From contig AP031351.1 in NCBI GenBank assembly GCA_037833965.1, positions 25,742,501 to 25,806,500 of the forward strand: a stretch of 64,000 bases of DNA, read 5' to 3'. Position 1 is the first letter of the stretch; each line of letters begins with the position of its first letter. This DNA is from Marchantia polymorpha subsp. ruderalis (Eukaryota; Streptophyta; Marchantiopsida; Marchantiales; Marchantiaceae). The position numbers were made by a program, and so were the translations under genes. Positions 1 through 64,000 of the stretch are shown here, piece after piece. The notes beneath the pieces were generated by a model. That model was not told where the DNA came from. It ran no database searches and was given only the letters and a program-made list of their open reading frames with translations.

Positions 1-91
1 CTAGCTAGTCTTAGCTATGCCTTGGCTAATCATCCTTATTCCCTTGATCACTTCTTAGACTTAGTACATATGTGCAACACCCGGTCTTACA
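1..91 (-). repeat. 3' LTR fragment of element A
   Basis: These bases repeat 6999-7089 with a single mismatch (TTCTTAGAC against TTCTAAGAC). On the minus strand this is the start of the LTR, which begins TGTAAGACCGGG. The rest of the 3' LTR lies outside the window. A purine-rich run (minus-strand GGTCCGGGGGTAAA) directly precedes it and is the likely plus-strand primer. Confidence 0.92.
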
Positions 92-114
92 TTTACCCCC
101 GGACCAAGATTTCA

Positions 115-1011
115 CTACGCCCTCGGAGTGAAAGAATCTGATCTTCGATGGAATAACTTCAACTTGTCGTGGTTGACTCGATCGAAGTGACGTCCTCCTA
201 ACTCCTTGATGTCATAAGTGAAATTTCCCCACACCTTCTCAACTATGAAAGGTCCAAAATACTTAGGGAGAAACTTTTTCCTAGCTCTCTTGTATCTAAT
301 TGCATCAAAGAGCATCACCCAATCACCTTCCTTGAACGGCTTCAAGTTCTGGTTTACACTTCGTTTGTTGTGATACTTCTTCTGCAACTGTTGAGCCCGC
401 TCCACTCGTACCATGGCTAGTGCTCGAGCTTCCTCTAACTCCATCAATTGTTGTTGGCGAGACTTGATGGCTTCTGCTCCATTTGATTTCTTCAACCTTT
501 GCTGGATTGTTGTGAATGTTGTCAAGTCAAACTGTATGGGAAGTTTTGACTCAACTCCATACACCATCCGAAAAGGTGAGTATCCGGTAGATGTCTTCCA
601 TGTTGTGCGATACTCCCATAAGATAGCATGGAGCCTCTTGTCCCAATTGTGTTTACTCCCGTCCATGTCTGCATCCTTGGCCAACATCATACACAAAGTG
701 TAGTTGGTCCGCTCCGCCAACCCGTTAGCGTTAGGTTTGTAGGAAGTGGTCACTCGAGCCTTGATGGAGAAGTGCTCCAACATGGCTTGAATCATACTTC
801 CCACAAATTCTCCTCCTCTATCTGATACTAACTCCAATGGACAACCAAATCGAGTAATGATTCTCTCATATAAAAATCTACCAACCTCCTTCTCATTAGT
901 AGATTTAAGTGGTCTTGCCTCTACCCACTTCGTAAGATAATCTGTAGCTATCACAATGCACTTATTCCCTCGAGGAGTAAGATTCAAAGGACCTACAAAT
1001 CTATTCCCCAC
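115..1011 (-). pseudogene. Element A integrase catalytic core and C-terminus (frame-shifted from upstream pol)
   Basis: Integrase inserts the cDNA into the host chromosome. The second and third catalytic residues are visible as D64 (in SDRGGEF) and E100 (in GLAERTN), with 35 residues between them, the canonical DDE spacing. The first catalytic Asp lies in the previous frame (KWGID), just before a one-base deletion in a T run near position 1000 that separates the two frames. The C-terminal part has the basic GPY/F-type module (DWVMLFDAIRY, KYFGPFIVEKVW) and ends soon after, with no chromodomain or PHD finger. The annotated Met is only the first ATG after the frameshift and not a biological start. 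Confidence 0.88.
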
Positions 1012-2024
1012 TTTTCAAAAGGACCTAACACTGGGTTAGAAATCATAGGAGGGGTTTTCATTTTCATGGACTTTTTAGCAAAAGCTTGACACACATCACA
1101 ACTTTTGCAATATTCCACACAATGCTTAAAAATACCCTTCCAATGATAACCAGCATCAAGAATTTTGAAGGCAGTTACCTTCCCCGCAAAATGTCCTCCA
1201 CATACTGCCCCATCATGAAACTCCTTCATGAGTTGTAGTGCCTCTCCTCTCCCAACCGCCCTTCGTAGAAGTCCGTCAGCTCCTTGATGAAAAAGTACCT
1301 TCTCCATGATCATATAAGGTTGACATCTCTTCACTAATGCATTTTTCTCCCTTTGATGCATTCCTTGAGGAAACTCTCCTCTAGAGATGAAATCCCAAAT
1401 TTCCTTGTACTCCTCCGGTACTGTTGTCACCGTGTCCATGACTAGCAAGTCCTCATCCGGAAAGGTGTCATCTACTGAGTGATCTCCTCCATCATCATAT
1501 GCTCTCGACATCAAATCCGCATTAGCATGCTTCTTTCCAGGTCTATCCTCAATGGTATAATCAAACTCTGCTAGTAGTAGCTTCCATCTAGCTATCCTCC
1601 CTTCAGCATTAGGCTTGTTGAAAATGTATTTCAAAGCCTTATGATCAGTCACTATAGTGAATCTCCCACCCAACAAATAATGTCGAAACTTCTTAAGTGA
1701 GAAGATTACAGCTAAGGCCTCTCTCTCTGTCACTATGTAGTTCTTCTCCGCTTGAACCATTTGTCTACTAGCATAGGCAATTGGATGATCATGCTTTTCA
1801 TCATCTAATTGACTCAAGGTGCATCCTACAGCAATATTTGATGCATCTGTGTAGAGAATGAAAGGTTTACCCCAATCCGGTTTCGCCAAAATTGGAGCCG
1901 TCACCAACGCCTTCTTGAGAACTTCGAACGCCGTCTTTGCAGCTTCATCCTTGAAAATGAGTTCGTACTCCACTCCCTTCTTCATGTAATTCGTCAAGGC
2001 ATGAGCTTTGTTGGAGAAGGACAA
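993..2024 (-). pseudogene. Element A RNase H and integrase zinc-binding (H2C2) domain
   Basis: This is the middle of pol. It starts with the RT thumb/connection and then the RNase H domain, whose acidic residues are recognisable in YTDAS, TEREAL and VTDHKAL. The C-terminal third holds the integrase HHCC zinc domain (H-x7-H in HDGAVCGGHF, then CKSC/CDVC) and the first catalytic Asp (KWGID). It is in frame with the gag-RT frame upstream and is separated only by a TGA at about 2034-2036. At that codon the RT family normally has Arg (GYYRRF), so CGA to TGA, a CpG transition, is the likely cause. The frame ends at the one-base deletion described for the integrase. Confidence 0.88.
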
Positions 2025-2033
2025 GATGAACCG

Positions 2034-4892
2034 TCAATAGTACCCCACCATACCAAGGAATTGCCTCAACTTGGTTAAAGTCGCCGGAAAAGTTAACTCC
2101 ATGATCCGTGTCACCTTCTCTGGATCCACCGCTATACCATTCTTGGAGATGATATGCCCCAACAATAGGCCTTCCTCACATCCAAAAATGCATTTTTCTA
2201 GATTGAGTGAAGCCTTAGCTTCCTCCAGCCGTTGAAGTATTTTGATCAAATGATCAAAATGATCCGCTTTCCTCCCGTAAACACAAAAATCATCTATGAA
2301 ATCCCTTACAAACTTTCCAATGAAAGGTTCAAACACTCTATTCATGAACCTTTGAAAAGTGGCAGGAGCATTACATAGACCAAACGGCATCACTCTAAAA
2401 GCGAAGGTTCCCCATGGAGTGGTAAAAGTTGTTTTGAGTTGGTCTTCTAAGGCAATTTGGATTTGGTTATAGCCACTATAACCATCTCCAAAACTATACC
2501 ACTCATGGCCAGCAATCTCCTCTAGAATCTCATCTATGAAAGGCAAGGGATAGTAGTCTTTCTTTGTGACAGCATTCAACTTTTTGTAATCTACGCACAC
2601 TCGTAGCTTACCATTCTTCTCTTTCACTATCACAATTGGAGACACCCATTCAGAATTTTCTACTTCGTAAATGAAGCCAGCCTCCTTGAGCTTGTCGATC
2701 TCCTCCTTCACCACAAGAGCCGTAGGTGGATTTATTCGGCGTTGCTTTTGCCGAATAGGACGAGTTTTCTCCTCCAACTCGATGCGATGAGTCTCCAACG
2801 TCACATGCTTAAGATCCTTGTAACTAAAGGCAAAAACATGAATATATTTGCGAAATATATCCAGAAACTTTGCCTTTTCCTCCTTGGTAACCTTGGGGAC
2901 AAACCTGAGAGTGGACAGTCGTCGACACACCTCCTCTTCGGTCATCTCCACTTTGTCAGGATCTTTCTTCACTCCAGGCCTAGGCAACAACTCCATGGCA
3001 GCAATGACTTGTACTTGAACATTATCATCAGAAGAGTACTCCGATGATGTTTCTTGATCGGAAGTTGAGATGTCTGTGTCAACTTCTGAAAAGCTACCAC
3101 TCTCTTCACTCTCAGATTCCCAATACTCGTCAGTTGGTCTATCTGAGTCAGTGGTGGATTCCCCTCCTCTCGTCAAAGGAACCTTAACTCGATGGTTCTT
3201 TGGACCTATCCTCAAATAGCCCTTGTGCCATCGGTCCGTAGTCCTTACCGCCCTCAACCAAGGACGTCCCAACAGCAAGTCGTAGCTAGCTTCCTTGAGA
3301 ATTTGGAAGGAAAGCAAAGTTTGCACTCCCCTCACACTAACCACAACTTTGTCTACCACCCCCAGTGGTCTTACCTTCTGTTTGTTGGCCATACCAACAA
3401 TTATGCTAGAAGGTCTAGAAGGTTGCATACCCAACTTCTGCATCAACCTCTCAGACATGGCATTCACAGCCGATCCACCATCAACCAACACATCTGATAC
3501 ATCATGTCCATTGATCCTCACTTCGATCTTTGAAGCATGTGTACATACCTCCGAAGCAGCCGCATCCACCACACCAACTCCCACATTGGTCATGTGAGCC
3601 TTCCCTTTAGATTTCCGCTTCTTGGTCCTTGTGGAGTTAAGACCTCCTCTTAACTCCTTCCGAATGGCTGGATTCAAGGCAATCAGCTGACCAACTGTTA
3701 TATTGGCCTTCTGATTTCCTACATCCTCCACCACGTCATACTTAGCTTGAGAAGATGAAATGGAAAAGTCATCCATGCCCAACTTCTTCCTTGGTACTCT
3801 TGGTTGACTCACTCCACTTGACCGTGTACTTCGACTTGGCGTGTCCTCCATGAAAATCGACTCGTCCGCAAATCGGGCACGCTTCTTCTCATGAGCAAGG
3901 ATATCCACTTTCGATTTCGAGCTCTCCCCTTTCTCAAAAGTGCATTGATGAGGGAATACATCAATGGATGCTACTCCCTTATCCTTGGCTTGTTGTGTGG
4001 CCGGTGCATTGTTGTTGTGCCGAACTCCATCATGTTGTCGAGGGTTAGGACAATTCCTCTGAAAATGAGGACCTCCACAAGAAAAGCAAGAAACCGCAAA
4101 GTTTCCTGAAGGTGGATTTCCTCTTGGAGGATAATTTCCATAACCCCTAGAGCCTCCTCCTACGTTCTGATTCCTCTTCTCCCACAACTGTACTACATTG
4201 ATCTTGAGGTCTGCTAGAGTCTCCGTGATAGATTTCAACTCATTTTGAAAATCCACACTAGGATTCGCTATCGTGGATGAAGTAGAAGGGTTTGAAACAA
4301 TGGACCTTCCTACAACCGGTGGAGCTACTTCTCTAGCCACCAAGCTAGAATCATCATCTTCTAAGCTCTCCTCCATTCTAATAGCAATTCGAATGGCTTC
4401 AGCCTTAGAAAAGGGCTTCTCGTATCTCACCTTACTTCGAATCTCAGGTCTCAAACCTCCAACGAAGTTCTTCATGAGCATCGCCCTTATCCCCACCATT
4501 GTAGCATCCACTTCATCTCCGCCCTTCCTCAACACCACGTGGAATCTAGATTCCAACTTCTCGGTTCTCTCCACATAGGTCCTCACCTTCTCGTTCTCTC
4601 CTTGTTTCAAGAAGGTGACCTCACACATCAACTTTTCATAACTTTCACTGGGTAGAAAATTTTCGATCAGGTTCTCCGTTAATGTCTCCCACGTGTCGTC
4701 CTCTGAATGCTCCCTCTTGTTCTCCTTGTACCACTTGAGAGCAGAATCTTCCAAGAAATCCGGCAAAAGCATAGCCCACTCGTCCTTCTTCCTCTCATTG
4801 TTTCCTATGCAAGCCCTCTTGAAGTCCCTAACAAAAGCTTCTACATCCTCATTCTCCCTCCCATAAAATACCGGAAGCTTCCCCATTTCCAA
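2034..4892 (-). pseudogene. Element A gag-protease-reverse transcriptase polyprotein
   Basis: The frame has 952 codons. Residues about 1-240 form the retrotransposon gag domain (LKWYKENK region). A CCHC zinc knuckle, CFSCGGPHFQRNC, is at about 268-280 and binds packaged RNA. The aspartic protease active site at about 468 reads VLVDGGSAVNAM, so the usual D-S/T-G is DGG. The RT spans about 720-952 with VCVDYKKLN, PFGLCNAPATFQRFM and the catalytic box FIDDF at about 866, a variant of YxDD; the usual LDL-SGY motif is FGDGYSGY. It stops at a TGA in the GYY-RF motif and resumes in frame in the next entry. ATG 4892 is followed by a plausible gag N-terminus (KLPVFYGRENEDVEAFV). Gag and pol share one frame, as in many plant Ty3/gypsy elements. 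Confidence 0.92.
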
Positions 4893-5106
4893 CTAATTTT
4901 TTTTTTTTTTTTTTCTCTTGGAAATTTATATGGGGCTTCCTAATACAATATAAACAACACTAACTCCATCCTTGAGTAATTCATCAAAGGAAACACAAAA
5001 GGAATTGGTTGTTCCAAGATAGCCAAAGCTCTCTCCTCTCCTAGGCATACGATGAGTCTTACCCTCATCATCATCTTCTCCATCATTCGAATGATGATCT
5101 CCATCT
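4893..5106. other. Element A spacer between accessory frame and gag
   Basis: The spacer is about 210 bp and includes a T-run (plus strand) at about 4896-4914, just upstream of the gag ATG. No coding signal is seen. The run would be a poly(A) stretch in the element RNA. Confidence 0.6.
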
Positions 5107-5550
5107 TCAGTTGGAGCTTGAACCCGCTGAGGTCACTTTCTCTGTTTCAGCACTTAGCTTGCCGTCAAACCCTTCCAGAAGTGATTCCAGAAGTGCCTTC
5201 ACTCCGCTGCATTCGTGTCCCGCTGGTAGCCCAATCACTCCGCAATTGTCACAGAAGGTCGCGCTTTGGGATTCATGTGGCGATGATGGTCCCAAGTGAA
5301 GTTTCAAATCTCCCAAGTTCCTCTTGCTCCTCAATCTTCTATCTTTGTTCCGCAGGGAACAATTGACAACCTTATGGCCCTCCTCTCCACAATAAAAACA
5401 AGTTTCACGTTTGACTCTTGGAGATTGACTCACTACTCTTTCTTCAAACTCCACCTTGAATTCTCTTGTATTGGAGTCTAAAGACACTATAACATCCAAG
5501 CCTTGAGGTACTTTGGATAACCTAACCTTCCAACCTTCTTGTTCACTCAT
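5107..5550 (-). CDS. Element A accessory small CCHC zinc-knuckle protein upstream of gag
   Basis: An intact 147-codon frame sits between the leader and gag, in the sense orientation of the element. It contains a CCHC knuckle, CFYCGEEGHKVVNC, at about residues 52-65 and a second, irregular cysteine cluster (CDNCGVIGLPAGHEC) near 101-115. The rest is charged and Ser-rich. Zinc knuckles of this type bind nucleic acid in gag nucleocapsids. Here the knuckle is on a separate frame before gag, which already has its own. It is not the usual organisation of Ty3/gypsy, although some lineages (Ogre/Tat) do carry an extra ORF before gag. Function is unknown; RNA binding is inferred. Confidence 0.6.
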   Translation of the reverse strand: MSEQEGWKVRLSKVPQGLDVIVSLDSNTREFKVEFEERVVSQSPRVKRETCFYCGEEGHKVVNCSLRNKDRRLRSKRNLGDLKLHLGPSSPHESQSATFCDNCGVIGLPAGHECSGVKALLESLLEGFDGKLSAETEKVTSAGSSSN

Positions 5551-6019
5551 TTTCCCATAAGGTAGAAACCATTCAAAAGACCTCTCCCAGAAACGCTATC
5601 TACTTGACAAAAACTGTGAATAAAGAAATCAAAAACTTTTGCTTTGTTATCTTGCTTTTGTACCCCCTCAACTTCAAATCAACATAACTTCGTCTCTAGA
5701 CGTGATCTCTCAGTGAAATTTTCACTCAAACGTAGCTTATCTTCCAATACACACTCGTACGAAGTTTCAAAGCCTAACTCAAAATACAGAAAAAGTAATC
5801 AACTCTGTACAAACTTTCCAGAGAGCAGACTTTTGATACCCGTGAAAACCCACTTAACTTCTAATTCTCATATCTTTTCTGTTAACACATGATCTGGACC
5901 TGGAACAAAAACGTAAATGTTCTCTATCTTCCACTCTAAAATCAATAAAAACTTTGAAAGAATACCTTCAAAAATACTTTTTCGGTGTCTAAGATCACTT
6001 TTCTCTCAAAAAGACATGT

Positions 6020-6190
6020 TTACGTGAACAAAACATACAAAATCACTTCTAGGCTATCATATGAGACTATGGGATACACAAAAGGAATTTCGCTCTCAAG
6101 CACACTCTCCGCTCTTTCATTCCCCAATGTTAACACCAAGTGATCCCTCATGGATACTTTCTCTCGAGCTAGAAATCGAATCCTAAACAT
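6020..6190 (-). CDS. Element A leader micro-ORF, related to two micro-ORFs in element B
   Basis: This small frame lies directly after the primer site. The open frame extends to 6235, but that would translate the primer site, so Met 6190 (MFRIRFLARE) is the likelier start, giving 56 residues. The C-terminal half has a pattern shared with the two leader frames of element B: a basic stretch and LV, then a Gly, then V-x-ES-x-x-P-F/L, then P-I-V, and an aliphatic end (ILYVLF). Element A and element B are otherwise quite different elements. The shared pattern suggests a real small peptide. Its function is unknown. Confidence 0.5.
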   Translation of the reverse strand: MFRIRFLAREKVSMRDHLVLTLGNERAESVLESEIPFVYPIVSYDSLEVILYVLFT

Positions 6191-6208
6191 TCCGCCTTCT
6201 AGATTGAG

Positions 6209-6226
6209 GTCCCGGCAACGGAACCA
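6209..6226 (-). promoter_or_regulatory. Element A primer-binding site (tRNA-Glu type)
   Basis: On the minus strand this reads TGGTTCCGTTGCCGGGAC. It is complementary to the 3' end of plant tRNA-Glu (…CCCGGCAACGGAACCA), which I know from the tRNA sequence and have not searched. It lies 4 bp from the LTR end. Confidence 0.8.
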
Positions 6227-6230
6227 AAAA

Positions 6231-7089
6231 TGCAACCTCCGGGCTGACTCTCACCCAGGTTTACCTCTGATGGCTTTGTGGTAGCGCATCATGGTTCTAG
6301 AAGACTAGGATTCATACTCTCACTCATGTCCCAAACATCTTCTCTCACAAACTCTCATGTATCACTCCAACTCACACACAAACTCTCCTCACGTCACCCT
6401 CTTCACATAAACGCAAACACACGTCGATACTCCAAGATACTCAAAAACTTCACTCCTTCATTACTGAAACAAGTACTCACACATGACTCTCCAAACTTGC
6501 TTGAGAGGTGCTACTCTACCTCTCTATTTATACTACTTGAGAAGTTACCATAGTAACATGTGGTAATTTCTCCTAACTTACTTTTACCTAGGTAAGTTTG
6601 ACTAACCTTCTCTACGTGGCAACATGCCATTGGCCTACCTAAACCTTCTAGAAGCTTCCGGAATCCAAGGTTGAGGTGGCGACATGCGATTGGAAGCTTT
6701 TAAAATTCTACAAGCTTCCTAGCCACTAAGTCAACATTAGACTTAGTCTAGCCAATCATCTTTCATACATTTAGTCAAACCAATCAAATCCAAGCTTCTA
6801 GTCAAATATCTAATCCCTTGGAATCTAGAACTTTTGTATAAGACAAAATAAAAGTGCTCACTCCCTGTAAAAGACAAAATAGAAGTGCTCACTCCATTCT
6901 TCTAGAACTCCGCTAATTATTCCGCCAACTATAAACATTGTAGCTAAACTTAGTCATGACTAGATAAACTTAGTTATAACTAACTAGTTTAGTCATAACT
7001 AGCTAGTCTTAGCTATGCCTTGGCTAATCATCCTTATTCCCTTGATCACTTCTAAGACTTAGTACATATGTGCAACACCCGGTCTTACA
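6231..7089 (-). repeat. 5' LTR of element A (859 bp)
   Basis: On the minus strand the LTR begins TGTAAGACC at 7089 and ends GGTTGCA at 6231, next to the primer site. A TATA box (TATAAATA on the minus strand, 6525-6532) marks the likely promoter. The U3 part carries a short imperfect tandem duplication (AAGACAAAATA-AAGTGCTCACTCC, about 6840-6897) and several TAGTTATAACTA-like runs near 6940-7000, typical of promoter-proximal LTR repeats. The right edge joins element E at 7090. Confidence 0.88.
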
Positions 7090-7476
7090 GCACAGTGCAG
7101 CGTAACACACACACACACACACCTGAAACTACAGAAACACAACCCAGAGATCCGTTAGGACCTCTACTCAAGATTTCAGAAGGAAGGTCTCTCAAGAGTA
7201 CACTCAGCGAAGCTGCGGGTAGTGACTCCCAACTCCGGCTTTTACAACACTTCCACTAGCTTGCTGCTAGCGTAGGAAACCCGGTTTGGACTGCCTACTT
7301 CGGATCGAAGTCACTCATACGCAGTGAACAACACTCTCAACTCACAAAACGCGCAGAGAACACAGGTCCGCACTGAAGGACTCACTGAGAAACATTCCAG
7401 TAACACACCATAACAGTCTATTGAAGAGTTTGAATTCTCAGGCACTTGTCATTCCCAGAAATACTAAAGGGGTTAC
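7090..7476 (-). mobile_element. Element E, 3' region (left remnant between A and B)
   Basis: This segment is the reverse complement of about 13790-14160 in element C, including the (CA)n/(TG)n tract and the ACTGTGC motif. It is therefore the 3' region of a minus-oriented member of the C/D family. It is bounded by A on the left and by the TSD GTTAC (7472-7476) of B on the right. It continues after B at 18939. Confidence 0.85.
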
Positions 7477-7896
7477 TGTAACCATCTTTAGTTAGTTAGA
7501 ACTAAAGTAGAGGTTACTCTGAATATGGATGTAGATACTTTAGTGTGCACTAGTCATAGCTGCCACATCAGCGATCCGCGCACTTGGTAGGTACAGAGTG
7601 GATGTGTTAGTTGACAGTGCCACGTCAGCAATCCGTGTGCATGTAGGTAAGGATTGAGTGTGTTAGTTAGTGTGTTAGTTGGGTGCGCCACGTCAGCGAT
7701 CCGTGTGCTTGTTAGGGTTATCCGCCACGTCATCCATCCACTAGGAGTGGGATGGATGGTGGGGATTAGATCTTATCACCTTGTACTTGTTGGTGAGAGC
7801 TATATAAGGGAGAGGAGAACCATTGTTGGTATCTCTCATCTTCAGAGTTTACGTTTCTATCTTCGAGTGAACTTCTCTCTAAACCCTAGTGTTACA
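7477..7896 (+). repeat. 5' LTR of element B
   Basis: It runs TGTAACCATC…GTGTTACA, with a TATA box TATATAAG at 7801-7808. It contains a repeated motif CCAC(A/G)TCAGC(A/G)ATCCG at about 7563, 7619 and 7688, three copies in U3 that could be enhancer units. The open frame that crosses it is not coding. Confidence 0.93.
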
Positions 7897-7897
7897 A

Positions 7898-7909
7898 TGG
7901 TATCAGAGC
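7898..7909 (+). promoter_or_regulatory. Element B primer-binding site (initiator tRNA-Met)
   Basis: TGGTATCAGAGC is the standard plant iMet primer site. It starts one base after the LTR. Confidence 0.93.
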
Positions 7910-8060
7910 GACCTTGCTCTTTCCTTGAGTGTGGATTACCCCTCATGGAATAGCAAGTGAGTGATGATGGAGTGTAGTCTTGAGAGTGTATAGAGGCTGG
8001 CAGAGGTCATTCATCTGCATGTAGAGAGAGGTGGAAAGGGGAAATTGTGTTTTTTCAGAT

Positions 8061-8279
8061 ATGGACGGGATTGACAGAAATCCAGTACCGCACTGGCCAA
8101 TTCCTAACCTATTCGATATTCACCTTCGTTGCATGGAGAAACATCATTTTCGGATGTACCTTGTGGCTTGTTGGGGTGCAGATTTTATGACTAGAGTGAT
8201 GGAGTCAAGAGTGCCACTGATTCTTCCAATAGTTACTTATGGAGAGACTTGGGATTGTACTATATACATTCTATACTGA
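8061..8279 (+). CDS. Element B leader micro-ORF 1
   Basis: A 72-codon frame starting MDGIDRNPVPHW lies between the primer site and gag. An upstream in-frame ATG exists at 8031, but the MD start matches the start of micro-ORF 2. The end has the pattern V-M-ES-x-V-P-L-x-x-P-I-V-T-Y and finishes IYILY. It resembles micro-ORF 2 immediately downstream and the leader frame of element A. No known domain; function unknown. Confidence 0.5.
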   Translation: MDGIDRNPVPHWPIPNLFDIHLRCMEKHHFRMYLVACWGADFMTRVMESRVPLILPIVTYGETWDCTIYILY

Positions 8280-8286
8280 TTGTTTC

Positions 8287-8493
8287 ATGGATTTGAATCG
8301 CGAGCCACCTGTCCCGGTTCGATTCAGCACTTATGTAGAGATTAGAACAGTATATAGACAGAAGAGGATATGGAGAGATTTTCTTGTGAGGAATTATGGA
8401 GAGGAGTACTATAGAGCTGTGATAGAGTCACCTGCACCTTTTGTGACTCCTTTGTTGAGAGGTCACATAGTGATTATACTCACTTTGTATTAG
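8287..8493 (+). CDS. Element B leader micro-ORF 2
   Basis: A 68-codon frame starting MDLNREPPVPVRF and ending IILTLY. It is paralogous in pattern to micro-ORF 1: MD start, P-V-P, a basic stretch, LV-x-x-x-G, V-I-ES-x-x-P-F. It ends 17 bp before the gag ATG at 8511, which suggests a polycistronic or reinitiating leader. Function is unknown. Confidence 0.5.
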   Translation: MDLNREPPVPVRFSTYVEIRTVYRQKRIWRDFLVRNYGEEYYRAVIESPAPFVTPLLRGHIVIILTLY

Positions 8494-8510
8494 AGGGATT
8501 GTGAGAAAGC

Positions 8511-8950
8511 ATGGGAACATCAATTGATATGGGTGAGGTTCTTAATGCAATCATGGCGGAGATGAAGGAGTTGAGAAAAGCAATAGTAGATGGGCATACC
8601 AAGCAGCAAGCCATGGAAGATAAAATCTTCGCATTAGAGATTGAGAAAGTAGAGAGAGAGAGAGTTGGAGAGATGGAAGTTGAACCTCAAGTTCAAGCTT
8701 CCCAAGTTCAGCCAGAACCAACTCCCATTGATGCAGCAGAGGCAAATAGGAGACGTCTTCAAGAGATTGAAGATCAAGCAAATCTTTTGCTTCGAATGGG
8801 AAAATCCTGTAAGGTGGAAGCTTACAAAGGGAGTAGAGCAATGGGAGTGTTAGAGGGATGGATTATGAGGATGAATATTCATTTATCCCATTTTCATGTT
8901 TCTGATTATATTGCAGGAATGTTTATGAGATCTTATCTTACGGATAAGGC
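8511..8950 (+). pseudogene. Element B gag, N-terminal part (cut by element C)
   Basis: The frame starts MGTSIDMGEVLNAIM. It has a heptad-like charged N-terminal helix (residues about 1-60), a Pro/Gln linker and the beginning of the gag capsid fold (MRMNIHLSHFHVSDY). It is interrupted at 8951 by the terminus of element C. The same frame resumes at about 14350 after the TSD, so this is one gene split by an insertion. Confidence 0.85.
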
Positions 8951-10194
8951 TGTGGTACCCCACTTTTGGCAATTTTGAGGAAATTAAAACATTTTTGGAA
9001 AACTGTACCCTGGCAGCATTGTAAATAGCCTTCGGTACATCAAAACGGAGTGAATCCGGAAGATCGCGGGGATTCTCGAGGGATCTTGTAGAATCTGGGA
9101 TTTGGGGTGCAGCAGTAAGGACAGGCACCACCCTCCCTGCGAGCTCTGCAGTTAGGACCCCTACGACGCAAGGCGCAAAACCCACCTTCGGAGGTTGCGT
9201 CCGCGGCTGTAGGGAAACCCTCCATAATTAGTTCAACCCTCGGGCGCCTTGACCAAGTTAGGGTCCCGCTGGAAAGAGCTCGACGCACTGATTCCAACGA
9301 GTCCAAGAACGCTTGGAACGGATGAGGACTTAGGGAGTTATCACTATTGGAAGAAATGGAGGCGGTCGCCTACGGCGGAAAGAGTTCGCCACCGGCGCGA
9401 ATTCCGCCTACGCGGAAGGGGGAATCAAGTTTTGTCCTATGCGCGGACGAAGGCGTTCGCCTGTGCACAGGCGAAGTAGGGTTAGGGGAGGCGCGAAGTC
9501 CGCCTACGCACAGGCGCTCGCCTGTGCACAGGCGCTTCGGCGTCGGCGGAAAATCCGCCTTGGGCCCTAGAAATGCGCCTTGTGAGGTAGAAAGTGTACG
9601 GCGCCTTCCGCGCCAGCGCAGCGCCGCATACGGCGGAAGAGCCGCCAGAGTAATCAACTCGGTACGGACCATGCGGACGGGACGGGTGGATGCGCTCTTG
9701 GACGGACGGAGTTGCGGCGGCGGAAGCGCCGACGAAGAGACAAGGAACGGACAGACTGGACGGAGACGGCTGACCACGGTCAACGCCTTCCGCGCCAGCG
9801 CGACGCCGCGTACGGAATTCGCCTGCGCACAGGCGAACGCCTGTGCACAAGAGGATGAAGTTCCGTGCCGGCGGAGCATCCGCCGAGGCTCCTGCCTTCG
9901 CACAGGCAGGAGTTGAACTTTTGTCCGACATGCGGACACACGCGTCAGGGCAGAGGGGGATTGGCCGAGGGGCGGTACGAACAAGTGTACCGCGCAAGGC
10001 GGAAAACTCGCCTTCGGCGCTACGCCCCCATGTCCGCGGGGTAATACGCTCGCGGAGTTCAAATCCGCCAATTCGAGCGTGAGAGTTTAATCGACGACGG
10101 CGGAGCGTGAAGCCGCGCGTGAGAGCGAAGACCGTTCCAGCGTACAGCCGGCGCGGCCATCAAGTGAGACGTTCTTCACGAGCAAGAGCCGATC
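8951..10194 (+). other. Element C 5' region with palindromic modules
   Basis: This non-coding region carries one copy of the unit that is tandemly amplified in E and F (about 9235-9350). It also has many imperfect palindromes of the form CGCCTGTGCACAGGCG (9458-9473, 9519-9534 and variants near 9820-9850) and GCCTTCGGC/CGCCGAAGG modules. Open frames here on both strands are long only because the DNA is GC-rich; I do not call them genes. Confidence 0.7.
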
Positions 10195-13100
10195 ATGACC
10201 TTCGACCGGGCGGCGGAGAACGTCCCATTCTTGAATTCGCGATTCCAATCTCTTGTGCGCTCTGCGCGCATCCATCTGCTGGCTGCTGAACATTCTCGAC
10301 GTCGCCGCACAGGAGATTTCTTGTTGATTGAGGGAGAAGTGAATGCGCGTGATTTGGAATTGAGGGCGATTAGAGTTTGCCGAGAGAGAAAGAAGCTCGG
10401 GCGGTGCGGAAGTAGAATGAGCGGGCGAGCGAACCCCAGGAACGCAATGACGAGACCGAGCAGATTGCGGATGGTGCCACTTCGCCTACCACAGAACGGG
10501 CTGCGCGCTTTCGAGGAGCGCTTAATAGCAAGAAAGCTCGATTTCTTGCTATGGGGATGGAACTACATCTGTGCGAATATGGTGCGCGAGTGGCTAGAGC
10601 CACAGGGACCACCCTCGCGCGGATTGCGTCCGCATGTTGATCGGTGGACAGTCCAAGATTGGGCGCAGGCGTTGGGAAGATGTGCTGGCATGCCAGGGCA
10701 TCTCCTTTTCGACAGTGAGAGCATCAAGGTGACCAAGCAGGAAGAGGCGCAATTTGTGGAGCTGTTCAAGACCGGGAGGTCTACCAAGAATGGGTACAGG
10801 ACCCGTGATTACAAGGATCGTTTTCGCCGGACTTTGTCCGCGGCGCTGATGCAATTACTGCAGCCGCACCGCGCCTGCTACATCACATTGTGGCAGGTCT
10901 CTTTTGTGGAGTGCGTCATCGAGGGAACTCCAATTCACTGGGCGAGCATCCTGCACAGGGTGATGCGACAGCACGCGTTTGAGGAGAAGGGGGGAACTCT
11001 AAACCATCTTTCTCCTTTCCTCATCAATTTTTATCGACAGCGGAATTGTTTGACAGCGGCGGAGCTTGAACATTTTCCGCCATTGTCCATCGACCATCCG
11101 GGAAGTATGTGCGGGAGAATGAGGTCGACACTGATGCAGAGGAGTCACCGACTTCTACCCCATCAAGGCGGAGGGACGAAGGGAGACACACTCCTGCAGC
11201 ACGAGTGCCGCGGAAGCGGCGATGGAGGGAAGAGTCTGAAGAGGAGCAGCATCAAGAACCCTCTGCTCCCATTCGACCGCGGCCGCTGTGCGAGTCATAC
11301 AGCCGGCCGAAGCAGAAGGCACGCAGACTGGTGTTACCAGCCGACAGTGCGGACACGGCGACGATTGCGACGGAGAAGGGAAGTGCGTCGCCAGAGAAGC
11401 AGGAGGAAGCGCGGACGACCGCAGGAGCAACGGGCCACGCTGCAACCTCGACGGGAGAGAGGCCGCCTACGGGCCAAGGGCCTCCGGAGTTACCACGTGC
11501 GATGCGGACAGATGTTCCGTTTGCGCACAGACGAGCATCCGCGGACGGACGAGCCTCCGCGGACAGGCGATCACAAGTGGACGTGGATCTACGCTTACGC
11601 GTGGGAAGGAGCAGTCCGCCTGTGCACAGGCGCTCACCTGTGCACAGGTCGCCTGTGCACAGGTCGCCTGCGCACAGGACACCTCCACACGTGCCGCCTG
11701 TGCACAGGCAAGAATCACCCCCGTTCCAACGTAGGAAGGGGAAGGAGCCGGCGGAAGAACCGCCTACGAGACACCGGCCCTCGGGGCCAGACCCTCCGGC
11801 GCACCACGCGCCGCAATTTGCGCCTTCGGCGCCAGGGCCTTCGAGCCGAGGAGATACGAGCAGGGAGCGTGCGGAGGCCGCACCATCGGCGGGAAGTCCG
11901 CCGATAGATGCGCCTTCGGCGGTAGGGCCTATAGGCCAAGGGACATCGGGCGAGCGGCCCCCGGCCATGTCGCCTTCGGCGATGGATGTCCGCGGCGCTA
12001 CGCCTGCGGCGGACAAGACGCCGGCAATTGCGCCTGCGCACGGGCCGGGCACAGCCCCCACGGACCGATCAAGGGAGCAGCAACAGACGGAGGAGCGGAG
12101 TGACTGTCCGCGGGATGCGCGATGTGCAATCAAACCCCGCGCAGCCACCCTCCGCTCGATCGCCTTCGGCGGCGGGCGACGGCGGCAGAGAGGACGCGGT
12201 AGACAACCAACAAGCGAGCGACGGGGATGCCGCACGGGTACATTCGCCTTCCGCCTTAGACATTTTGGCGACGAGCAGCGAGGCTGCAGCCGTGCCTTCG
12301 CAGGCAGCACACGTCGATGACGTGCAGCCCCACTCGGGGCAGTCGCCGACGCAATCAATGGCGACTGAAATTCTCCACTCGGATGATGACGACGGAGGCT
12401 CCACGGAAGAAATGTCAGGAGCAGAAGACACCGAGGAGGAGGAGGAGGAAATTGTTGGAGCGCCGGCGGCGGCGCTCTCTGAGCAAGTGATTCCGTTGCT
12501 GAGGTACTTGGATCGCAAGGTCGATAAATACGCCGACCCACTCCAGCCGGGATCTTACATCGAGTTAGTGCGCAGGCGGACCCGCACTAAAGTCCACACC
12601 AGCAAGCTATTAGCTAGAGTGGACCAGGAGTTGAGGGAATTGAAGGAGAAGCATGCATGCTTGTGGGGTCAGTATAAACTTAATCAGAAATTCTACAAGC
12701 ACTCCGAGAAGATGAAGGATGAGAAACTGGACGAGCTCACCAAGGAGCAGGTGAAGGTCAAGGAAGCACTCATTTCTGAGCAGGCCCAGAATCAGATTTT
12801 GTCAGAGGAGCTCGTGCGACAGACGCGGTTGTTGGAACAATGTCAGCTCGCACGGCAGGCGGATGAAGAGTTAATACGCAGGTTACAGTCAGAGTGTGGC
12901 GAATTGAGAGCGCAACGTGCTGAAGCCGAATCGCAATTAGTGATAATTGAAGAGGATCGCAGGAAGGAGGCGGATCGCACGAAGGTGGAGACGGCGAGGC
13001 GTGTCGCCCACTGTCTCAAGGGCTACGCCCACTGGGAAGTGAAGTCGCAGGAGAAACTCACACTGCGTGAGTTTGAATTGCGCGCAGCCGGGTTGTTGTC

Positions 13101-13338
13101 AGGCGACAGTAGGAGTCGGCGGAAGGTAGCAAAGAAGCTCGATGCCTTTCTGTCGAAGGCACAGGATACCATGTCCGCCCTCGAAGCGGAGGTGTCCGCG
13201 GCGTTGCAGCGTTTGGGACTGCGCAGTCGAGCGGAAGATTGGCAGGGTAGGGAGTTAGTGCGCGGCAGTCGGCCGCGCAGGAGACGTAGTACAGGTTCCG
13301 CGGAGTGTAGTGTAGCGTGGTTCCGTGCAGGCGTGTAG
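10195..13338 (+). pseudogene. Element C gag-like / coiled-coil protein (decayed single ORF)
   Basis: The start ATG 10195 (MTFDRAAENVPFLNSRF) is supported by element D, which has the same start context at 24053. Part 1 (to about 11100) is a globular region with LLWGWNYICANMVREWL, LDF/RPHVDRWTVQDW and PIHWASILHRVMRQHAF, loosely like gag-type 'putative plant transposon' proteins. Part 2 (about 11109-12115) is Pro/Arg/Ala-rich and encoded by palindromic DNA modules (repeats of SPVHR). Part 3 (to 13338) is acidic (DTEEEEEEIVG) and then a long coiled coil (QADEELIRRLQSECGELRAQ). Frameshifts relative to D lie near 11105 and 12115. D's stop codon TAG is TGG here, which adds about 24 residues. No RT, integrase or transposase motif is visible. 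Function unknown. Confidence 0.6.
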
Positions 13339-14344
13339 CGTAGTGCAGTGTAGTGCTAGGTAGGACTTAGAAGGTATAAAATAGTTCCAGGCGTTTTGCC
13401 TGGGGTTCTTTCCCATCAGAAGTGCAGATCAGGAACCCATTTCCTTTGCGTGTTTGTGTCCTTGAGTTCTGTCACCACGCACGAGGAGTTACAACTTAGC
13501 GTTCCGCATTTTGTAGCTGAAGGCCTTCGGCCGAATGTTCAGAGCTAGCACATTGGTTAGAGACTTGAGTAGTTCGGATCTGCACCTGCGGGTGACTGCC
13601 GATGCTCAGAGCCAGTGACTAGTTAGATACTTGAACAGTTTCGCCCCTACACCCTCGAGTGTTTCTTTCTGATTGTACTCCTTGGGATTTTTCCCCTGAA
13701 TGCCAAAGTGAAGTTTTGCTACTTCGTGTAAGCCTTGGTTGTGAATTCAGGTTACGCTGCAGCAGGTGCCTTGAGGGTAACCCCTGTAGTATTTCTGGGA
13801 ATGACAAGTGCCTGAGAATTCAAACTCTTCAATAGACTGTTGTTGTGTTACTGGAATGTTTCTCAGTGAGTCCTTCAGTGCGAACCTGTGTTCTCTGCGC
13901 GTTTTGTGAGTTGAGAGTGTTGTTCACCGCGTAGGAGTGACTTCGATCCGAAGTAGGCAGTCCAAACCGGGTTTCCTACACTAGCAGCAAGCTAGTGGAA
14001 GTGTTGTAAAAGCCGGAGTTGGAAGTCACTGCCCGCAGCTTTGCCGAGTGTACTCTTGAGAGACTTTCCCCCTGAAATCTTGAAGTAGAGGTCCTAACGG
14101 ATCTCTAGGTTGTGTTTCTGTAGTTTCAGGTGTGTGTGTGTGTGTGTTACGCTGCACTGTGCGACCTCCGAGTGCGCTCCGAGTGGACACTTGCAGTATT
14201 TCTGGGAGTGACAGTCGCCTGAGAATTCAAACTCATCAATAGTCTGTTAAACGTGACACTTTGTACCCTGTGTGTTCCTCTGTCCCTGTGGTATCGACCT
14301 TTCTACCACTATATTGCAGTTTTAGCCTTTAGTGGGTTATTACA
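13339..14344 (+). other. Element C 3' non-coding region
   Basis: About 1 kb, homologous to 26958-28076 of D and, inverted, to parts of E. It includes a (TG)n tract at about 14131-14147, and ends with the right inverted repeat. A TATA-like ATAAAATAG at about 13376 and short CTTTCCC runs are present, but no gene is seen. Confidence 0.7.
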
Positions 14345-14349
14345 AAGGC

Positions 14350-15073
14350 TCTCACATGGTACACAACATGGGAGAGAATGCTTTCAGAACGAGGTGCTAC
14401 CATTTCGTGGAGTGGAATGCAAGAAGGACTTCTGCAAAATTTTCAAGCGGTGGATTCTCTTCAAACTGCAAGAATGAAGTTGTGGGATCTGAAGCAGAAA
14501 GGAGGTATTCATGAGTACATTGAAGAATTTTGTGATCTTCAAGTATCTATCATGGATATGAGTGGAGCTGAAGCCTTGGACGTGTTCAAACGAGGCTTGA
14601 AAGATCGAATTCGAAAGGAGGTGATGGTAAGCAATCCATCTACTGTGAATGAAGCAATCGCAATTGCTCAACGAATTTCAGGTGCTTTTGGTGTCACACA
14701 CGGTGAACCAGTGAGCAATTTTAGAGATCCATCTGGTCCAACACCGATGGAGTTGGGAAACCTTCGACGTAGAGAAGGTTTTGCACCAACAAGAGGACCA
14801 CCACCAAGATTTGGAGGTGAGATTAGGCGACCAGGAGTTCCAAATTTGCAAGAAGGTTATGCAAATAATGGAATGGTTCGAGGAGGAGCTGGAGTTCGTG
14901 ACAATCGCCAATGCTATGCATGTGGACGAATGGGTCACATAGCCAAGTTTTTTCGAGTTCGGCCAACACAACAAGGAGGACGGCCCATACAGCGACGACC
15001 GTTCAACAATATGGAGGGGATAGAGTATGAAGAGGTGGAGGAAGCAGTTTCGGGAAACGAAGATCACCAGTAA
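14350..15073 (+). pseudogene. Element B gag, C-terminal part with damaged zinc knuckle
   Basis: This continues gag after element C: capsid helices (LWDLKQKGGIHEYIEEF, DVFKRGLKDRIRKEV) and a Gly/Arg-rich linker. The knuckle CYACGRMGHIAKFF has Phe where the fourth ligand Cys should be, so zinc binding is probably lost. The frame ends at a TAA (15071-15073), and the protease follows in another frame, so there is also a frameshift. Confidence 0.85.
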
Positions 15074-15075
15074 TC

Positions 15076-15510
15076 TTGCCTCGCGGCCTTACTGGTTCTA
15101 CAAAGCGAAGAAAAGGCGAGGTTGGAATAAGGCAATGGTTGGGAGCTCATGGAAGGAGTAAGAAGCAAGCTCAACTCATTGTCACTGATGGTTTCATGGA
15201 AAGACACAAGGTGAGAGTTTTAATTGATCTTGGAGCAACTGAGAATTTTCTATCAAGGAGTGTTGCTATGAAGTTAGGTTTGATGTTGATGAAGGACGTG
15301 AGTGAAGAAGTGGAATTGCCAAACAGGCAAACTGAAGTGATAGAAACACTACCACGGAGTGTAGAATTATCCATAGTTAGATACAAGGAGAGCATTGAAT
15401 GGAGAGTAATTCGTTTAGCTCGATATGATGTCATCCTTGGAATGCCATGGATGGAACAATATAATCCGAAGGTAGATTGGAGAAGAAAAGTGATTACAAG
15501 TAGTGGATAG
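15076..15510 (+). pseudogene. Element B aspartic protease region
   Basis: The retroviral-type protease active site reads VLIDLGATENFLS, with D-L-G in place of the usual D-S-G; the flap and C-terminal ILGMPWMEQYNP motif are typical of chromoviruses. A TAG at 15508-15510 separates it from the RT frame, with which it is otherwise in register. Confidence 0.85.
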
Positions 15511-15561
15511 AAGATCTATGGAGATAGAATTAGATCTCAGAATAGGAATTTACCCCTCTTT

Positions 15562-17160
15562 GTGATGGGTACAGCATCCATTTCTAGAGATGATGTATGT
15601 TTCCTTGGACTTATAAGAGATATTGGGTCCACGGACAAACCTTACATCCCGGAGTCCTTGAACGACATTTTTATGGAGTATAAAGATGTTTTTCCAGATG
15701 ATCTACCTGCAGGATTACCACCAAAGAGGCGAGTAGATCACAAGATTGAGGTGATACCTGGAAGTACACCAACTTGCAAAGCTCCATATCATTTGGCTCC
15801 AAACGAATTGGAAGAATGCAAAGCTCAAGTGGAGGAGATGTTGAGCAAGGGATTCATTCAACCAAGTGTTTCACCTTATGGAGCTCCAGTACTCTTTGTG
15901 AAGAAGAAGAATGGATCCATGAGACTATGTATCGATTATCGCGGGTTGAATCAGCAAACGGTGAAAAACAAATATCCATTACCTTGTATGGATGATTTGT
16001 TTGATCAACTTCAAGGAGCGAAGTACTTCACCAAGCTAGATTTGAGAAGCGGCTACAATCAAATTCGAATTGCAGATGAAGATGTTCACAAGACAGCTTT
16101 TCGTACTAGGTATGGACACTTTGAGTATCTGGTGATGCGTTTTGGTCTCACTAATGCACCAGCTACATTCATGGGATTGATGAACGATATCTTTTGCCCT
16201 TATCTAGATAAATCTGTCATTGTTTTTCTAGATGATATATTGGTGTATAGCAAAACTTTGAGTGATCATAGAAGTCATTTACGAGAGGTACTTCAAGTTT
16301 TAAGAGACAATCAATTGTATGCCAAAGCTTCAAAATGTGAATTTGGCAAGTCAGAAGTAGATTACTTGGATCATAGAGTTACAGCTACAGGAATCCAAGT
16401 GATGAGTGAGAAGATAGATGCCATTCAGAAATGGATAGCACCCGAGGATCAAACTCAATTGAAAAGTTTTCTTGGGCTCACTGGATTCTATCGTAGATTT
16501 GTGAAAGGTTTTGTTCGACTAGCTGAGGCCTTGACTTCCATGTTAGGGAAAGGTCAAAAGTGGAGATGGGGAACAGCTCAAGAGTTAGCTTTTCAAGCAT
16601 TGAAAGATGCTTTGTTACACGCACCTATTCTCAAGTGGTATGATCCTAACCGTTCTATCAAGTTGGCCACTGACGCATCAGGTACAACAGTAGGTGGCAT
16701 ACTTCAACAAGAATGGGAGGATGGATGGCATCCAGTTGCTTTCTATTCTCGAAAGTTGGTGGCGGCGGAACAAAATTATCACACGACAGAACGAGAGGAG
16801 TTAGCTATCGTGTTGGCAACCAAACATTGGAAGCATTATTTGGGTGATAAGGAGTTTGTGGTGGAGACTGATCATAAACCCTTGGTTTATTTGGAAACTC
16901 AGAAGGATCTGTCCAAACGACAAATTCGATGGGCAGAGTGGCATCAACGCTTCAACATGAAGATTGTGTACGTGGAGGGAAAGAAGCAACTTGCAGATGC
17001 TCTCACACGCATGCCTTGTTTGAATCATGTTGCAGAAGTGAAAATTCAGGCGGATTGCTGGAGCAAGATGTCACAAGCCACAAAGGAGGATGAAGAGATC
17101 ACTCGGGCACTACAAACTGGAAAGGCAGAGAAATCTAGAGGTTTGGCGTTTTACAATTAG
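15562..17160 (+). pseudogene. Element B reverse transcriptase and RNase H
   Basis: Typical chromovirus [51 protein letters not shown] and the catalytic [10 protein letters not shown]. RNase H follows, with [22 protein letters not shown] and [10 protein letters not shown]. The RT and RNase H catalytic residues are intact although the element as a whole is not. The frame ends at TAG 17158-17160 and continues in register into the integrase. Confidence 0.93.
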
Positions 17161-18175
17161 CGTATATGGGTTCCACAAGATCACGATTTGCGCACAATGA
17201 TTTTGGCAGAAAGTCATGATACAGCCATTGCAGGTCATGTGGGAGTGGAGAAAACCGTGGAGAGTATACAACGAGTGTACTTTTGGCCCAAAATACGTGA
17301 GGATGTGGAGTCTTATGTTTGAAGTTGTGTTGCTTGTCAACAAAACAAGGCAAGTAATCAAAAACCAGCGGGTTTATTACAGCCTCTTCCTATTCCCGAA
17401 CAGCGGTGGGAACATGTCACCATGGATCTTGTATGTGAGTTACCAAGGACTTCGTTAGGACATGATTCAGTGGTGGTTTTTGTGGACAAATTGAGCAAGA
17501 TGATTCACATCAGGCCAACCACAAAAACAGTAACAGCTCCACAACTAGCTCAATTGTATCTAGATGCAGTTTTTGTGAATCATGGCTTAAGCAAAGTGTT
17601 AATCACGGATAGAGGTACTCACTTCACTAGTTTATTTTGGAAAACTTTGTTTAGTTTTTTCAAAACAAAACTAGCAATGTCAACGGCCTATCATCCTCAA
17701 ACTGATGGACAAACTGAGAGGGCAAATAGGAACCATAGAGGATATGCTACGAGCATTCACATTAGAAGAGCAAGAAGAGTGGGACAACCTTTTGCCACTT
17801 GTGGAATTTGCATATAACAATTCTGTTAATGCATCCACAAAAGTGTCTCCATTTTTTCTTATGTATGGAGCTCATCCGATAACTCCTTCAAGTTTGATGA
17901 GACTTCCCAAAGGAGAGGAGTTTTCGACCAAAGTTGCAGCAGTCAACGAATTCGTGGAGCATATTCACCGAGGACTACATCTGGCCAAGGAGAAGTTGGT
18001 GATAGCTCAAAATCGGCAAAAGCAGCATGCCGATGCTCATCGTAGAGAAGTGATTTTTGAGGTTGGAGATCATGTTTGGTTATCTACAACGAATTTGTCT
18101 CTTGTAGGAACACCAAAGTTAAACCCTAGGTTCATTGGTCCATTTTTGGTTTTGAAGCTTGTTGGTGAAGTGTAA
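17161..18175 (+). pseudogene. Element B integrase
   Basis: The N-terminal HHCC zinc domain (ESHDTAIAGHVG, CVACQQNK) is interrupted by a TGA at 17319-17321. The catalytic core has D in MDLVCELP, D in ITDRGTHF and E in GQTERANR, with 35 residues between the last two. A one-base insertion near 17731 shifts the frame right after the catalytic Glu. The GPY/F-type C-terminal domain (DHVWLSTTNL, RFIGPFLVLK) follows and ends at a TAA (18173-18175). Confidence 0.9.
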
Positions 18176-18181
18176 TACAAG

Positions 18182-18505
18182 TTGGAACTTCCGTCACATA
18201 TGAAAATACATCCAGTATTTCATGTGTCACGATTGCGAAAACATGTACCACGACCAAAACAATTCACCAACCAACCAGCACCACCTCCTCTTCCAACCTT
18301 GATAGCAGATCATGAGGAGTTTGAGGTAGAAAAGATACTCAAGAAACGAATTCGAGGTCATAAATATCCCAAAGTAGAGTATTTGATTCAATGGAAAGGC
18401 TATCCATCGTATGAATCAACTTGGGAACCAGCTAAAAATTTAGCAAATGCACCTTTGATAGTTCAGGAGTTTGAACGTATGTGCAACGAGGACGTTGCAT
18501 CTTAA
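18182..18505 (+). pseudogene. Element B chromodomain (end of integrase)
   Basis: This is the C-terminal chromodomain of a chromovirus integrase: [13 protein letters not shown], then [18 protein letters not shown], with the aromatic residues of the methyl-lysine cage. In the family it guides insertion to chromatin bearing H3 lysine-9 methylation. It is separated from the integrase core only by the TAA at 18173. Met 18182 is an internal Met and not a real start. Confidence 0.92.
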
Positions 18506-18518
18506 AAGGAGGGAGGTT

Positions 18519-18938
18519 TGTAACCATCTTTAGTTAGTTAGAACTAAAGTAGAGGTTACTCTGAATATGGATGTAGATACTTTAGTGTGCACTAGTCATA
18601 GCTGCCACATCAGCGATCCGCGCACTTGGTAGGTACAGAGTGGATGTGTTAGTTGACAGTGCCACGTCAGCAATCCGTGTGCTTGTAGGTAAGGATTGAG
18701 TGTGTTAGTTAGTGTGTTAGTTGGGTGCGCCACGTCAGCGATCCGTGTGCTTGTTAGGGTTATCCGCCAGGTCATCCATCCACTAGGAGTGGGATGGATG
18801 GTGGGGATTAGATCTTATCACCTTGTACTTGTTGGTGAGAGCTATATAAGGGAGAGGAGAACCATTGTTGGTATCTCTCATCTTCAGAGTTTACGTTTCT
18901 ATCTTCGAGTGAACTTCTCTCTAAACCCTAGTGTTACA
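18519..18938 (+). repeat. 3' LTR of element B
   Basis: A copy of 7477-7896 with two mismatches. It is preceded by a polypurine tract (AAAAGGAGGGAGG, about 18504-18516) and followed by TSD GTTAC at 18939-18943. TATA box at 18843. Confidence 0.94.
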
Positions 18939-20812
18939 GTTACCCCAAAGGCACCTGCTGCAGCGTAACCTGAATTTACAACCAAGGCTTACACGAAGTA
19001 GCAAAACTTCACTTTGGCATTCAGGGGAAAAATCCCGAAGGAGTACAATCAGGAACAATCACTCGAAGGTGTAGGGGCGAAACTATTCAAGTATCTAACT
19101 AGTCACTGGCTCTAAGCATCGGCAATCACCCGCAGGTGTAGATCCGAACTACTCAAGTCTCTAACCAATGTACTAGCTCTAAACATCCGGCCGAAGGCCT
19201 TCAGCTACAAAATGCGGAACGCCGAGTTGTAGCTCCTCGTGCGTGATGACAGAACTAAGGACACAAACACGCAGAGAAAATGAGTTCCTGATCTGCACTT
19301 CTGATGTTGGGAAAGATCCCAAGGCAAGACGCCTTGAACTATTTTATACCTTCTAAGTCCTAACTAGCACTACACTGCACTATGCCATGATGCGAGCCGC
19401 AACAGATCCCACAACTGAGGAGTCGGCGTCTGCCTTCCCCTCTAACTTACAACCTAAATCTAACCCTAACCCTAAATCTGAATCCTAAGCCTACTGTACA
19501 GAGCCGCCAGCGCCTTTCCATCCAAGATCTGAGGCTGAATATTTGCAGGCATGCGTGGCTGGTCGAGATCAATGGCTCCACAAAATTTCAGATCCATCCG
19601 ACCGTCCATCGCAAAGATATGAGCCCCGTCATTCTGCGTCCCACACTTGACATAATCCCGCGCGACACTTGACATAATCTTTCTTGCGCTGCACCGGAGG
19701 TGAGTCTCGCCTATGCGTAGGCGCTCGCCTATGTGCACGCAGTCTCCCGTCCGCATGGAGTCGCCTATCTATAACAGTCACCCCCGTCGCTCATAACTCA
19801 CAGATCCCTGCTTCGTTTGAAACGTTCTTGGGCTGGTTGGAACAAGCGTGTTGTGCTCTTTCCAACAAGACCCTAAATAAGTCAAACCGTTAAGAATTGA
19901 GAAAGTTATGACGGTTTTACTCTTCCGACGAAGGCGTTTGCCAATGCACTCGCAGGCGTCCGCGTCCGCGTCGCAAGCCGCCTACTCGCAGGCGTCGACG
20001 TCCGTCCGCGCTGTTGCGCTGGCGCCGAAGGCGCCGTACAAGTTCCAACCCCGAAGGCGCATTTCTAGGGCCGAAGGCGGATTTCCCGCTGACGCCGAAG
20101 CGCCTACGCGTAGGCGGATTTCTCTCGTCCGCGCATAGGACAAACTTTCCTCGCCTACTCGTATGCGAGAAGCTGAGTATCTTGCGACTTTCATAACTCC
20201 CGGAGTCCTCATTCGTTCGTAGCGTTCTTGAGCTCGTTAGAATCAGCGCGTTGAGTTCTTTCCAACGAGACCCTAACCAAGTCGAGGCGTTGCGAATTGA
20301 GAAAGTTATGAGGGATTCACTCTTCCGCCGAATGCACTCCCCCGCATCGCCGAAGGCGTTGACCCGAAGGCGTCTACCTCCGAAGGCGCATCTTCCGGCG
20401 GTTCTTCCGCCGAAGGCGTACCGCCAAAGTCGCTCTACCGCCGAAGGCCCCCCATAAGTAACTTCCGACACTCATAACTCAATGACCTCTCATCCGTTTC
20501 ACAAGTTCTTGAGCCCGTTAGAACCACCGCGTTGAGCTTTTTCCAACAAGACCCGAAACAACTCAAAGCGTTACGAATTGAAAAAGTTATGAGTGATCTA
20601 CCGCTGAAGGTGTTCGAAGCGGATCTTGCAGCATGAACCGCCTGTTCCGTTCCAAGCGTCCCACTGTGGCCTAAGCCCAAAACCCCTTGACTGTCCTCGA
20701 TCCTCTTTTTACTCTGGTTTCGCGTACCGATTACTATTTACAGCTGTAGCCGCGGTACTTACTATTCAAAAATGTTTTAGTTCCGACAAAAAACAAAAAG
20801 TGGGTTACCACA
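18939..20812 (-). mobile_element. Element E, right part: short non-coding relative of C/D
   Basis: It continues the remnant at 7090-7476. 18944-19400 is the reverse complement of C's 13340-13790. It then lacks the long frame entirely and carries a CCCTAA-rich tract (19452-19490), a unit shared with F (19500-19630) and three copies of the amplified unit (about 19790-19910, 20165-20310, 20475-20600). It ends at 20812 with GTGGGTTACCACA, the inverted form of the family's 5' terminus. The next bases, AGGAC, continue element F, so E inserted into F. Confidence 0.8.
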
Positions 20813-22825
20813 AGGACACAAACGCGCAGAGGAAATGAGTTCCTTAATTAAACTTCCGAAACTGGAAAATCCCCAAGGCAAGACGCCTTGAACTACTTTA
20901 TACCCTCTAAGTCCTAACTACCTAACACTCTACTTCATCGGCTATGGTGCAAGCCGCGAACAGATGAGTCGGCGGCTGCCTGCCCCTCTAACCCTAACCC
21001 TAATCCTAAACCTAATCCTAACCCTTAATCTAAATCCTAAACCTGCTGTACAGAGCCGCCAGCGTCTTTAACAGCTTTAGATCCAAGATCTGAGGCTGAA
21101 AATTCGCAGGCATGCGTGGCGGGCTAACACCAATGGCCTCATCAAATTTCAAATCCATCTGACCGTCAATCTCAAAGATATAGGCCCCGCAATATCTCTG
21201 AATCCTAAACCTATTACACAGAGCCGCCAGCGTCTTTAACAGCTTTAGATCCAAGATCTGAGGCTAAAAATTTGCAAGCATGCGTGGCGGGTTAATAACA
21301 ACGTCCCCACCAAATTTCAGGTCCATCCGACCGTCCATCACAAAGATATAGGCCCCGCAAGATCTCTTAACCCTAGGCCAAAATTCCTTCTCCAAAATCC
21401 AAGGTTTCGGGGACCCAAATGTCGCTTGAATGCCGTTCCCGCAATTATGGGTAACGGCATGTTCACACCTGCGACTTCAGGCCCCGCCGTTCTGCTTCCC
21501 ACACTTGACATAATCCCGCCAATTTCCGCCGTTGGGAATCTTCTTCCTCGTATCGCCGAAGGCTCTAGCCGCGAAGACCCTTGCGCCGAAGGCACCCTTC
21601 CGCGTCTTCGCCTATCCATATCAGTCACTTTCGACACTCATAGCTCACTGATCCCTTATACGTTTCAAGAAAACTTGGGCTCGTTAGAACGAGCGTGTCG
21701 AGCTCTTTTCAACAAGAACCTAAACAACTCAAGGCGTTACGAATTGAGAAAGTTATGAGGGATTCACTCTTCCACCGAAGTCACTCTTCCGCCGAAGGCG
21801 TACCGCGGAAGGCGTCTACCTCCGAAGGCCCCATATTAGTAACTTCCGACACTCATAACACAGTGATCCCTTATCCGTTTCAAGAGTTCTTGAGCTCATT
21901 AGAACGAGCGGGTTACGCTCTTTCCAACAAGACTCTAATCAAGTCAATGCAATATGAATTGAGAAAGTTATGAGGGATTCACTCTTCCGCCAAAGGCATT
22001 CTTCCACGTGGCAGTCATACGCCAAAGGCACTCTTCCGCCGAGAACACTTTCGACACTCATAACTAAGTGATTTCTTATCCATTTCGAGAGTTCTTGGGC
22101 TCGTTAGAACAAGCGTGTTGCGGTTTTCCAACAAAAACCCTAACCAAGTCAAGGCGTTACGAATTGAGAAAGTTATGAGGGATGCACTCTTCCGCCGAAG
22201 GCACTCTACCGCCAAAGGCATTCTTCCACGTGGCAGTCTTCTGCCGAAGGCACTCTTCCGCCGAGGACACTTTCAACACTCATAACTCAGTGATTTCTTA
22301 TCCGTTCCAAGAGTTATTGGGCTCGTTAGAACGAGAGTGTCGCGCTCTTTCTAACAAGACCCTAACCAAGTCAACGTGTTACGAATTGAAAAAGTTATGA
22401 GGGATTCACTCTACCACTGAAGGCACTCTACCGCCGAAGGCATTCTTCCATGTGGCACTCTTTCGCCGAAGGAACTCTTCCGCCAAAGGCACTCTTCCGC
22501 CGAGGACACTTTCAACACTCATGATTCAGTGATTCCTTATCTGTTCCAAAAGTTCTTGGGCTCGTTAGAACGAGCGTGTTGAGCTCTTTCCATCAAGAGC
22601 CTAAGTAAGTCAAGGCGTTACGATTGATAAAGTTATGAGGGATCCACCGCCGAAAGTGCTCGAAGCGGGTCATGCAGCATGAACCGCCCGTTAAATCCCA
22701 GGCGCCTGACTATGGCCTAAGCCCAAAACCCTTAGACTGCCCTAGATTACCCTAGATCCCGAGATTCCCTTTTTACTCTATTTTTGCGTACCGATTATTA
22801 TTTACAGCTGCTACCGTGGTACTTA
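20813..22825 (-). mobile_element. Element F, part 1: host of insertions D and E
   Basis: 20813-20940 matches the 3' region of the family in minus orientation. A CCCTAA-like tract follows (about 20990-21047), then two tandem copies of a roughly 170-bp unit (about 21050-21195 and 21222-21360), and at least five copies of the amplified unit (about 21620-22640). It is interrupted at 22826 by D, with TSD ACTTA, and ends at 28132. No coding capacity is seen. Confidence 0.78.
21620..22640 (-). repeat. Tandem array of a 130-230 bp unit in element F
   Basis: Five imperfect copies share a core that reads, on the plus strand, TTCTTGGGCTCGTTAGAACG, then CTCTTTCCAACAAGACCCTA, then GCGTTACGAATTGAGAAAGT, followed by variable CTTCCGCCGAAGGCA modules. 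C (about 9235-9350) and D (about 23110-23220) have one copy each, E has three. The array has therefore expanded inside the short derivatives only. Confidence 0.8.
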
Positions 22826-24052
22826 TGTGGTAACCCACTTTTGGTATTTTTGTGGAATTTAAAACATTTTTTGGAAAACTGTACCGCGGCAGCAGTGTAA
22901 ATAGCCATCGGTACATTTAAAATAGAGTGAAATTGGATGATCTCGAAGAATCTCATAAAATCTCGTAGAATCCAGGAGTTGGGCGCAATGTCTGGAACAG
23001 GCGCCGCCTTGAACGACGGGCTCTGAAGGAATTCCCCTTCGGCTCAAGGCACATGATCCGCCTTCGGCGATACGCCTTCAGCGCTAGAGGAATCCCTCAG
23101 AATCTATGCAATTCCCTAACGCCTTGACTTGGTTAGGGTCTCGTTGGAAAGAGCTTGACGCGCTGATTCTAACGAGCCCAAGAACGCCCGGGACGGATCA
23201 TGACTCAGGGAGTTGTGACGGTCGAAAGATACGAAGACTTTCGCCTACGCATAGGCGAAATGGGTTTGACGTCGGTGGGGAGTCCGCCGAGAATGCCCCC
23301 TACGCATAGGCGAGGAGGACTTGCACCTACGCATAAGCGGACGGAGATCGCCTACGCATAGGCGCTTCGGCGTCAGCGGGAAGTCCGCCTTCGGCTCTAG
23401 AAATCCGCCTTCGGGGTTGGAACTTGTACGGCGCCTTCAGCGGCAGCGCATCGCGGTTAGGTGAGGACCCAACGGAGTAGCGAAATCCGTACGGACCGTA
23501 CGGACTGTGAGGACGGAATGGACGAGTGCGCCTTCGGCTGGTCGGGATTCGGAGACAAGAGCGCCGACGGAGAGGCGAGAGAGATGGACAGACTGGACGG
23601 AGTCCGTTGACCGCGGTCAACGCCTTCGGCACAGCCGCCTTCGGCGCTGCGCCTACGGCGAGGGACCTGCGCGGACGAGCGTCTTGTGTGCGGACGGATT
23701 CCGCCTACGCACAGGCGGATGAAGTTTGACGTCGGCGGAAACTCCGCCGGAGATTCTGCCTACGCAGAAGGAAGTTCGGTTTTTGTCCTATTCGCGGACG
23801 AACGCCTTCGGTGGAGCGGGACTAGCCAAGTCGAAGTACGGAGGAATGTAGCGCGTCGGCGAGAAATCCGCCTTCGGCGCTGCGCGACCATGGCCGCGGC
23901 GTAGTACGCTGGCGGAGTTCAAATTGCCAATTCGAGCGTGTGAGTGAAGGCGCGTCGGCGGAGCGTGAAGCCGCGCGTGAGAGAGAAGGCCGTTATACCT
24001 CGGAGCCGGCGCAGCCATCAAGTGATTCGGCTTTCACGACCGAGAGCCAACC
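22826..24052 (+). other. Element D 5' region with palindromic modules
   Basis: Non-coding counterpart of C's 8951-10194. Its palindromes are of the CGCCTACGCATAGGCG type (for example near 23241, 23297 and 23348), where C has CGCCTGTGCACAGGCG. Open frames on both strands are GC-driven and are not called. Confidence 0.7.
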
Positions 24053-26957
24053 ATGACCCCCTGCGAGCGGACAGAGGACACCCCATTCTTGAATTTGCGA
24101 TTTCAATTCCTTGTGCGAGCTGCGCGCGCCCATCTTCTTGCTGAAAGACGTTCTAGACACCACCGCGCGGAGAGTTACCCGGTGGCAGGGAGATAATTGA
24201 GTGCGCGACATTTGGAATTGAGAGAGATTAGAGTTTGCAGAGGAAAGAGAACCGCGAGCAAGAGGCTCGGGCATAGCAGAGAGAGAGGTGCGCAAACCAA
24301 TTTCAAGAACGCGATGTCGACATCAGTGAAGCTACGGATGGTGCCACTCAAGCTCCCGCAGAATGGGTTGCGTGCTTTTGAGTTCCGGTTGATTGCGAGG
24401 AAACTCGAATTCTTGCTGTGGGGATGGAATTACATGTGCGCAGACATGGTGCGCGAATGGCTGGACGAGGAACGGCAACCTACGCGCGGATTCCGTCCGC
24501 ACGTAGATCGATGGACTGTCCGCGATTGGGGACAGGCATTGGGGAGGTGTGCAGGTGAGGACGGGTACCTCCTGTTCGACAGTGAGAGCGTCAAAGTATC
24601 GAAGGCGGACGAAGCCTCCTTTGTGGAATTGTTCAAGCGAGAGAGGTCCTCCAAGAACGGGTACAGGACCCGGGAGTACAAAGATCGTTTCCGCAGGACC
24701 GTAGCGATGGCGCTGCTGCAACTGTTGCAGCCGCACCGCACTACGTACATCACGTTGTGGCAGGTGTCCTTCGTGGAGCTCACATTGGCTGGAGCTCCAG
24801 TTCACTGGTCGCGTATCCTTCATAGGGTGATGCGACAGCATGCGTTTGAGGAGCGGGGAGGAACGCTCAATCACCTCTCCCCCTTCTTGATAAACTTTTA
24901 TCGGTCGATGAATTGTTTAACCGCGGCCGAGCGTGCTCGATTTCCGCCATTGTCAGTTGACCATCCCGGGAGGTATGTGCGGGATAACAAAGTAGACACC
25001 GACACGGAGGACTCACCGACTTCCACTCCACCGAGTATGCGGGGAGAGACACATCCGCAGCGTGAGTGCCGCGGAAGCGGAGATGGAGAGAGGACCCGGA
25101 GAAAGAGCAACATCAAGAATCAGCTGCTCTCACCCGGAAGCGGCCACTGCACGAGATCTGCAGCCAGCCGAAGCAGAAGGCGCGCAGGCTTTTGCTACCT
25201 GCCAGCAGCGCGGAAACGGCGACGATCGCCACAGAGAAGGAAAGTCCATCCCCGGAGAAGGATGGGACTGCGCGGACGGCCGAAGGGTCAGTAGACCACC
25301 CTACGCCTTCGGCGGAGGAGAAACGACCTTCGGGTCAGAAGCTACAACGTGCGGCGCGGATGAGTGTGCCGCCTACGCATAGGCGACTCCCTGTGGATAG
25401 GCGACCCCTTGCGGACGTAGACTTGTGCCTACGCATAGGCAGAGAAAGTTCGCCTACGCATATGCGAGTGCCTACGCATAGGCAGGACTCACCCCCGGTG
25501 CAACGCAGGAAGGGGAAGGAGCCGGCGGAAGATCCGCCTTCGGTTCAAGGGCCTTCGGGGCAAGGCCCTTCGGCGGTGAGATCGCCGGGATCTGCGCCTT
25601 CGGCGCCAGGGCCTTCGGGCCACCGAGTTACAAACAGAGAGCCGGCGGGAGCCGCGCCTTCGGCGGAAGGGCCTTCGGGCCAAGGGACATCGGGCGGGCC
25701 GCCTTCGGCGTTGCGCCCTCGGCGGAAGAAGCGCCGAGAATTGCGCCTACGCATAGGCCGGACTCATCCCTGGCGCAGGACCTAACGGAGGAGCGGGTTG
25801 ACTGTCCGCAGGGTGAAATTCGTGCGCGCGATGCACAATTACACCCCGCGCAGGTACATTCTGCACGATCGCCTTCGGCGGTAGATGCCGGCGGCGAGGA
25901 GGTTACAGTCGCGGCGGGACAGGGACAGGCGGACGATGCAAATTTGGCACGGCCGCATTCACCCACCGCCTTGGACATTTTAGCAGGGAGCAGCGAAGCT
26001 GCAGGAGCGCAAGCGGTGGCAGAGCACGCAGACATCTCGCAGCCCCGCACAGGCCAGTCGCCGACGAATTCAATGGCGACCGAAATCCTCAATTCGGAGG
26101 ATGACGAAGAAGGAGGATCCACTGAATCAATGTCGGGATCGGGATCCACCAAAGAGGAGGAAGAGGAAATGGTAGGCGCGCCGACGGCGGCGCTTTATGA
26201 GCAGGTAGTACCTCTGCTGAGGTACCTGGATCGCAAGATGGAGAAGTACGCGGACCCTCGCCAACCTGGGTCCTACGTCGAGTTAGTGCGTAGGCGAACT
26301 CGCACTAAAGTCCACACCAGCAAGTTGCTGGCCCGTGTGGACCAGGAACTTAAGGATCTGCGGGAGAAGCATGAGTGCCTGTGGGGTCAGTACAACCTCA
26401 ATAGGAAGTTGTACAAACACTTCGATAAGACGAAGGACGAGAAGCTGGAAGAGTTCGCCAAGGAGAAGGCGAAGCTCATAGAGGCGCTGGATTCTGAGCA
26501 GGCTCAGAATCAAATTTTGTCAGAGGAGCTCGTGCGACAGACACGGTTGTTAGAGCAGTGTCAGCTCACACAGGCGGATGAGGAATTAATCCGCAGACTG
26601 CAATCCGAGTGCGGGGAATTGAGAGCACAGCGTGCGGAGGCCGAATTGCAGTTGGTTGTAGTTGAAGACGATCGCCGGCGGGCGGCAGATCGCACGAAGG
26701 AAGAGATGGCGAGGCGAGTCATCCACTGTCTCAGGGGCTACGCCCACTGGGAAGTGGCGGCGCAGGAGAAACTCACACTGCGCGAGTTAGAGCTTCGTGC
26801 AGCCGGATTGTTGACAGGTGACAGTCGAAGTCGGCGGCGAGTGGCGCAGAAGCTAGACTCTTTTCTGTCGAGATCACGGAACACCATGGCCACCCTTGAG
26901 ACAGAGGTTTCCGCGGTGTTGCGGCGGTTGGGACTGCGCAGTCGAGCTGAGGACTAG
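24053..26957 (+). pseudogene. Element D gag-like / coiled-coil protein (decayed single ORF)
   Basis: Starts at ATG 24053 (MTPCERTEDTPFLNLRF), the same start context as in C. A TAA at 24194-24196 interrupts it after 47 codons, but the frame continues to about 25060. Globular part: RLIARKLEFLLWGWNYMC, RPHVDRWTVRDWGQALGRC and PVHWSRILHRVMRQHAFEER. Frameshifts near 25060 and 25760 lead into the Pro-rich part and then the acidic (KEEEEEMVGAP) and coiled-coil part (QADEELIRRLQSECGELRAQ), ending LRSRAED at TAG 26955-26957. The C-terminal half is the best-conserved part between C and D, which implies protein-level constraint on an active master copy elsewhere. No catalytic motif is seen. Confidence 0.6.
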
Positions 26958-28076
26958 CAGGGTAGGGAGTTAGTGCGCGGCAGTCCGTCGCGCAGGAGGC
27001 GAAGCACAGGTTTTGCGGAGTGTAGTGTAGCGTGGTTCCGTGCAGGCGTGTAGCATAGTGCAGTGTAGTGCTAGTTAGAACTTAGAAGGTATAAAGTAGT
27101 TCAAGGCGTCTTGCCTTGGGATTTTTCCAGTTTCGGAAGTGCAGATCAGGAACTCATTTTCTCTGCGTGTTTGTGTCCTTAGTTCTGTCACCACGCACGA
27201 GGAGCTACACCTTGGCGGTCCGCATTGCGTAGCTGAAGGCCTTTGGCCGAATGTTCAGAGCTAGTACATTGGTTAGAGACTTGAGTAGTTCGGATCTACA
27301 CCTGCGGGTGATTGCCGATGCTAAGAGCCAGTGACTAGTTAGATACTTGAATAGTTTCGCCCCTACACCTTCGAGTGTTTGTTCCTGATTGTACTCCTTC
27401 GGGATTTTTCCCCTGAATGCCAAAGTGAAGTTTTGCTACTTCGTGTAAGCCTTGGTTGTAAATTCAGGTTACGCTGCAGCAGGTGCCTTCAGGGTAACCC
27501 TTGTAGTATTTCTAGGAATGACAAGTGCCTAAGAATTCCAACTCTTCAATAGATTGTTATGGTGTGTTACTGGAACGTTTCTCAGTGAGTCCCTCCGTGC
27601 GGACCTGTGTTCTCTGCGCGTTTTGTGAGTTGAGAGTGTTGTTCACCGCGTGTGAGTGACTTCGATCCAAAGTAGGAAGTCCAACCCGGGTTTCCCACGC
27701 TAGCAGAAGGCTAGTGGAAGGGTTGTAAAAGCCGGAGTTGGGAGTCACTACCCGCAGATTCGCTGAGTGTATTCGCGAGAGACTCCCCCCCTTGAAATCT
27801 TAAGTAGAGGTCCTAACCGATCTCTGGGTTGTGTTTCTGTAGTTTCAGGTGTGTGTGTGTGTGTGTGTGTTGAGTGAACTACGCTGCACTGTGCGACCTC
27901 CAAGTGAGCTCCGAGTGAACACTTGCAGTATTTCTGGGAGTGACAGTCGCCTGAGAATTCGAACTCCTCAATAGTCTGTTAAATGTGACACTTTGTACCC
28001 TGTGTGTTCCTCTGTCCCTGTGGGTTCGACCTTTCTACCACTAAATTGTAGTTTTAGCCTTTAGTGGGTTATTACA
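26958..28076 (+). other. Element D 3' non-coding region
   Basis: Homologous to C's 13339-14344, with a (GT)n tract at about 27850-27870. Ends with the right inverted repeat. No gene seen. Confidence 0.7.
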
Positions 28077-28132
28077 ACTTACTATTAAAAAATGTTTCAA
28101 TTCCGACGAAAAAAAAAAAGTAGGTTACCACA
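28077..28132 (-). mobile_element. Element F, part 2: 5' terminus
   Basis: It resumes with ACTTACTATT, matching E's ACTTACTATTCAAAAATG, and ends GTAGGTTACCACA at 28132, the family terminus in minus orientation. Confidence 0.8.
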
Positions 28133-28204
28133 TCATTTCACTCCTAGTGGATGGATGACGTGGCAGATAATCATAAATCATCATCGTAAATCATTTCTTC
28201 GATA
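28133..28204. other. Short spacer with a fragment of a B-type LTR (inverted)
   Basis: CACTCCTAGTGGATGGATGA (about 28140-28159) is the reverse complement of part of element B's LTR (about 7730-7755). It is probably the older insertion site into which F jumped. The rest is unassigned. Confidence 0.45.
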
Positions 28205-28219
28205 TATCAGCTAGCAAAG

Positions 28220-28855
28220 GTGGAGGCTATTGCACGCATCTCTCGTCCCACGGATGTGAGTAGAGTTCATGCATTCATGGGTTTGGCGAACTACTACCGG
28301 AGGTATGTGAAGGGGTTCAGTGCTATAGCCAAGCCTTTGAACAAGTTGCTGAAGTCAGATCAGGAGTGGCAATGGGGAGATGAGCAGGAGAGAGCTTTTG
28401 TTGAGCTCAAGGCCAGGTTGGTGGCCGCTCCCATCTTGAGGAGACCTATCGGAGGTCGTCCATACCAGTTGCACACTAATTGGAGTATGTTGGGACTTGG
28501 AGCGGTGTTGACGCAGCGTGATGATGAGGGCAAGAAGTTTGTGGCTGCGTACGCTAGTCGTTCGAACAATGCAGCGGAGTCGCGGTATAGTTCGTACGAG
28601 GGAGAGTGCTTGGCAGCGGTGTGGGCTGTGGCACACTTCAGGTGTTACTTGTTTGGTATGCAATTCACCCTTGTTACTGATCATCAACCGCTCAAGTGGT
28701 TGATGGAGTCCGACAAGCTTACAGGGAAGCTTGCACGGTGGGCTCTCATCTTACAGGAGTACGACTTTCAGGTAGTGCATAGACTTGGAGTTTCGAACCT
28801 AGATGCCGATGGTTTGAGTCGGAATCCATGCCCTAGCCATGACGATGACACTTGA
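28220..28855 (+). pseudogene. G1 RT thumb and RNase H
   Basis: The frame covers the RT thumb motif (RAFMGLANYYRRYVKGF type; here VHAFMGLANYYRRYV) and an RNase H with TNWSMLGLGAVL, SSYEGECLAAVWAVAHFR and VTDHQPLKW. The first catalytic position reads TNWS where G2 has TDWS, so the first RNase H Asp is Asn in this copy. It ends at a TGA (28853-28855) that is also present in G2 at 41553-41555. Confidence 0.88.
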
Positions 28856-29020
28856 GCTAGATGGCATGGTGAGGTTGACGAGGAGATGGTGCCTGGTTGG
28901 CATGCATCTGCCTTCATGTGTTAGTTACGTGGGAACTCCAACAGATAGGATCATCTGACATCTTACTCTAGTCAAAGAGTAGATGGTCAATCTTCAGATC
29001 TTGAGGTTGAGGATGGTGGT

Positions 29021-29320
29021 GTGGATCAGCGTGATGTTCACGATGATGCATTGGTGTTGGAGTTCCTACGGACCAGCATGGTGCCAGGCAAAGTGGGTGC
29101 CAAGAAGCGAGATCGTGTTCTCCAGCGGGCAAAGAGGTACCGATTGGAGGGATCACATGTTCTCCGAGTGTGGGAGGACGGTAGGGTACGAGTAGTACCA
29201 CATCCAGCCAAGAGAGCACGCATTGTGAAGCATGCTCATGAGGAGTTGGGACATTTTGGAGTGAAACGTACATACAGCTTACTCCTTGGTCAGTATTGGT
29301 GGCGTGGTGTGCATACTTAG
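29021..29320 (+). pseudogene. G1 integrase N-terminal zinc domain, first half
   Basis: Contains the two His of the HHCC domain (HAHEELGHFG) and the QYWWRGVHT motif. A TAG at 29318-29320 precedes the two Cys (CMVCD), which lie in the same frame downstream. G2 has the same TAG at 42018-42020. Confidence 0.85.
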
Positions 29321-29410
29321 GTACAGCAGTTGGTATCACGTTGCATGGTTTGTGATCAAGTGAAGGCATCATTCAATGCCCCGACACTAGTGTTACATCC
29401 ATAAATCATC

Positions 29411-30013
29411 ATGAGATTGGGTTACCGTTGGAGTTTGGACTTTGCTAGACCACTACCTTTGACTGTACGACATCATCGGTATGTGTTGGTGATGGTGGAG
29501 CATTTCTCCAAGTGGATTGAGTTGATGGCATTACCTGACAAGGCAAGTGAGGGAGTAGCGTATGCTTTCCTTGACAGAGTGCTTAGTCACTATGGTGCAC
29601 CAGCTAAGGTGTTGACCGATCAGGGAACGAAGTTTCAGGGTGAGTTTCAGGTCTTGTGCGACAAGGCACTGATTGATCATCGGATCACGTCGCGAGATCA
29701 TCCACAGGCGGATGGTTTCGCTGAACGTGTTGTACAGACGGTGAAGAGGGCGTTGCGCAAGTATGGCCTGCAGAAAGGTCATCTTGGGGACTGGGATATC
29801 CAGTTACCGTGGTTGGCCATGGAATATCGGTTCAGTCAGCAGGCATCCTTGGCTTCCTTCTCACCATATTTTCTATTGTACGGCCGAGATCCAGACTTGC
29901 CAACATCGATTCGTCGTGAGTCTAGCGAGGTGGTGAACCTTGATGACCCGAATATGTGGATGAGAGTATGTTCTCAGCGTGCAGAGCTCTTTCGGAGAGT
30001 TCGGAGCGTTTGA
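29411..30013 (+). pseudogene. G1 integrase catalytic core
   Basis: DDE residues: D in RWSLDFARPL, D in LTDQGTKFQG, E in DGFAERVVQTV. The last two are separated by 34 residues, one fewer than the usual 35; G2 has the same spacing. The core is uninterrupted here. A short deletion near 30003, compared with G2, shifts the frame into the next entry. Confidence 0.9.
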
Positions 30014-30479
30014 GAATCTTGCGATTGCTCAATATAGAGATACGTTGCGGTATGCAACCATTCAGGGAGGAGGTTATCGACCATCAATTCGTAGATTCCA
30101 TGTGGGAGACTACGTCTATCTACAACAGACTACACCGACGACATTGGATGTGACGGCGGGACGCACAATCTTGCGAATGCGGGAGCTGTTACCTTCTGGA
30201 GTTCTCCTGTTGGAGGGTCGTGACGGCGTTGTTTGGAAGGATCATGTGCGCAATTGTGCGCCATGCCACCTCCCAAACGTAGATGGCACTATGGACCCAA
30301 GCTTAGCGATAGTACGTGCTGGCTTGAGGTGCATGCTGTGTGGGTCAGCTGGTCAGGCGGCACGTATGTTGGTGTGTGATAGGTGTTCTAGGGGATGGCA
30401 CATGTTGTGCCTGACTCCGCCTATCAATGTTATTCTGGCTGGACGATGGGTTTGTCTTCGATGTACTTTAGAGGGGTAG
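29979..30479 (+). pseudogene. G1 integrase C-terminus with intact PHD finger
   Basis: After a GPY/F-like module (FHVGDYVYLQQ, DGVVWKDHVRNC), the protein ends with a complete C4HC3 PHD finger at residues 118-162 (about 30330-30464): CMLC, CDRC, GWHMLC and WVCLRC provide all eight zinc ligands. PHD fingers read histone H3 tails, often by their K4 methylation state. In chromoviruses this position holds a chromodomain, so the PHD finger may have an equivalent targeting role (inference). The Met shown lies in the frame-shifted junction and is not a real start. Confidence 0.88.
30330..30476 (+). other. PHD finger of G1 integrase
   Basis: C-x2-C … C-x2-C-x4-H-x2-C … C-x2-C spacing with the conserved Trp before His (GWH) and before the last Cys pair (RWVC). 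This is the domain that makes the element's C-terminus unusual. Confidence 0.88.
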
Positions 30480-30644
30480 ATGACTTGATCTTCACATGTT
30501 ATAAATTGCAGATAGGCGACTAATGATGGGGCGACATAGCACCCGGCCTACTGGTTCGTGCACCCACGAAGGTGTTTAGCATGTAGTTGTAGATAGAACT
30601 ACCTGGGAGTTAGAGGAACCTGACCGCCAGCTAGGGGGGCGAGT

Positions 30645-30758
30645 TGTGACATTTGAGTGTGTACTCTCTCGCGCCTTATATGTGTGTATGTGTGCGTATG
30701 TGTATGTGAGTAGCATGTCAGCGATGTAGAGTGTATGGCGATATGTATTCGCACGACA
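30645..30758 (+). repeat. Terminal block T of G1
   Basis: TGTGACATTTGAG…CGCACGACA. Matches 43355-43470 and 43768-43883 in G2. Contains a (TGTATG)n-like stretch. Either U3 of an LTR or the 3' terminus of the element; see the G2 terminal-structure finding. Confidence 0.8.
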
Positions 30759-30789
30759 TCTTCAATTTACAAGATACCTTCTATTTGGC

Positions 30790-32271
30790 TTTGATGTAGA
30801 GCCCACTAATGCGGGCCTTCATAGCCATGAGGCCAAGTAACAGAGACATTTAGCATAGATCTTATCTTGATGATCACAACAATCACACGCTGATCTTTCC
30901 TCTTATTTGGAATAAAATCAAGTAGCTTCTTCTGATCTTTGTACCAAATTCTCATTACAAAATCACATAGGAGACCATATATTGTATGATCCAAACGTTG
31001 CTCATGTGCATTCCTAAGCTAGCCATAAAAAAATCTTCATGTGTCCATGCATTGATTCCATAATGTTGTTGGTATCTTGATTGTTACGGCATGTCTTGCT
31101 CTGTTCATCACAAATTCACTGACCTGAATTCAAAAGTAGTAAGTTAGATGTACTTGTGGAAGATCATTAAGCAAAAAACGACTTTCAAAATGTAAGAACT
31201 CCAGATAGGATGCACATGTTACAAACTTACACTTACTCAAACAAGGTTTCCATTCTGTTTGGAAGTAGTACACAAATTGTGGCTCTGAGAGTTGAAAATT
31301 TTTGAAAAATAATAGAAGCTTCATTGTAGCATATCTTTCCACATCAAATTCTTCTCCATCAATAGTCAATGTGCTTCCAAAGCACAGGTCTTCTAATGCA
31401 GCATTCATAATAGCTCTCTTTTCATGACCACTCACAACCTCAATCAATTTCTTTGTCCATGCTTTTTGAACATGATCTATGCAAAGAAATACAGGGATAT
31501 GTGGAAAAACAATGTCTAGGGCAAGTCTCTCATTGTCATCACAATCCTTCATGAAGCAAGAGGTCATCCATCCATGGATATAATGTTGGATCATCTTCTT
31601 CACTGCAGATAATAATTCCACCAGATCTTGTGTTTCTTCTCTTTTGAGTAACAAAAATACACTAGAATGTTTGTGTTCATATTTTGTAGAACACCATAAG
31701 GATGTACAGTGGATACTGCATCACAAAAAATAAAATAAATGTATCAATTTGCTGCTAGCAGTACTCTACAAAGTACTCATCTTCATTGATACTAAGCTAA
31801 ACCTGATAAAAATGAATGATTCGCTGTTTTTATGTATTGATAAGCTAGACGTGAGCAAGGCATATAAAACAACATATACAGCACACATTAAGAAGCTCAA
31901 TAACGTCTTAGTGGATTGGTCAAAGCTCCAAACCGTCATTTTTCCAAGTATCTTGCAAATTGCAAGATAGAATATACATAATCATGGAAACAAGATGATA
32001 AGAACATCAAAATGGAAAAGTAGAATATTACTTTATACTACTGTGTGCCATGCATTCCATCTATAGCAACACAACCTCCATTTCCATGTTTTAGCAACCA
32101 TTCCAAGAGCAAAGTTCTTGTAACAGCAAGCCTCAATGGTTTAAATGGATCATTATTTGATGCCTGATACAGAACAACTTGAGATGAATTCGCTTTCATC
32201 TATAATTCTATGCTAATTCTATCATTAACCTGCCTTCTCCAAATTTCTTTGTCGAGTTCCAATTTGATATT
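30790..32271 (-). pseudogene. MULE-transposase-like gene, 3' part (left of G2 insertion)
   Basis: On the minus strand, coding-like blocks run from the G2 edge leftward. First IKLELDKEIWRRQVND (about 32222-32271) and LRLAVTRTLLLEWLLKHGNG followed by AIDGMHGTQ (about 32040-32165), which resembles the DATFGTN-type first catalytic Asp of MULE transposases. Next is an open frame at 31130-31654 (SCFMKDCDDNERLALDIVFP, then FLCIDHVQKAWTKKL), typical of the second-Asp region. Then a block with NNIMESMHGHMK and RLDHTIYGLLCDFVMRIWYK at about 30850-31110. An AG|GT-like junction near 32035 suggests an intron, but stops and a frameshift near 31680 show decay. It may be a MULE-derived host gene or a dead transposon. 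Confidence 0.6.
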
Positions 32272-32559
32272 TGTCATGTAGTTACGAGTTGGCTCACGCA
32301 GTTTGAGCACTTACTATATTTAGACGTGGAAATAGGGTTCGGGTCACGAGGGGTATAGAGTCGGGGACGGCTCGAAGAACGTTAGTTCTTCGAGTCGAGC
32401 CTGGAAGCGTTGGGAGCGTAGAGTGACTTTCCCCTTTGCGTCGACCTGGATTCTCCGAGTGTGGAGTGGGTTAGGCTTGACTCATGTTTGTGACGGTGAC
32501 GGTTTGTTGCCAGTAGGGTAATTGACCGACGGAAATTCCAGTGGGAAATCTCCCGTCCA
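32272..32559 (+). repeat. Block A, 5' copy (288 bp)
   Basis: Begins TGTCATGTAGTTACGAG and ends CTCCCGTCCA. Repeated at 43473-43760 with about eight to ten differences. In a U3-R-U5 model this is R-U5. It contains a perfect stem-loop: CTCGAAGAAC, loop GTTA, GTTCTTCGAG (32371-32394), preserved in the 3' copy (43572-43595). Confidence 0.85.
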
Positions 32560-34865
32560 TTTCACTCGAAGAACTCGTTTCTCGTCGGAAGTCGCACGAA
32601 GCCGACGAAGTTGATGAGGGTTTTTTTCAAAGATTTTGTTCATTGGAACCTGTAGTTTGGTGACAGTTTTAAGGTTTGCAGTCAGAGTGCGAGTTTACCA
32701 TTGAAGACGTCGCCGTTGTTATTGTCGTCGGCGTCCGCAGTGTTTGCTTTGGTTTTAGTCTCGTACTTTTTGGTCATCTCCGGGTTTGTGTGCGATGTGA
32801 TTGTTGAGCCGCCAGACATCGGGAGCAGACAAGATCTGATCACAGGAGGGATTCGGCCGGTGGTGTTTTTGCAAGGAGGCGCGGATGCATAAGAGCTCGG
32901 GAGTGGACGGCTGGATGGCCCACTCCTCACAAATCCCGTCTGCAAAATTGGATTCGAACGGATTCTTGATGGGGTTTCGATGATCATTCGTTCGTCTGTT
33001 CTGATGGATAATGGTCTTATGATTGTGTCGGAATCTGTAGGATTTTGAAATTCCCGATTTGATGGAGGAATGCGCTACTTTCTTCGAGTTTCATCTCGTC
33101 TCTGCAAGCTTTCTCTGTGCGCAGAACCTCCGGCACTCGTCGAATTCGCTTGTCCAATTCCGCGCTTTGACGCTCTAATTGTCTCTTCAGAGGTCCCAGG
33201 ACGCGGTGCCTTCACCCTCGAGCTCCTTCATCCGACATCAGTACCTGTTGGCGATTTCCTCTTTGATCTTATAGTAGGTAGCTCTTTGCGCGGTAGTCGG
33301 GGGTCGTGCAAGAACTTAGGTCAAGGGACGTCAGAGAAGAGCTGCGGGAGCCAAGAATGAATGTATGTCTTCTGAATGGTGCAGCGAAATTGCCGGACAT
33401 CGACCGCGCAGACAAAGAAATTGGCCTGTTGAAAAAGTGTGAGTATGTCTGTGGTGACGGGAAACATGCACAACTTCGCCACGGCTTGGCAGTCGGAGAG
33501 TTATTAGAGAAATAAGCTAGTCATTGGGAATGTGGGGCTTGCGGGAGCAAAGCAGAGAGAACAGAAAGTGCAACCGAAATTGCAACCGGAGAACTGTCAC
33601 AAGGAGAGGTAGGTGGATGCACTGAGCCCGAACCGCCATCGTTCTAGTCCGTGACGCCAAGTTATTTAGTGCTTATCTACTGCAGAGTCAAAGCTCAGGT
33701 GTGAAGAGATGAGGGTGGCCACCAGTTTGGACGGTTACCGAAGCTTCATGTTCCCTCCCAAAAGCGTTTAGGAGTTTTGTTTAAGAACATGGAACCCGAT
33801 TTGGTTCTTAAACGTAGCGAAGTAGTTGAAGCCTTACATGAGCAGATGCAAGAATCAACAGCGCTGATGCGTTTTTGTACAATAATATGTACATACTGCC
33901 CCTTCCTGTGATTGACTTATCGACTTTTTCCATTTCGTGGCATCGCAAGAGTTCCTTCAGTATTTTTGATTATCTCAAGCCAGCTCTTTGAGTCGGGAGG
34001 TAGTAAACAAAGAAGGATTGTTAGAGGACGTGAAGAAATTTTTAGAGAGAGGAAGGATGAAGAGGAACGAATGTTCCTGATCGCAGTAACCTCTGAGATA
34101 ATTTTCAAGATCTCGAATGTGCAGCGTATTCTGCAGCCATAGAGGTCTGTGAATAGGTTAGAAGGGTTGACTGAACGGATATACTGAATAGATGGTTATT
34201 CTTTTTGCGTTTTCTGAGGTTAAAGAAAGGTGCAAGACTTTTCAGTACCCGGGAAGACTTTATTAGAGTTGCTTGTTGATGGAATTCATAGTTTAACTAC
34301 TCAAGTTGGACGGGAGAAAAAGTCCGAATTTGAACCTACAAGTTCAGACTGTACAAGCTTTTCTACTAGATACGGTTATGGACAGAAAGTAGATAGGCAA
34401 CTTCAGTAGTCCGCCAGCTTGCTAGAGTTTATTGCATTAGTTTTCCAGCTATCATTGGAAGCATAGCTTTATTTCTTGTGAAGAAGCATGTGTTTTTCCA
34501 TGCAAGAGGGTGTTTCTAGGGCATAAGAAATAGTTATATAAATGACGATGATGGAGATTTAGAATTCCGTCAGGTGGAGAAATCAGGAGGTGAAGTTGGC
34601 CTGTGCAGGTCTTTGAGTGCCTTTCAGTTTTATCATATTTGATTTTCAGAGGTAGTTTGCAGCAGGCATTTTCCTGGATTTTTTGAATTTTAGTCAAGGA
34701 GTTAGTGAGATTTTGAATTCAGTAGTTGAAGAGAATTTGTTCATAAACAGATTTATAAAACTATTAAAACTATCTAGTAGTTTTATAGTTAAATTGGTGT
34801 CTAGTTCCCATTTAATGGTCTAGTTTACAGATATCCTATGAACGATCCTTGTACACAGTGGAGTT

Positions 34866-35234
34866 TTGACTTGTGAAGAGAAAATGCCGCTTGGTGAGAA
34901 AGTGGGAGACAGTTTACCAGAGATTCAGACAGTGGAGGTTGTCACCAGCGAGGAACGGGAGCAGGAAGTGACGGTGCAGCCTCAAGTAGAAGAGAATCCG
35001 GTAAACACTGTTGTGATAGAAGAAAAAAATTCTGGATTAGATTGGGACGAGGCACTAGCCGTAGAAAAACTTCTAGAGGAATCCGGCCTAGAGTATAAGA
35101 TATGTGAGAATGAATTACTCGACCTTCCGAAGGATGTTGCTGATCATTTGAGAGATGTTCAGTATGTTCAAGACTGTCTTTCAGAAGAAATTCTTGTACT
35201 AGAGAAATTTCTTGATAGTCTTCCAAAGGATTGA
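34866..35234 (+). CDS. G2 leader-encoded small acidic protein
   Basis: 122 codons, strongly acidic and helical in character: EEREQEVTVQPQVEENPVN, LDWDEALAVEKLLEESGLEY, DVADHLRDVQYVQDCLSEEI. The corresponding stretch of G3 (minus strand, about 63460-63840) retains the region, including the terminal GATTGATAGC, although it has decayed. The frame is upstream of and separate from gag (36008). No known domain; an accessory protein of the element is possible. Met 7 (ATGCCGCTT at 34884) is an alternative start. Confidence 0.5.
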   Translation: MTCEEKMPLGEKVGDSLPEIQTVEVVTSEEREQEVTVQPQVEENPVNTVVIEEKNSGLDWDEALAVEKLLEESGLEYKICENELLDLPKDVADHLRDVQYVQDCLSEEILVLEKFLDSLPKD

Positions 35235-35537
35235 TAGCAACTACCTGTAGAGTTTAGACAAGAGGTACTGCAGGATCGGGAGTTTGCACTCGGTCTCACT
35301 GCCTGTAAAGCATTGTAAATATATATATGACGTAGTCAATACATTGAGCTTTCAGTGTGTAGTGTGTTTGTTGCGGGGGAGTGTGACCCCAGTGTGAAGG
35401 AGAAAAAAAAAAACAAAAAAAACAAAAAAGAGAAGAAAAAAAAAGAAAAAGAAGTTTTCAAACAAATTTTGTTTGCAATTTGATCAAAGAGGGCATCGTA
35501 AGCGCTGGAGGCCCAAGTTGATGGCAAGCGATGGAGA

Positions 35538-35792
35538 TTGAATCGGGATCGCGAAGCAATGCGATGTCCCGTGTGTGTTGTCTTGTTTTGTGATGTGTTT
35601 CCTTTAGACTGGAGAGTTGTTGCTAGCTGTTTGCTTGTGTTTGGATCCTCTCAGTCTTGCTTCCTGGCGCGCGCCCGTGTAGGGGTGACGCTGATTTTTG
35701 GAGTAGTTTTACTCCTGTGTGCTGGCGATAGGGGGCTGGACTTGATCACCGGCCGGCCTATCTATGTTTCTCTCACGGTGAGACTGGAGTGA
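35538..35792 (+). other. Open frame in the G2 leader, hydrophobic, also traceable in G3
   Basis: 84 codons with two hydrophobic stretches (FCDVFPLDWRVVASCLLVF; LIFGVVLLLCA). A homologous open stretch is readable in G3 (62908-63156, minus strand). Conservation could be due to RNA function or to a peptide; with only two copies I cannot separate these. Confidence 0.3.
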
Positions 35793-36007
35793 TGACCAGT
35801 AGACCGTGAGAGTCTTCTTGCTGTGATGACAGGTTAGGTTGCCCATACCCCTTAGCTAGTAGGGCTAGAGTAGTTCAGTGCGGCACGACGTCAGGGGCGG
35901 ATTGGGTTATTGGGTGGAGATCTGGCAGTGGTGCCAGTTGAGGTCTCGTCATCACGGAGCAGTCTAGTGATCATGTTGAGAACCGCGGTGGATTTACGCG
36001 GAGTAGG

Positions 36008-36724
36008 TTGAGGTATCGGCTACCTTCACCTATTTTGCCAGTTGTTGCGGAGCAGGACCATAGTGTTGCAGACACAGAGTCTTTGGTGGTGATATTGTCT
36101 AGTGTTCCAACCCCATTGATTTGGGACATGGACGGGATGTACGGGGCCGTGAAGGGCCCTCGACGTTACTTTGGTGCAGTGGGCACCATCGAGCTCGATG
36201 ATTTTATTCAGGAGTTCGACACGTGGTGTGATATGCAGTTTCTGCGTAACCCCACATTGTTTACACCCTCCTTTGCGTGGAAGGGGTTATTCCAGCATTT
36301 GAAGGGGCCTCCCATGGACAATTATCATGAGTTTGGGAGAGATTATGCTGCGGAGATTGATGCATAGAGGCGCCATTAGTCTCCGAACTACTTATCCATT
36401 ACTCAGGGTGGGATGGGTACCAGTGGAGGTGCAAGTATCGGCATCAGCGGAGGTGCGAGTAGTAGCATCAGTGAGGGTACCAGTGGAGCAGTTGGCGCAA
36501 CTGGTACTAGTACCAGCAGCGGTACTATTAGCATTGCCGGTGGCAGCACGAGGGAAGATGCTGGTGGCGTACCTTCGTTTAGCCCCATTCCTGAGTTCTT
36601 CCAGAGGTTGAGTAAGAATTATCAGGGGGTGAAGACAGAGAAGTTGAGGAGCCTCCAGGAGTTTGAGCGGAAGACTGGTGAGAGTCTTCGTGAGGCATAC
36701 ACTCGTATGCGACGGCTCATCTAA
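36008..36724 (+). pseudogene. G2 gag capsid region
   Basis: Frame with TIELDDFIQEFDTWCDMQF, then AWKGLFQHLKGPPMDNYHEF, a Gly/Ser-rich insert (about 36405-36560, GGASIGISGGASS), then FFQRLSKNYQGVKTEKLRSL and EFERKTGESLREAYTRMRRL. This is the pattern of a retrotransposon gag capsid. In-frame TAG (36365-36367) and TAA (36722-36724) interrupt it; both would be Gln codons before a C-to-T change. The next frame continues in register. The true start may be ATG 36008 or further upstream. Confidence 0.75.
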
Positions 36725-36736
36725 GTTACTCACGGT

Positions 36737-38797
36737 GTGACTGAGGCACAGGCTGTCCAGTACTGGTATCGGATCCTAGACAGAGAGTTGCGGAGGAGAG
36801 TGCGTGATGCTACTCTCATGAGCGACTCATCACCCACATTAGCCCATGTGTTTGCTCTTTCTGAGAAGATTGAGCTTAACATGGTGGAGGAGAGGGTGGT
36901 GACGTCTACATTTGCGAGGGACACGACCACTACTTCGCGTATTCCACATAGCCCAGCACAGGCTCGCCCCATAAGTGGGAGTCGTGGAGGTCATACACGA
37001 CATCCTTCAGGTCACAAAGAGCATAGTGCGCGGCCACCACTGCCTTCATTTTCGGGCCAGCCACAGGGACCGTCATGTTGGACATGCGGAGGAAGTCATA
37101 TGAGGAAGGATTGTCCCCAGGAGCGAGAGGGACAAACTCCACATGCTAGGCCACAGCCGGCACAGGTGACCTGTGATCATTGTCATCGACCGGGTCACCC
37201 TCGAGAGCGTTGCTTTGACCTTCATCCTGAGTTGAGATCTGGAGGTAGAGGTCGTGGAGGTGATGCTCCGCGAGGCCGAGGTGGTCGAGGTGGTAGAGGT
37301 ACCGGGGCCATTGAGCGTACCGCAACGAGAGCTACTTCCGCCACAGAGAGCATTATGGTTGCTCAGATTGAGCAGTTGGAGCAGAGGCTTGCTGCTATGG
37401 CTTGTCTGGGGGCGAGCACTTCCACATCTTACGAGGGAGAGGACTTCTCCTATTTTGCCAGTGCAGCACAGGTTGAGGCATCAGTTGCAGTGACCAGAGG
37501 TGGTGCTCGCACTTCAGAGCCACGTGGTGCGACTGTGGAGTTGGACCCTAAGAGGGGTGAGGGTGGACATCAGTCTAGACTTCCTCAGTCCTTTTTGTTC
37601 TCAGAGGTGGGTAGCAGTTCATCTATGAGACCTGCACCGCCTAGTGACACTAGAGTGAGAACTGAGGTTCTTACATCATCTATTGTGGACGCAGACGTGC
37701 CATCTAGTGCAGTGATGCGGATGGCCACTTCAGTCTTGCGATCTCCATTGTTTTCAGCCACGGAGTTGATAGACTCTGGTATTGATATGGCTCGAGTATT
37801 TCGGATAGCAGCCACGTCGTGTGAGCGTGGGAGAGTCGCTGCTACGAGTGCCGAGATACGTGAGGATACAATTGAGGACCCATCCTCAACGTCTACATTG
37901 TTCGAGGAGACGACTTGGCAGGCCGCAGCGGCGAGGATGGAGTCCTTACCAGCTCGCCCAGCCATTGATCGCGAGAGTACTGTTCCTGGTGTATGTATGG
38001 TGGACAACCGAAGTGGTCTATTTCGGTTAGTGAGTTCTACTGGACAGGTGTATGTCCCAGCCAGAGTTTTGTTGGATTCTGGTGCACAGCCCTTGATGTT
38101 GGGCAAGGCTGCATGCATTAGTTTGGGCATTCGGAGGTCAGAGTTGGAACCTTGCCCATTCCAGATCCAGACATCACTTGGTGGCGCCAGCGATAGGTCT
38201 TACTTTATGACCAGGGAGAGCATAGCGGTGCAGTTGAGGCATGATCACCCTCATGATAGCTCGCAGTTTGGAGTTCGTGTTGTGGTTACATCGGCAGAGT
38301 CATATGATGTGCTTGTTGGTGGAGTGGTGTTATATCCGATGGGCTTTCGGATGGACTATTGGACGGAGACTGCCGCATATCGTCCTGGTTGGCAGTCCGG
38401 AGATGGACGTCTGAGCGAGCTACCAGTGAGATTTATTTCTTGGGATCGACCTCTTGGATCTTCATCAGCGGTCTTGGCATCTGTTGCGGGTTTTAGCGGA
38501 GTGCTTACCTGGCCCGATGACTTGTTGGAGAGGAACATGTCTGCCGACGATACCTCACTCTACGAGGATGTGAAGGAGGTTGTGAGTTTCACAGCGGCGG
38601 TGACTTCACCCTTAGATGTTCCACTGTGGAGTTCGTGCCAGGCACTACAGTTGGAGGCTGATAGGTTGGTGAAAAAGGCTTGGAGTGAAGCCTCTTTACC
38701 AGCAGAGCCAGACAAAGCTTCAGCTGATCGGCTAGTTAGTGGTTCTAGCGCATTGTTTCCATTGGTTACTACACCTTTTGCATGGGAGTATTCCTCA
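36737..38797 (+). pseudogene. G2 gag C-terminus, zinc knuckles and protease
   Basis: Continues gag in the same frame. Two zinc knuckles, CWTCGGSHMRKDC and CDHCHRPGHPRERC (residues about 113-158), are followed by an Arg/Gly-rich patch (RGRGGRGGRGTG). A long linker leads to the aspartic protease site RVLLDSGAQPLMLG at about residues 440-455 (about 38065) and the flap-like YDVLVGGVVLYPMGF. This part is open for more than 2 kb without a stop, in contrast to its surroundings. It runs directly into the methyltransferase. Confidence 0.87.
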
Positions 38798-39791
38798 GAG
38801 GGTGTTTGTTTGCTGGATCTTTTTGGTGGGATCAGCACAGGTTTGGCTGCGGTGTTGCAGTGAGGTATTCTCGTACGGAGATACTTGTATGTGGAGAAGG
38901 ACGAGACTGCACGTCGAGTCTCTTCACGACATGTTGCACAGTTGATGCGGCGTTTTCCTTCGTTATGCCGCGATCAACTGTCCGAGGATTCCAGAAGGCG
39001 TTGCCTTCAGACATTTTGTTGCTGGGGGCGCCAGACCTTGACCGCGTTGGCCATATTGATATGGTGATCGCGGGCTGGCCATGTCAGGGACACACACGCG
39101 CTGGACATGGGACAGGGTTGCATGATCCCAGATCTCGGATGTTTTGGAAGATGATGTGAGTGTTACGTCATCTCCAAGTGCAGCAGATGCGTTCTCCAGC
39201 ATACATTTTGAAGAACGTACCATTGTTGGGTGACACTCGTGCCCAGTTGATGGCGAGTGTTCATCAAGTCCGAGCATGGATTGGATCAGCAGTACTGTTG
39301 GATGCTGCGAGGGTTGGATCACGGGCTCATCATGCACGTTTATGGTGGACCAACCTTTTGCCACGTGAGATATTGCGTCATGCCTATGATTCTGTGCAGC
39401 GTGATCCTACACTCACCGTTGACAGTATCTTGGATGTTTTCCGACAATCTCAGGTAGTGAGAGTTGCTGACAGGTCATCTATGGCGAAGGTGAATAGCGT
39501 AGGTCAGCCTCGGATGGTTTTACCTACGTTAGTCAGTTATCCGGCATCACATGCATATCGTGATGGTGGACCTGGACTACTGTGGGACAGTACCTTACAT
39601 CAGTTGGTGGAGCCCAACGCTGATGAAAGAGAGCGTGCGATGGGGTTTCTTACTGGTGTGACCGCGGCTTCTTTAGTTTCAGAGGCGTCGCGTCGTCAGG
39701 TTTTGGGTCAGGCTATGGACCTAAATGACTTGACGTGGATTGTGAGCTTGAGTTTGGCCGAGCAACGCCGTTTGCGCGCAGATTTGATGGT
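38798..39791 (+). pseudogene. G2 C5 cytosine-DNA methyltransferase domain (DNMT3/DRM-like motif order)
   Basis: Motifs occur in canonical I-to-X order. Motif I: CLLDLFGGISTGLAAVL. Motif II region: YLYVEKDETARRVSSRHVAQ. Motif IV: DMVIAGWPCQGH with the catalytic Pro-Cys (about 39069-39090), then GLHDPRSRMFWKMM. Motif VI: ILKNVP, where the usual Glu of ENV is Lys (codon 39211-39213). Motif VIII: LLDAARVGSRAHHARLWWTN, close to the DNMT3-type AKEVSAAHRARYFWGN. Motifs IX-X: PNADERERAMGFLTGV and RQVLGQAMDLNDLTW. TGA at 38861 and 39157 and a frameshift near 39000-39060 break it; a perfect palindrome cuts its end. It lies between protease and RT. It would methylate cytosine in DNA; this copy cannot. 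Confidence 0.85.
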
Positions 39792-39843
39792 TGACCATCA
39801 AATCTGCGCGCAAACGGCGTTGCTCGGCCAAACTCAAGCTCAC
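39742..39843. repeat. Perfect 50-bp inverted repeat (2-bp spacer)
   Basis: Left arm 39742-39791, spacer TG, right arm 39794-39843; the arms are exactly complementary. It lies at the C-terminal end of the methyltransferase frame, right after the conserved motif-X region, and converts the sequence after it into an antisense copy. It is unlike anything else in the element. Confidence 0.95.
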
Positions 39844-40058
39844 CACTTACACCACTTATTAGCTCATTGCCTACCGGGACGGTAGTGGCAATGGCTGGGG
39901 GCGATAGGCGAGATATTCGTCATCCTTGGAGTTTATGGGACGTGACGTAAGGACTTGCCAAAGTTGCAGCCCATGCAGTTGGAGAGGATTCTCATGTGGA
40001 GGTGGCTACGAAGGAGGGTACGGAGAACCCTTCTTTGCAGTGTGTAGCGTAGCAACCA

Positions 40059-41441
40059 TTGACAGTGTCGCCTCCCTCTAGTGTGCCTATGGAGGAGGAA
40101 TGGGAGCCATTGATTGGTTCCCAGATCACAGGAGGAGAGCGACAATTGACACAATTCCTACGAGACTATAGGAGTTGTTTTGCCTTCAGTATGAAGGAGT
40201 TGGGTGCGTTGATTGGATCCGGTATACGGATAGAATTGGCTAGTAATACGCCAATCTTCCGTCGTCCTTATCGATACAGTGAGATGGAGAGAGATTTGAT
40301 TCGGAGTAGGACGTTGGATCTACAAGAGGCTGGACTAGTGGAGTTATCGCATGGTGAGTATGCGTCAGCCACTATCATGCTGGTGAAGAAGGATCTACAT
40401 GGCAACTACACGGATATGCGCATGTGTGGAGACTACCGTCCTATCAATCGGCAGCCAAAGTCCGATAAGTATGCCATGCCTACACCTGAGGAGATCTTTG
40501 ATGTGGTGGGACATGCGAGGATTTTTAGTACTTTGGATCTTCGGGCAGGATACCATCAGTTGCCAATTCGGGAGGAGGACAAAACCAAGACAGTGTTTTG
40601 GGGTGTCAACTCCCACGGCAAGGATTGTTTGTATCAGTGGCGATTCTTACCCTTTGGGTTGAAGAATGCACCTACCGAGTTTTAGAGGGTTATGGACAGA
40701 ATCCTGGCGGGGCTAGATTTTGTCAGATGTTACATTGATGATATCTTGGTGTTAAGTGACACTGTGGAGCAACACCAGATACACTTGCAGATTGTGTTTG
40801 AGCCATTGAGGGCTCATGGTTTGAGGTTACATCCTGGGAAGTGTAAGTTCTTCCAGGAGAAGGTTGAGTACTTGGGTCATGTGATATACCCAGGTGGTTT
40901 AGGAGTTCAGCAAGCAAAGGTGGAGGCTATTGCACGCATCCCTCGTCCCACGGATGTGAGTAGAGTTCGTGCATTCATGGGTTTAGCAAACTACTACCGG
41001 AGGTATGTGAAGGGGTTCAGTGCTATAGCCAAGCCTTTGAACTAGTTGCTTAAGTCAGATCCGGAGTGGCAATGGGGAGATGAGCAGGAGAGAGCTTTTG
41101 TTGAGCTCAAGGCCAGGTTGGTGGCCGCTCTCATCTTGAGGAGACCTATCAGAGGTAGTCCATACCAATTGCACACTGATTGGAGTATGTTGGGACTTGG
41201 AGCGGTGTTGACGCAGCGTGATGATGAGGGCAACGAGTTTGTGGTTGCGTACGCTAGTCGTTCGAACAATGCAGCGGAGTCACGGTATAGTTTAAACGAG
41301 GGAGAGTGCTTGGCAGCGGTGTGGGCTGTGGCACACTTCAGGTGTTACTTGTTTGGTACGCAATTCACCCTTGTTACTAATCATCAACCGCTCAAGTGGT
41401 TGATGGAGTCCGACAAGCTTACATGGAAGCTTGCACGGTAG
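40059..41441 (+). pseudogene. G2 reverse transcriptase and RNase H
   Basis: One frame broken by TAG 40683-40685, TAG 41043-41045 and TAG 41439-41441. RT motifs: RMCGDYRPINRQPKSDKYAMP, STLDLRAGYHQLPI, FLPFGLKNAPTEF and the catalytic RCYIDDILVLSD. RNase H: HTDWSMLGLGAVL, NEGECLAAVWAVAHFR and VTNHQPLKW, where Asn replaces the usual Asp. G1 has AAG at the 41043 site and TGG at the 41439 site, proving those stops are G2-specific. Confidence 0.92.
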
Positions 41442-41585
41442 GCTCTCATCTTACAGGAGTACAACTTTCAGGTAGTGCATAGACCTGGAGTTGCGAACCT
41501 AGATGCCGATGGTTTGAGTCGAAACCCATGCACTAGTCAGGACGATGACACTTGAGCTAGATGGCATGGTGAGGTTGACGAGGAG

Positions 41586-42020
41586 ATGGTGCCTGGTTGG
41601 CATGCATCTGCCTTCATGTGTTGGTTACGTGGGAACTCCAGCAGAGAGGATCATCTGACATCTTACTCTAGTCAGAGAGTAGATGGTCAATCTTCAGATC
41701 CTGAGGTTGAGGATGGTGGTGTGGATCAGCGTGATGTTCACGATGATGCATTGGTGTTGGAGTTCCTACGGACCAGCATGGTGCCAGGCACAATGGGTGC
41801 CAAGGAGCGAGATCGTGTTCTCCAACGCGCCAAGAGGTACCGATTGGAGGGATCACATGTTCTCCGAGTGTGGGAGGACGGTAGGGTACGAGTAGTACCA
41901 CATCCAACCCAGAGAGCACGCATTGTGAAGCATGCTCATGAGGAGTTGGGACATTTTGGAGTGAAGCGTACATACAGCTTACTCCTTGGTCAGTATTGGT
42001 GGCGTGGTATGCATACTTAG
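41586..42020 (+). pseudogene. G2 integrase N-terminal zinc domain
   Basis: In the RNase H frame, after a TGA at 41553-41555 shared with G1. HAHEELGHFG gives the two His; the two Cys (CMVCD) follow the shared TAG at 42018-42020. Downstream, a one-base length difference from G1 near 42103 changes frame before the catalytic core. Confidence 0.85.
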
Positions 42021-42162
42021 GTACAGCAGTTGGTATCACGTTGCATGGTTTGTGATCGAGTGAGGGCATCATTCAATGCCCCGACACAAGTGTTACATCC
42101 ATACCCATCATGAGATTGGGTTACCGTTGGAGTTTGGACTTTGCTAGACTACTACACTACCT

Positions 42163-42663
42163 TTGACTGTACGACATCATCGGTATGTGTTGGTGATGAT
42201 GGAGCATTTCCCCAAGTGGATTGAGTTGGTGGCATTACCTGACAAGGCAAGTGAGGGAGTAGCGTATGCTTTCCTTGACAGAGTGCTTAGTCACTATGAT
42301 GCACCAGCTAAGGTGTTGACCGATCAGGGAACGAAGTTTCAGGGTGAGTTTCAGGTCTTGTGCGACAAGGCACTGATTGATCATCGGACCACGTCGCGAG
42401 ATCATCCACAGGCGGATGGTTTCGCTGAACGTGTTGTACAGACGGTGAAGAGGGCGTTGCGCAAGTATGGCCTGCAGAAAGGTCATCTTGGGGACTGGGA
42501 TATCCAATTACCGTGGTTGGCCATGGGATATCGGTTCAGTCGGCAGGCATCCTTGGCTTCCTTCTCACCATATTTTTTATTGTACGGCCGAGATCCAGAC
42601 TTGCCAACATCGATTCGTCGTGAGTCTAGCGAGGTGGTGAACCTTGATGACCCGAATATGTGA
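42163..42663 (+). pseudogene. G2 integrase catalytic core
   Basis: Second catalytic D in LTDQGTKFQG and E in DGFAERVVQ, 34 residues apart. The first D (SLDFA in G1) is in the region 42110-42160, where a small insertion (CTACACTAC) disturbs the frame. It ends at TGA 42661-42663, TGG in G1. Confidence 0.9.
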
Positions 42664-43158
42664 GTGAGAGTATGTTCTCAGCGTGCAGAGCTCTTTCGGA
42701 GAGTTATGCCTGCAGCGTTTGAGAATCTTGCGATTGCTCAACATAGAGATACGTTGCGATATGCAACCATTCGGGGAGGAGGTTATCGACCATCGATTCG
42801 TAGATTCCATGTGGGAGACTACGTCTATCTACAGCAGATTGCACCGACGACATTGGATGTGACGGCGGGACACACAATCTTGCGAATGCGAGAGGTGTTA
42901 CTTTCAGGAATTCTCATGTTGGAGGGTCATGATGGCGTTGTTTGGAAGGATCATGTGCGCAATTGTGCGCCATGCCACCTCCCAAACGTAGATGGCACTA
43001 TGGACCCAAGCTTAGCGATAGTACGTGCTGGCTTGAGGTGCATGCTATGTGGGTCAGCTGGTCAGGCGGCCCGTATGTTGGTGTGTGATAGGTGCTCTAG
43101 GGGATGGCACATGTCGTGCCTAACTCCGCCTATCGATGTTATTCTGGCTGGACGATAG
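42664..43158 (+). pseudogene. G2 integrase C-terminus and damaged PHD finger
   Basis: Same layout as in G1: GPY/F-like module (FHVGDYVYLQQ), then a PHD finger with CMLC, CDRC and GWHMSC. A one-base insertion near 43157, relative to G1, creates a TAG just before the last Cys pair, so the eighth-ligand end of the finger is lost in this copy. Confidence 0.87.
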
Positions 43159-43340
43159 GGTTTGTCCTCGATGTACTTCATAGGGGTAAGTGACTTGATC
43201 TTCACATGTTATGAATTGCAGATAGGCGACTAACGATGGGGCGACATAGCACCTGGCCTACTGGTTCGCGCACCCACGAAGGTGTATAGCATGTAGTTGT
43301 AGATAGGGCTACCTGGGAGTCGAAGGGACCTGACCGCCAG

Positions 43341-43354
43341 CTAGGGGGGCGAGT
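43341..43354 (+). promoter_or_regulatory. G2 polypurine tract
   Basis: CTAGGGGGGCGAGT precedes the TGTGAC start of block T. This is where plus-strand DNA synthesis would be primed just upstream of an LTR. G1 has the same at 30631-30644. Confidence 0.7.
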
Positions 43355-43883
43355 TGTGACATTTGAGTGTGTACTCTCTCGCGCCTTATGTGTGTATATG
43401 TGTGTTCGTATGTGTATGTGAGTAGCATGTCGGCGATGTAGAGTGTATGGCGATATGTATTCGCACGACAGCTGTCATGTAGTTACGAGTCGGCTCAAGC
43501 AGTTTGGGCACTTACTATATTTAAACGTGGAAATAGGGTTCGGGTCACGAGGGGTATAGAGTCGGGTACGGCTCGAAGAACGTTAGTTCTTCGAGTCGAG
43601 CCTGGAAGCGTTGGGAGCGTAGTGTGACTTTCCCCTTTGCGTCGACCTGGATTCTCCGAGTGTGGAGTGGGTTAGGCTTGACTCATGTTTGTGACGGTGA
43701 CGGTTTGTTGCCAGTAGGGTAATTGACCGACGGGAATTCCAGTGGGGAATCTCCCGTCCATTTTAGTTGTGACATTTGAGTGTGTACTCTCTCGCGCCTT
43801 ATGTGTGTATATGTGTGTTCGTATGTGTATGTGAGTAGCATGTCAGCGATGTAGAGTGTATGGCGATATGTATTCGCACGACA
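43355..43883 (+). repeat. G2 3' terminal structure: block T - GC - block A - TTTTAGT - block T
   Basis: Block T (43355-43470), then GC, block A (43473-43760), then TTTTAGT and a second block T (43768-43883) differing from the first at about one base. T plus A (43355-43760) would be a normal TG…CA LTR of 406 bp following the purine tract. However, the 5' end of the insertion begins at block A without T, and the insertion ends with an extra T. The T-A junction is the perfect palindrome GACAGCTGTC. Confidence 0.9.
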
Positions 43884-44733
43884 TATTATACACATCAGCA
43901 TATGTGATATAATGATCTCTAAGAGGAGTCCCTTGCACATAGCCTAAACTCTGATGATTTTCAAACATTGCTTTTGCAGCACGCATGAGAATTTGTGGAG
44001 CTAAACCTCTTCTTAACTCGCATTCAAACCACTCCCTAGCGAAAAAACCTAGAAAATATTAGACAACGTGCTTGCTTAACGTCAAAGTTTTACAAACTGT
44101 AATAACAACAAACTTATTGTGCATATTAAAAATATGACGGACAATAAACTGTGAATAATAAACATATACATTGAAAATATTACAAATATGCCGTTAGCTG
44201 CACTCGGAGGATAAATTGTGTGTCATTTGAGATGACAAGCCAACACTATCCGGACACGTTGTGCCATGACAAGCTACACTTGCAGCATTTACGTGTCTTC
44301 TATACTTGTATAGCAACTTCGTGGTTCCTGATGCAATGTGATCATTAGGCAGTAGTTTAATGGCACTAAACTGCACTGACAGTCCTTGTGATGAGAATCA
44401 TGATCTAATCAATCCCTGCTACCCGGATCAAATTTTGTCTTTGTTCATGGATCTTGAAATTTGAGCTAAGCATACTCTTTTTACCCGTTTCTAGAATACC
44501 GTACTTGCAATAGTACATTGTATACGATTTCCAATGGTGCCTACCCTTCCACCCTTGTATGAGCAGCGTGTCACAAATTCCGTCTTCGCATCACTATAAC
44601 AAGATGCCTCTTCCAAAATAAAATCGTTAAGCCTCGAGCTTTTGATGTAGGCCGTCCCATTCGACCAATTCAAGATTAATGAATTGAAAGGGCCATCCCA
44701 CGGTGGGTCCTGCACAATCCATCTTGCCTCCAT
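43884..44733 (-). pseudogene. MULE-transposase-like gene, 5' part (right of G2 insertion)
   Basis: Minus-strand blocks: exon-like MEARWIVQDPPWDGPFN… with AYIKSSRLNDFILEEASCYS (44545-44733), ending in YKGGR at a GT that could be a donor; a middle block with LLPNDHIASGTTKLLYKYRR (about 44200-44430); and REWFECELRRGLAPQILMRA, then MFENHQSLGYVQGTPLRDHY (43884-44053), which runs into G2. The order resembles FAR1/MULE-family proteins with an N-terminal Cys/His-bearing region. The 3' part is at 30790-32271. Whether it was a functional host gene before the insertion is not known. Confidence 0.55.
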
Positions 44734-44759
44734 GCTGTCACCACACTTGGAAGAAGCAC

Positions 44760-45020
44760 CTGAAATAACAAGAAAAGGACAAGCACGAGCTACTCATAGC
44801 ACTAACACTAGCACCCAAAAGCGACTTTGAAACATCGACGAGCTGGAGGATATCGATGTGACCATATCTTCAAAAACCCTAAACTTTGCCGTCTAAAATT
44901 TTGTCGCCACAATATGTTATCATTGTTTGGATTACATATAATACAGTTTGAATTTATGAGGAATTTCCAAAAGCGATGTAGATATTTCCAGCAAAAGCTT
45001 GAGCGTGGATCAAAAGCAAT
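44760..45020. other. Gene-free spacer
   Basis: No coding or repeat signal recognised between the MULE-like gene and the tRNA-like sequence. Confidence 0.5.
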
Positions 45021-45091
45021 ATAGGAAGCACGGATCGAACACGCAACCTTCAGGTCACCGAGGAGAGCTCTTCCAACTGAGCTATCCCTCC
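45021..45091 (-). tRNA. tRNA-like sequence (probable tRNA pseudogene or SINE head)
   Basis: On the minus strand it carries a good A box (TAGCTCAGTTGG) and B box (TGTTCGATCC). D and T arms can be drawn, and an acceptor stem of GGAGGGA with TTCCTAT pairs at six of seven positions with wobble. The D-arm and the stretch CCTGAAGGTTGCGTGTTCGA resemble plant tRNA-Phe. The anticodon arm is one base short and pairs poorly, so I cannot assign an anticodon. A functional tRNA is doubtful. Confidence 0.5.
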
Positions 45092-46079
45092 TGCTATTTA
45101 GTTTTAGTTTTAGTAACTTTTAGTTTAGATTCCAGTACATTACTTTAGATGGAACTTTGCTACCTCTACAGTGACGGCTTCTACATGCTTGCTTGGTTGT
45201 CAGAAAGTCGGGTCCGTAGACCCTAAAGTTCCCAAAACTGAGATAAAATCCGTCTGACCCGGAGTTGCCCAAAAAGAGCATTATGCAAGAAAGAAAGAGC
45301 ATGAAGCATGGAAAGAAACTAAGATCCGTGACATCTGGCAATATGGCAGTTTGTATAAGTTTGTGCAACTAAAAGAGTCGAGCTTTTTCTTGCTTTGAAT
45401 ATCGGTACAGTTGTCTACGTAACTTGTAGGTTCAGAACAAAGTGATCAGCTTTTTGGGAGTTTTTTAAACTTAGTGTAGAAAAACTTTGAACGAAGTAGA
45501 AGAGTACTTGAGGTTTTGGATTGCTGATATGATTGTTCTTCTAGCTCAGCTGTCAATTATGTGAACTCAAGCACAATTCAAGTTTCAGAGTCTGGAGGTC
45601 TTTACACTTCAAACATGAAACTGAAATCTTATTTCGTCCATGCTACGAGCCTTTTGCTTGTTTATCTCGTCGTATAGAAGACAATAAAACCATGATACTT
45701 GCTGAAGTTATATTTCTAGACATTGCTTGCAAGTGAAGAGAAACTTTGCTGTATACATGACTTAAACATACTTATGATGCTAAAAGCTGGATAACAATGA
45801 GTCGTGACTTCAGATGAAGATCTGATGTAACCGTACATCTAAACTCAAATATTTGATGTATTGACTAAAATGAAACAAGTCATACTGCCACTTTTGCACT
45901 AGTGTGCTAGTATCATGAATCAAAACATCTCAAATGAAAAATCTAAAGCACATTGCTCACTTGATAAAATTGTTGAAACGGAAACGTGCTATGTCATGTC
46001 TTTGTTGCTCCCTCTTTTTTTTAAGCGTATTCAAATACATTTTTGTTACAAATTGGAAGTTGTGATGAAATAACTTCTA
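45092..46079. other. AT-rich intergenic DNA
   Basis: I see no gene, no terminal repeats and no conserved coding stretch here. Confidence 0.5.
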
Positions 46080-47330
46080 TCATATGTGCAGTGTAATCTC
46101 CATCTTTATTTGATGATACTTCCGATCTGAAAGTGTTAAGTCTTAAACAGGCTCTGATGAGTTGTTTGGAACAAGTTATTATTCAATAAAATTTACAGTA
46201 TTACATCTTTTTTAGAATTTCTGAACTGCTTTTACAATTTTTCAGCTTTTTCAGTAGTTTTTTTTCCTTTGGCGCTTTCATTGTTTATCTGTTTAATATA
46301 GATGCATCATCAAGAATAATGCAGATAAATTATAATTCAATAGTACAACTGTAGTAATGAGATTAAGTAGTGGATGTAGCTAAAATTGAAACAAGCGTTG
46401 TAAGTGACTTTTTTAGGTGTGTATTAACACACCTACACACATCAAAATTCTTGATGCACATTCCATTCAAGTTCAACTAGTCCTGAAGGGATGAAGTAGT
46501 GATCACTTAATAATTACTTATGATGACATACTCCTACCTTCATCCTTTATGCAAGTCTGAATGCATTCAAATATTAGAGAAGTAAGTGTTATCTCAAAAA
46601 AATAAGCTTTTGTCTGAAATTACTTGAAATTTTTTTCTACTCTTTTTTCCAGGGAATCTGGTCACTTCTTTGTGTATTCTAATCCTTGACACCGCCCAAA
46701 GTGATCTGATTCTGCAAGTTTCTAATGATGACGTCGATGTATCAATAAGAAACACTTTTGCTCACACAAAATTTGAGGTGGAAAAAATCTTGCACTCTCT
46801 TTTTGATGACCCAAGCGCTTTCCTACATAGCTGCTAGCATTGATTCTTAGATTAAAGTATTTGGGAAATGGACAAGAATATTTCTTGGTCCTCAGATCTT
46901 CAGAAATTATTTCATATTATATAAATTGTCTACTGTCAACTAAAAAAAGTTCACAATATTTTTCACTCTTGTACATTTATTTAAAATACTCATCTTGACT
47001 TTGTACTGAAATTAGTCCAGTTCACTTTGGAACAGTGAAGATGTGGGATGTACACTTCTTTTGGTAGGACCTTGACTAGCTTTGATCATAATTACGCAAA
47101 GGCCGCACTCTGCTTTTTGACCACGCATTTCAAGACAACCCTAAACTCAGTGGACTATTTCAGCCCAGAAGCCGCGTTATTTCTTTGACTTCTTCACATC
47201 AATTGGAGGCCAGAGTAGTACCACCACTCATTAGTTTTATACCGCAGTCTATTGCAAGGATGTTGTGCAAAGGAAGCTACTTAATTTTTTCCCATGTCAT
47301 GCAACTACTACGCATTTACACTATGGTTCA
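46080..47330 (+). repeat. Diverged duplicated block, copy 1
   Basis: Aligns collinearly with about 51250-52575. Shared landmarks: TTTATTTGATGATACTTCC, GATGCATCATCAAGAATAAT, TACATAGC(T/A)GCTAGCATTGA, ACTTTGTACTGAAA and GGCAAGGATGTTGTG. There are many substitutions and small indels throughout. Non-coding as far as I can see; either a segmental duplication or two copies of an unknown element. Confidence 0.7.
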
Positions 47331-50300
47331 AGAGCCTGAGGTCCCATGAGGTTGGTGCGCCACCTGCACAAGTCTTACACCTGGGGGGTTCTCAAAAGCG
47401 GCCATGGAAGTTCCGTTCCAGTCTTCAGATGGAACATACACTCTGCATCTACAGGCTAACTTGGGGAGAAGAAATACTGTTTACAACAGTCAAACAGTAT
47501 TTTTTCAGCGGGAATGATAGACGAATCATGGAAGTGTCGTATTCGCTGTAAAATGAAAACTGTCGCGTCCATGTGCTCCACACGAAGGCCCAGCTCGAAT
47601 ACTTTGGCAGAGAATATCGATCCACCCCGTGTTAGATATCGACTAACAACCACCATCACGAATCACATGGTGAAAGCTTCTTCTGATATCCAGCCAACTG
47701 CTTGCCTGCACTGTGCTTTTGACAACTGAAATTCCCTATTCATTGTTGTGCGTTGCTTGTGCTCTCTTTAATTCATTGTCCATGAACGACGGCGGCCGAT
47801 CGACATGTGGATAGTGAAATGGGTGATGGTGAGAGCCTGAACTGTGTGATCGAAGCCTTGAGTCCTTGAATCCATTGTGAGGGCAAACTGTTCCTGGTTC
47901 AGTCTTCAGAGCAAGTTAGCACTAGTTCTCAAACGGTTGCGGAACGCGTCCGGTGTCAGTTTCATCTAAGACTATCCCTGTACTAGAGTAGAAAAACACT
48001 CCAGAAAGCCGGGTCACAAAACGCTTGCTTTCTTCCTCCATTTTCATTCCAGAGCACAGGACGAGACCCAAGATCGTCCGCTCATCGAGATCGCACTCTT
48101 CTTACATACTTTCAATCATTCAACTTAACCGATACAGTGAGACGCAGAGCTGACGCCTCGCTCTGTCAGTCAGCAGCTCCGGTGCAGTCAATCACCTTCG
48201 CCATGAACGGGTCGGCATTTCCACATGGCTCAGGGTTCTCCCAAAAGCTTGACATTCTGGGCGTGACCAGAGGAGATTCAAACTTCAAGGTCCTTCGCAT
48301 GGCCGTTCCGGGGTTTAGCCTCCAACCATGAGAGAAATTTCAAATTATTCAGATGCCTGCCGATGGAGAGAGGGAGGAGCTGCAACTCCTCTACATCGAG
48401 AAGGTGCTGTAGATGCAGATGCACGTGAACCACAGTCACCTGCGGATATGGGGCTTCAAGCCACGTTGGTGTTGCTCGAGGAAATCAAGCAGGGTGGCGT
48501 TGTGGATCATACGCATCAAGTGCTGAGCATTTCTTCCAGTAAGTGTTCCATCTCTCTAAAGTTGCAGCCATTGTTTCTAGCAGCTAACCGATTTCACTCT
48601 ACTCAGAGCTACTTCAGTGCAGCGATTTCAGTGGGATGGCAGCTGATTAACAGTTATCGAAGTACATTTGACCTACTCCGATTGCTCCGTCGGTAAATCT
48701 AAAGTCTATAAAAGAAGATGAGTCGCACTCGATTTCTCATCTGTGACCGAGGTGCCGTTGTCAATATATTCAGGCTGCCCTTGAAAGCAGCTATTCAGCG
48801 GGAGCATTCTTCTCAGAACCACAACCTTTTCACGTTTGGGTTTCGCTCTTGCTGACTTGAGGAGTCGCTTCTACTCGGATGCTTTTGGCTTCTACATCAT
48901 CGTGTGCTATTTTCAAGTCAAGACGGAAGATAGAAGAGAGAGTTAGGAGGGGCTGGCTTCATAATCTCAGAACTAGTCGCACAGTGCAGCTCCGGCAGCT
49001 CTGTTGGACCAGTTTGGAGTTTATGATGTCGGATGTTGCATCAAAACAAAACCCCTGGGTTCCCACAGCTGGCTCCCAGTAAGTAGGGACAATGCCATGT
49101 CTTTAACAACATCAGCAGATTGTGGTAACAAATTCCTCTCCAACCGAAAACTTCACGAAATTTGCTCCATATCCTAAGCCATAGTGTATCCATAATACAT
49201 CCGCCATCGCTAAAACGTCCTCTCATCCTCCCCTTCCGCCTGTTTGCTCTCCCGGGTTTGGCCGGCATCCAGATCCCCAACAGTGGTTGATTATGCTCTC
49301 TCTACGATTCGGAAGGTTTGGACTTCCTGTTTGGACTGTCTCCCAGCCTTTTCCTCCTCCCCCTGCTGCTGCTGATGCCTCCTCGAGCCTCCAAGCCCCT
49401 GTGACTCATCTTCTAGCGCACCTCCATCATCCCAACCATTCCTATTCTCGAGAAGGACCTCCATCCTGGCCGATACACCACTCTCGGGAGGCTCAGAGGT
49501 TCCTGTACTTTGTACATCCACACAGCTGATTCTGTACAGATCTAAAGAACTTATGTAGCTGTCCACCTTATACTGCTTGAGAATGGTTCGGTTCCCAGAA
49601 TTGAAAGTAGTATGATTTGGTCATGAATACATTCACAAATCGTATATGCCTTACAAACTTACAACTTAACTTTTCATTCCACTTGAAAACAATAATTATC
49701 AGAGTTGCTCTCACACTGCTTCATAATAGTCTTGGATTTGTATGTACTTAGGTCTCAGATCTAGCCTCAGACCTCTTGCTAATTCTTCCTGTGATTCATC
49801 AGCCGTCATAGACGGTCAATTCCCTGAAGGAGTGTTACAGAACAAATGCAAATTCGAGGGCAAGGTCGGACGAAGCTGCAAAATCTTGAGGACATTAACA
49901 GAAACGATAGACTTCTTGGTCGATTGTACAATATGATATCCCTTAAAAACCTAGTTTCTAGCAAAATCATCCAGAGAGATGTGAAAGCTATGACTCTTGC
50001 CACTCTCGGAGTTGAATACATCTGATGACAATGGATGTTTTCCTGTCATGACTAGGGATAGGAGGAGAATGTTAGAATTCTCCTACCGACGTGGTGTCCA
50101 TTAATGGTGAACCTGATCATGGGAATTTCGGGCTTGGGTAGAGCAGGGATGGTAGTTCTGTGAAGATAAATTCTCGTCATTCGATTTATCTCGGCAGTTC
50201 CTCTCGGTCCTGCCACGATAGCTCCGCTGGTAGTCAAGGTTTGACTGGACTTTCTGAAACCAGAGACACCATGATTTCGTACCTTTGCTGTATTCGAGAA

Positions 50301-50869
50301 AGTGAGGTGGCAGCGATATCCGATGCAAAAGTCCATAAATATCACGGAGAGGCTGCACCACTTTTTTCCCTTTGGTCTGATCAGTCATCGTGTAATTTGC
50401 ATAAAACTCTGGTCATTTTCGCACAGTTTGTCAGGACAATTAAAGGCTGTGTCAGGACCCATGTGACTGAAGACCTGAGAATACTGAAGCACGTTGACAA
50501 CAGAAGGCTTGTGGTAGCTGTAATACTTTCATATCTGTGTTTATGCTCTGCACTGAAGCTTTGCTCTTCCTGGTGCGGAGTAATGGCTGATGGTTGATAG
50601 AAGTGGACAGCATCAAATTATTGCACTCCACAGCCTCAACGATAAGATCCAATAGCTTTTCCTACTGATTGCCTTGCTTTCCCGATATAGAACTTCCGTC
50701 ACAATTATCATTCTCATCTCTTTGTTTCGTTTATGTCGGGTGTTTGTAACCCGCCGTAATGCATGAGCTTAATAGTAAAACATGTTTTGAAAAAATTGAA
50801 CAATATTAACAATCCACCTAAGCTTTTAGTATTTTGAATAGACTGAATCTTGAAAGTATATTCTGTTCC
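47331..50869. other. Intergenic DNA without a recognised gene
   Basis: Several short open frames exist (for example 48137-48331 and 48328-48696), but none has a recognisable domain, a conserved partner or convincing codon structure. A short match (CACAAAACGC(T)GGCTTTCTT) near 48015 and 52760 suggests the duplication continues patchily into this region. Confidence 0.4.
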
Positions 50870-51022
50870 AGTTTATGTGAACTCCAACAATCATCAAAAC
50901 TTGAATTCACAAGAGATCTCAGTTTATATGAACTCCAACAATCATCAAAACTTGAATTCACAAGGGATCTCAGTTTATGTGAACTCCATCAATCATCAAA
51001 ACTTGAATTCACAAGGGATCTC
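50870..51022 (+). repeat. 51-bp tandem repeat, three copies
   Basis: Copies at 50870-50920, 50921-50971 and 50972-51022, with only a few differences. The unit is a multiple of three and an open frame (50834-51031) reads through it as a 17-residue repeat (ELQQSSKLEFTRDLS), but no other support for a gene exists. Confidence 0.93.
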
Positions 51023-51091
51023 ACCAAGTGAAGACAAGCTCGTGAGTCCAGGGGTTCCAGATGCTAGGTAAGGTCCCAAGGAAATTGTCCG

Positions 51092-51321
51092 TTAAAGTTG
51101 GGATTGTATACAATAGCATCCTTGTCATTTTGGTGTACAATGTGTCTTTATTTGATGATACTTCCTATCTGAAATTGCCTAGTCATAAACAGGCCCTAAT
51201 GAATTGTTAAAGTTGGGATTGTATACAATAGCATCCTTGTCATTTTGGTGTACAATGTGTCTTTATTTGATGATACTTCCTATCTGAAATTGCCTAGTCA
51301 TAAACAGGCCCTAATGAATTG
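51092..51321 (+). repeat. 115-bp tandem duplication
   Basis: 51092-51206 and 51207-51321 are identical as far as I can see. The end of each unit (TTTATTTGATGATACTTCC…AATGAATTG) is the beginning of the diverged duplicated block, so a recent slippage or unequal exchange has duplicated its left edge. Confidence 0.93.
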
Positions 51322-52575
51322 TTTCGAACAAGTTGTTATTTAATAAAATTTACAATATTACATTTTCTTTAGGATTTTTGAACTGCTTTCGAGATTTTCA
51401 CTTCACAATTCTTAAGCTTTTTCAGTTGTTTTTGTTTTTTTGCGCTTTTATTGTTTATCTGTTTGATATAGATGCATCATCAAGAATAATGCAAGTAAAT
51501 TATACTTCAATAGTACAACTCTACTAATGAGATTAAAAAGTGGATGTAACTAAAATTGAAACAGAAAGGTTATCTCAGCAAGAGTTGTAAGTAACTTTTT
51601 AAGGTGTATATTCACATACCTACACACACCAAAACTCCTGATGCACATTCCATTCAAAGTGAACTAATACTAAACGGATGAAGTAGTGATCACTTGATAA
51701 TACCTTATAATGACATACTCCCAACTTCATCCCTCATTCACGTAGGAATGCAGCCAAATGTTTGAAAGATATATGTTATCCCAACAAAAATTACAAGCAG
51801 CTCTTTTCGGAAATTACTTGAAATGTTTTTCCCTTTTTTTACAGGGTATTTGGTTACTTTGTAGTGTACTCTCACTGTTTAAATCGCTCAAAGTTATTTG
51901 ATCCTGAAAATATACAATGATCAAATTCAATTTATCAGTAAGAAACACTTATGCTCACACAAGATTAGGGGTGGATATAATCTTGCAATCTTTTTTTGAT
52001 GATCCAAGCGCTATCCTACATAGCAGCTAGCATTGACTTTCAGTGCAAGGTATTCTGGAAACTGAAAACAATAAATTTTGGTTCTCAAAGCCCCATAAGT
52101 TCCCCAAACATACTATATAAGTTGTCAAACCTCAACTAAAAACTGTTAAGAATATTATTTTTCACTCTGTAAATTGTTTAAAATACTCATTTTCACTTTG
52201 TACTGAAACTAGTCCAGTTCACTTCACTAGAAAGAGTGAAGATGGTGGTAGGTACACTTTTTTTGTGGGACCTTGGCTAGCAAGCACAATGCAGAGGACT
52301 TTGACTCAATTACAGAGTTCCAACATAATTACGCCACGGCCCCCTCTGCTTTTTGAACAAGCACTTCGAGCCAACCGTGATCCCAGATGATTATTTCAGC
52401 CGGGAAGCCTAGTTCACCCTTCGCAACTCAAGCCCAGTAGCAAAATTTAACTTAGATACCAAAATCACTCATTAGTTTGACTCTCAGTGTATGGCAAGGA
52501 TGTTGTGAAAAGTAAATTACTGAGTTTGTTCTGATGTCATGCAATTGCTACACATTCACACTGTTGGTTTTCACC
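51322..52575 (+). repeat. Diverged duplicated block, copy 2
   Basis: Partner of 46080-47330, same orientation, about 5.1 kb away. The left edge lies in the 115-bp duplication. Confidence 0.7.
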
Positions 52576-54045
52576 TAGTTGACATTCACACTGTTGGTTT
52601 TCAGGTACAATCTAGTTGACAGGAACCACCGAATCATCTCCGGGGATCTCAAATCTGAACTTCATAAACCACGCAGAGATGATAGCAATAGTTTCGAATT
52701 CTTCATGAATCGCATTATTCAGAAGTTTAGGTACCGTGTCAGTTTATCCAGAATGCTCGTCACAAAACGCTGGCTTTCTTTCTCATGGTCTAATTTATTT
52801 CTGAATTTGGTCGTTAAGATTTTGCTTTCCGTTAAACTGAAAAGCAAATGGACATTTAGCAGAAAGCTTGGACTCCGAACATTTTTATTCATCACGTCAT
52901 CGACCATGACAATGCAGCTACAATTTGAGCATCCCTCCTCCCAGCTACAATATGGCAACAACTGTGAGTCAGGAGATACGGTTGCACATTTGTTCCTGCT
53001 CGAGTACAGATGCCTCCGCAATTGCCAGCACCAAGTTCACGAACCTGGAGCCGCAGCTGCTGTTGCATTCCACTCAAGAATACCGACTTGTCGCTGCCAG
53101 TATTTTGATGCCTGCCGAACCATGCCGTCCATACCACAATGGTAATGGTAATGACATGCGTGTTACGAACTTCGAGTTCACATCTGTGGAAACTCAATGC
53201 CTTTTAATGACAATCGACTGATTCTTCCTTTGTTCCTTCACGGTCTCGTCCGGAAAATCTCGAATTTTATTCAGCTTCCACTCTTAGAGATGAAAAACGA
53301 AATCACGAAGCAGATTGAACCAGTCCAAGAACAGTAGATCAAGAGTTTGCAAAATCAGGTGAACCACAACTTCTCAGTGGACTGTTTCCTGTTCATTGAA
53401 AATGGCCATCGGACTCTTCGATTTCATTTGAGCTGAGAGCTTTGTAACCTTGTCGTCGCCCGCATACCGAAGTATGTACGGGTTCGATACGATGAATATA
53501 TGCCCGCTGGATATCCTCCAGGTTCAGTCTCTATAGGGTCAGTTTAAGCATGAACTCGTTCAATGTTCTGAGTGACGCCTTTCTACCAGTACAGTTCATG
53601 CTGCAGGAAATACACCTTGAGATCTTTTCATCTCGAGGAGAGTCTACTAATATCAAGGTGGCAACGCAACTCGGCTGCGAGACAGTCTCGTGTCACGAAT
53701 GTGGAAGTTTCATCCTTATTAACCACCGAATCGGCTGATTCTCAACGTGACTTGGTAAGCTTTTGGGCAGCAAAGCCAGCCACAAGGATATTGACAGAAA
53801 CAGGGATGAGATCTGAAATTTTGTTTTCTTTTATTTGCCATATCTGGAACAAACTCTCTGCACTCTACGACAGACTTCTTTGCCTGAGGTTATCGCGCTT
53901 CGATTCCATCTCTTTCCAGCACGTCGGGATAAACCTGTAGGAAGGAGGATGATCAAGCGTAGGCAACGCAGGAAACTGGTTACCGAGCAGCCCTGGTCTG
54001 ATAGCTGCAAGGAAAGTGCGATGAATTACGCACCGTAATGAGGCC
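52576..54045. other. Intergenic DNA 3' of the thiamin gene
   Basis: Open frames at 52579-53145 and 53572-53940 have no recognisable domain and I do not call them genes. A short direct repeat (ACATTCACACTGTTGGTTTTCA, twice near 52553-52603) is present. Confidence 0.4.
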
Positions 54046-56019
54046 TCAGCTGCCCAGCAAAAAGGCATTCAACTCATTCCAACAGGAAACTCGATACAAG
54101 ACACCGTCCATCTTCGGCCAGAAGCTCCTCGAGTTCTCACCGTCACCATGATTCGATTTTTGTTCCCTCTCCAGGAGACCAGTGTACAAAGGGAGCATTT
54201 TAATTCCAAATGCTGCGGCCATCCTTTCGAGGCTCGAGCTCTCACCTATGACAATCCCCACGTCTGCCCGCAGCAAACAGAGGAGATCCGTCACACTGTC
54301 TCCGACGTAAATGAGAAGAGAGTCTCGATTCTGGTTAGCGTTTTGCTCAGCTTGACTCAGAATCTTCTCCAGTACCTTTTCCTTGTCCACAGCCGATTCT
54401 ATCCTCCTGTCGATGTTACCATCGCTGACATGCAGGTCATCAAACTGCAGCTCGTTACAATGGATGTTTGCAAACTCCAGAGCGTTACTGGATAAAGTGC
54501 CTTCGATGAATGATCGGCTCCAGCAGACAGACAGAATGTGGAACTCCAAATTCTGCCGCAGACTCCTGCCCTCCAGGGCCACCCTTGTCAATAGGTGTCT
54601 ACACCCCTCACGCATGGCTACTCTGCTGCCTGCTTGTTTCACTGCTTCCCTGCTCAGGCCTGCCAGAAAGTCCGACCCGACAACCCTGGCATTGGCTTCG
54701 CGCTCGAAGTCCGACAACTCATGCAAAACCTGACGAAGGCCTTGCAGATTGAACTCCTTCGACGGTTGCTGAGGAGGAGGCAGCAGGAGACCCAACAGCT
54801 CCTTGTGTTCCAGCGAGTATTGGTCTCCCAGAGCTTGCCACTTAGCCTCCAGGTGCGGCACCTCTGCTTTGTCACCAGCAGATAACACTGATCGCGCCAG
54901 CACTGGGCAGGAATCCTCAACTGTGCAGGTTAGATCGAAGTCAGATACAAGGACAAAGTAAGTGTTGGCAGCTCTGGCCGATCTGATCAGTGGCACAATC
55001 GACTTGCTGGAAACAGGTTGTGCAGCAAAGAAATCGACTTCCAGCTCCATGGCCCGGGCATATAGGCTTCTCATATTCTTCCGATCCGTCTCTCCGGAAA
55101 AGGGCGAGGCCAAACTTTGCAGTAGCTCCTCACTTTCTCGACTGGCATTTTCGAAATCAGCAGATGCGTAGGTTTCAACCCACTTTGCATATGGGTTCGA
55201 GCCAAGCCCAGAGGAGGATGCCCTCATTATTTCTTGTCCCAAAAAAGCATACAAACGCATGCAAGGAGTCAAGGCCCCGATTGTGTACGCTGCCAGCTTT
55301 CTTTTCCTCTTCGACTCGCTCTCGCTGCCCTCCAGTCCATCATCGCCTCCTCCTCGAGGACCCTCTGGAACCTTAAATTCTCCCTTAGCGACAGCGAGCA
55401 GAAAATTCGTGTAATCTGCAGTAGCAGCATTCGGCAAAACTGAATCTGGTAACTCCAGTCCGAAACTCTGCAATGCGGAGATATGGACTTGATCGAGCTC
55501 TTCCTGGACATGGCGCTGGAGTCGTCCAAGGACATCTTTGGCTTCTGGCTGGTCCGTGTTGTCGATTGCCAAGCCGTAAGCCTCCGCGAAAGCTGCTAGA
55601 TAATAAACATCTTGAGCGATGTAGTTCCCGAATGACTCCAGAGGCAATGAGCCCGCGGCCAAGGAGACAACAAACGGATGGTAGAGCGCACAGTAAGCTT
55701 CCTTTTGACTCATCTCCCACAACCCTTTCGCGAGCTCAGAAGGTACAGCACTGGAGGCCTCCATTGCGCTATTGAAGGAGTGAGAACCTCGCCCACCAGA
55801 CGCCTGCAATCGTCGAATGCTTTCACGCACATTCAGCAATCCTTGAGCCGCGAATCCAGCCGAGTGCGCCTTCGGCGATGCCTTGGAGGCCTGGCAAAAT
55901 TTAGGGCGGACACTCGAGCTAGAATTCTGCAGCTGAGACTCCACATCCCGACACCGGTCCGAGAGTCTCTGGCTCATCCATCGGGGAGTCCTGAGGAGCA
56001 AGCTTTGGACTCTGAACAT
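54046..56019 (-). CDS. TH2: Bifunctional TH2-type protein: TenA aminohydrolase + HAD thiamin-phosphate phosphatase
   Basis: An N-terminal TenA domain is fused to a C-terminal HAD phosphatase, the architecture of plant TH2. In that family the TenA part salvages the thiamin pyrimidine (amino-HMP to HMP) and the HAD part dephosphorylates thiamin monophosphate. Counting from the upstream Met at 56142 (698 codons): TenA about 140-375, with YHPFVVSLAAGSLPLESFGN, IAQDVYYLAAFAEAYGLA and a Cys in LTPCMRLYAFLG matching the active-site Cys of TenA_C proteins; HAD motif I DFDLTCTVED (Asp 401 and 403); HAD motif IV YVGDSVTD (614-619). I prefer Met 42 (56019), because MFRVQSLLLRTPRW is a typical mitochondrial presequence. 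The whole gene is one uninterrupted exon. Confidence 0.92.
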   Translation of the reverse strand: MFRVQSLLLRTPRWMSQRLSDRCRDVESQLQNSSSSVRPKFCQASKASPKAHSAGFAAQGLLNVRESIRRLQASGGRGSHSFNSAMEASSAVPSELAKGLWEMSQKEAYCALYHPFVVSLAAGSLPLESFGNYIAQDVYYLAAFAEAYGLAIDNTDQPEAKDVLGRLQRHVQEELDQVHISALQSFGLELPDSVLPNAATADYTNFLLAVAKGEFKVPEGPRGGGDDGLEGSESESKRKRKLAAYTIGALTPCMRLYAFLGQEIMRASSSGLGSNPYAKWVETYASADFENASRESEELLQSLASPFSGETDRKNMRSLYARAMELEVDFFAAQPVSSKSIVPLIRSARAANTYFVLVSDFDLTCTVEDSCPVLARSVLSAGDKAEVPHLEAKWQALGDQYSLEHKELLGLLLPPPQQPSKEFNLQGLRQVLHELSDFEREANARVVGSDFLAGLSREAVKQAGSRVAMREGCRHLLTRVALEGRSLRQNLEFHILSVCWSRSFIEGTLSSNALEFANIHCNELQFDDLHVSDGNIDRRIESAVDKEKVLEKILSQAEQNANQNRDSLLIYVGDSVTDLLCLLRADVGIVIGESSSLERMAAAFGIKMLPLYTGLLEREQKSNHGDGENSRSFWPKMDGVLYRVSCWNELNAFLLGS

Positions 56020-57024
56020 GGAGGGGAGCAGATCAAACTGCACGACAAACTGCAAGCCAATCGCTGCACGGATGACAGGATTCACAATCTCAGGCCACTC
56101 GCTCTCCGACACAAGGGCGCATTGGGCTTCTGCACAACTCACCCACCTTCTCCATCTTATTCATGGGCTCGGAGCACGGCCTCGGCTTCGGCTTCGCTTC
56201 ATCGGTCCGGCCAAATTCGTGTTCGATTCGACCCAAACCAACTCCCGATTTTCCTCGAGTCATGCTTTTCATCTGAGCCTGTAACCACCGAGCTCGTCGG
56301 GCGATCCTCCTGACTCCTGTGACCGACTAACCATCTCGACGTGCTCGGGCATCAGAAGCGCAATTACAAGCTTTGGCAGACTGCCGAGCGATGGAGAGAT
56401 CTGGACCTTGCCAATTCCGATTCATGATCAGCAAGTTCCTCCGTATGATGCTTCTCTCGTGGACTCATAGCCAAGTCCAAAGTGCCGATGCCGTGGAGGC
56501 ACTCTTCTTCCCCGATCTCGTCCACAATCGAGCCAAATTCGTTACCTTAGAAGCATGTTCAAGCTAAATCCAATTCCGGTTCAAGCATATTCCGTGGATC
56601 AAATCAAACTGTGCTTTGGTGTGTGTCAGAATTGTCGAACTTACTCGAGGCTTTGGGACTGGAAAGGAATGAATGAAATTATATGATGCGTGGGTTCAAA
56701 CTTGCTATATAATAATTGAATCATGAACTGAATGATTCGTGTATAACGAATGTGTCTTATTGATATAGTTTTGCTCTCGAAATGGCGAGTGATGTAGAGA
56801 CATTTGTAAAAATGGAAAATTAAATCAAACCAGACCTACGTTGGCGGAGTTTGTGGCCGGATTAGACCCAGTGGTTGATAAAAGGGTTTGCTTTACCGTC
56901 CTTAACAAAAAGAATGATTTTCGCCAAACTCAAAAAGTGATATTCTTAATGTTAAAAGTGGCATTTTTCGAGCAGAAATTGTGATTATTTTGTTAAGATT
57001 TGAGATAAACAAGTCGCAAACGCT
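56020..57024. other. Upstream region of TH2 and spacer
   Basis: Contains the alternative upstream TH2 start (56142) and an overlapping antisense open stretch that I take as chance. No clear TATA box at promoter distance. The rest is AT-rich without a gene. Confidence 0.4.
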
Positions 57025-57355
57025 TTATTCCAAGTCAAAGCTTCGTTGGTTGCCGAGTAGGGCGCGATAGACTCCATTCTCTTCATGTTTTGCCAAATAT
57101 TCAGCAAATTTGTACTGCTCAGAAGATCGGAAGTCTTGTCCATAGGTGTTAAATGCCTGGGCAATCTGGGACTGTGGTGCCATGCGTGAATTCACCTCCT
57201 CCATTGACTCTTCGAGCCAGATAATGACATCTCTGCGGTCGACTTTGTACTTCCCGCCTGTGCTGGATCTGAACGCATCTTCCAGGCCACATATCGTTTC
57301 TTGAAAGCTTGTTCTTGTATAGTGAAGAAGTTTGGCATCAATTTCTTACTGTGAT
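57025..57355 (-). CDS. Terminal coding exon of an unrecognised protein
   Basis: A minus-strand reading from about 57355 to the TAA at 57025-57027 gives about 105 residues with balanced, non-repetitive composition: LLHYTRTSFQETICGLEDAF, then KYKVDRRDVIIWLEESMEEV, then AFNTYGQDFRSSEQYKFAEY and YRALLGNQRSFDLE at the end. It has no upstream Met of its own (the first is in MEEVNS), so it looks like the last exon of a gene or a fragment. GC content is higher than in its AT-rich surroundings. I do not recognise the family. Confidence 0.45.
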
Positions 57356-57897
57356 TTATTTCAATTATACTGACAGCACTTAGACCTTATGTGTAAAAAT
57401 TATACTGTACAAAGAATAAATCAGAAAAACAGATTCCTATCAAATGTAACTGATTAGTTGGATTTGACATCGAAATTTGACTATATTTCTTCCCATGGAG
57501 TTATTTTTGTGACCAATTTGAAATAAGACCTGATATTCTGTATCACTATTGTCTATAGTTGTTATACAGCAATATAAGTACTATGCTCATTGATTATGTA
57601 ACATTATTCGAGAAAGATAACACAAAGTAGTGAATGAATGACTGGACATTGCTTTATTTAGTTTGACATGAAACCAAACTTTTAAATACTGCATATCTGG
57701 ATTAGCAGGTATCCGTTATGATTATCATGTGGCAAGAACAGTATATATTGAAGTGATGTTTTCTTGAACATGCTAGAATTATTTGTTCTTAATTTGTGAT
57801 ACTGTTTGGTATATCGTATTATTATGAACTCAGATACAATTGACATGAAAAATTTAAATGAAATACGATGTTCGGCTAAACCATTTCATGATACAAT
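57356..57897. other. AT-rich spacer or intron
   Basis: Very AT-rich, no coding signal. Could be an intron joining the two exon-like blocks that flank it. Confidence 0.4.
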
Positions 57898-58052
57898 TTA
57901 AGATTTTTCTCGATTCCAGTCATTGATTTGGACCAGATTCTGGAATTTGTGTATAAAGTAGATTGAGTTCACATCTTCGCTCAACATGTTCATCTCAATG
58001 AGAATATCACGGAACTTGTGCTTATCTTTCCGTCTATAAGTAAATCGAATAG
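57898..58052 (-). CDS. Exon-like block of an unrecognised protein
   Basis: On the minus strand a pyrimidine-rich tract ending in TTTCTTTAAG (an acceptor-like site) is followed by an open stretch of about 51 codons: RFTYRRKDKHKFRDILIEMN, then SEDVNSIYFIHKFQNLVQIN, then a TAA at 57898-57900. Composition looks protein-like. Either a last exon or an internal exon with a donor just before the TAA. No family recognised. Confidence 0.35.
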
Positions 58053-59871
58053 CTTAAAGAAAGAACTTGCAGATGGTGCAGCAGTGACTGCGTAGCGCGT
58101 GAAACCCCAACAATAACCACAAATACTGAACCGTTCTCTAAGTTTCATGCCATACCAGATGAGTTTAGTAAGCTCGAATAGTAATAATAGTAATAAGTAA
58201 TACTTCTTGGACAAAACACACATCACAAGCAGTACTGTTGAGTAGACACCTTGGTCACAAGGAGTCCGCAACTACGATTAGAAACTGAGTTTCTCATAGT
58301 GATGTCAATAATCTAGTCATCAGAGCCCAACGTTGGGTGCCCATGCCCATGGGTTTTGGGTGGGTTTTGGGTGACATTATTTTTCCTTGGGTGGGCACAA
58401 GTCATGCTATGGGCAGTGTTTGTCAAGATCCAACCAAGAATTCGTGTAACCGGTTAATACACACAATTGGCGTAATTTGAGTAGCATGGGTGGGCTAAGG
58501 TCGCTGCTGATGGTTATGATCTGGTCTGGGTGCAGATTTGACGTAAAATGTTGGCCTCTGTTAGTCATCGAAGGGTCACGGCATCAAGGATTGTAGTACA
58601 AGGGCTGAACTCAAGCATACCAGTGAAACTTACTCATAAGAGGGAACAAGATTTGATCGCAGCATGAAAAACATGTCAGTCCGAGCTACCGCTGCAAACT
58701 AGGGCCACGGGAATTTGCCGCAAAGGTGTTCCAGAATCTGCTGTAAATTGTGGGACTTTCGCCTTCAACGCCTTTGCCTGATACATTAGTGCATGGTGGC
58801 TTCTCGACGCTTGCAACATCCATCGAGTTAGCAGGCCTAAGGCAGTAGACTCTAAACCTTAACATCACCCGTCGTCACTGACAGTATTGAGGTGATAAGA
58901 TACTGCATCGTCCCGTCTTGAAGTACCTCCAGAACAGATTGTTGACACCAAATGGCTGAGACTTGAAAAGGATTGAGTGGCATGAGAGAATCCCAGCTTC
59001 TGTGAAGGCTGAGATCTCATCCTTTCCTCATAAGTTTTCCACCAACGGAAATTTCAACCAAAAGGTCATATAAAAGGATATGGCTGTAACAGCAAAAAGC
59101 GAGATGTATATATATATATATCCTGCACTCCAGAAAGGGACAGAGCTTATTTTCCGAAACGAAAACACGCGAACTTTCTCCAACAGGAACCTGAAACTGC
59201 TCCCAACAAACACAAAGAAAGTGTGAACACAAACCAATGAGCCACTGATCCCCGATTCGGGCTTTCTTTGGCCCAGATGCACTGATCCTTTTATTCATTG
59301 TACTGGTGCACAGAAATTCGGAGACTTGAGCATAAAGTGATGAAATTCACGTGCATTACTGGAGCGGGTGTTATGAAACCATATCCGTTCCAGTGGCAAG
59401 AGACCTGAGACATATGTTCTTGCATAGACACGGAACTGAGCTTCATAGGTAGATGCGTCTGGGATAGAAAAGAATAATCTCCACACATAACTAGGAATGT
59501 ACAAACGCAATTGTTTTCGAGCCGCACGGCAGCTCCAGAGATATCATTCGGGAGATTCCCATCGTATCAGGCCCAGGCTGACGAGTTCAAACTGATTCTA
59601 TGAAGAACCTTCCTGCATGGACAATCGTTCAACTTTTTACAGAACTCTCGGGTTCAGTGATTCGAGCTGGAAAATTGAACCCAAACGTCTACGTATCTGC
59701 CAGAATCCTTCAGTCGATTACATTGATGCTCCATTTACACAAACATATACACAAAGACTGCTCTCTGAGCGCTGAAAAATGAAATTCCACGTCGTAGGTG
59801 ATCACGCAAACGTAGGTTTCAAAACCCCCCAAATCCGTCGATGCTTACTAAAGAGCATAAAATGAGGCGGT
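58053..59871. other. Intergenic DNA
   Basis: No gene recognised. Contains a (TA)n microsatellite at about 59106-59121. The end of this stretch (about 59580-59871) is presumably the 3' UTR/terminator region of the next gene. Confidence 0.45.
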
Positions 59872-60420
59872 CTAGGCCTTCTCAATCTTCGCGATCCCTG
59901 TCTCAATCATCCGAATTTCGTCCTTGATCGATCGTTTCTTCATGTCCACGAGCTTGCTTCTCTTTTGCTTTCGAAGGGCCGTCAGTTCATCTTTCAAAAT
60001 CGAAACTCGCTGATCCAACTCCTCACGAGGAGATAAGGACTTGGGCTTGGGAGCAGGAGGATCGGCGTCGAGCGCAGGGGAAGCGGCCGTGGCAGCTGCA
60101 GGGACGACGGGTGGATTCGTAGGTGGGGAAGGAAGAGGAGCGGGATGCGTAGCGGGAGGAGAAGTCACCAGCTGCGGATATGCCCAGACCCCGACTCCCG
60201 CGGCAGCTCCGGCGCCCACCAGCAACAACAACAGGCCACCGCCGCGAGACTTTTTCGCAGCAGCAGCAGCAACGGGGGCAGCTTCTCCGGCTGGGGCACT
60301 TGCATTCGTGGACACAGTGGTCGAGAGAGAGCGCAGCTGCTGTGTGCAATTTCGCCCGGCGCCGACCGACGACGACACACACGACCGCCGGATCAACGAC
60401 AGCGGGACCACCATCTTCAC
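59872..60420 (-). CDS. Small predicted mitochondrial membrane protein with C-terminal coiled coil
   Basis: 182 codons, intact and GC-rich against AT-rich flanks. Residues 1-40 are rich in Arg/Ser and lack acidic residues (LIRRSCVSSSVGAGRNC, QQLRSLSTTVS), like a mitochondrial targeting sequence. Residues about 61-82 form one membrane segment (GLLLLLVGAGAAAGVGVWAY). A Pro/Ala-rich linker (about 85-128) follows, then a charged helix likely to form a coiled coil (EELDQRVSILKDELTALRKQ, then DEIRMIETGIAKIEKA). The layout fits an inner-membrane protein with a soluble helical tail. I do not recognise the family. Met 1 and Met 3 are both possible starts. Confidence 0.72.
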   Translation of the reverse strand: MKMVVPLSLIRRSCVSSSVGAGRNCTQQLRSLSTTVSTNASAPAGEAAPVAAAAAKKSRGGGLLLLLVGAGAAAGVGVWAYPQLVTSPPATHPAPLPSPPTNPPVVPAAATAASPALDADPPAPKPKSLSPREELDQRVSILKDELTALRKQKRSKLVDMKKRSIKDEIRMIETGIAKIEKA

Positions 60421-61849
60421 CGCGATGATGATGATGACGACGACGAAGAGATATTCCCCGCTGCTGCTCGTGCCTCGTCCGCCCAGAAACCCTGTTTTCC
60501 TCCTTCCTACGCAACCAAATCGAGACCCAAATCAAACCAACATCGATCACCAGATCGAAGTCGGAGACTGTCGACCAGTCGACCAATCAATCCCGTCGCC
60601 ACTCGCGCCACTGGTGCTACTGCTTCTGATCACTCTGCTCACGGCACGAGACTTTTCTTGCTCGTCTTAAGACCATGATCGATCCGCCCCCGCGAGCCCT
60701 CGAGTTTCTCGAGCTTGGCCTGCTCTGCTCAACGTCTGCCTCCGTCCCCTCCCCTCCCTCGACTCCTGAAGAGCAGCAGAGTTGGTGGAAAGAACCCTCC
60801 CTCGTCCCCCTCTCTCTCCCTCCCTGGGTCAATACGGAGTATTGAGAATACCAAACTCACAACGTCTCCAAAACCCAACGCTGTTAGCAAAACAGGGTCG
60901 AGTAGACTTTCGCCGCAATTCATAGACAAATATCAGCATGAAACTTAATCCTACTTCTATACTTTTCTACAGTTTCGTCGTCCTATTTGGTGTATTCACA
61001 CCAATAAAACCCCCCAACAATTCTAAAACCAAGCGCTATAATATCTAGATCGAGTGATTTTTTATCTGCAATTCTTTTAAGTGCCATGTTGCACAAGAAG
61101 AGGATGTTCACATGGAACTTAAATTCATCTTCTACCCTATACACTATGGACATGTCTAACGCCAAATTGAAGATCTCAGGCTAGTTTGTATCTTTTCTTG
61201 GTAGATATAATATTATGATATAGTTTTATTTCCTAAAATGGGATTCCGATATTCCAATTGAAATCTACAGATTTGTACCTTTTATTGAGAAAAAGTATTC
61301 GTCAATCTAATATTTTGACTTTCGTAAATGATACCTGTTTTGAAACCAAAGGTTACATGTTAACTTTGTTCAAAATAAATTTTTTTGTGATTTTGAAGTA
61401 AAATAAAACTGAAGTAGCTGATCATTATTTTTTCATTTCAAATATGGAAAAATTCCTAGAAATTTTTATATGATATATTTCTAAGAAAAAATTAATAATT
61501 GATCTTACATTCTAGAGTTTTACTCATCTTGCTTCCCCATTTTGAGCAAGATTGTGATAGATTTGTATGTTGTGAAAGTGTGATAAAAGTATCAAAAATT
61601 CTAATAGATTTGGAACTTTTGCATCATGTTTTTAGAAAAAAAATTTCAAAATGTGTGATAAATTGATATTTGATTTTGATTATTTTGATCTTTTGTGTTA
61701 AATTTAACATTTTGATACCTATTATATTATATCTAAATCTATTTTTATTTGATTAAATTTATTATCAATCTTTTTGCATTAGATTTTACATATTGGTTTA
61801 TTAAACAACATAATGTTAATAATGCATTCATTTTAATCTTGGTTTAATA
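60421..61849. other. Upstream region of the 182-residue protein, then AT-rich DNA
   Basis: The first 300 bp are GC-rich, with CT-rich stretches (60720-60830) that fit a plant 5' UTR/promoter on the minus strand. From about 61200 the sequence becomes very AT-rich with no gene. Open frames here on the plus strand are antisense shadows. Confidence 0.45.
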
Positions 61850-62121
61850 CATTAATGTTGAGGTGAACTCCCGTTAAGAAGTAACCTCATGTGTATTTAT
61901 AGTTCAGATTGGTCGCCTATGTTGGGTATATATATATATATATATCATGATGCCTTTGTGTTGCTGTCATTATTGTGTTTTCACCTGAGTAGTCTAGTAT
62001 CTCGCGTGTATTCCTTCGTGGACGTAGCTCTTGAGGTTGAACAACGTTATGGGTTTGTCTTTTGTGTCGTTGGTTTGATCACTGTGATCTTGAGTTTTAC
62101 CATAACATGTGGTATTAGAAC
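61850..62121 (+). repeat. Probable decayed LTR end with iMet-like primer site
   Basis: TGGTATTAGAAC at 62110-62121 differs from the iMet primer site TGGTATCAGAGC at two bases, C-to-T and G-to-A. It is preceded by CATAACA, an LTR-like CA end. The LTR start is not clear and no partner LTR is visible, so this is a weak call. Confidence 0.3.
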
Positions 62122-62465
62122 GGGTTTTTGAATTGAAGTTTATGACAAGTCTCGTCAATATTGAAGTCTAACAGTTCATAGGTTTTACTCCAAGAGAGCT
62201 GACAAATTTTATTTTTCTTTCTCAACTTGATATATCTTAAGTTCGAGAGTAGTACGACTACTAAAGTTTTTCCAAAGCTGGAGGTAAAGTTTTCAATAGA
62301 ACTACAAGTTCATACTTTGAAGTTTGACATTTCTTTGAAAGTTTGTAACAGATTTATGATAGCTTTCGGATGAAAGTTTTACTTACATTTTTTTATGATA
62401 TGATTTTTTTTCGTGTCGTGCGAATATGTATTGTCATACACTATACATCGTTGACATACCTATTG

Positions 62466-64000
62466 CATACCACACCACGTATCACACTCATGGATAAATC
62501 GTTCAGCTCAATGGTGCCCATTGCACCAGAGTATCGTCGTGGATTCTTCATGGCCCCGTCCATGTCTCAAACCAACGGGGTTGTGACGGTGGACGGTATC
62601 AACTCGGAAGATTCAAGATCCGCAACACTCTTATCTTTCGCATCAACAGCTGGAATAGGTAAAGTTGACCTATACCTCAATCCACTTTGTGTAATTCCAT
62701 CTCGGTCCTGGATTGATCACCAAACTCCTCCGTGACGATCAAATCTCCAACAAGCATCACTACCAAATTTTCACCAAGTAGTCAAATTTGACGTTGTGCC
62801 CACACTAATCTAGTCTAGCCCTACTAGCTATGGGGTATGGGCAACCTAACCTGATATCACCACAAGAAGACTTTCACGGTCTACTACTCATCACTCCAGT
62901 CTCATTATTAAAGAAACAAAGACCGGTGATCAAGTCCAGCCTCACTATCGACAACACGTTGGAGTAAAACTACTCTATAAACCAGCGTCACTCCTACGTG
63001 AACGCGCATTAAGAAGCAAGACTGGAGAGAATCCAACACAAGCAAGCAACTAGCAACGACTCTCCAATCTAAATAAAACACAACACAAAACGAGACAACA
63101 CACGGGACATTGCATCGCATCACGATTCCGATTTGATATTCATCGTACCCTATCACCTTACGTCTCTATCACTTATAATGTCATCTCTTCCACCAAGTTG
63201 CAACCAGAAATGTTTGTAAATTTTCTTTTTCTTTTTTCTTTATTTTTTTTATTCTTTTTTGGCTGGGGTCACACTCCACTTCAACACATACACTAAACAT
63301 TGAAAGCTCAATATATTTTTGATCACGTCATATATATATATATATATACATACAATGCTTTCAAAACCTCAAGCTTATAATGTATAAAGTCAGATGCAAA
63401 CTATCGATCCTTTCAGAACCAATTTTTGAAATCCTAAACGTATTCGCTATCAATCTTTGCCAAGACAATCGAGAAACTTCTCAAGTCCAAAAATTTCTTT
63501 CAAAAGATAATCTTGAACAAACTAAATATTTCTCAAATGATTCGCGACATCTTTGGAAAGGTCTAGTAGCTCATCGTCACATATTCTATAATGTGAACCA
63601 GATTCTTCCATTAGCTTTTCTACTCCCAATTCCTCGTCTCAATCTAATCCAGAATTTTTGTATTCTAACATAACATTGTTCATTTAATTCCCTTGTACTT
63701 AGGGCTACAAAGTCAAATCCTGCTCTAAATGCTTAGGTTCTTCGCTTATGAAAACCTCCACTGTCTAGATCTCTTGTACCTCAATGTCGCCCACCTTATC
63801 TCCAAACGACATTTTTCTCTTCACAATTCAAAACTCCACTGTGTACAAAGATATTTGTAAACTAAATCATTGAAGTGAAAACTAAAAGCGGTTTAAGTAA
63901 AAAACTATGAGATATTTTTAAAGAATTGTTTATTGAAAAAGAACAAGTTCACTCACTAACTAGTGAAATCAAAACTTCAATAACTCTTAAGGAGCACAAG
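62466..64000 (-). mobile_element. Element G3: decayed copy of the G leader and gag start, entering from the right edge
   Basis: Reverse complement aligns with about 34800-36240 of G2. Landmarks are CCATAGCTAGTAGGGCTAGA (about 62810-62830), the A-rich tract (T-rich on plus, 63220-63260), the region of the acidic leader frame (about 63460-63840) and the gag stretch with GACATGGACGGGGCC (about 62550). It breaks off inside gag at about 62466. Many differences from G2 are C-to-T or G-to-A, so the copy is old and probably was methylated. The 5' end is beyond the window. Confidence 0.82.

Follow-up and report, generated by a model that had tools for sequence, protein, structure and literature searches.

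A DNMT3-type methyltransferase in a Ty3/gypsy retrotransposon family with split repeats in Marchantia polymorpha

Since 2018 it has been asked why a retrotransposon should carry an enzyme of a class with which its hosts silence it. The locus described here raises it in a liverwort. The window is a stretch of 64,000 nucleotides of the Marchantia polymorpha subsp. ruderalis genome (contig AP031351.1, forward-strand positions 25,742,501 to 25,806,500), and all positions below count from its first letter. It contains motifs of a cytosine DNA methyltransferase (DNMT) inside a Ty3/gypsy element. Statements on cited papers refer to the passages of those papers covered here.

Anatomy of the insertion and identity of its methyltransferase

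Window positions 32272-43883 are one complete Ty3/gypsy insertion of 11,612 bp, read on the forward strand and flanked by the 4-bp target duplication TATT (32268-32271 and 43884-43887). From left to right it consists of a repeat A1, an 11-nt primer site, a 3.4-kb leader (32576-35941), gag and aspartic protease (35942-38345), the DNMT domain (about 38806-39780), a UAG stop, an ORF2 with reverse transcriptase (RT), RNase H, H2C2 and DDE integrase (40053-43013), a PHD finger (43039-43185, right limit set by eye), a polypurine tract and the repeats B1-A2-B2. The gag zinc knuckles (near 37070-37220) and the protease (about 38045-38345, with DSGA) were recognised by eye, and their Pfam support lies below the cut-off (RVP_2 E 0.16 in the window, Retrotrans_gag E 0.014 in the open-frame sister copy L010). 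The gypsy pol domains of L010 matched RVT_1 (7e-34), RT_RNaseH (3e-36) and rve (3e-13).

The window copy is a dead one: its gag-protease frame, DNMT domain, ORF2 (several stops) and PHD finger (an internal stop) are broken by stops and a frameshift, and motif VI of the methyltransferase is mutated (KNV, against ENV in L010). Because of this damage the motifs fall in different ORFs: motif I in the gag-protease ORF 36725-38863, as the original prediction had it, motif IV in another frame (ORF 38749-39159), and motifs VI, VIII and X in ORF 39160-39885. At the end of the domain there is a perfect inverted duplication of two 50-bp arms with a 2-bp spacer (39742-39843). The window also holds a second, 5'-truncated copy of the element, G1, on the same strand (about 28190-30758, left limit approximate), whose 3' end is B1 alone; a different Ty3/gypsy element (14333-18505) with a C-terminal sequence that looks chromodomain-like by eye; and a diverged repeat pair about 5.1 kb apart (46049-46602 and 51091-51789), one of which has a 115-bp tandem duplication.

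The METHYLTRANSFERASE domain matched PF00145 above the curated cut-off in window ORF 38749-39159 (E 3.8e-5) and in the same region of L010 (1.5e-9), in a search that had been proposed as a check. Motifs I, II, IV, VI, VIII and X of C5 methyltransferases occur in canonical order and in the sense direction between protease and RT; motif order and Pfam match together confirm what had been noticed from the letters. The permuted DRM type is ruled out, as motif I precedes motifs IV, VI, VIII and X. Of the predicted likeness to DNMT3 or DRM enzymes, the affinity to DNMT3 is supported by profile and by fold. A profile built from 12 sequences found DNMT3A at 5e-28, 4onj at 2e-14 (labelled only 'DNA methyltransferase' and presumably a plant DRM), DNMT2 at 7e-11 and DRM2 at 4e-11. 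When the AlphaFold2 model of the close relative P0059 (80% identical, pLDDT 88.5) was compared with solved structures, DNMT3A, 3B or 3C entries filled all of the best 50 rows listed (best E 3e-19, TM 0.82 by target). As judged from this model, the nearest solved structures among the matches listed are the DNA methyltransferases DNMT3A/B.

Across the 12 aligned sequences, HRxR of motif VIII and the glutamate of motif VI were retained in all and the cysteine of motif IV in 11. Motif IV reads PCQ here and PCN in DNMT3A, so the fit to DNMT3 is one of overall profile and fold. All 12 sequences have, between motifs II and IV, some 17 residues that DNMT3A lacks, which gives mild support to a single origin of these element DNMTs. 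In a tree, all 11 C-order DNMTs formed one clade (99/99), with DNMT3A as the sole outgroup on a very long branch, while the RT and integrase trees were poorly resolved. We consider the observation and the assignment to a DNMT-bearing Ty3/gypsy element near certain.

Among 20 fetched copies, ORF1 had 1351-1365 aa in 19 and ORF2 had 1042 or 1045 aa, in the same frame, in 15. The two are separated by a single in-frame UAG in the open-frame copies. The junction reads TAG CAA CCA in 19 of 19 copies printed, and this 9-mer is present in all 20 fetched copies, including L015; in the window it lies at 40050-40058. The distant relative L059 has TAG CAA TCA. The plant-virus (TMV-type) leaky-stop consensus is CAR-YYA (PMC2194720), and UAG CAA CCA, followed by a continuing frame, fits this context, so that we regard the stop as a putative readthrough site. 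In open-frame copies the DNMT lies before the UAG, at the end of an ORF1 of gag, protease and DNMT. It was thus correctly placed between protease and RT by the original prediction, but it belongs to the gag side of the element and not to pol. With a leaky-stop context following it, the DNMT would be expected at Gag level, and RT and integrase at a lower readthrough level. The arrangement is not universal among relatives, since in some of them, for example P0227 and the Klebsormidium nitens gene model P0050, a single protein contains both DNMT and RT.

After the integrase, a Pfam search found no chromodomain at E 0.1; a PHD finger (PF00628; E 1.6e-7 in the window, 9.4e-11 in L010) occupies this place, and we do not assign the family to the chromoviruses. 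The PHD finger had been put forward as a distinct partner domain. It does follow the integrase, but it is common to many environmental relatives and so is not special to this family. Its nearest solved relatives include CHD4, PHF21A, KDM5 and ATXR5, and several of these PHD fingers read histone H3 unmethylated at K4.

Presence across the family and selection on the domain

The genome searched comprises 241 Mb in nine contigs, and the element family numbers hundreds of whole or partial copies in it. Allowing up to two mismatches, a 26-base RT word has 296 matches and one from DNMT motif IV has 222 (reversed controls 0). The C-terminal half of the DNMT domain was found at 150 scored places, out of 518 candidates, with 85-100% protein identity. 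The best four full-coverage protein matches to the DNMT region are from Marchantia polymorpha (90-96% identical).

A sample of 35 RT-bearing copies was drawn from the exact RT-word places listed on contigs C1 and C2 and counted by hand; being exact matches only, these favour better-kept copies. The DNMT is present, whole or in part, in 30 of the 35. In 24 the match lists place it at or near the expected position (in one at shortened spacing), and among the other 11, which we fetched, six have all or part of it (in L046 only 25 residues) and five lack it (L037-L041). Four of these five end between the DNMT end and RT or within RT. The fifth has an internal deletion, as we read L041, where a 21-residue protease piece stands about 0.44 kb before a truncated RT with no DNMT between them. 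The DNMT thus belongs to the family and not to a single copy. The window copy by itself would be compatible with a host DNMT gene transduced once into it, or nested there by chance, and absence of the domain from other copies had been named as what would speak against the original prediction. The 150 scored places, the 30 of 35 sampled copies that keep at least part of the domain, the truncation or deletion of the other five, and the occurrence of a DNMT before RT also in Sphagnum, Klebsormidium, Closterium and environmental relatives lead us to reject such a transduction, to which we give next to no weight.

Selection on the domain was estimated by the Nei-Gojobori method from 20 copies with long open frames, taken from the 150 scored. 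Pairs between subfamilies numbered 51 for ORF1 (17 against 3 copies) and 26 for ORF2 (13 against 2). Between subfamilies, dN/dS was 0.119 for the DNMT, 0.117 for the protease and 0.19 for gag, against 0.73 for the 71-residue linker after the DNMT; in ORF2 it was 0.05 for RT and 0.18 for the PHD finger. All these values are indications and not tests, because the pairs share branches. Within the main subfamily the values were 0.199 (DNMT), 0.17 (protease), 0.33 (linker), 0.23 (RT) and 0.46 (PHD), and the linker reached 0.91 within the small subfamily. The linker appears unconstrained, and the results point to purifying selection on the DNMT.

The two A repeats of one insertion, A1 and A2, are 99.3-100% identical in all five long-frame copies read on both sides and 97% identical in the window copy. 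By this measure the family appears recently active and the window copy older. The five young insertions say little on the spread of the family, since they were picked for long open frames.

Split repeats, self-priming and integration

The five copies read on both sides all have A1 (about 293 bp) at the left and B1 (119 bp), the dinucleotide GC, A2 and B2 at the right. This order, A-coding-B-A-B, is also that of the window copy (A1, TGTCATG...TTTCA, 32272-32564; B1, ending in GCACGACA, 43353-43470; A2, 43473-43765; B2, 43766-43883). The element begins with TGTC and ends with GACA. Eight copies had both ends read, namely these five, the window copy, L020 and L021, and each is flanked by a 4-bp target duplication (AAAG, ATCT, AAGA, CAAT, CACA, TATT, TGAT and TCTT), as compared with 0 of 56 mismatched pairs. 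L020 and L021 have B1 alone at the right end and are duplicated nonetheless. At the right end, 14 of the 20 fetched copies are B-A-B, one has an extra partial repeat (L023), two are B only, one is tandem-like (L009), and in two (L015 and L024) the 3' repeats were not seen. L036, which was fetched for the left end of L013, contained no A repeat.

At the B1/A2 junction lies the 10-bp palindrome GACAGCTGTC (43467-43476), the proposed integrase cleavage site (ACA-GC-TGT). A 20-mer containing it has 106 exact occurrences in the genome and none in the reversed control, and the palindrome is kept in the divergent subfamily (L027 and L028) and in L059. The latter (L059:1-9285) is a contig filed as a Synechococcales cyanobacterium MAG that reads as a eukaryotic gypsy element. 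Its ORF2 is 65% and its DNMT 48% identical to the family, and its best alignment to the family between LTRs is a 35-bp match at the palindrome (E 5e-5). The longest LTR word that the two have in common is 14 nt, a length reached by 1 of 1000 shuffles. The ends of L059 overlap by 127 nt, so that it is circular as assembled, but a collapsed LTR would give the same assembly.

We read the ordinary LTR of this family as B-GC-A, which would start with TGTGACA after the polypurine tract (AGGGGGG, 43343-43349; GCTAGGGGGGGCA in L059) and end with TTTCA before the primer site. Given this LTR, the A2|B2 boundary would be an LTR-LTR junction. In the window copy, and in the seven others with a left end found, A1 is followed directly by the primer site CTCGAAGAACT (32565-32575), whose exact complement, AGTTCTTCGAG, lies 181 nt upstream within A (32384-32394). 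We propose the latter as RNA 5' end and self-primer. In an RNA folded from the proposed primer start, a position that we chose ourselves, the first 12 nt fold onto the primer site (z -2.8, with 2 of 200 shuffles as good). L059 has other letters at its primer site (CTTGACAAAGAT) in the same arrangement, the complement being 176 nt upstream; the pairing, and not its letters, is apparently kept in this distant relative. When the primer sites were shuffled, 11 nt was attained in 0 and 1 of 500 cases. A Tf1-type self-primer pairs with a primer binding site just after the LTR.

These features suggest the following route. The transcript would start in A, prime itself and give an ordinary LTR cDNA with B-GC-A as LTR. 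The cDNA ends would then join, as a circle or concatemer, before insertion, and the DDE integrase would open the joined-end DNA at the internal palindrome, dropping GC, which would leave a circularly permuted copy. Opening a two-LTR circle in this way would give A1...B1-A2-B2 and opening a one-LTR circle A1...B1, and both forms are seen. Integration and priming by this route appear well supported by the sequences, the RNA start and the joined-end intermediate being deduced from them, and we infer that integrase opening of joined ends explains DIRS-like split repeats in an element with a DDE integrase.

Alternatively, the split repeats could belong to a DIRS-like tyrosine-recombinase element or be rearranged ordinary LTR insertions. 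To our knowledge, DIRS and PAT elements make no target-site duplication, whereas exactly 4-bp duplications flank A1 and B2 (or B1) in all eight copies with a clean control. No tyrosine recombinase (PF00589) was found in ORF1 or ORF2, the two frames searched, and a DDE integrase is present. The repeat order itself is that of DIRS elements, and the same has been reported for KnitGypsy-Dnmt3 of the alga K. nitens (PMC5890265). On balance we reject the DIRS identity and consider this whole alternative very improbable.

The proposed priming and the proposed cleavage have counterparts elsewhere. Tf1/Sushi-type gypsy elements, including the plant Tcn1 clade, are self-priming chromoviruses (PMC6317226). 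They resemble the liverwort family in using the element's own RNA as primer, which we propose here from sequence, but differ in being chromoviruses, whereas the liverwort family has a PHD finger, no chromodomain and split repeats. HIV-1 integrase, also a DDE enzyme, cleaves a palindrome formed from joined ends, at the two-LTR junction (PMC1905944); here the proposed site would instead lie inside the LTR and bound the genomic insertions.

In the leader, the last approximately 424 bp before ORF1 are common to the six copies compared, and the remainder differs or occurs in subsets only. The L011 leader contains an antisense part of a Sec63-domain gene (PF02889, 4.5e-34) and the leader of L017 matches that of L011 at 98% identity over 3.9 kb; host sequence thus appears to have entered the leader. 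L030 and L032 were grouped with these leaders, and other copies carry other leaders, as if the region exchanged cargo.

Relatives and the possible role of the enzyme

DNMT and gypsy domains occur in one protein in Marchantia polymorpha, Sphagnum fallax, K. nitens and Monoraphidium neglectum, and also in Closterium NIES-54 (P0194) and Haematococcus lacustris (P0245). Riccia sorocarpa P0167 (DNMT and RT) and Calypogeia fissa P0170 (protease and DNMT) belong to the same group. Cymbomonas tetramitiformis P0053 has DNMT and integrase, and the DNMT was seen alone in Marchantia paleacea P0155 and Sphagnum troendelagicum P0078. Two domain orders exist, PR-DNMT-RT-RH-INT(-PHD) and RT-RH-DNMT-INT(-PHD). 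Four environmental gypsy relatives (P0272, P0273, P0284 and P0287) have a Dam adenine methylase (PF05869) upstream of RT, in the place of the DNMT; protease precedes Dam in three of them and a PHD finger precedes the integrase in three, P0284 showing neither PHD nor integrase. The C-termini of P0040, P0045 and P0048 contain DPW and PP/PW stretches that by eye recall another methyltransferase; Pfam named none in this region of P0045 and P0048, and P0048 also has a G-patch. A scan of viral contigs gave 11 loci with DNMTs 26-42% identical, and one of genome contigs gave seven, namely the gypsy element L059 and six loci from named bacterial strains (22-34% identical).

The closest known system is KnitGypsy-Dnmt3, a Ty3/gypsy element with a Dnmt3-type methyltransferase (de Mendoza et al. 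2018, PMC5890265). It has in common with the liverwort family an unrearranged Dnmt3-type domain, DIRS-like repeats and purifying selection on the domain. The K. nitens gene model KFL_009030040 (P0050), which may be one of the elements of that paper, has the order PR-DNMT-RT-RH-INT and shows 43% identity across the matched 70% of the query. The differences are that the paper describes a Pol polyprotein ORF, whereas the liverwort DNMT lies in ORF1 before the leaky-stop context, and that here the host is a liverwort in which copies, whole or partial, number in the hundreds. In the passages covered, the account of KnitGypsy-Dnmt3 does not extend to the self-primer, the one-LTR form, the palindrome or the target duplications reported here; in a word search, the main text of that paper has 'tandem site duplication' once, for SymbioLINE, and neither 'PHD' nor 'Marchantia'. 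SymbioDIRS-Dnmt3 and SymbioLINE-Dnmt of Symbiodinium are likewise retrotransposons with captured cytosine methyltransferases, but are DIRS (with tyrosine recombinase) and LINE elements, not gypsy; SymbioDIRS-Dnmt3 is of Dnmt3 type and its de novo CG methylation was demonstrated in yeast (PMC5890265). Dam-type methyltransferases of DIRS elements are also DNA methylases carried by retrotransposons, but act on N6-adenine and are structurally unrelated to cytosine DNMTs (PMC5890265).

The original claim that this is an element of the kind reported in 2018, in a land plant, is therefore supported. The kind was already known; what is new here is that it occurs in Sphagnum and liverworts and has relatives throughout the green algae, and this speaks against the printed absence of transposon-encoded DNA methylases from land plants (Morozov et al. 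2019, PMC6338049). A 2025 DNMT survey mentions earlier reports of retrotransposon DNMT3s in streptophytes and dinoflagellates (PMC12344493), and the main text of a 2019 survey of plant LTR elements (PMC6317226) contains neither 'Marchantia' nor 'methyltransferase'. Among the papers listed by our searches, no title or opening of an abstract pointed to a report of this family in bryophytes. Also apparently new, relative to the passages covered, are the conserved leaky-stop context after the DNMT, the split repeats of DIRS-like order, flanked by 4-bp target duplications in both the one-LTR and the two-LTR form, the proposed Tf1-like self-primer and the related gypsy elements with Dam before RT.

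Taken together, we read the window insertion as a decayed member of a large, recently active Ty3/gypsy family with a gag-protease-DNMT ORF1, a putatively leaky UAG and an ORF2, which would prime itself, cut its joined ends at the palindrome, methylate new cDNA with a DNMT made at Gag level and choose its target chromatin by the PHD finger. We give this joint reading a probability of about 0.6. In it, the DNMT would travel in the particle and methylate the cDNA ahead of its integration, probably to protect the element or to mark it as self, and the PHD finger would replace the chromodomain in choosing target chromatin. Self-marking of cDNA is, we infer, the most likely purpose of the enzyme.

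We also weighed two other roles. The DNMT could serve the host or limit the element, by placing or drawing repressive methylation onto new copies; this would slow their spread, and the enzyme would be retained because gentler copies survive. De Mendoza et al. raised this possibility (PMC5890265) and many copies are indeed decayed. However, dN/dS of the DNMT is as low as that of the protease, which suggests a role in each round of transposition, and the five insertions with both repeats read are very young, although picked for long open frames; we consider this role unlikely. Slightly less likely still is that the DNMT is no DNA methylase but acts on element RNA, or serves within Gag as a structural or nucleic-acid-binding component. 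The Gag level expected from the stop context would suit such a role, as would the isolated DNMT domain of KnitGypsy-Dnmt3, which gave no methylation in yeast, a result its authors call inconclusive because human DNMT3B also failed (PMC5890265). In K. nitens, where KnitGypsy-Dnmt3 copies bear CHH and CHG methylation, the methylome resembles those of land plants (PMC5890265); the enzyme thus shows no obvious signature across that genome, which counts against our own reading. Against an RNA or structural role stand the kept catalytic residues of motifs IV, VI and VIII, the DNMT3A/B structures as nearest among the matches listed, and the unrelated DNA methylase Dam before RT in relatives, and we favour methylation of new cDNA.

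More tentatively, and with our confidence on the lower side, green plants and algae may share a Ty3/gypsy lineage whose replication goes by way of DNA in circular or joined-end form, cut open at an internal palindrome by the integrase of the element itself. Its methyltransferase slot would be filled by a DNMT3-type C5 or a Dam enzyme, made in liverworts at Gag level by way of a leaky stop, and this enzyme would mark element DNA before integration.

Marchantia is a genetically tractable land plant, and as the family has many open-frame copies there, the five fully read being young, the purpose of the enzyme can be put to the test. The layout narrows the answer, since the methyltransferase should be made in step with Gag and some relatives have an adenine methylase in front of RT, and the repeat anatomy offers a concrete and testable integration route for split-repeat elements.
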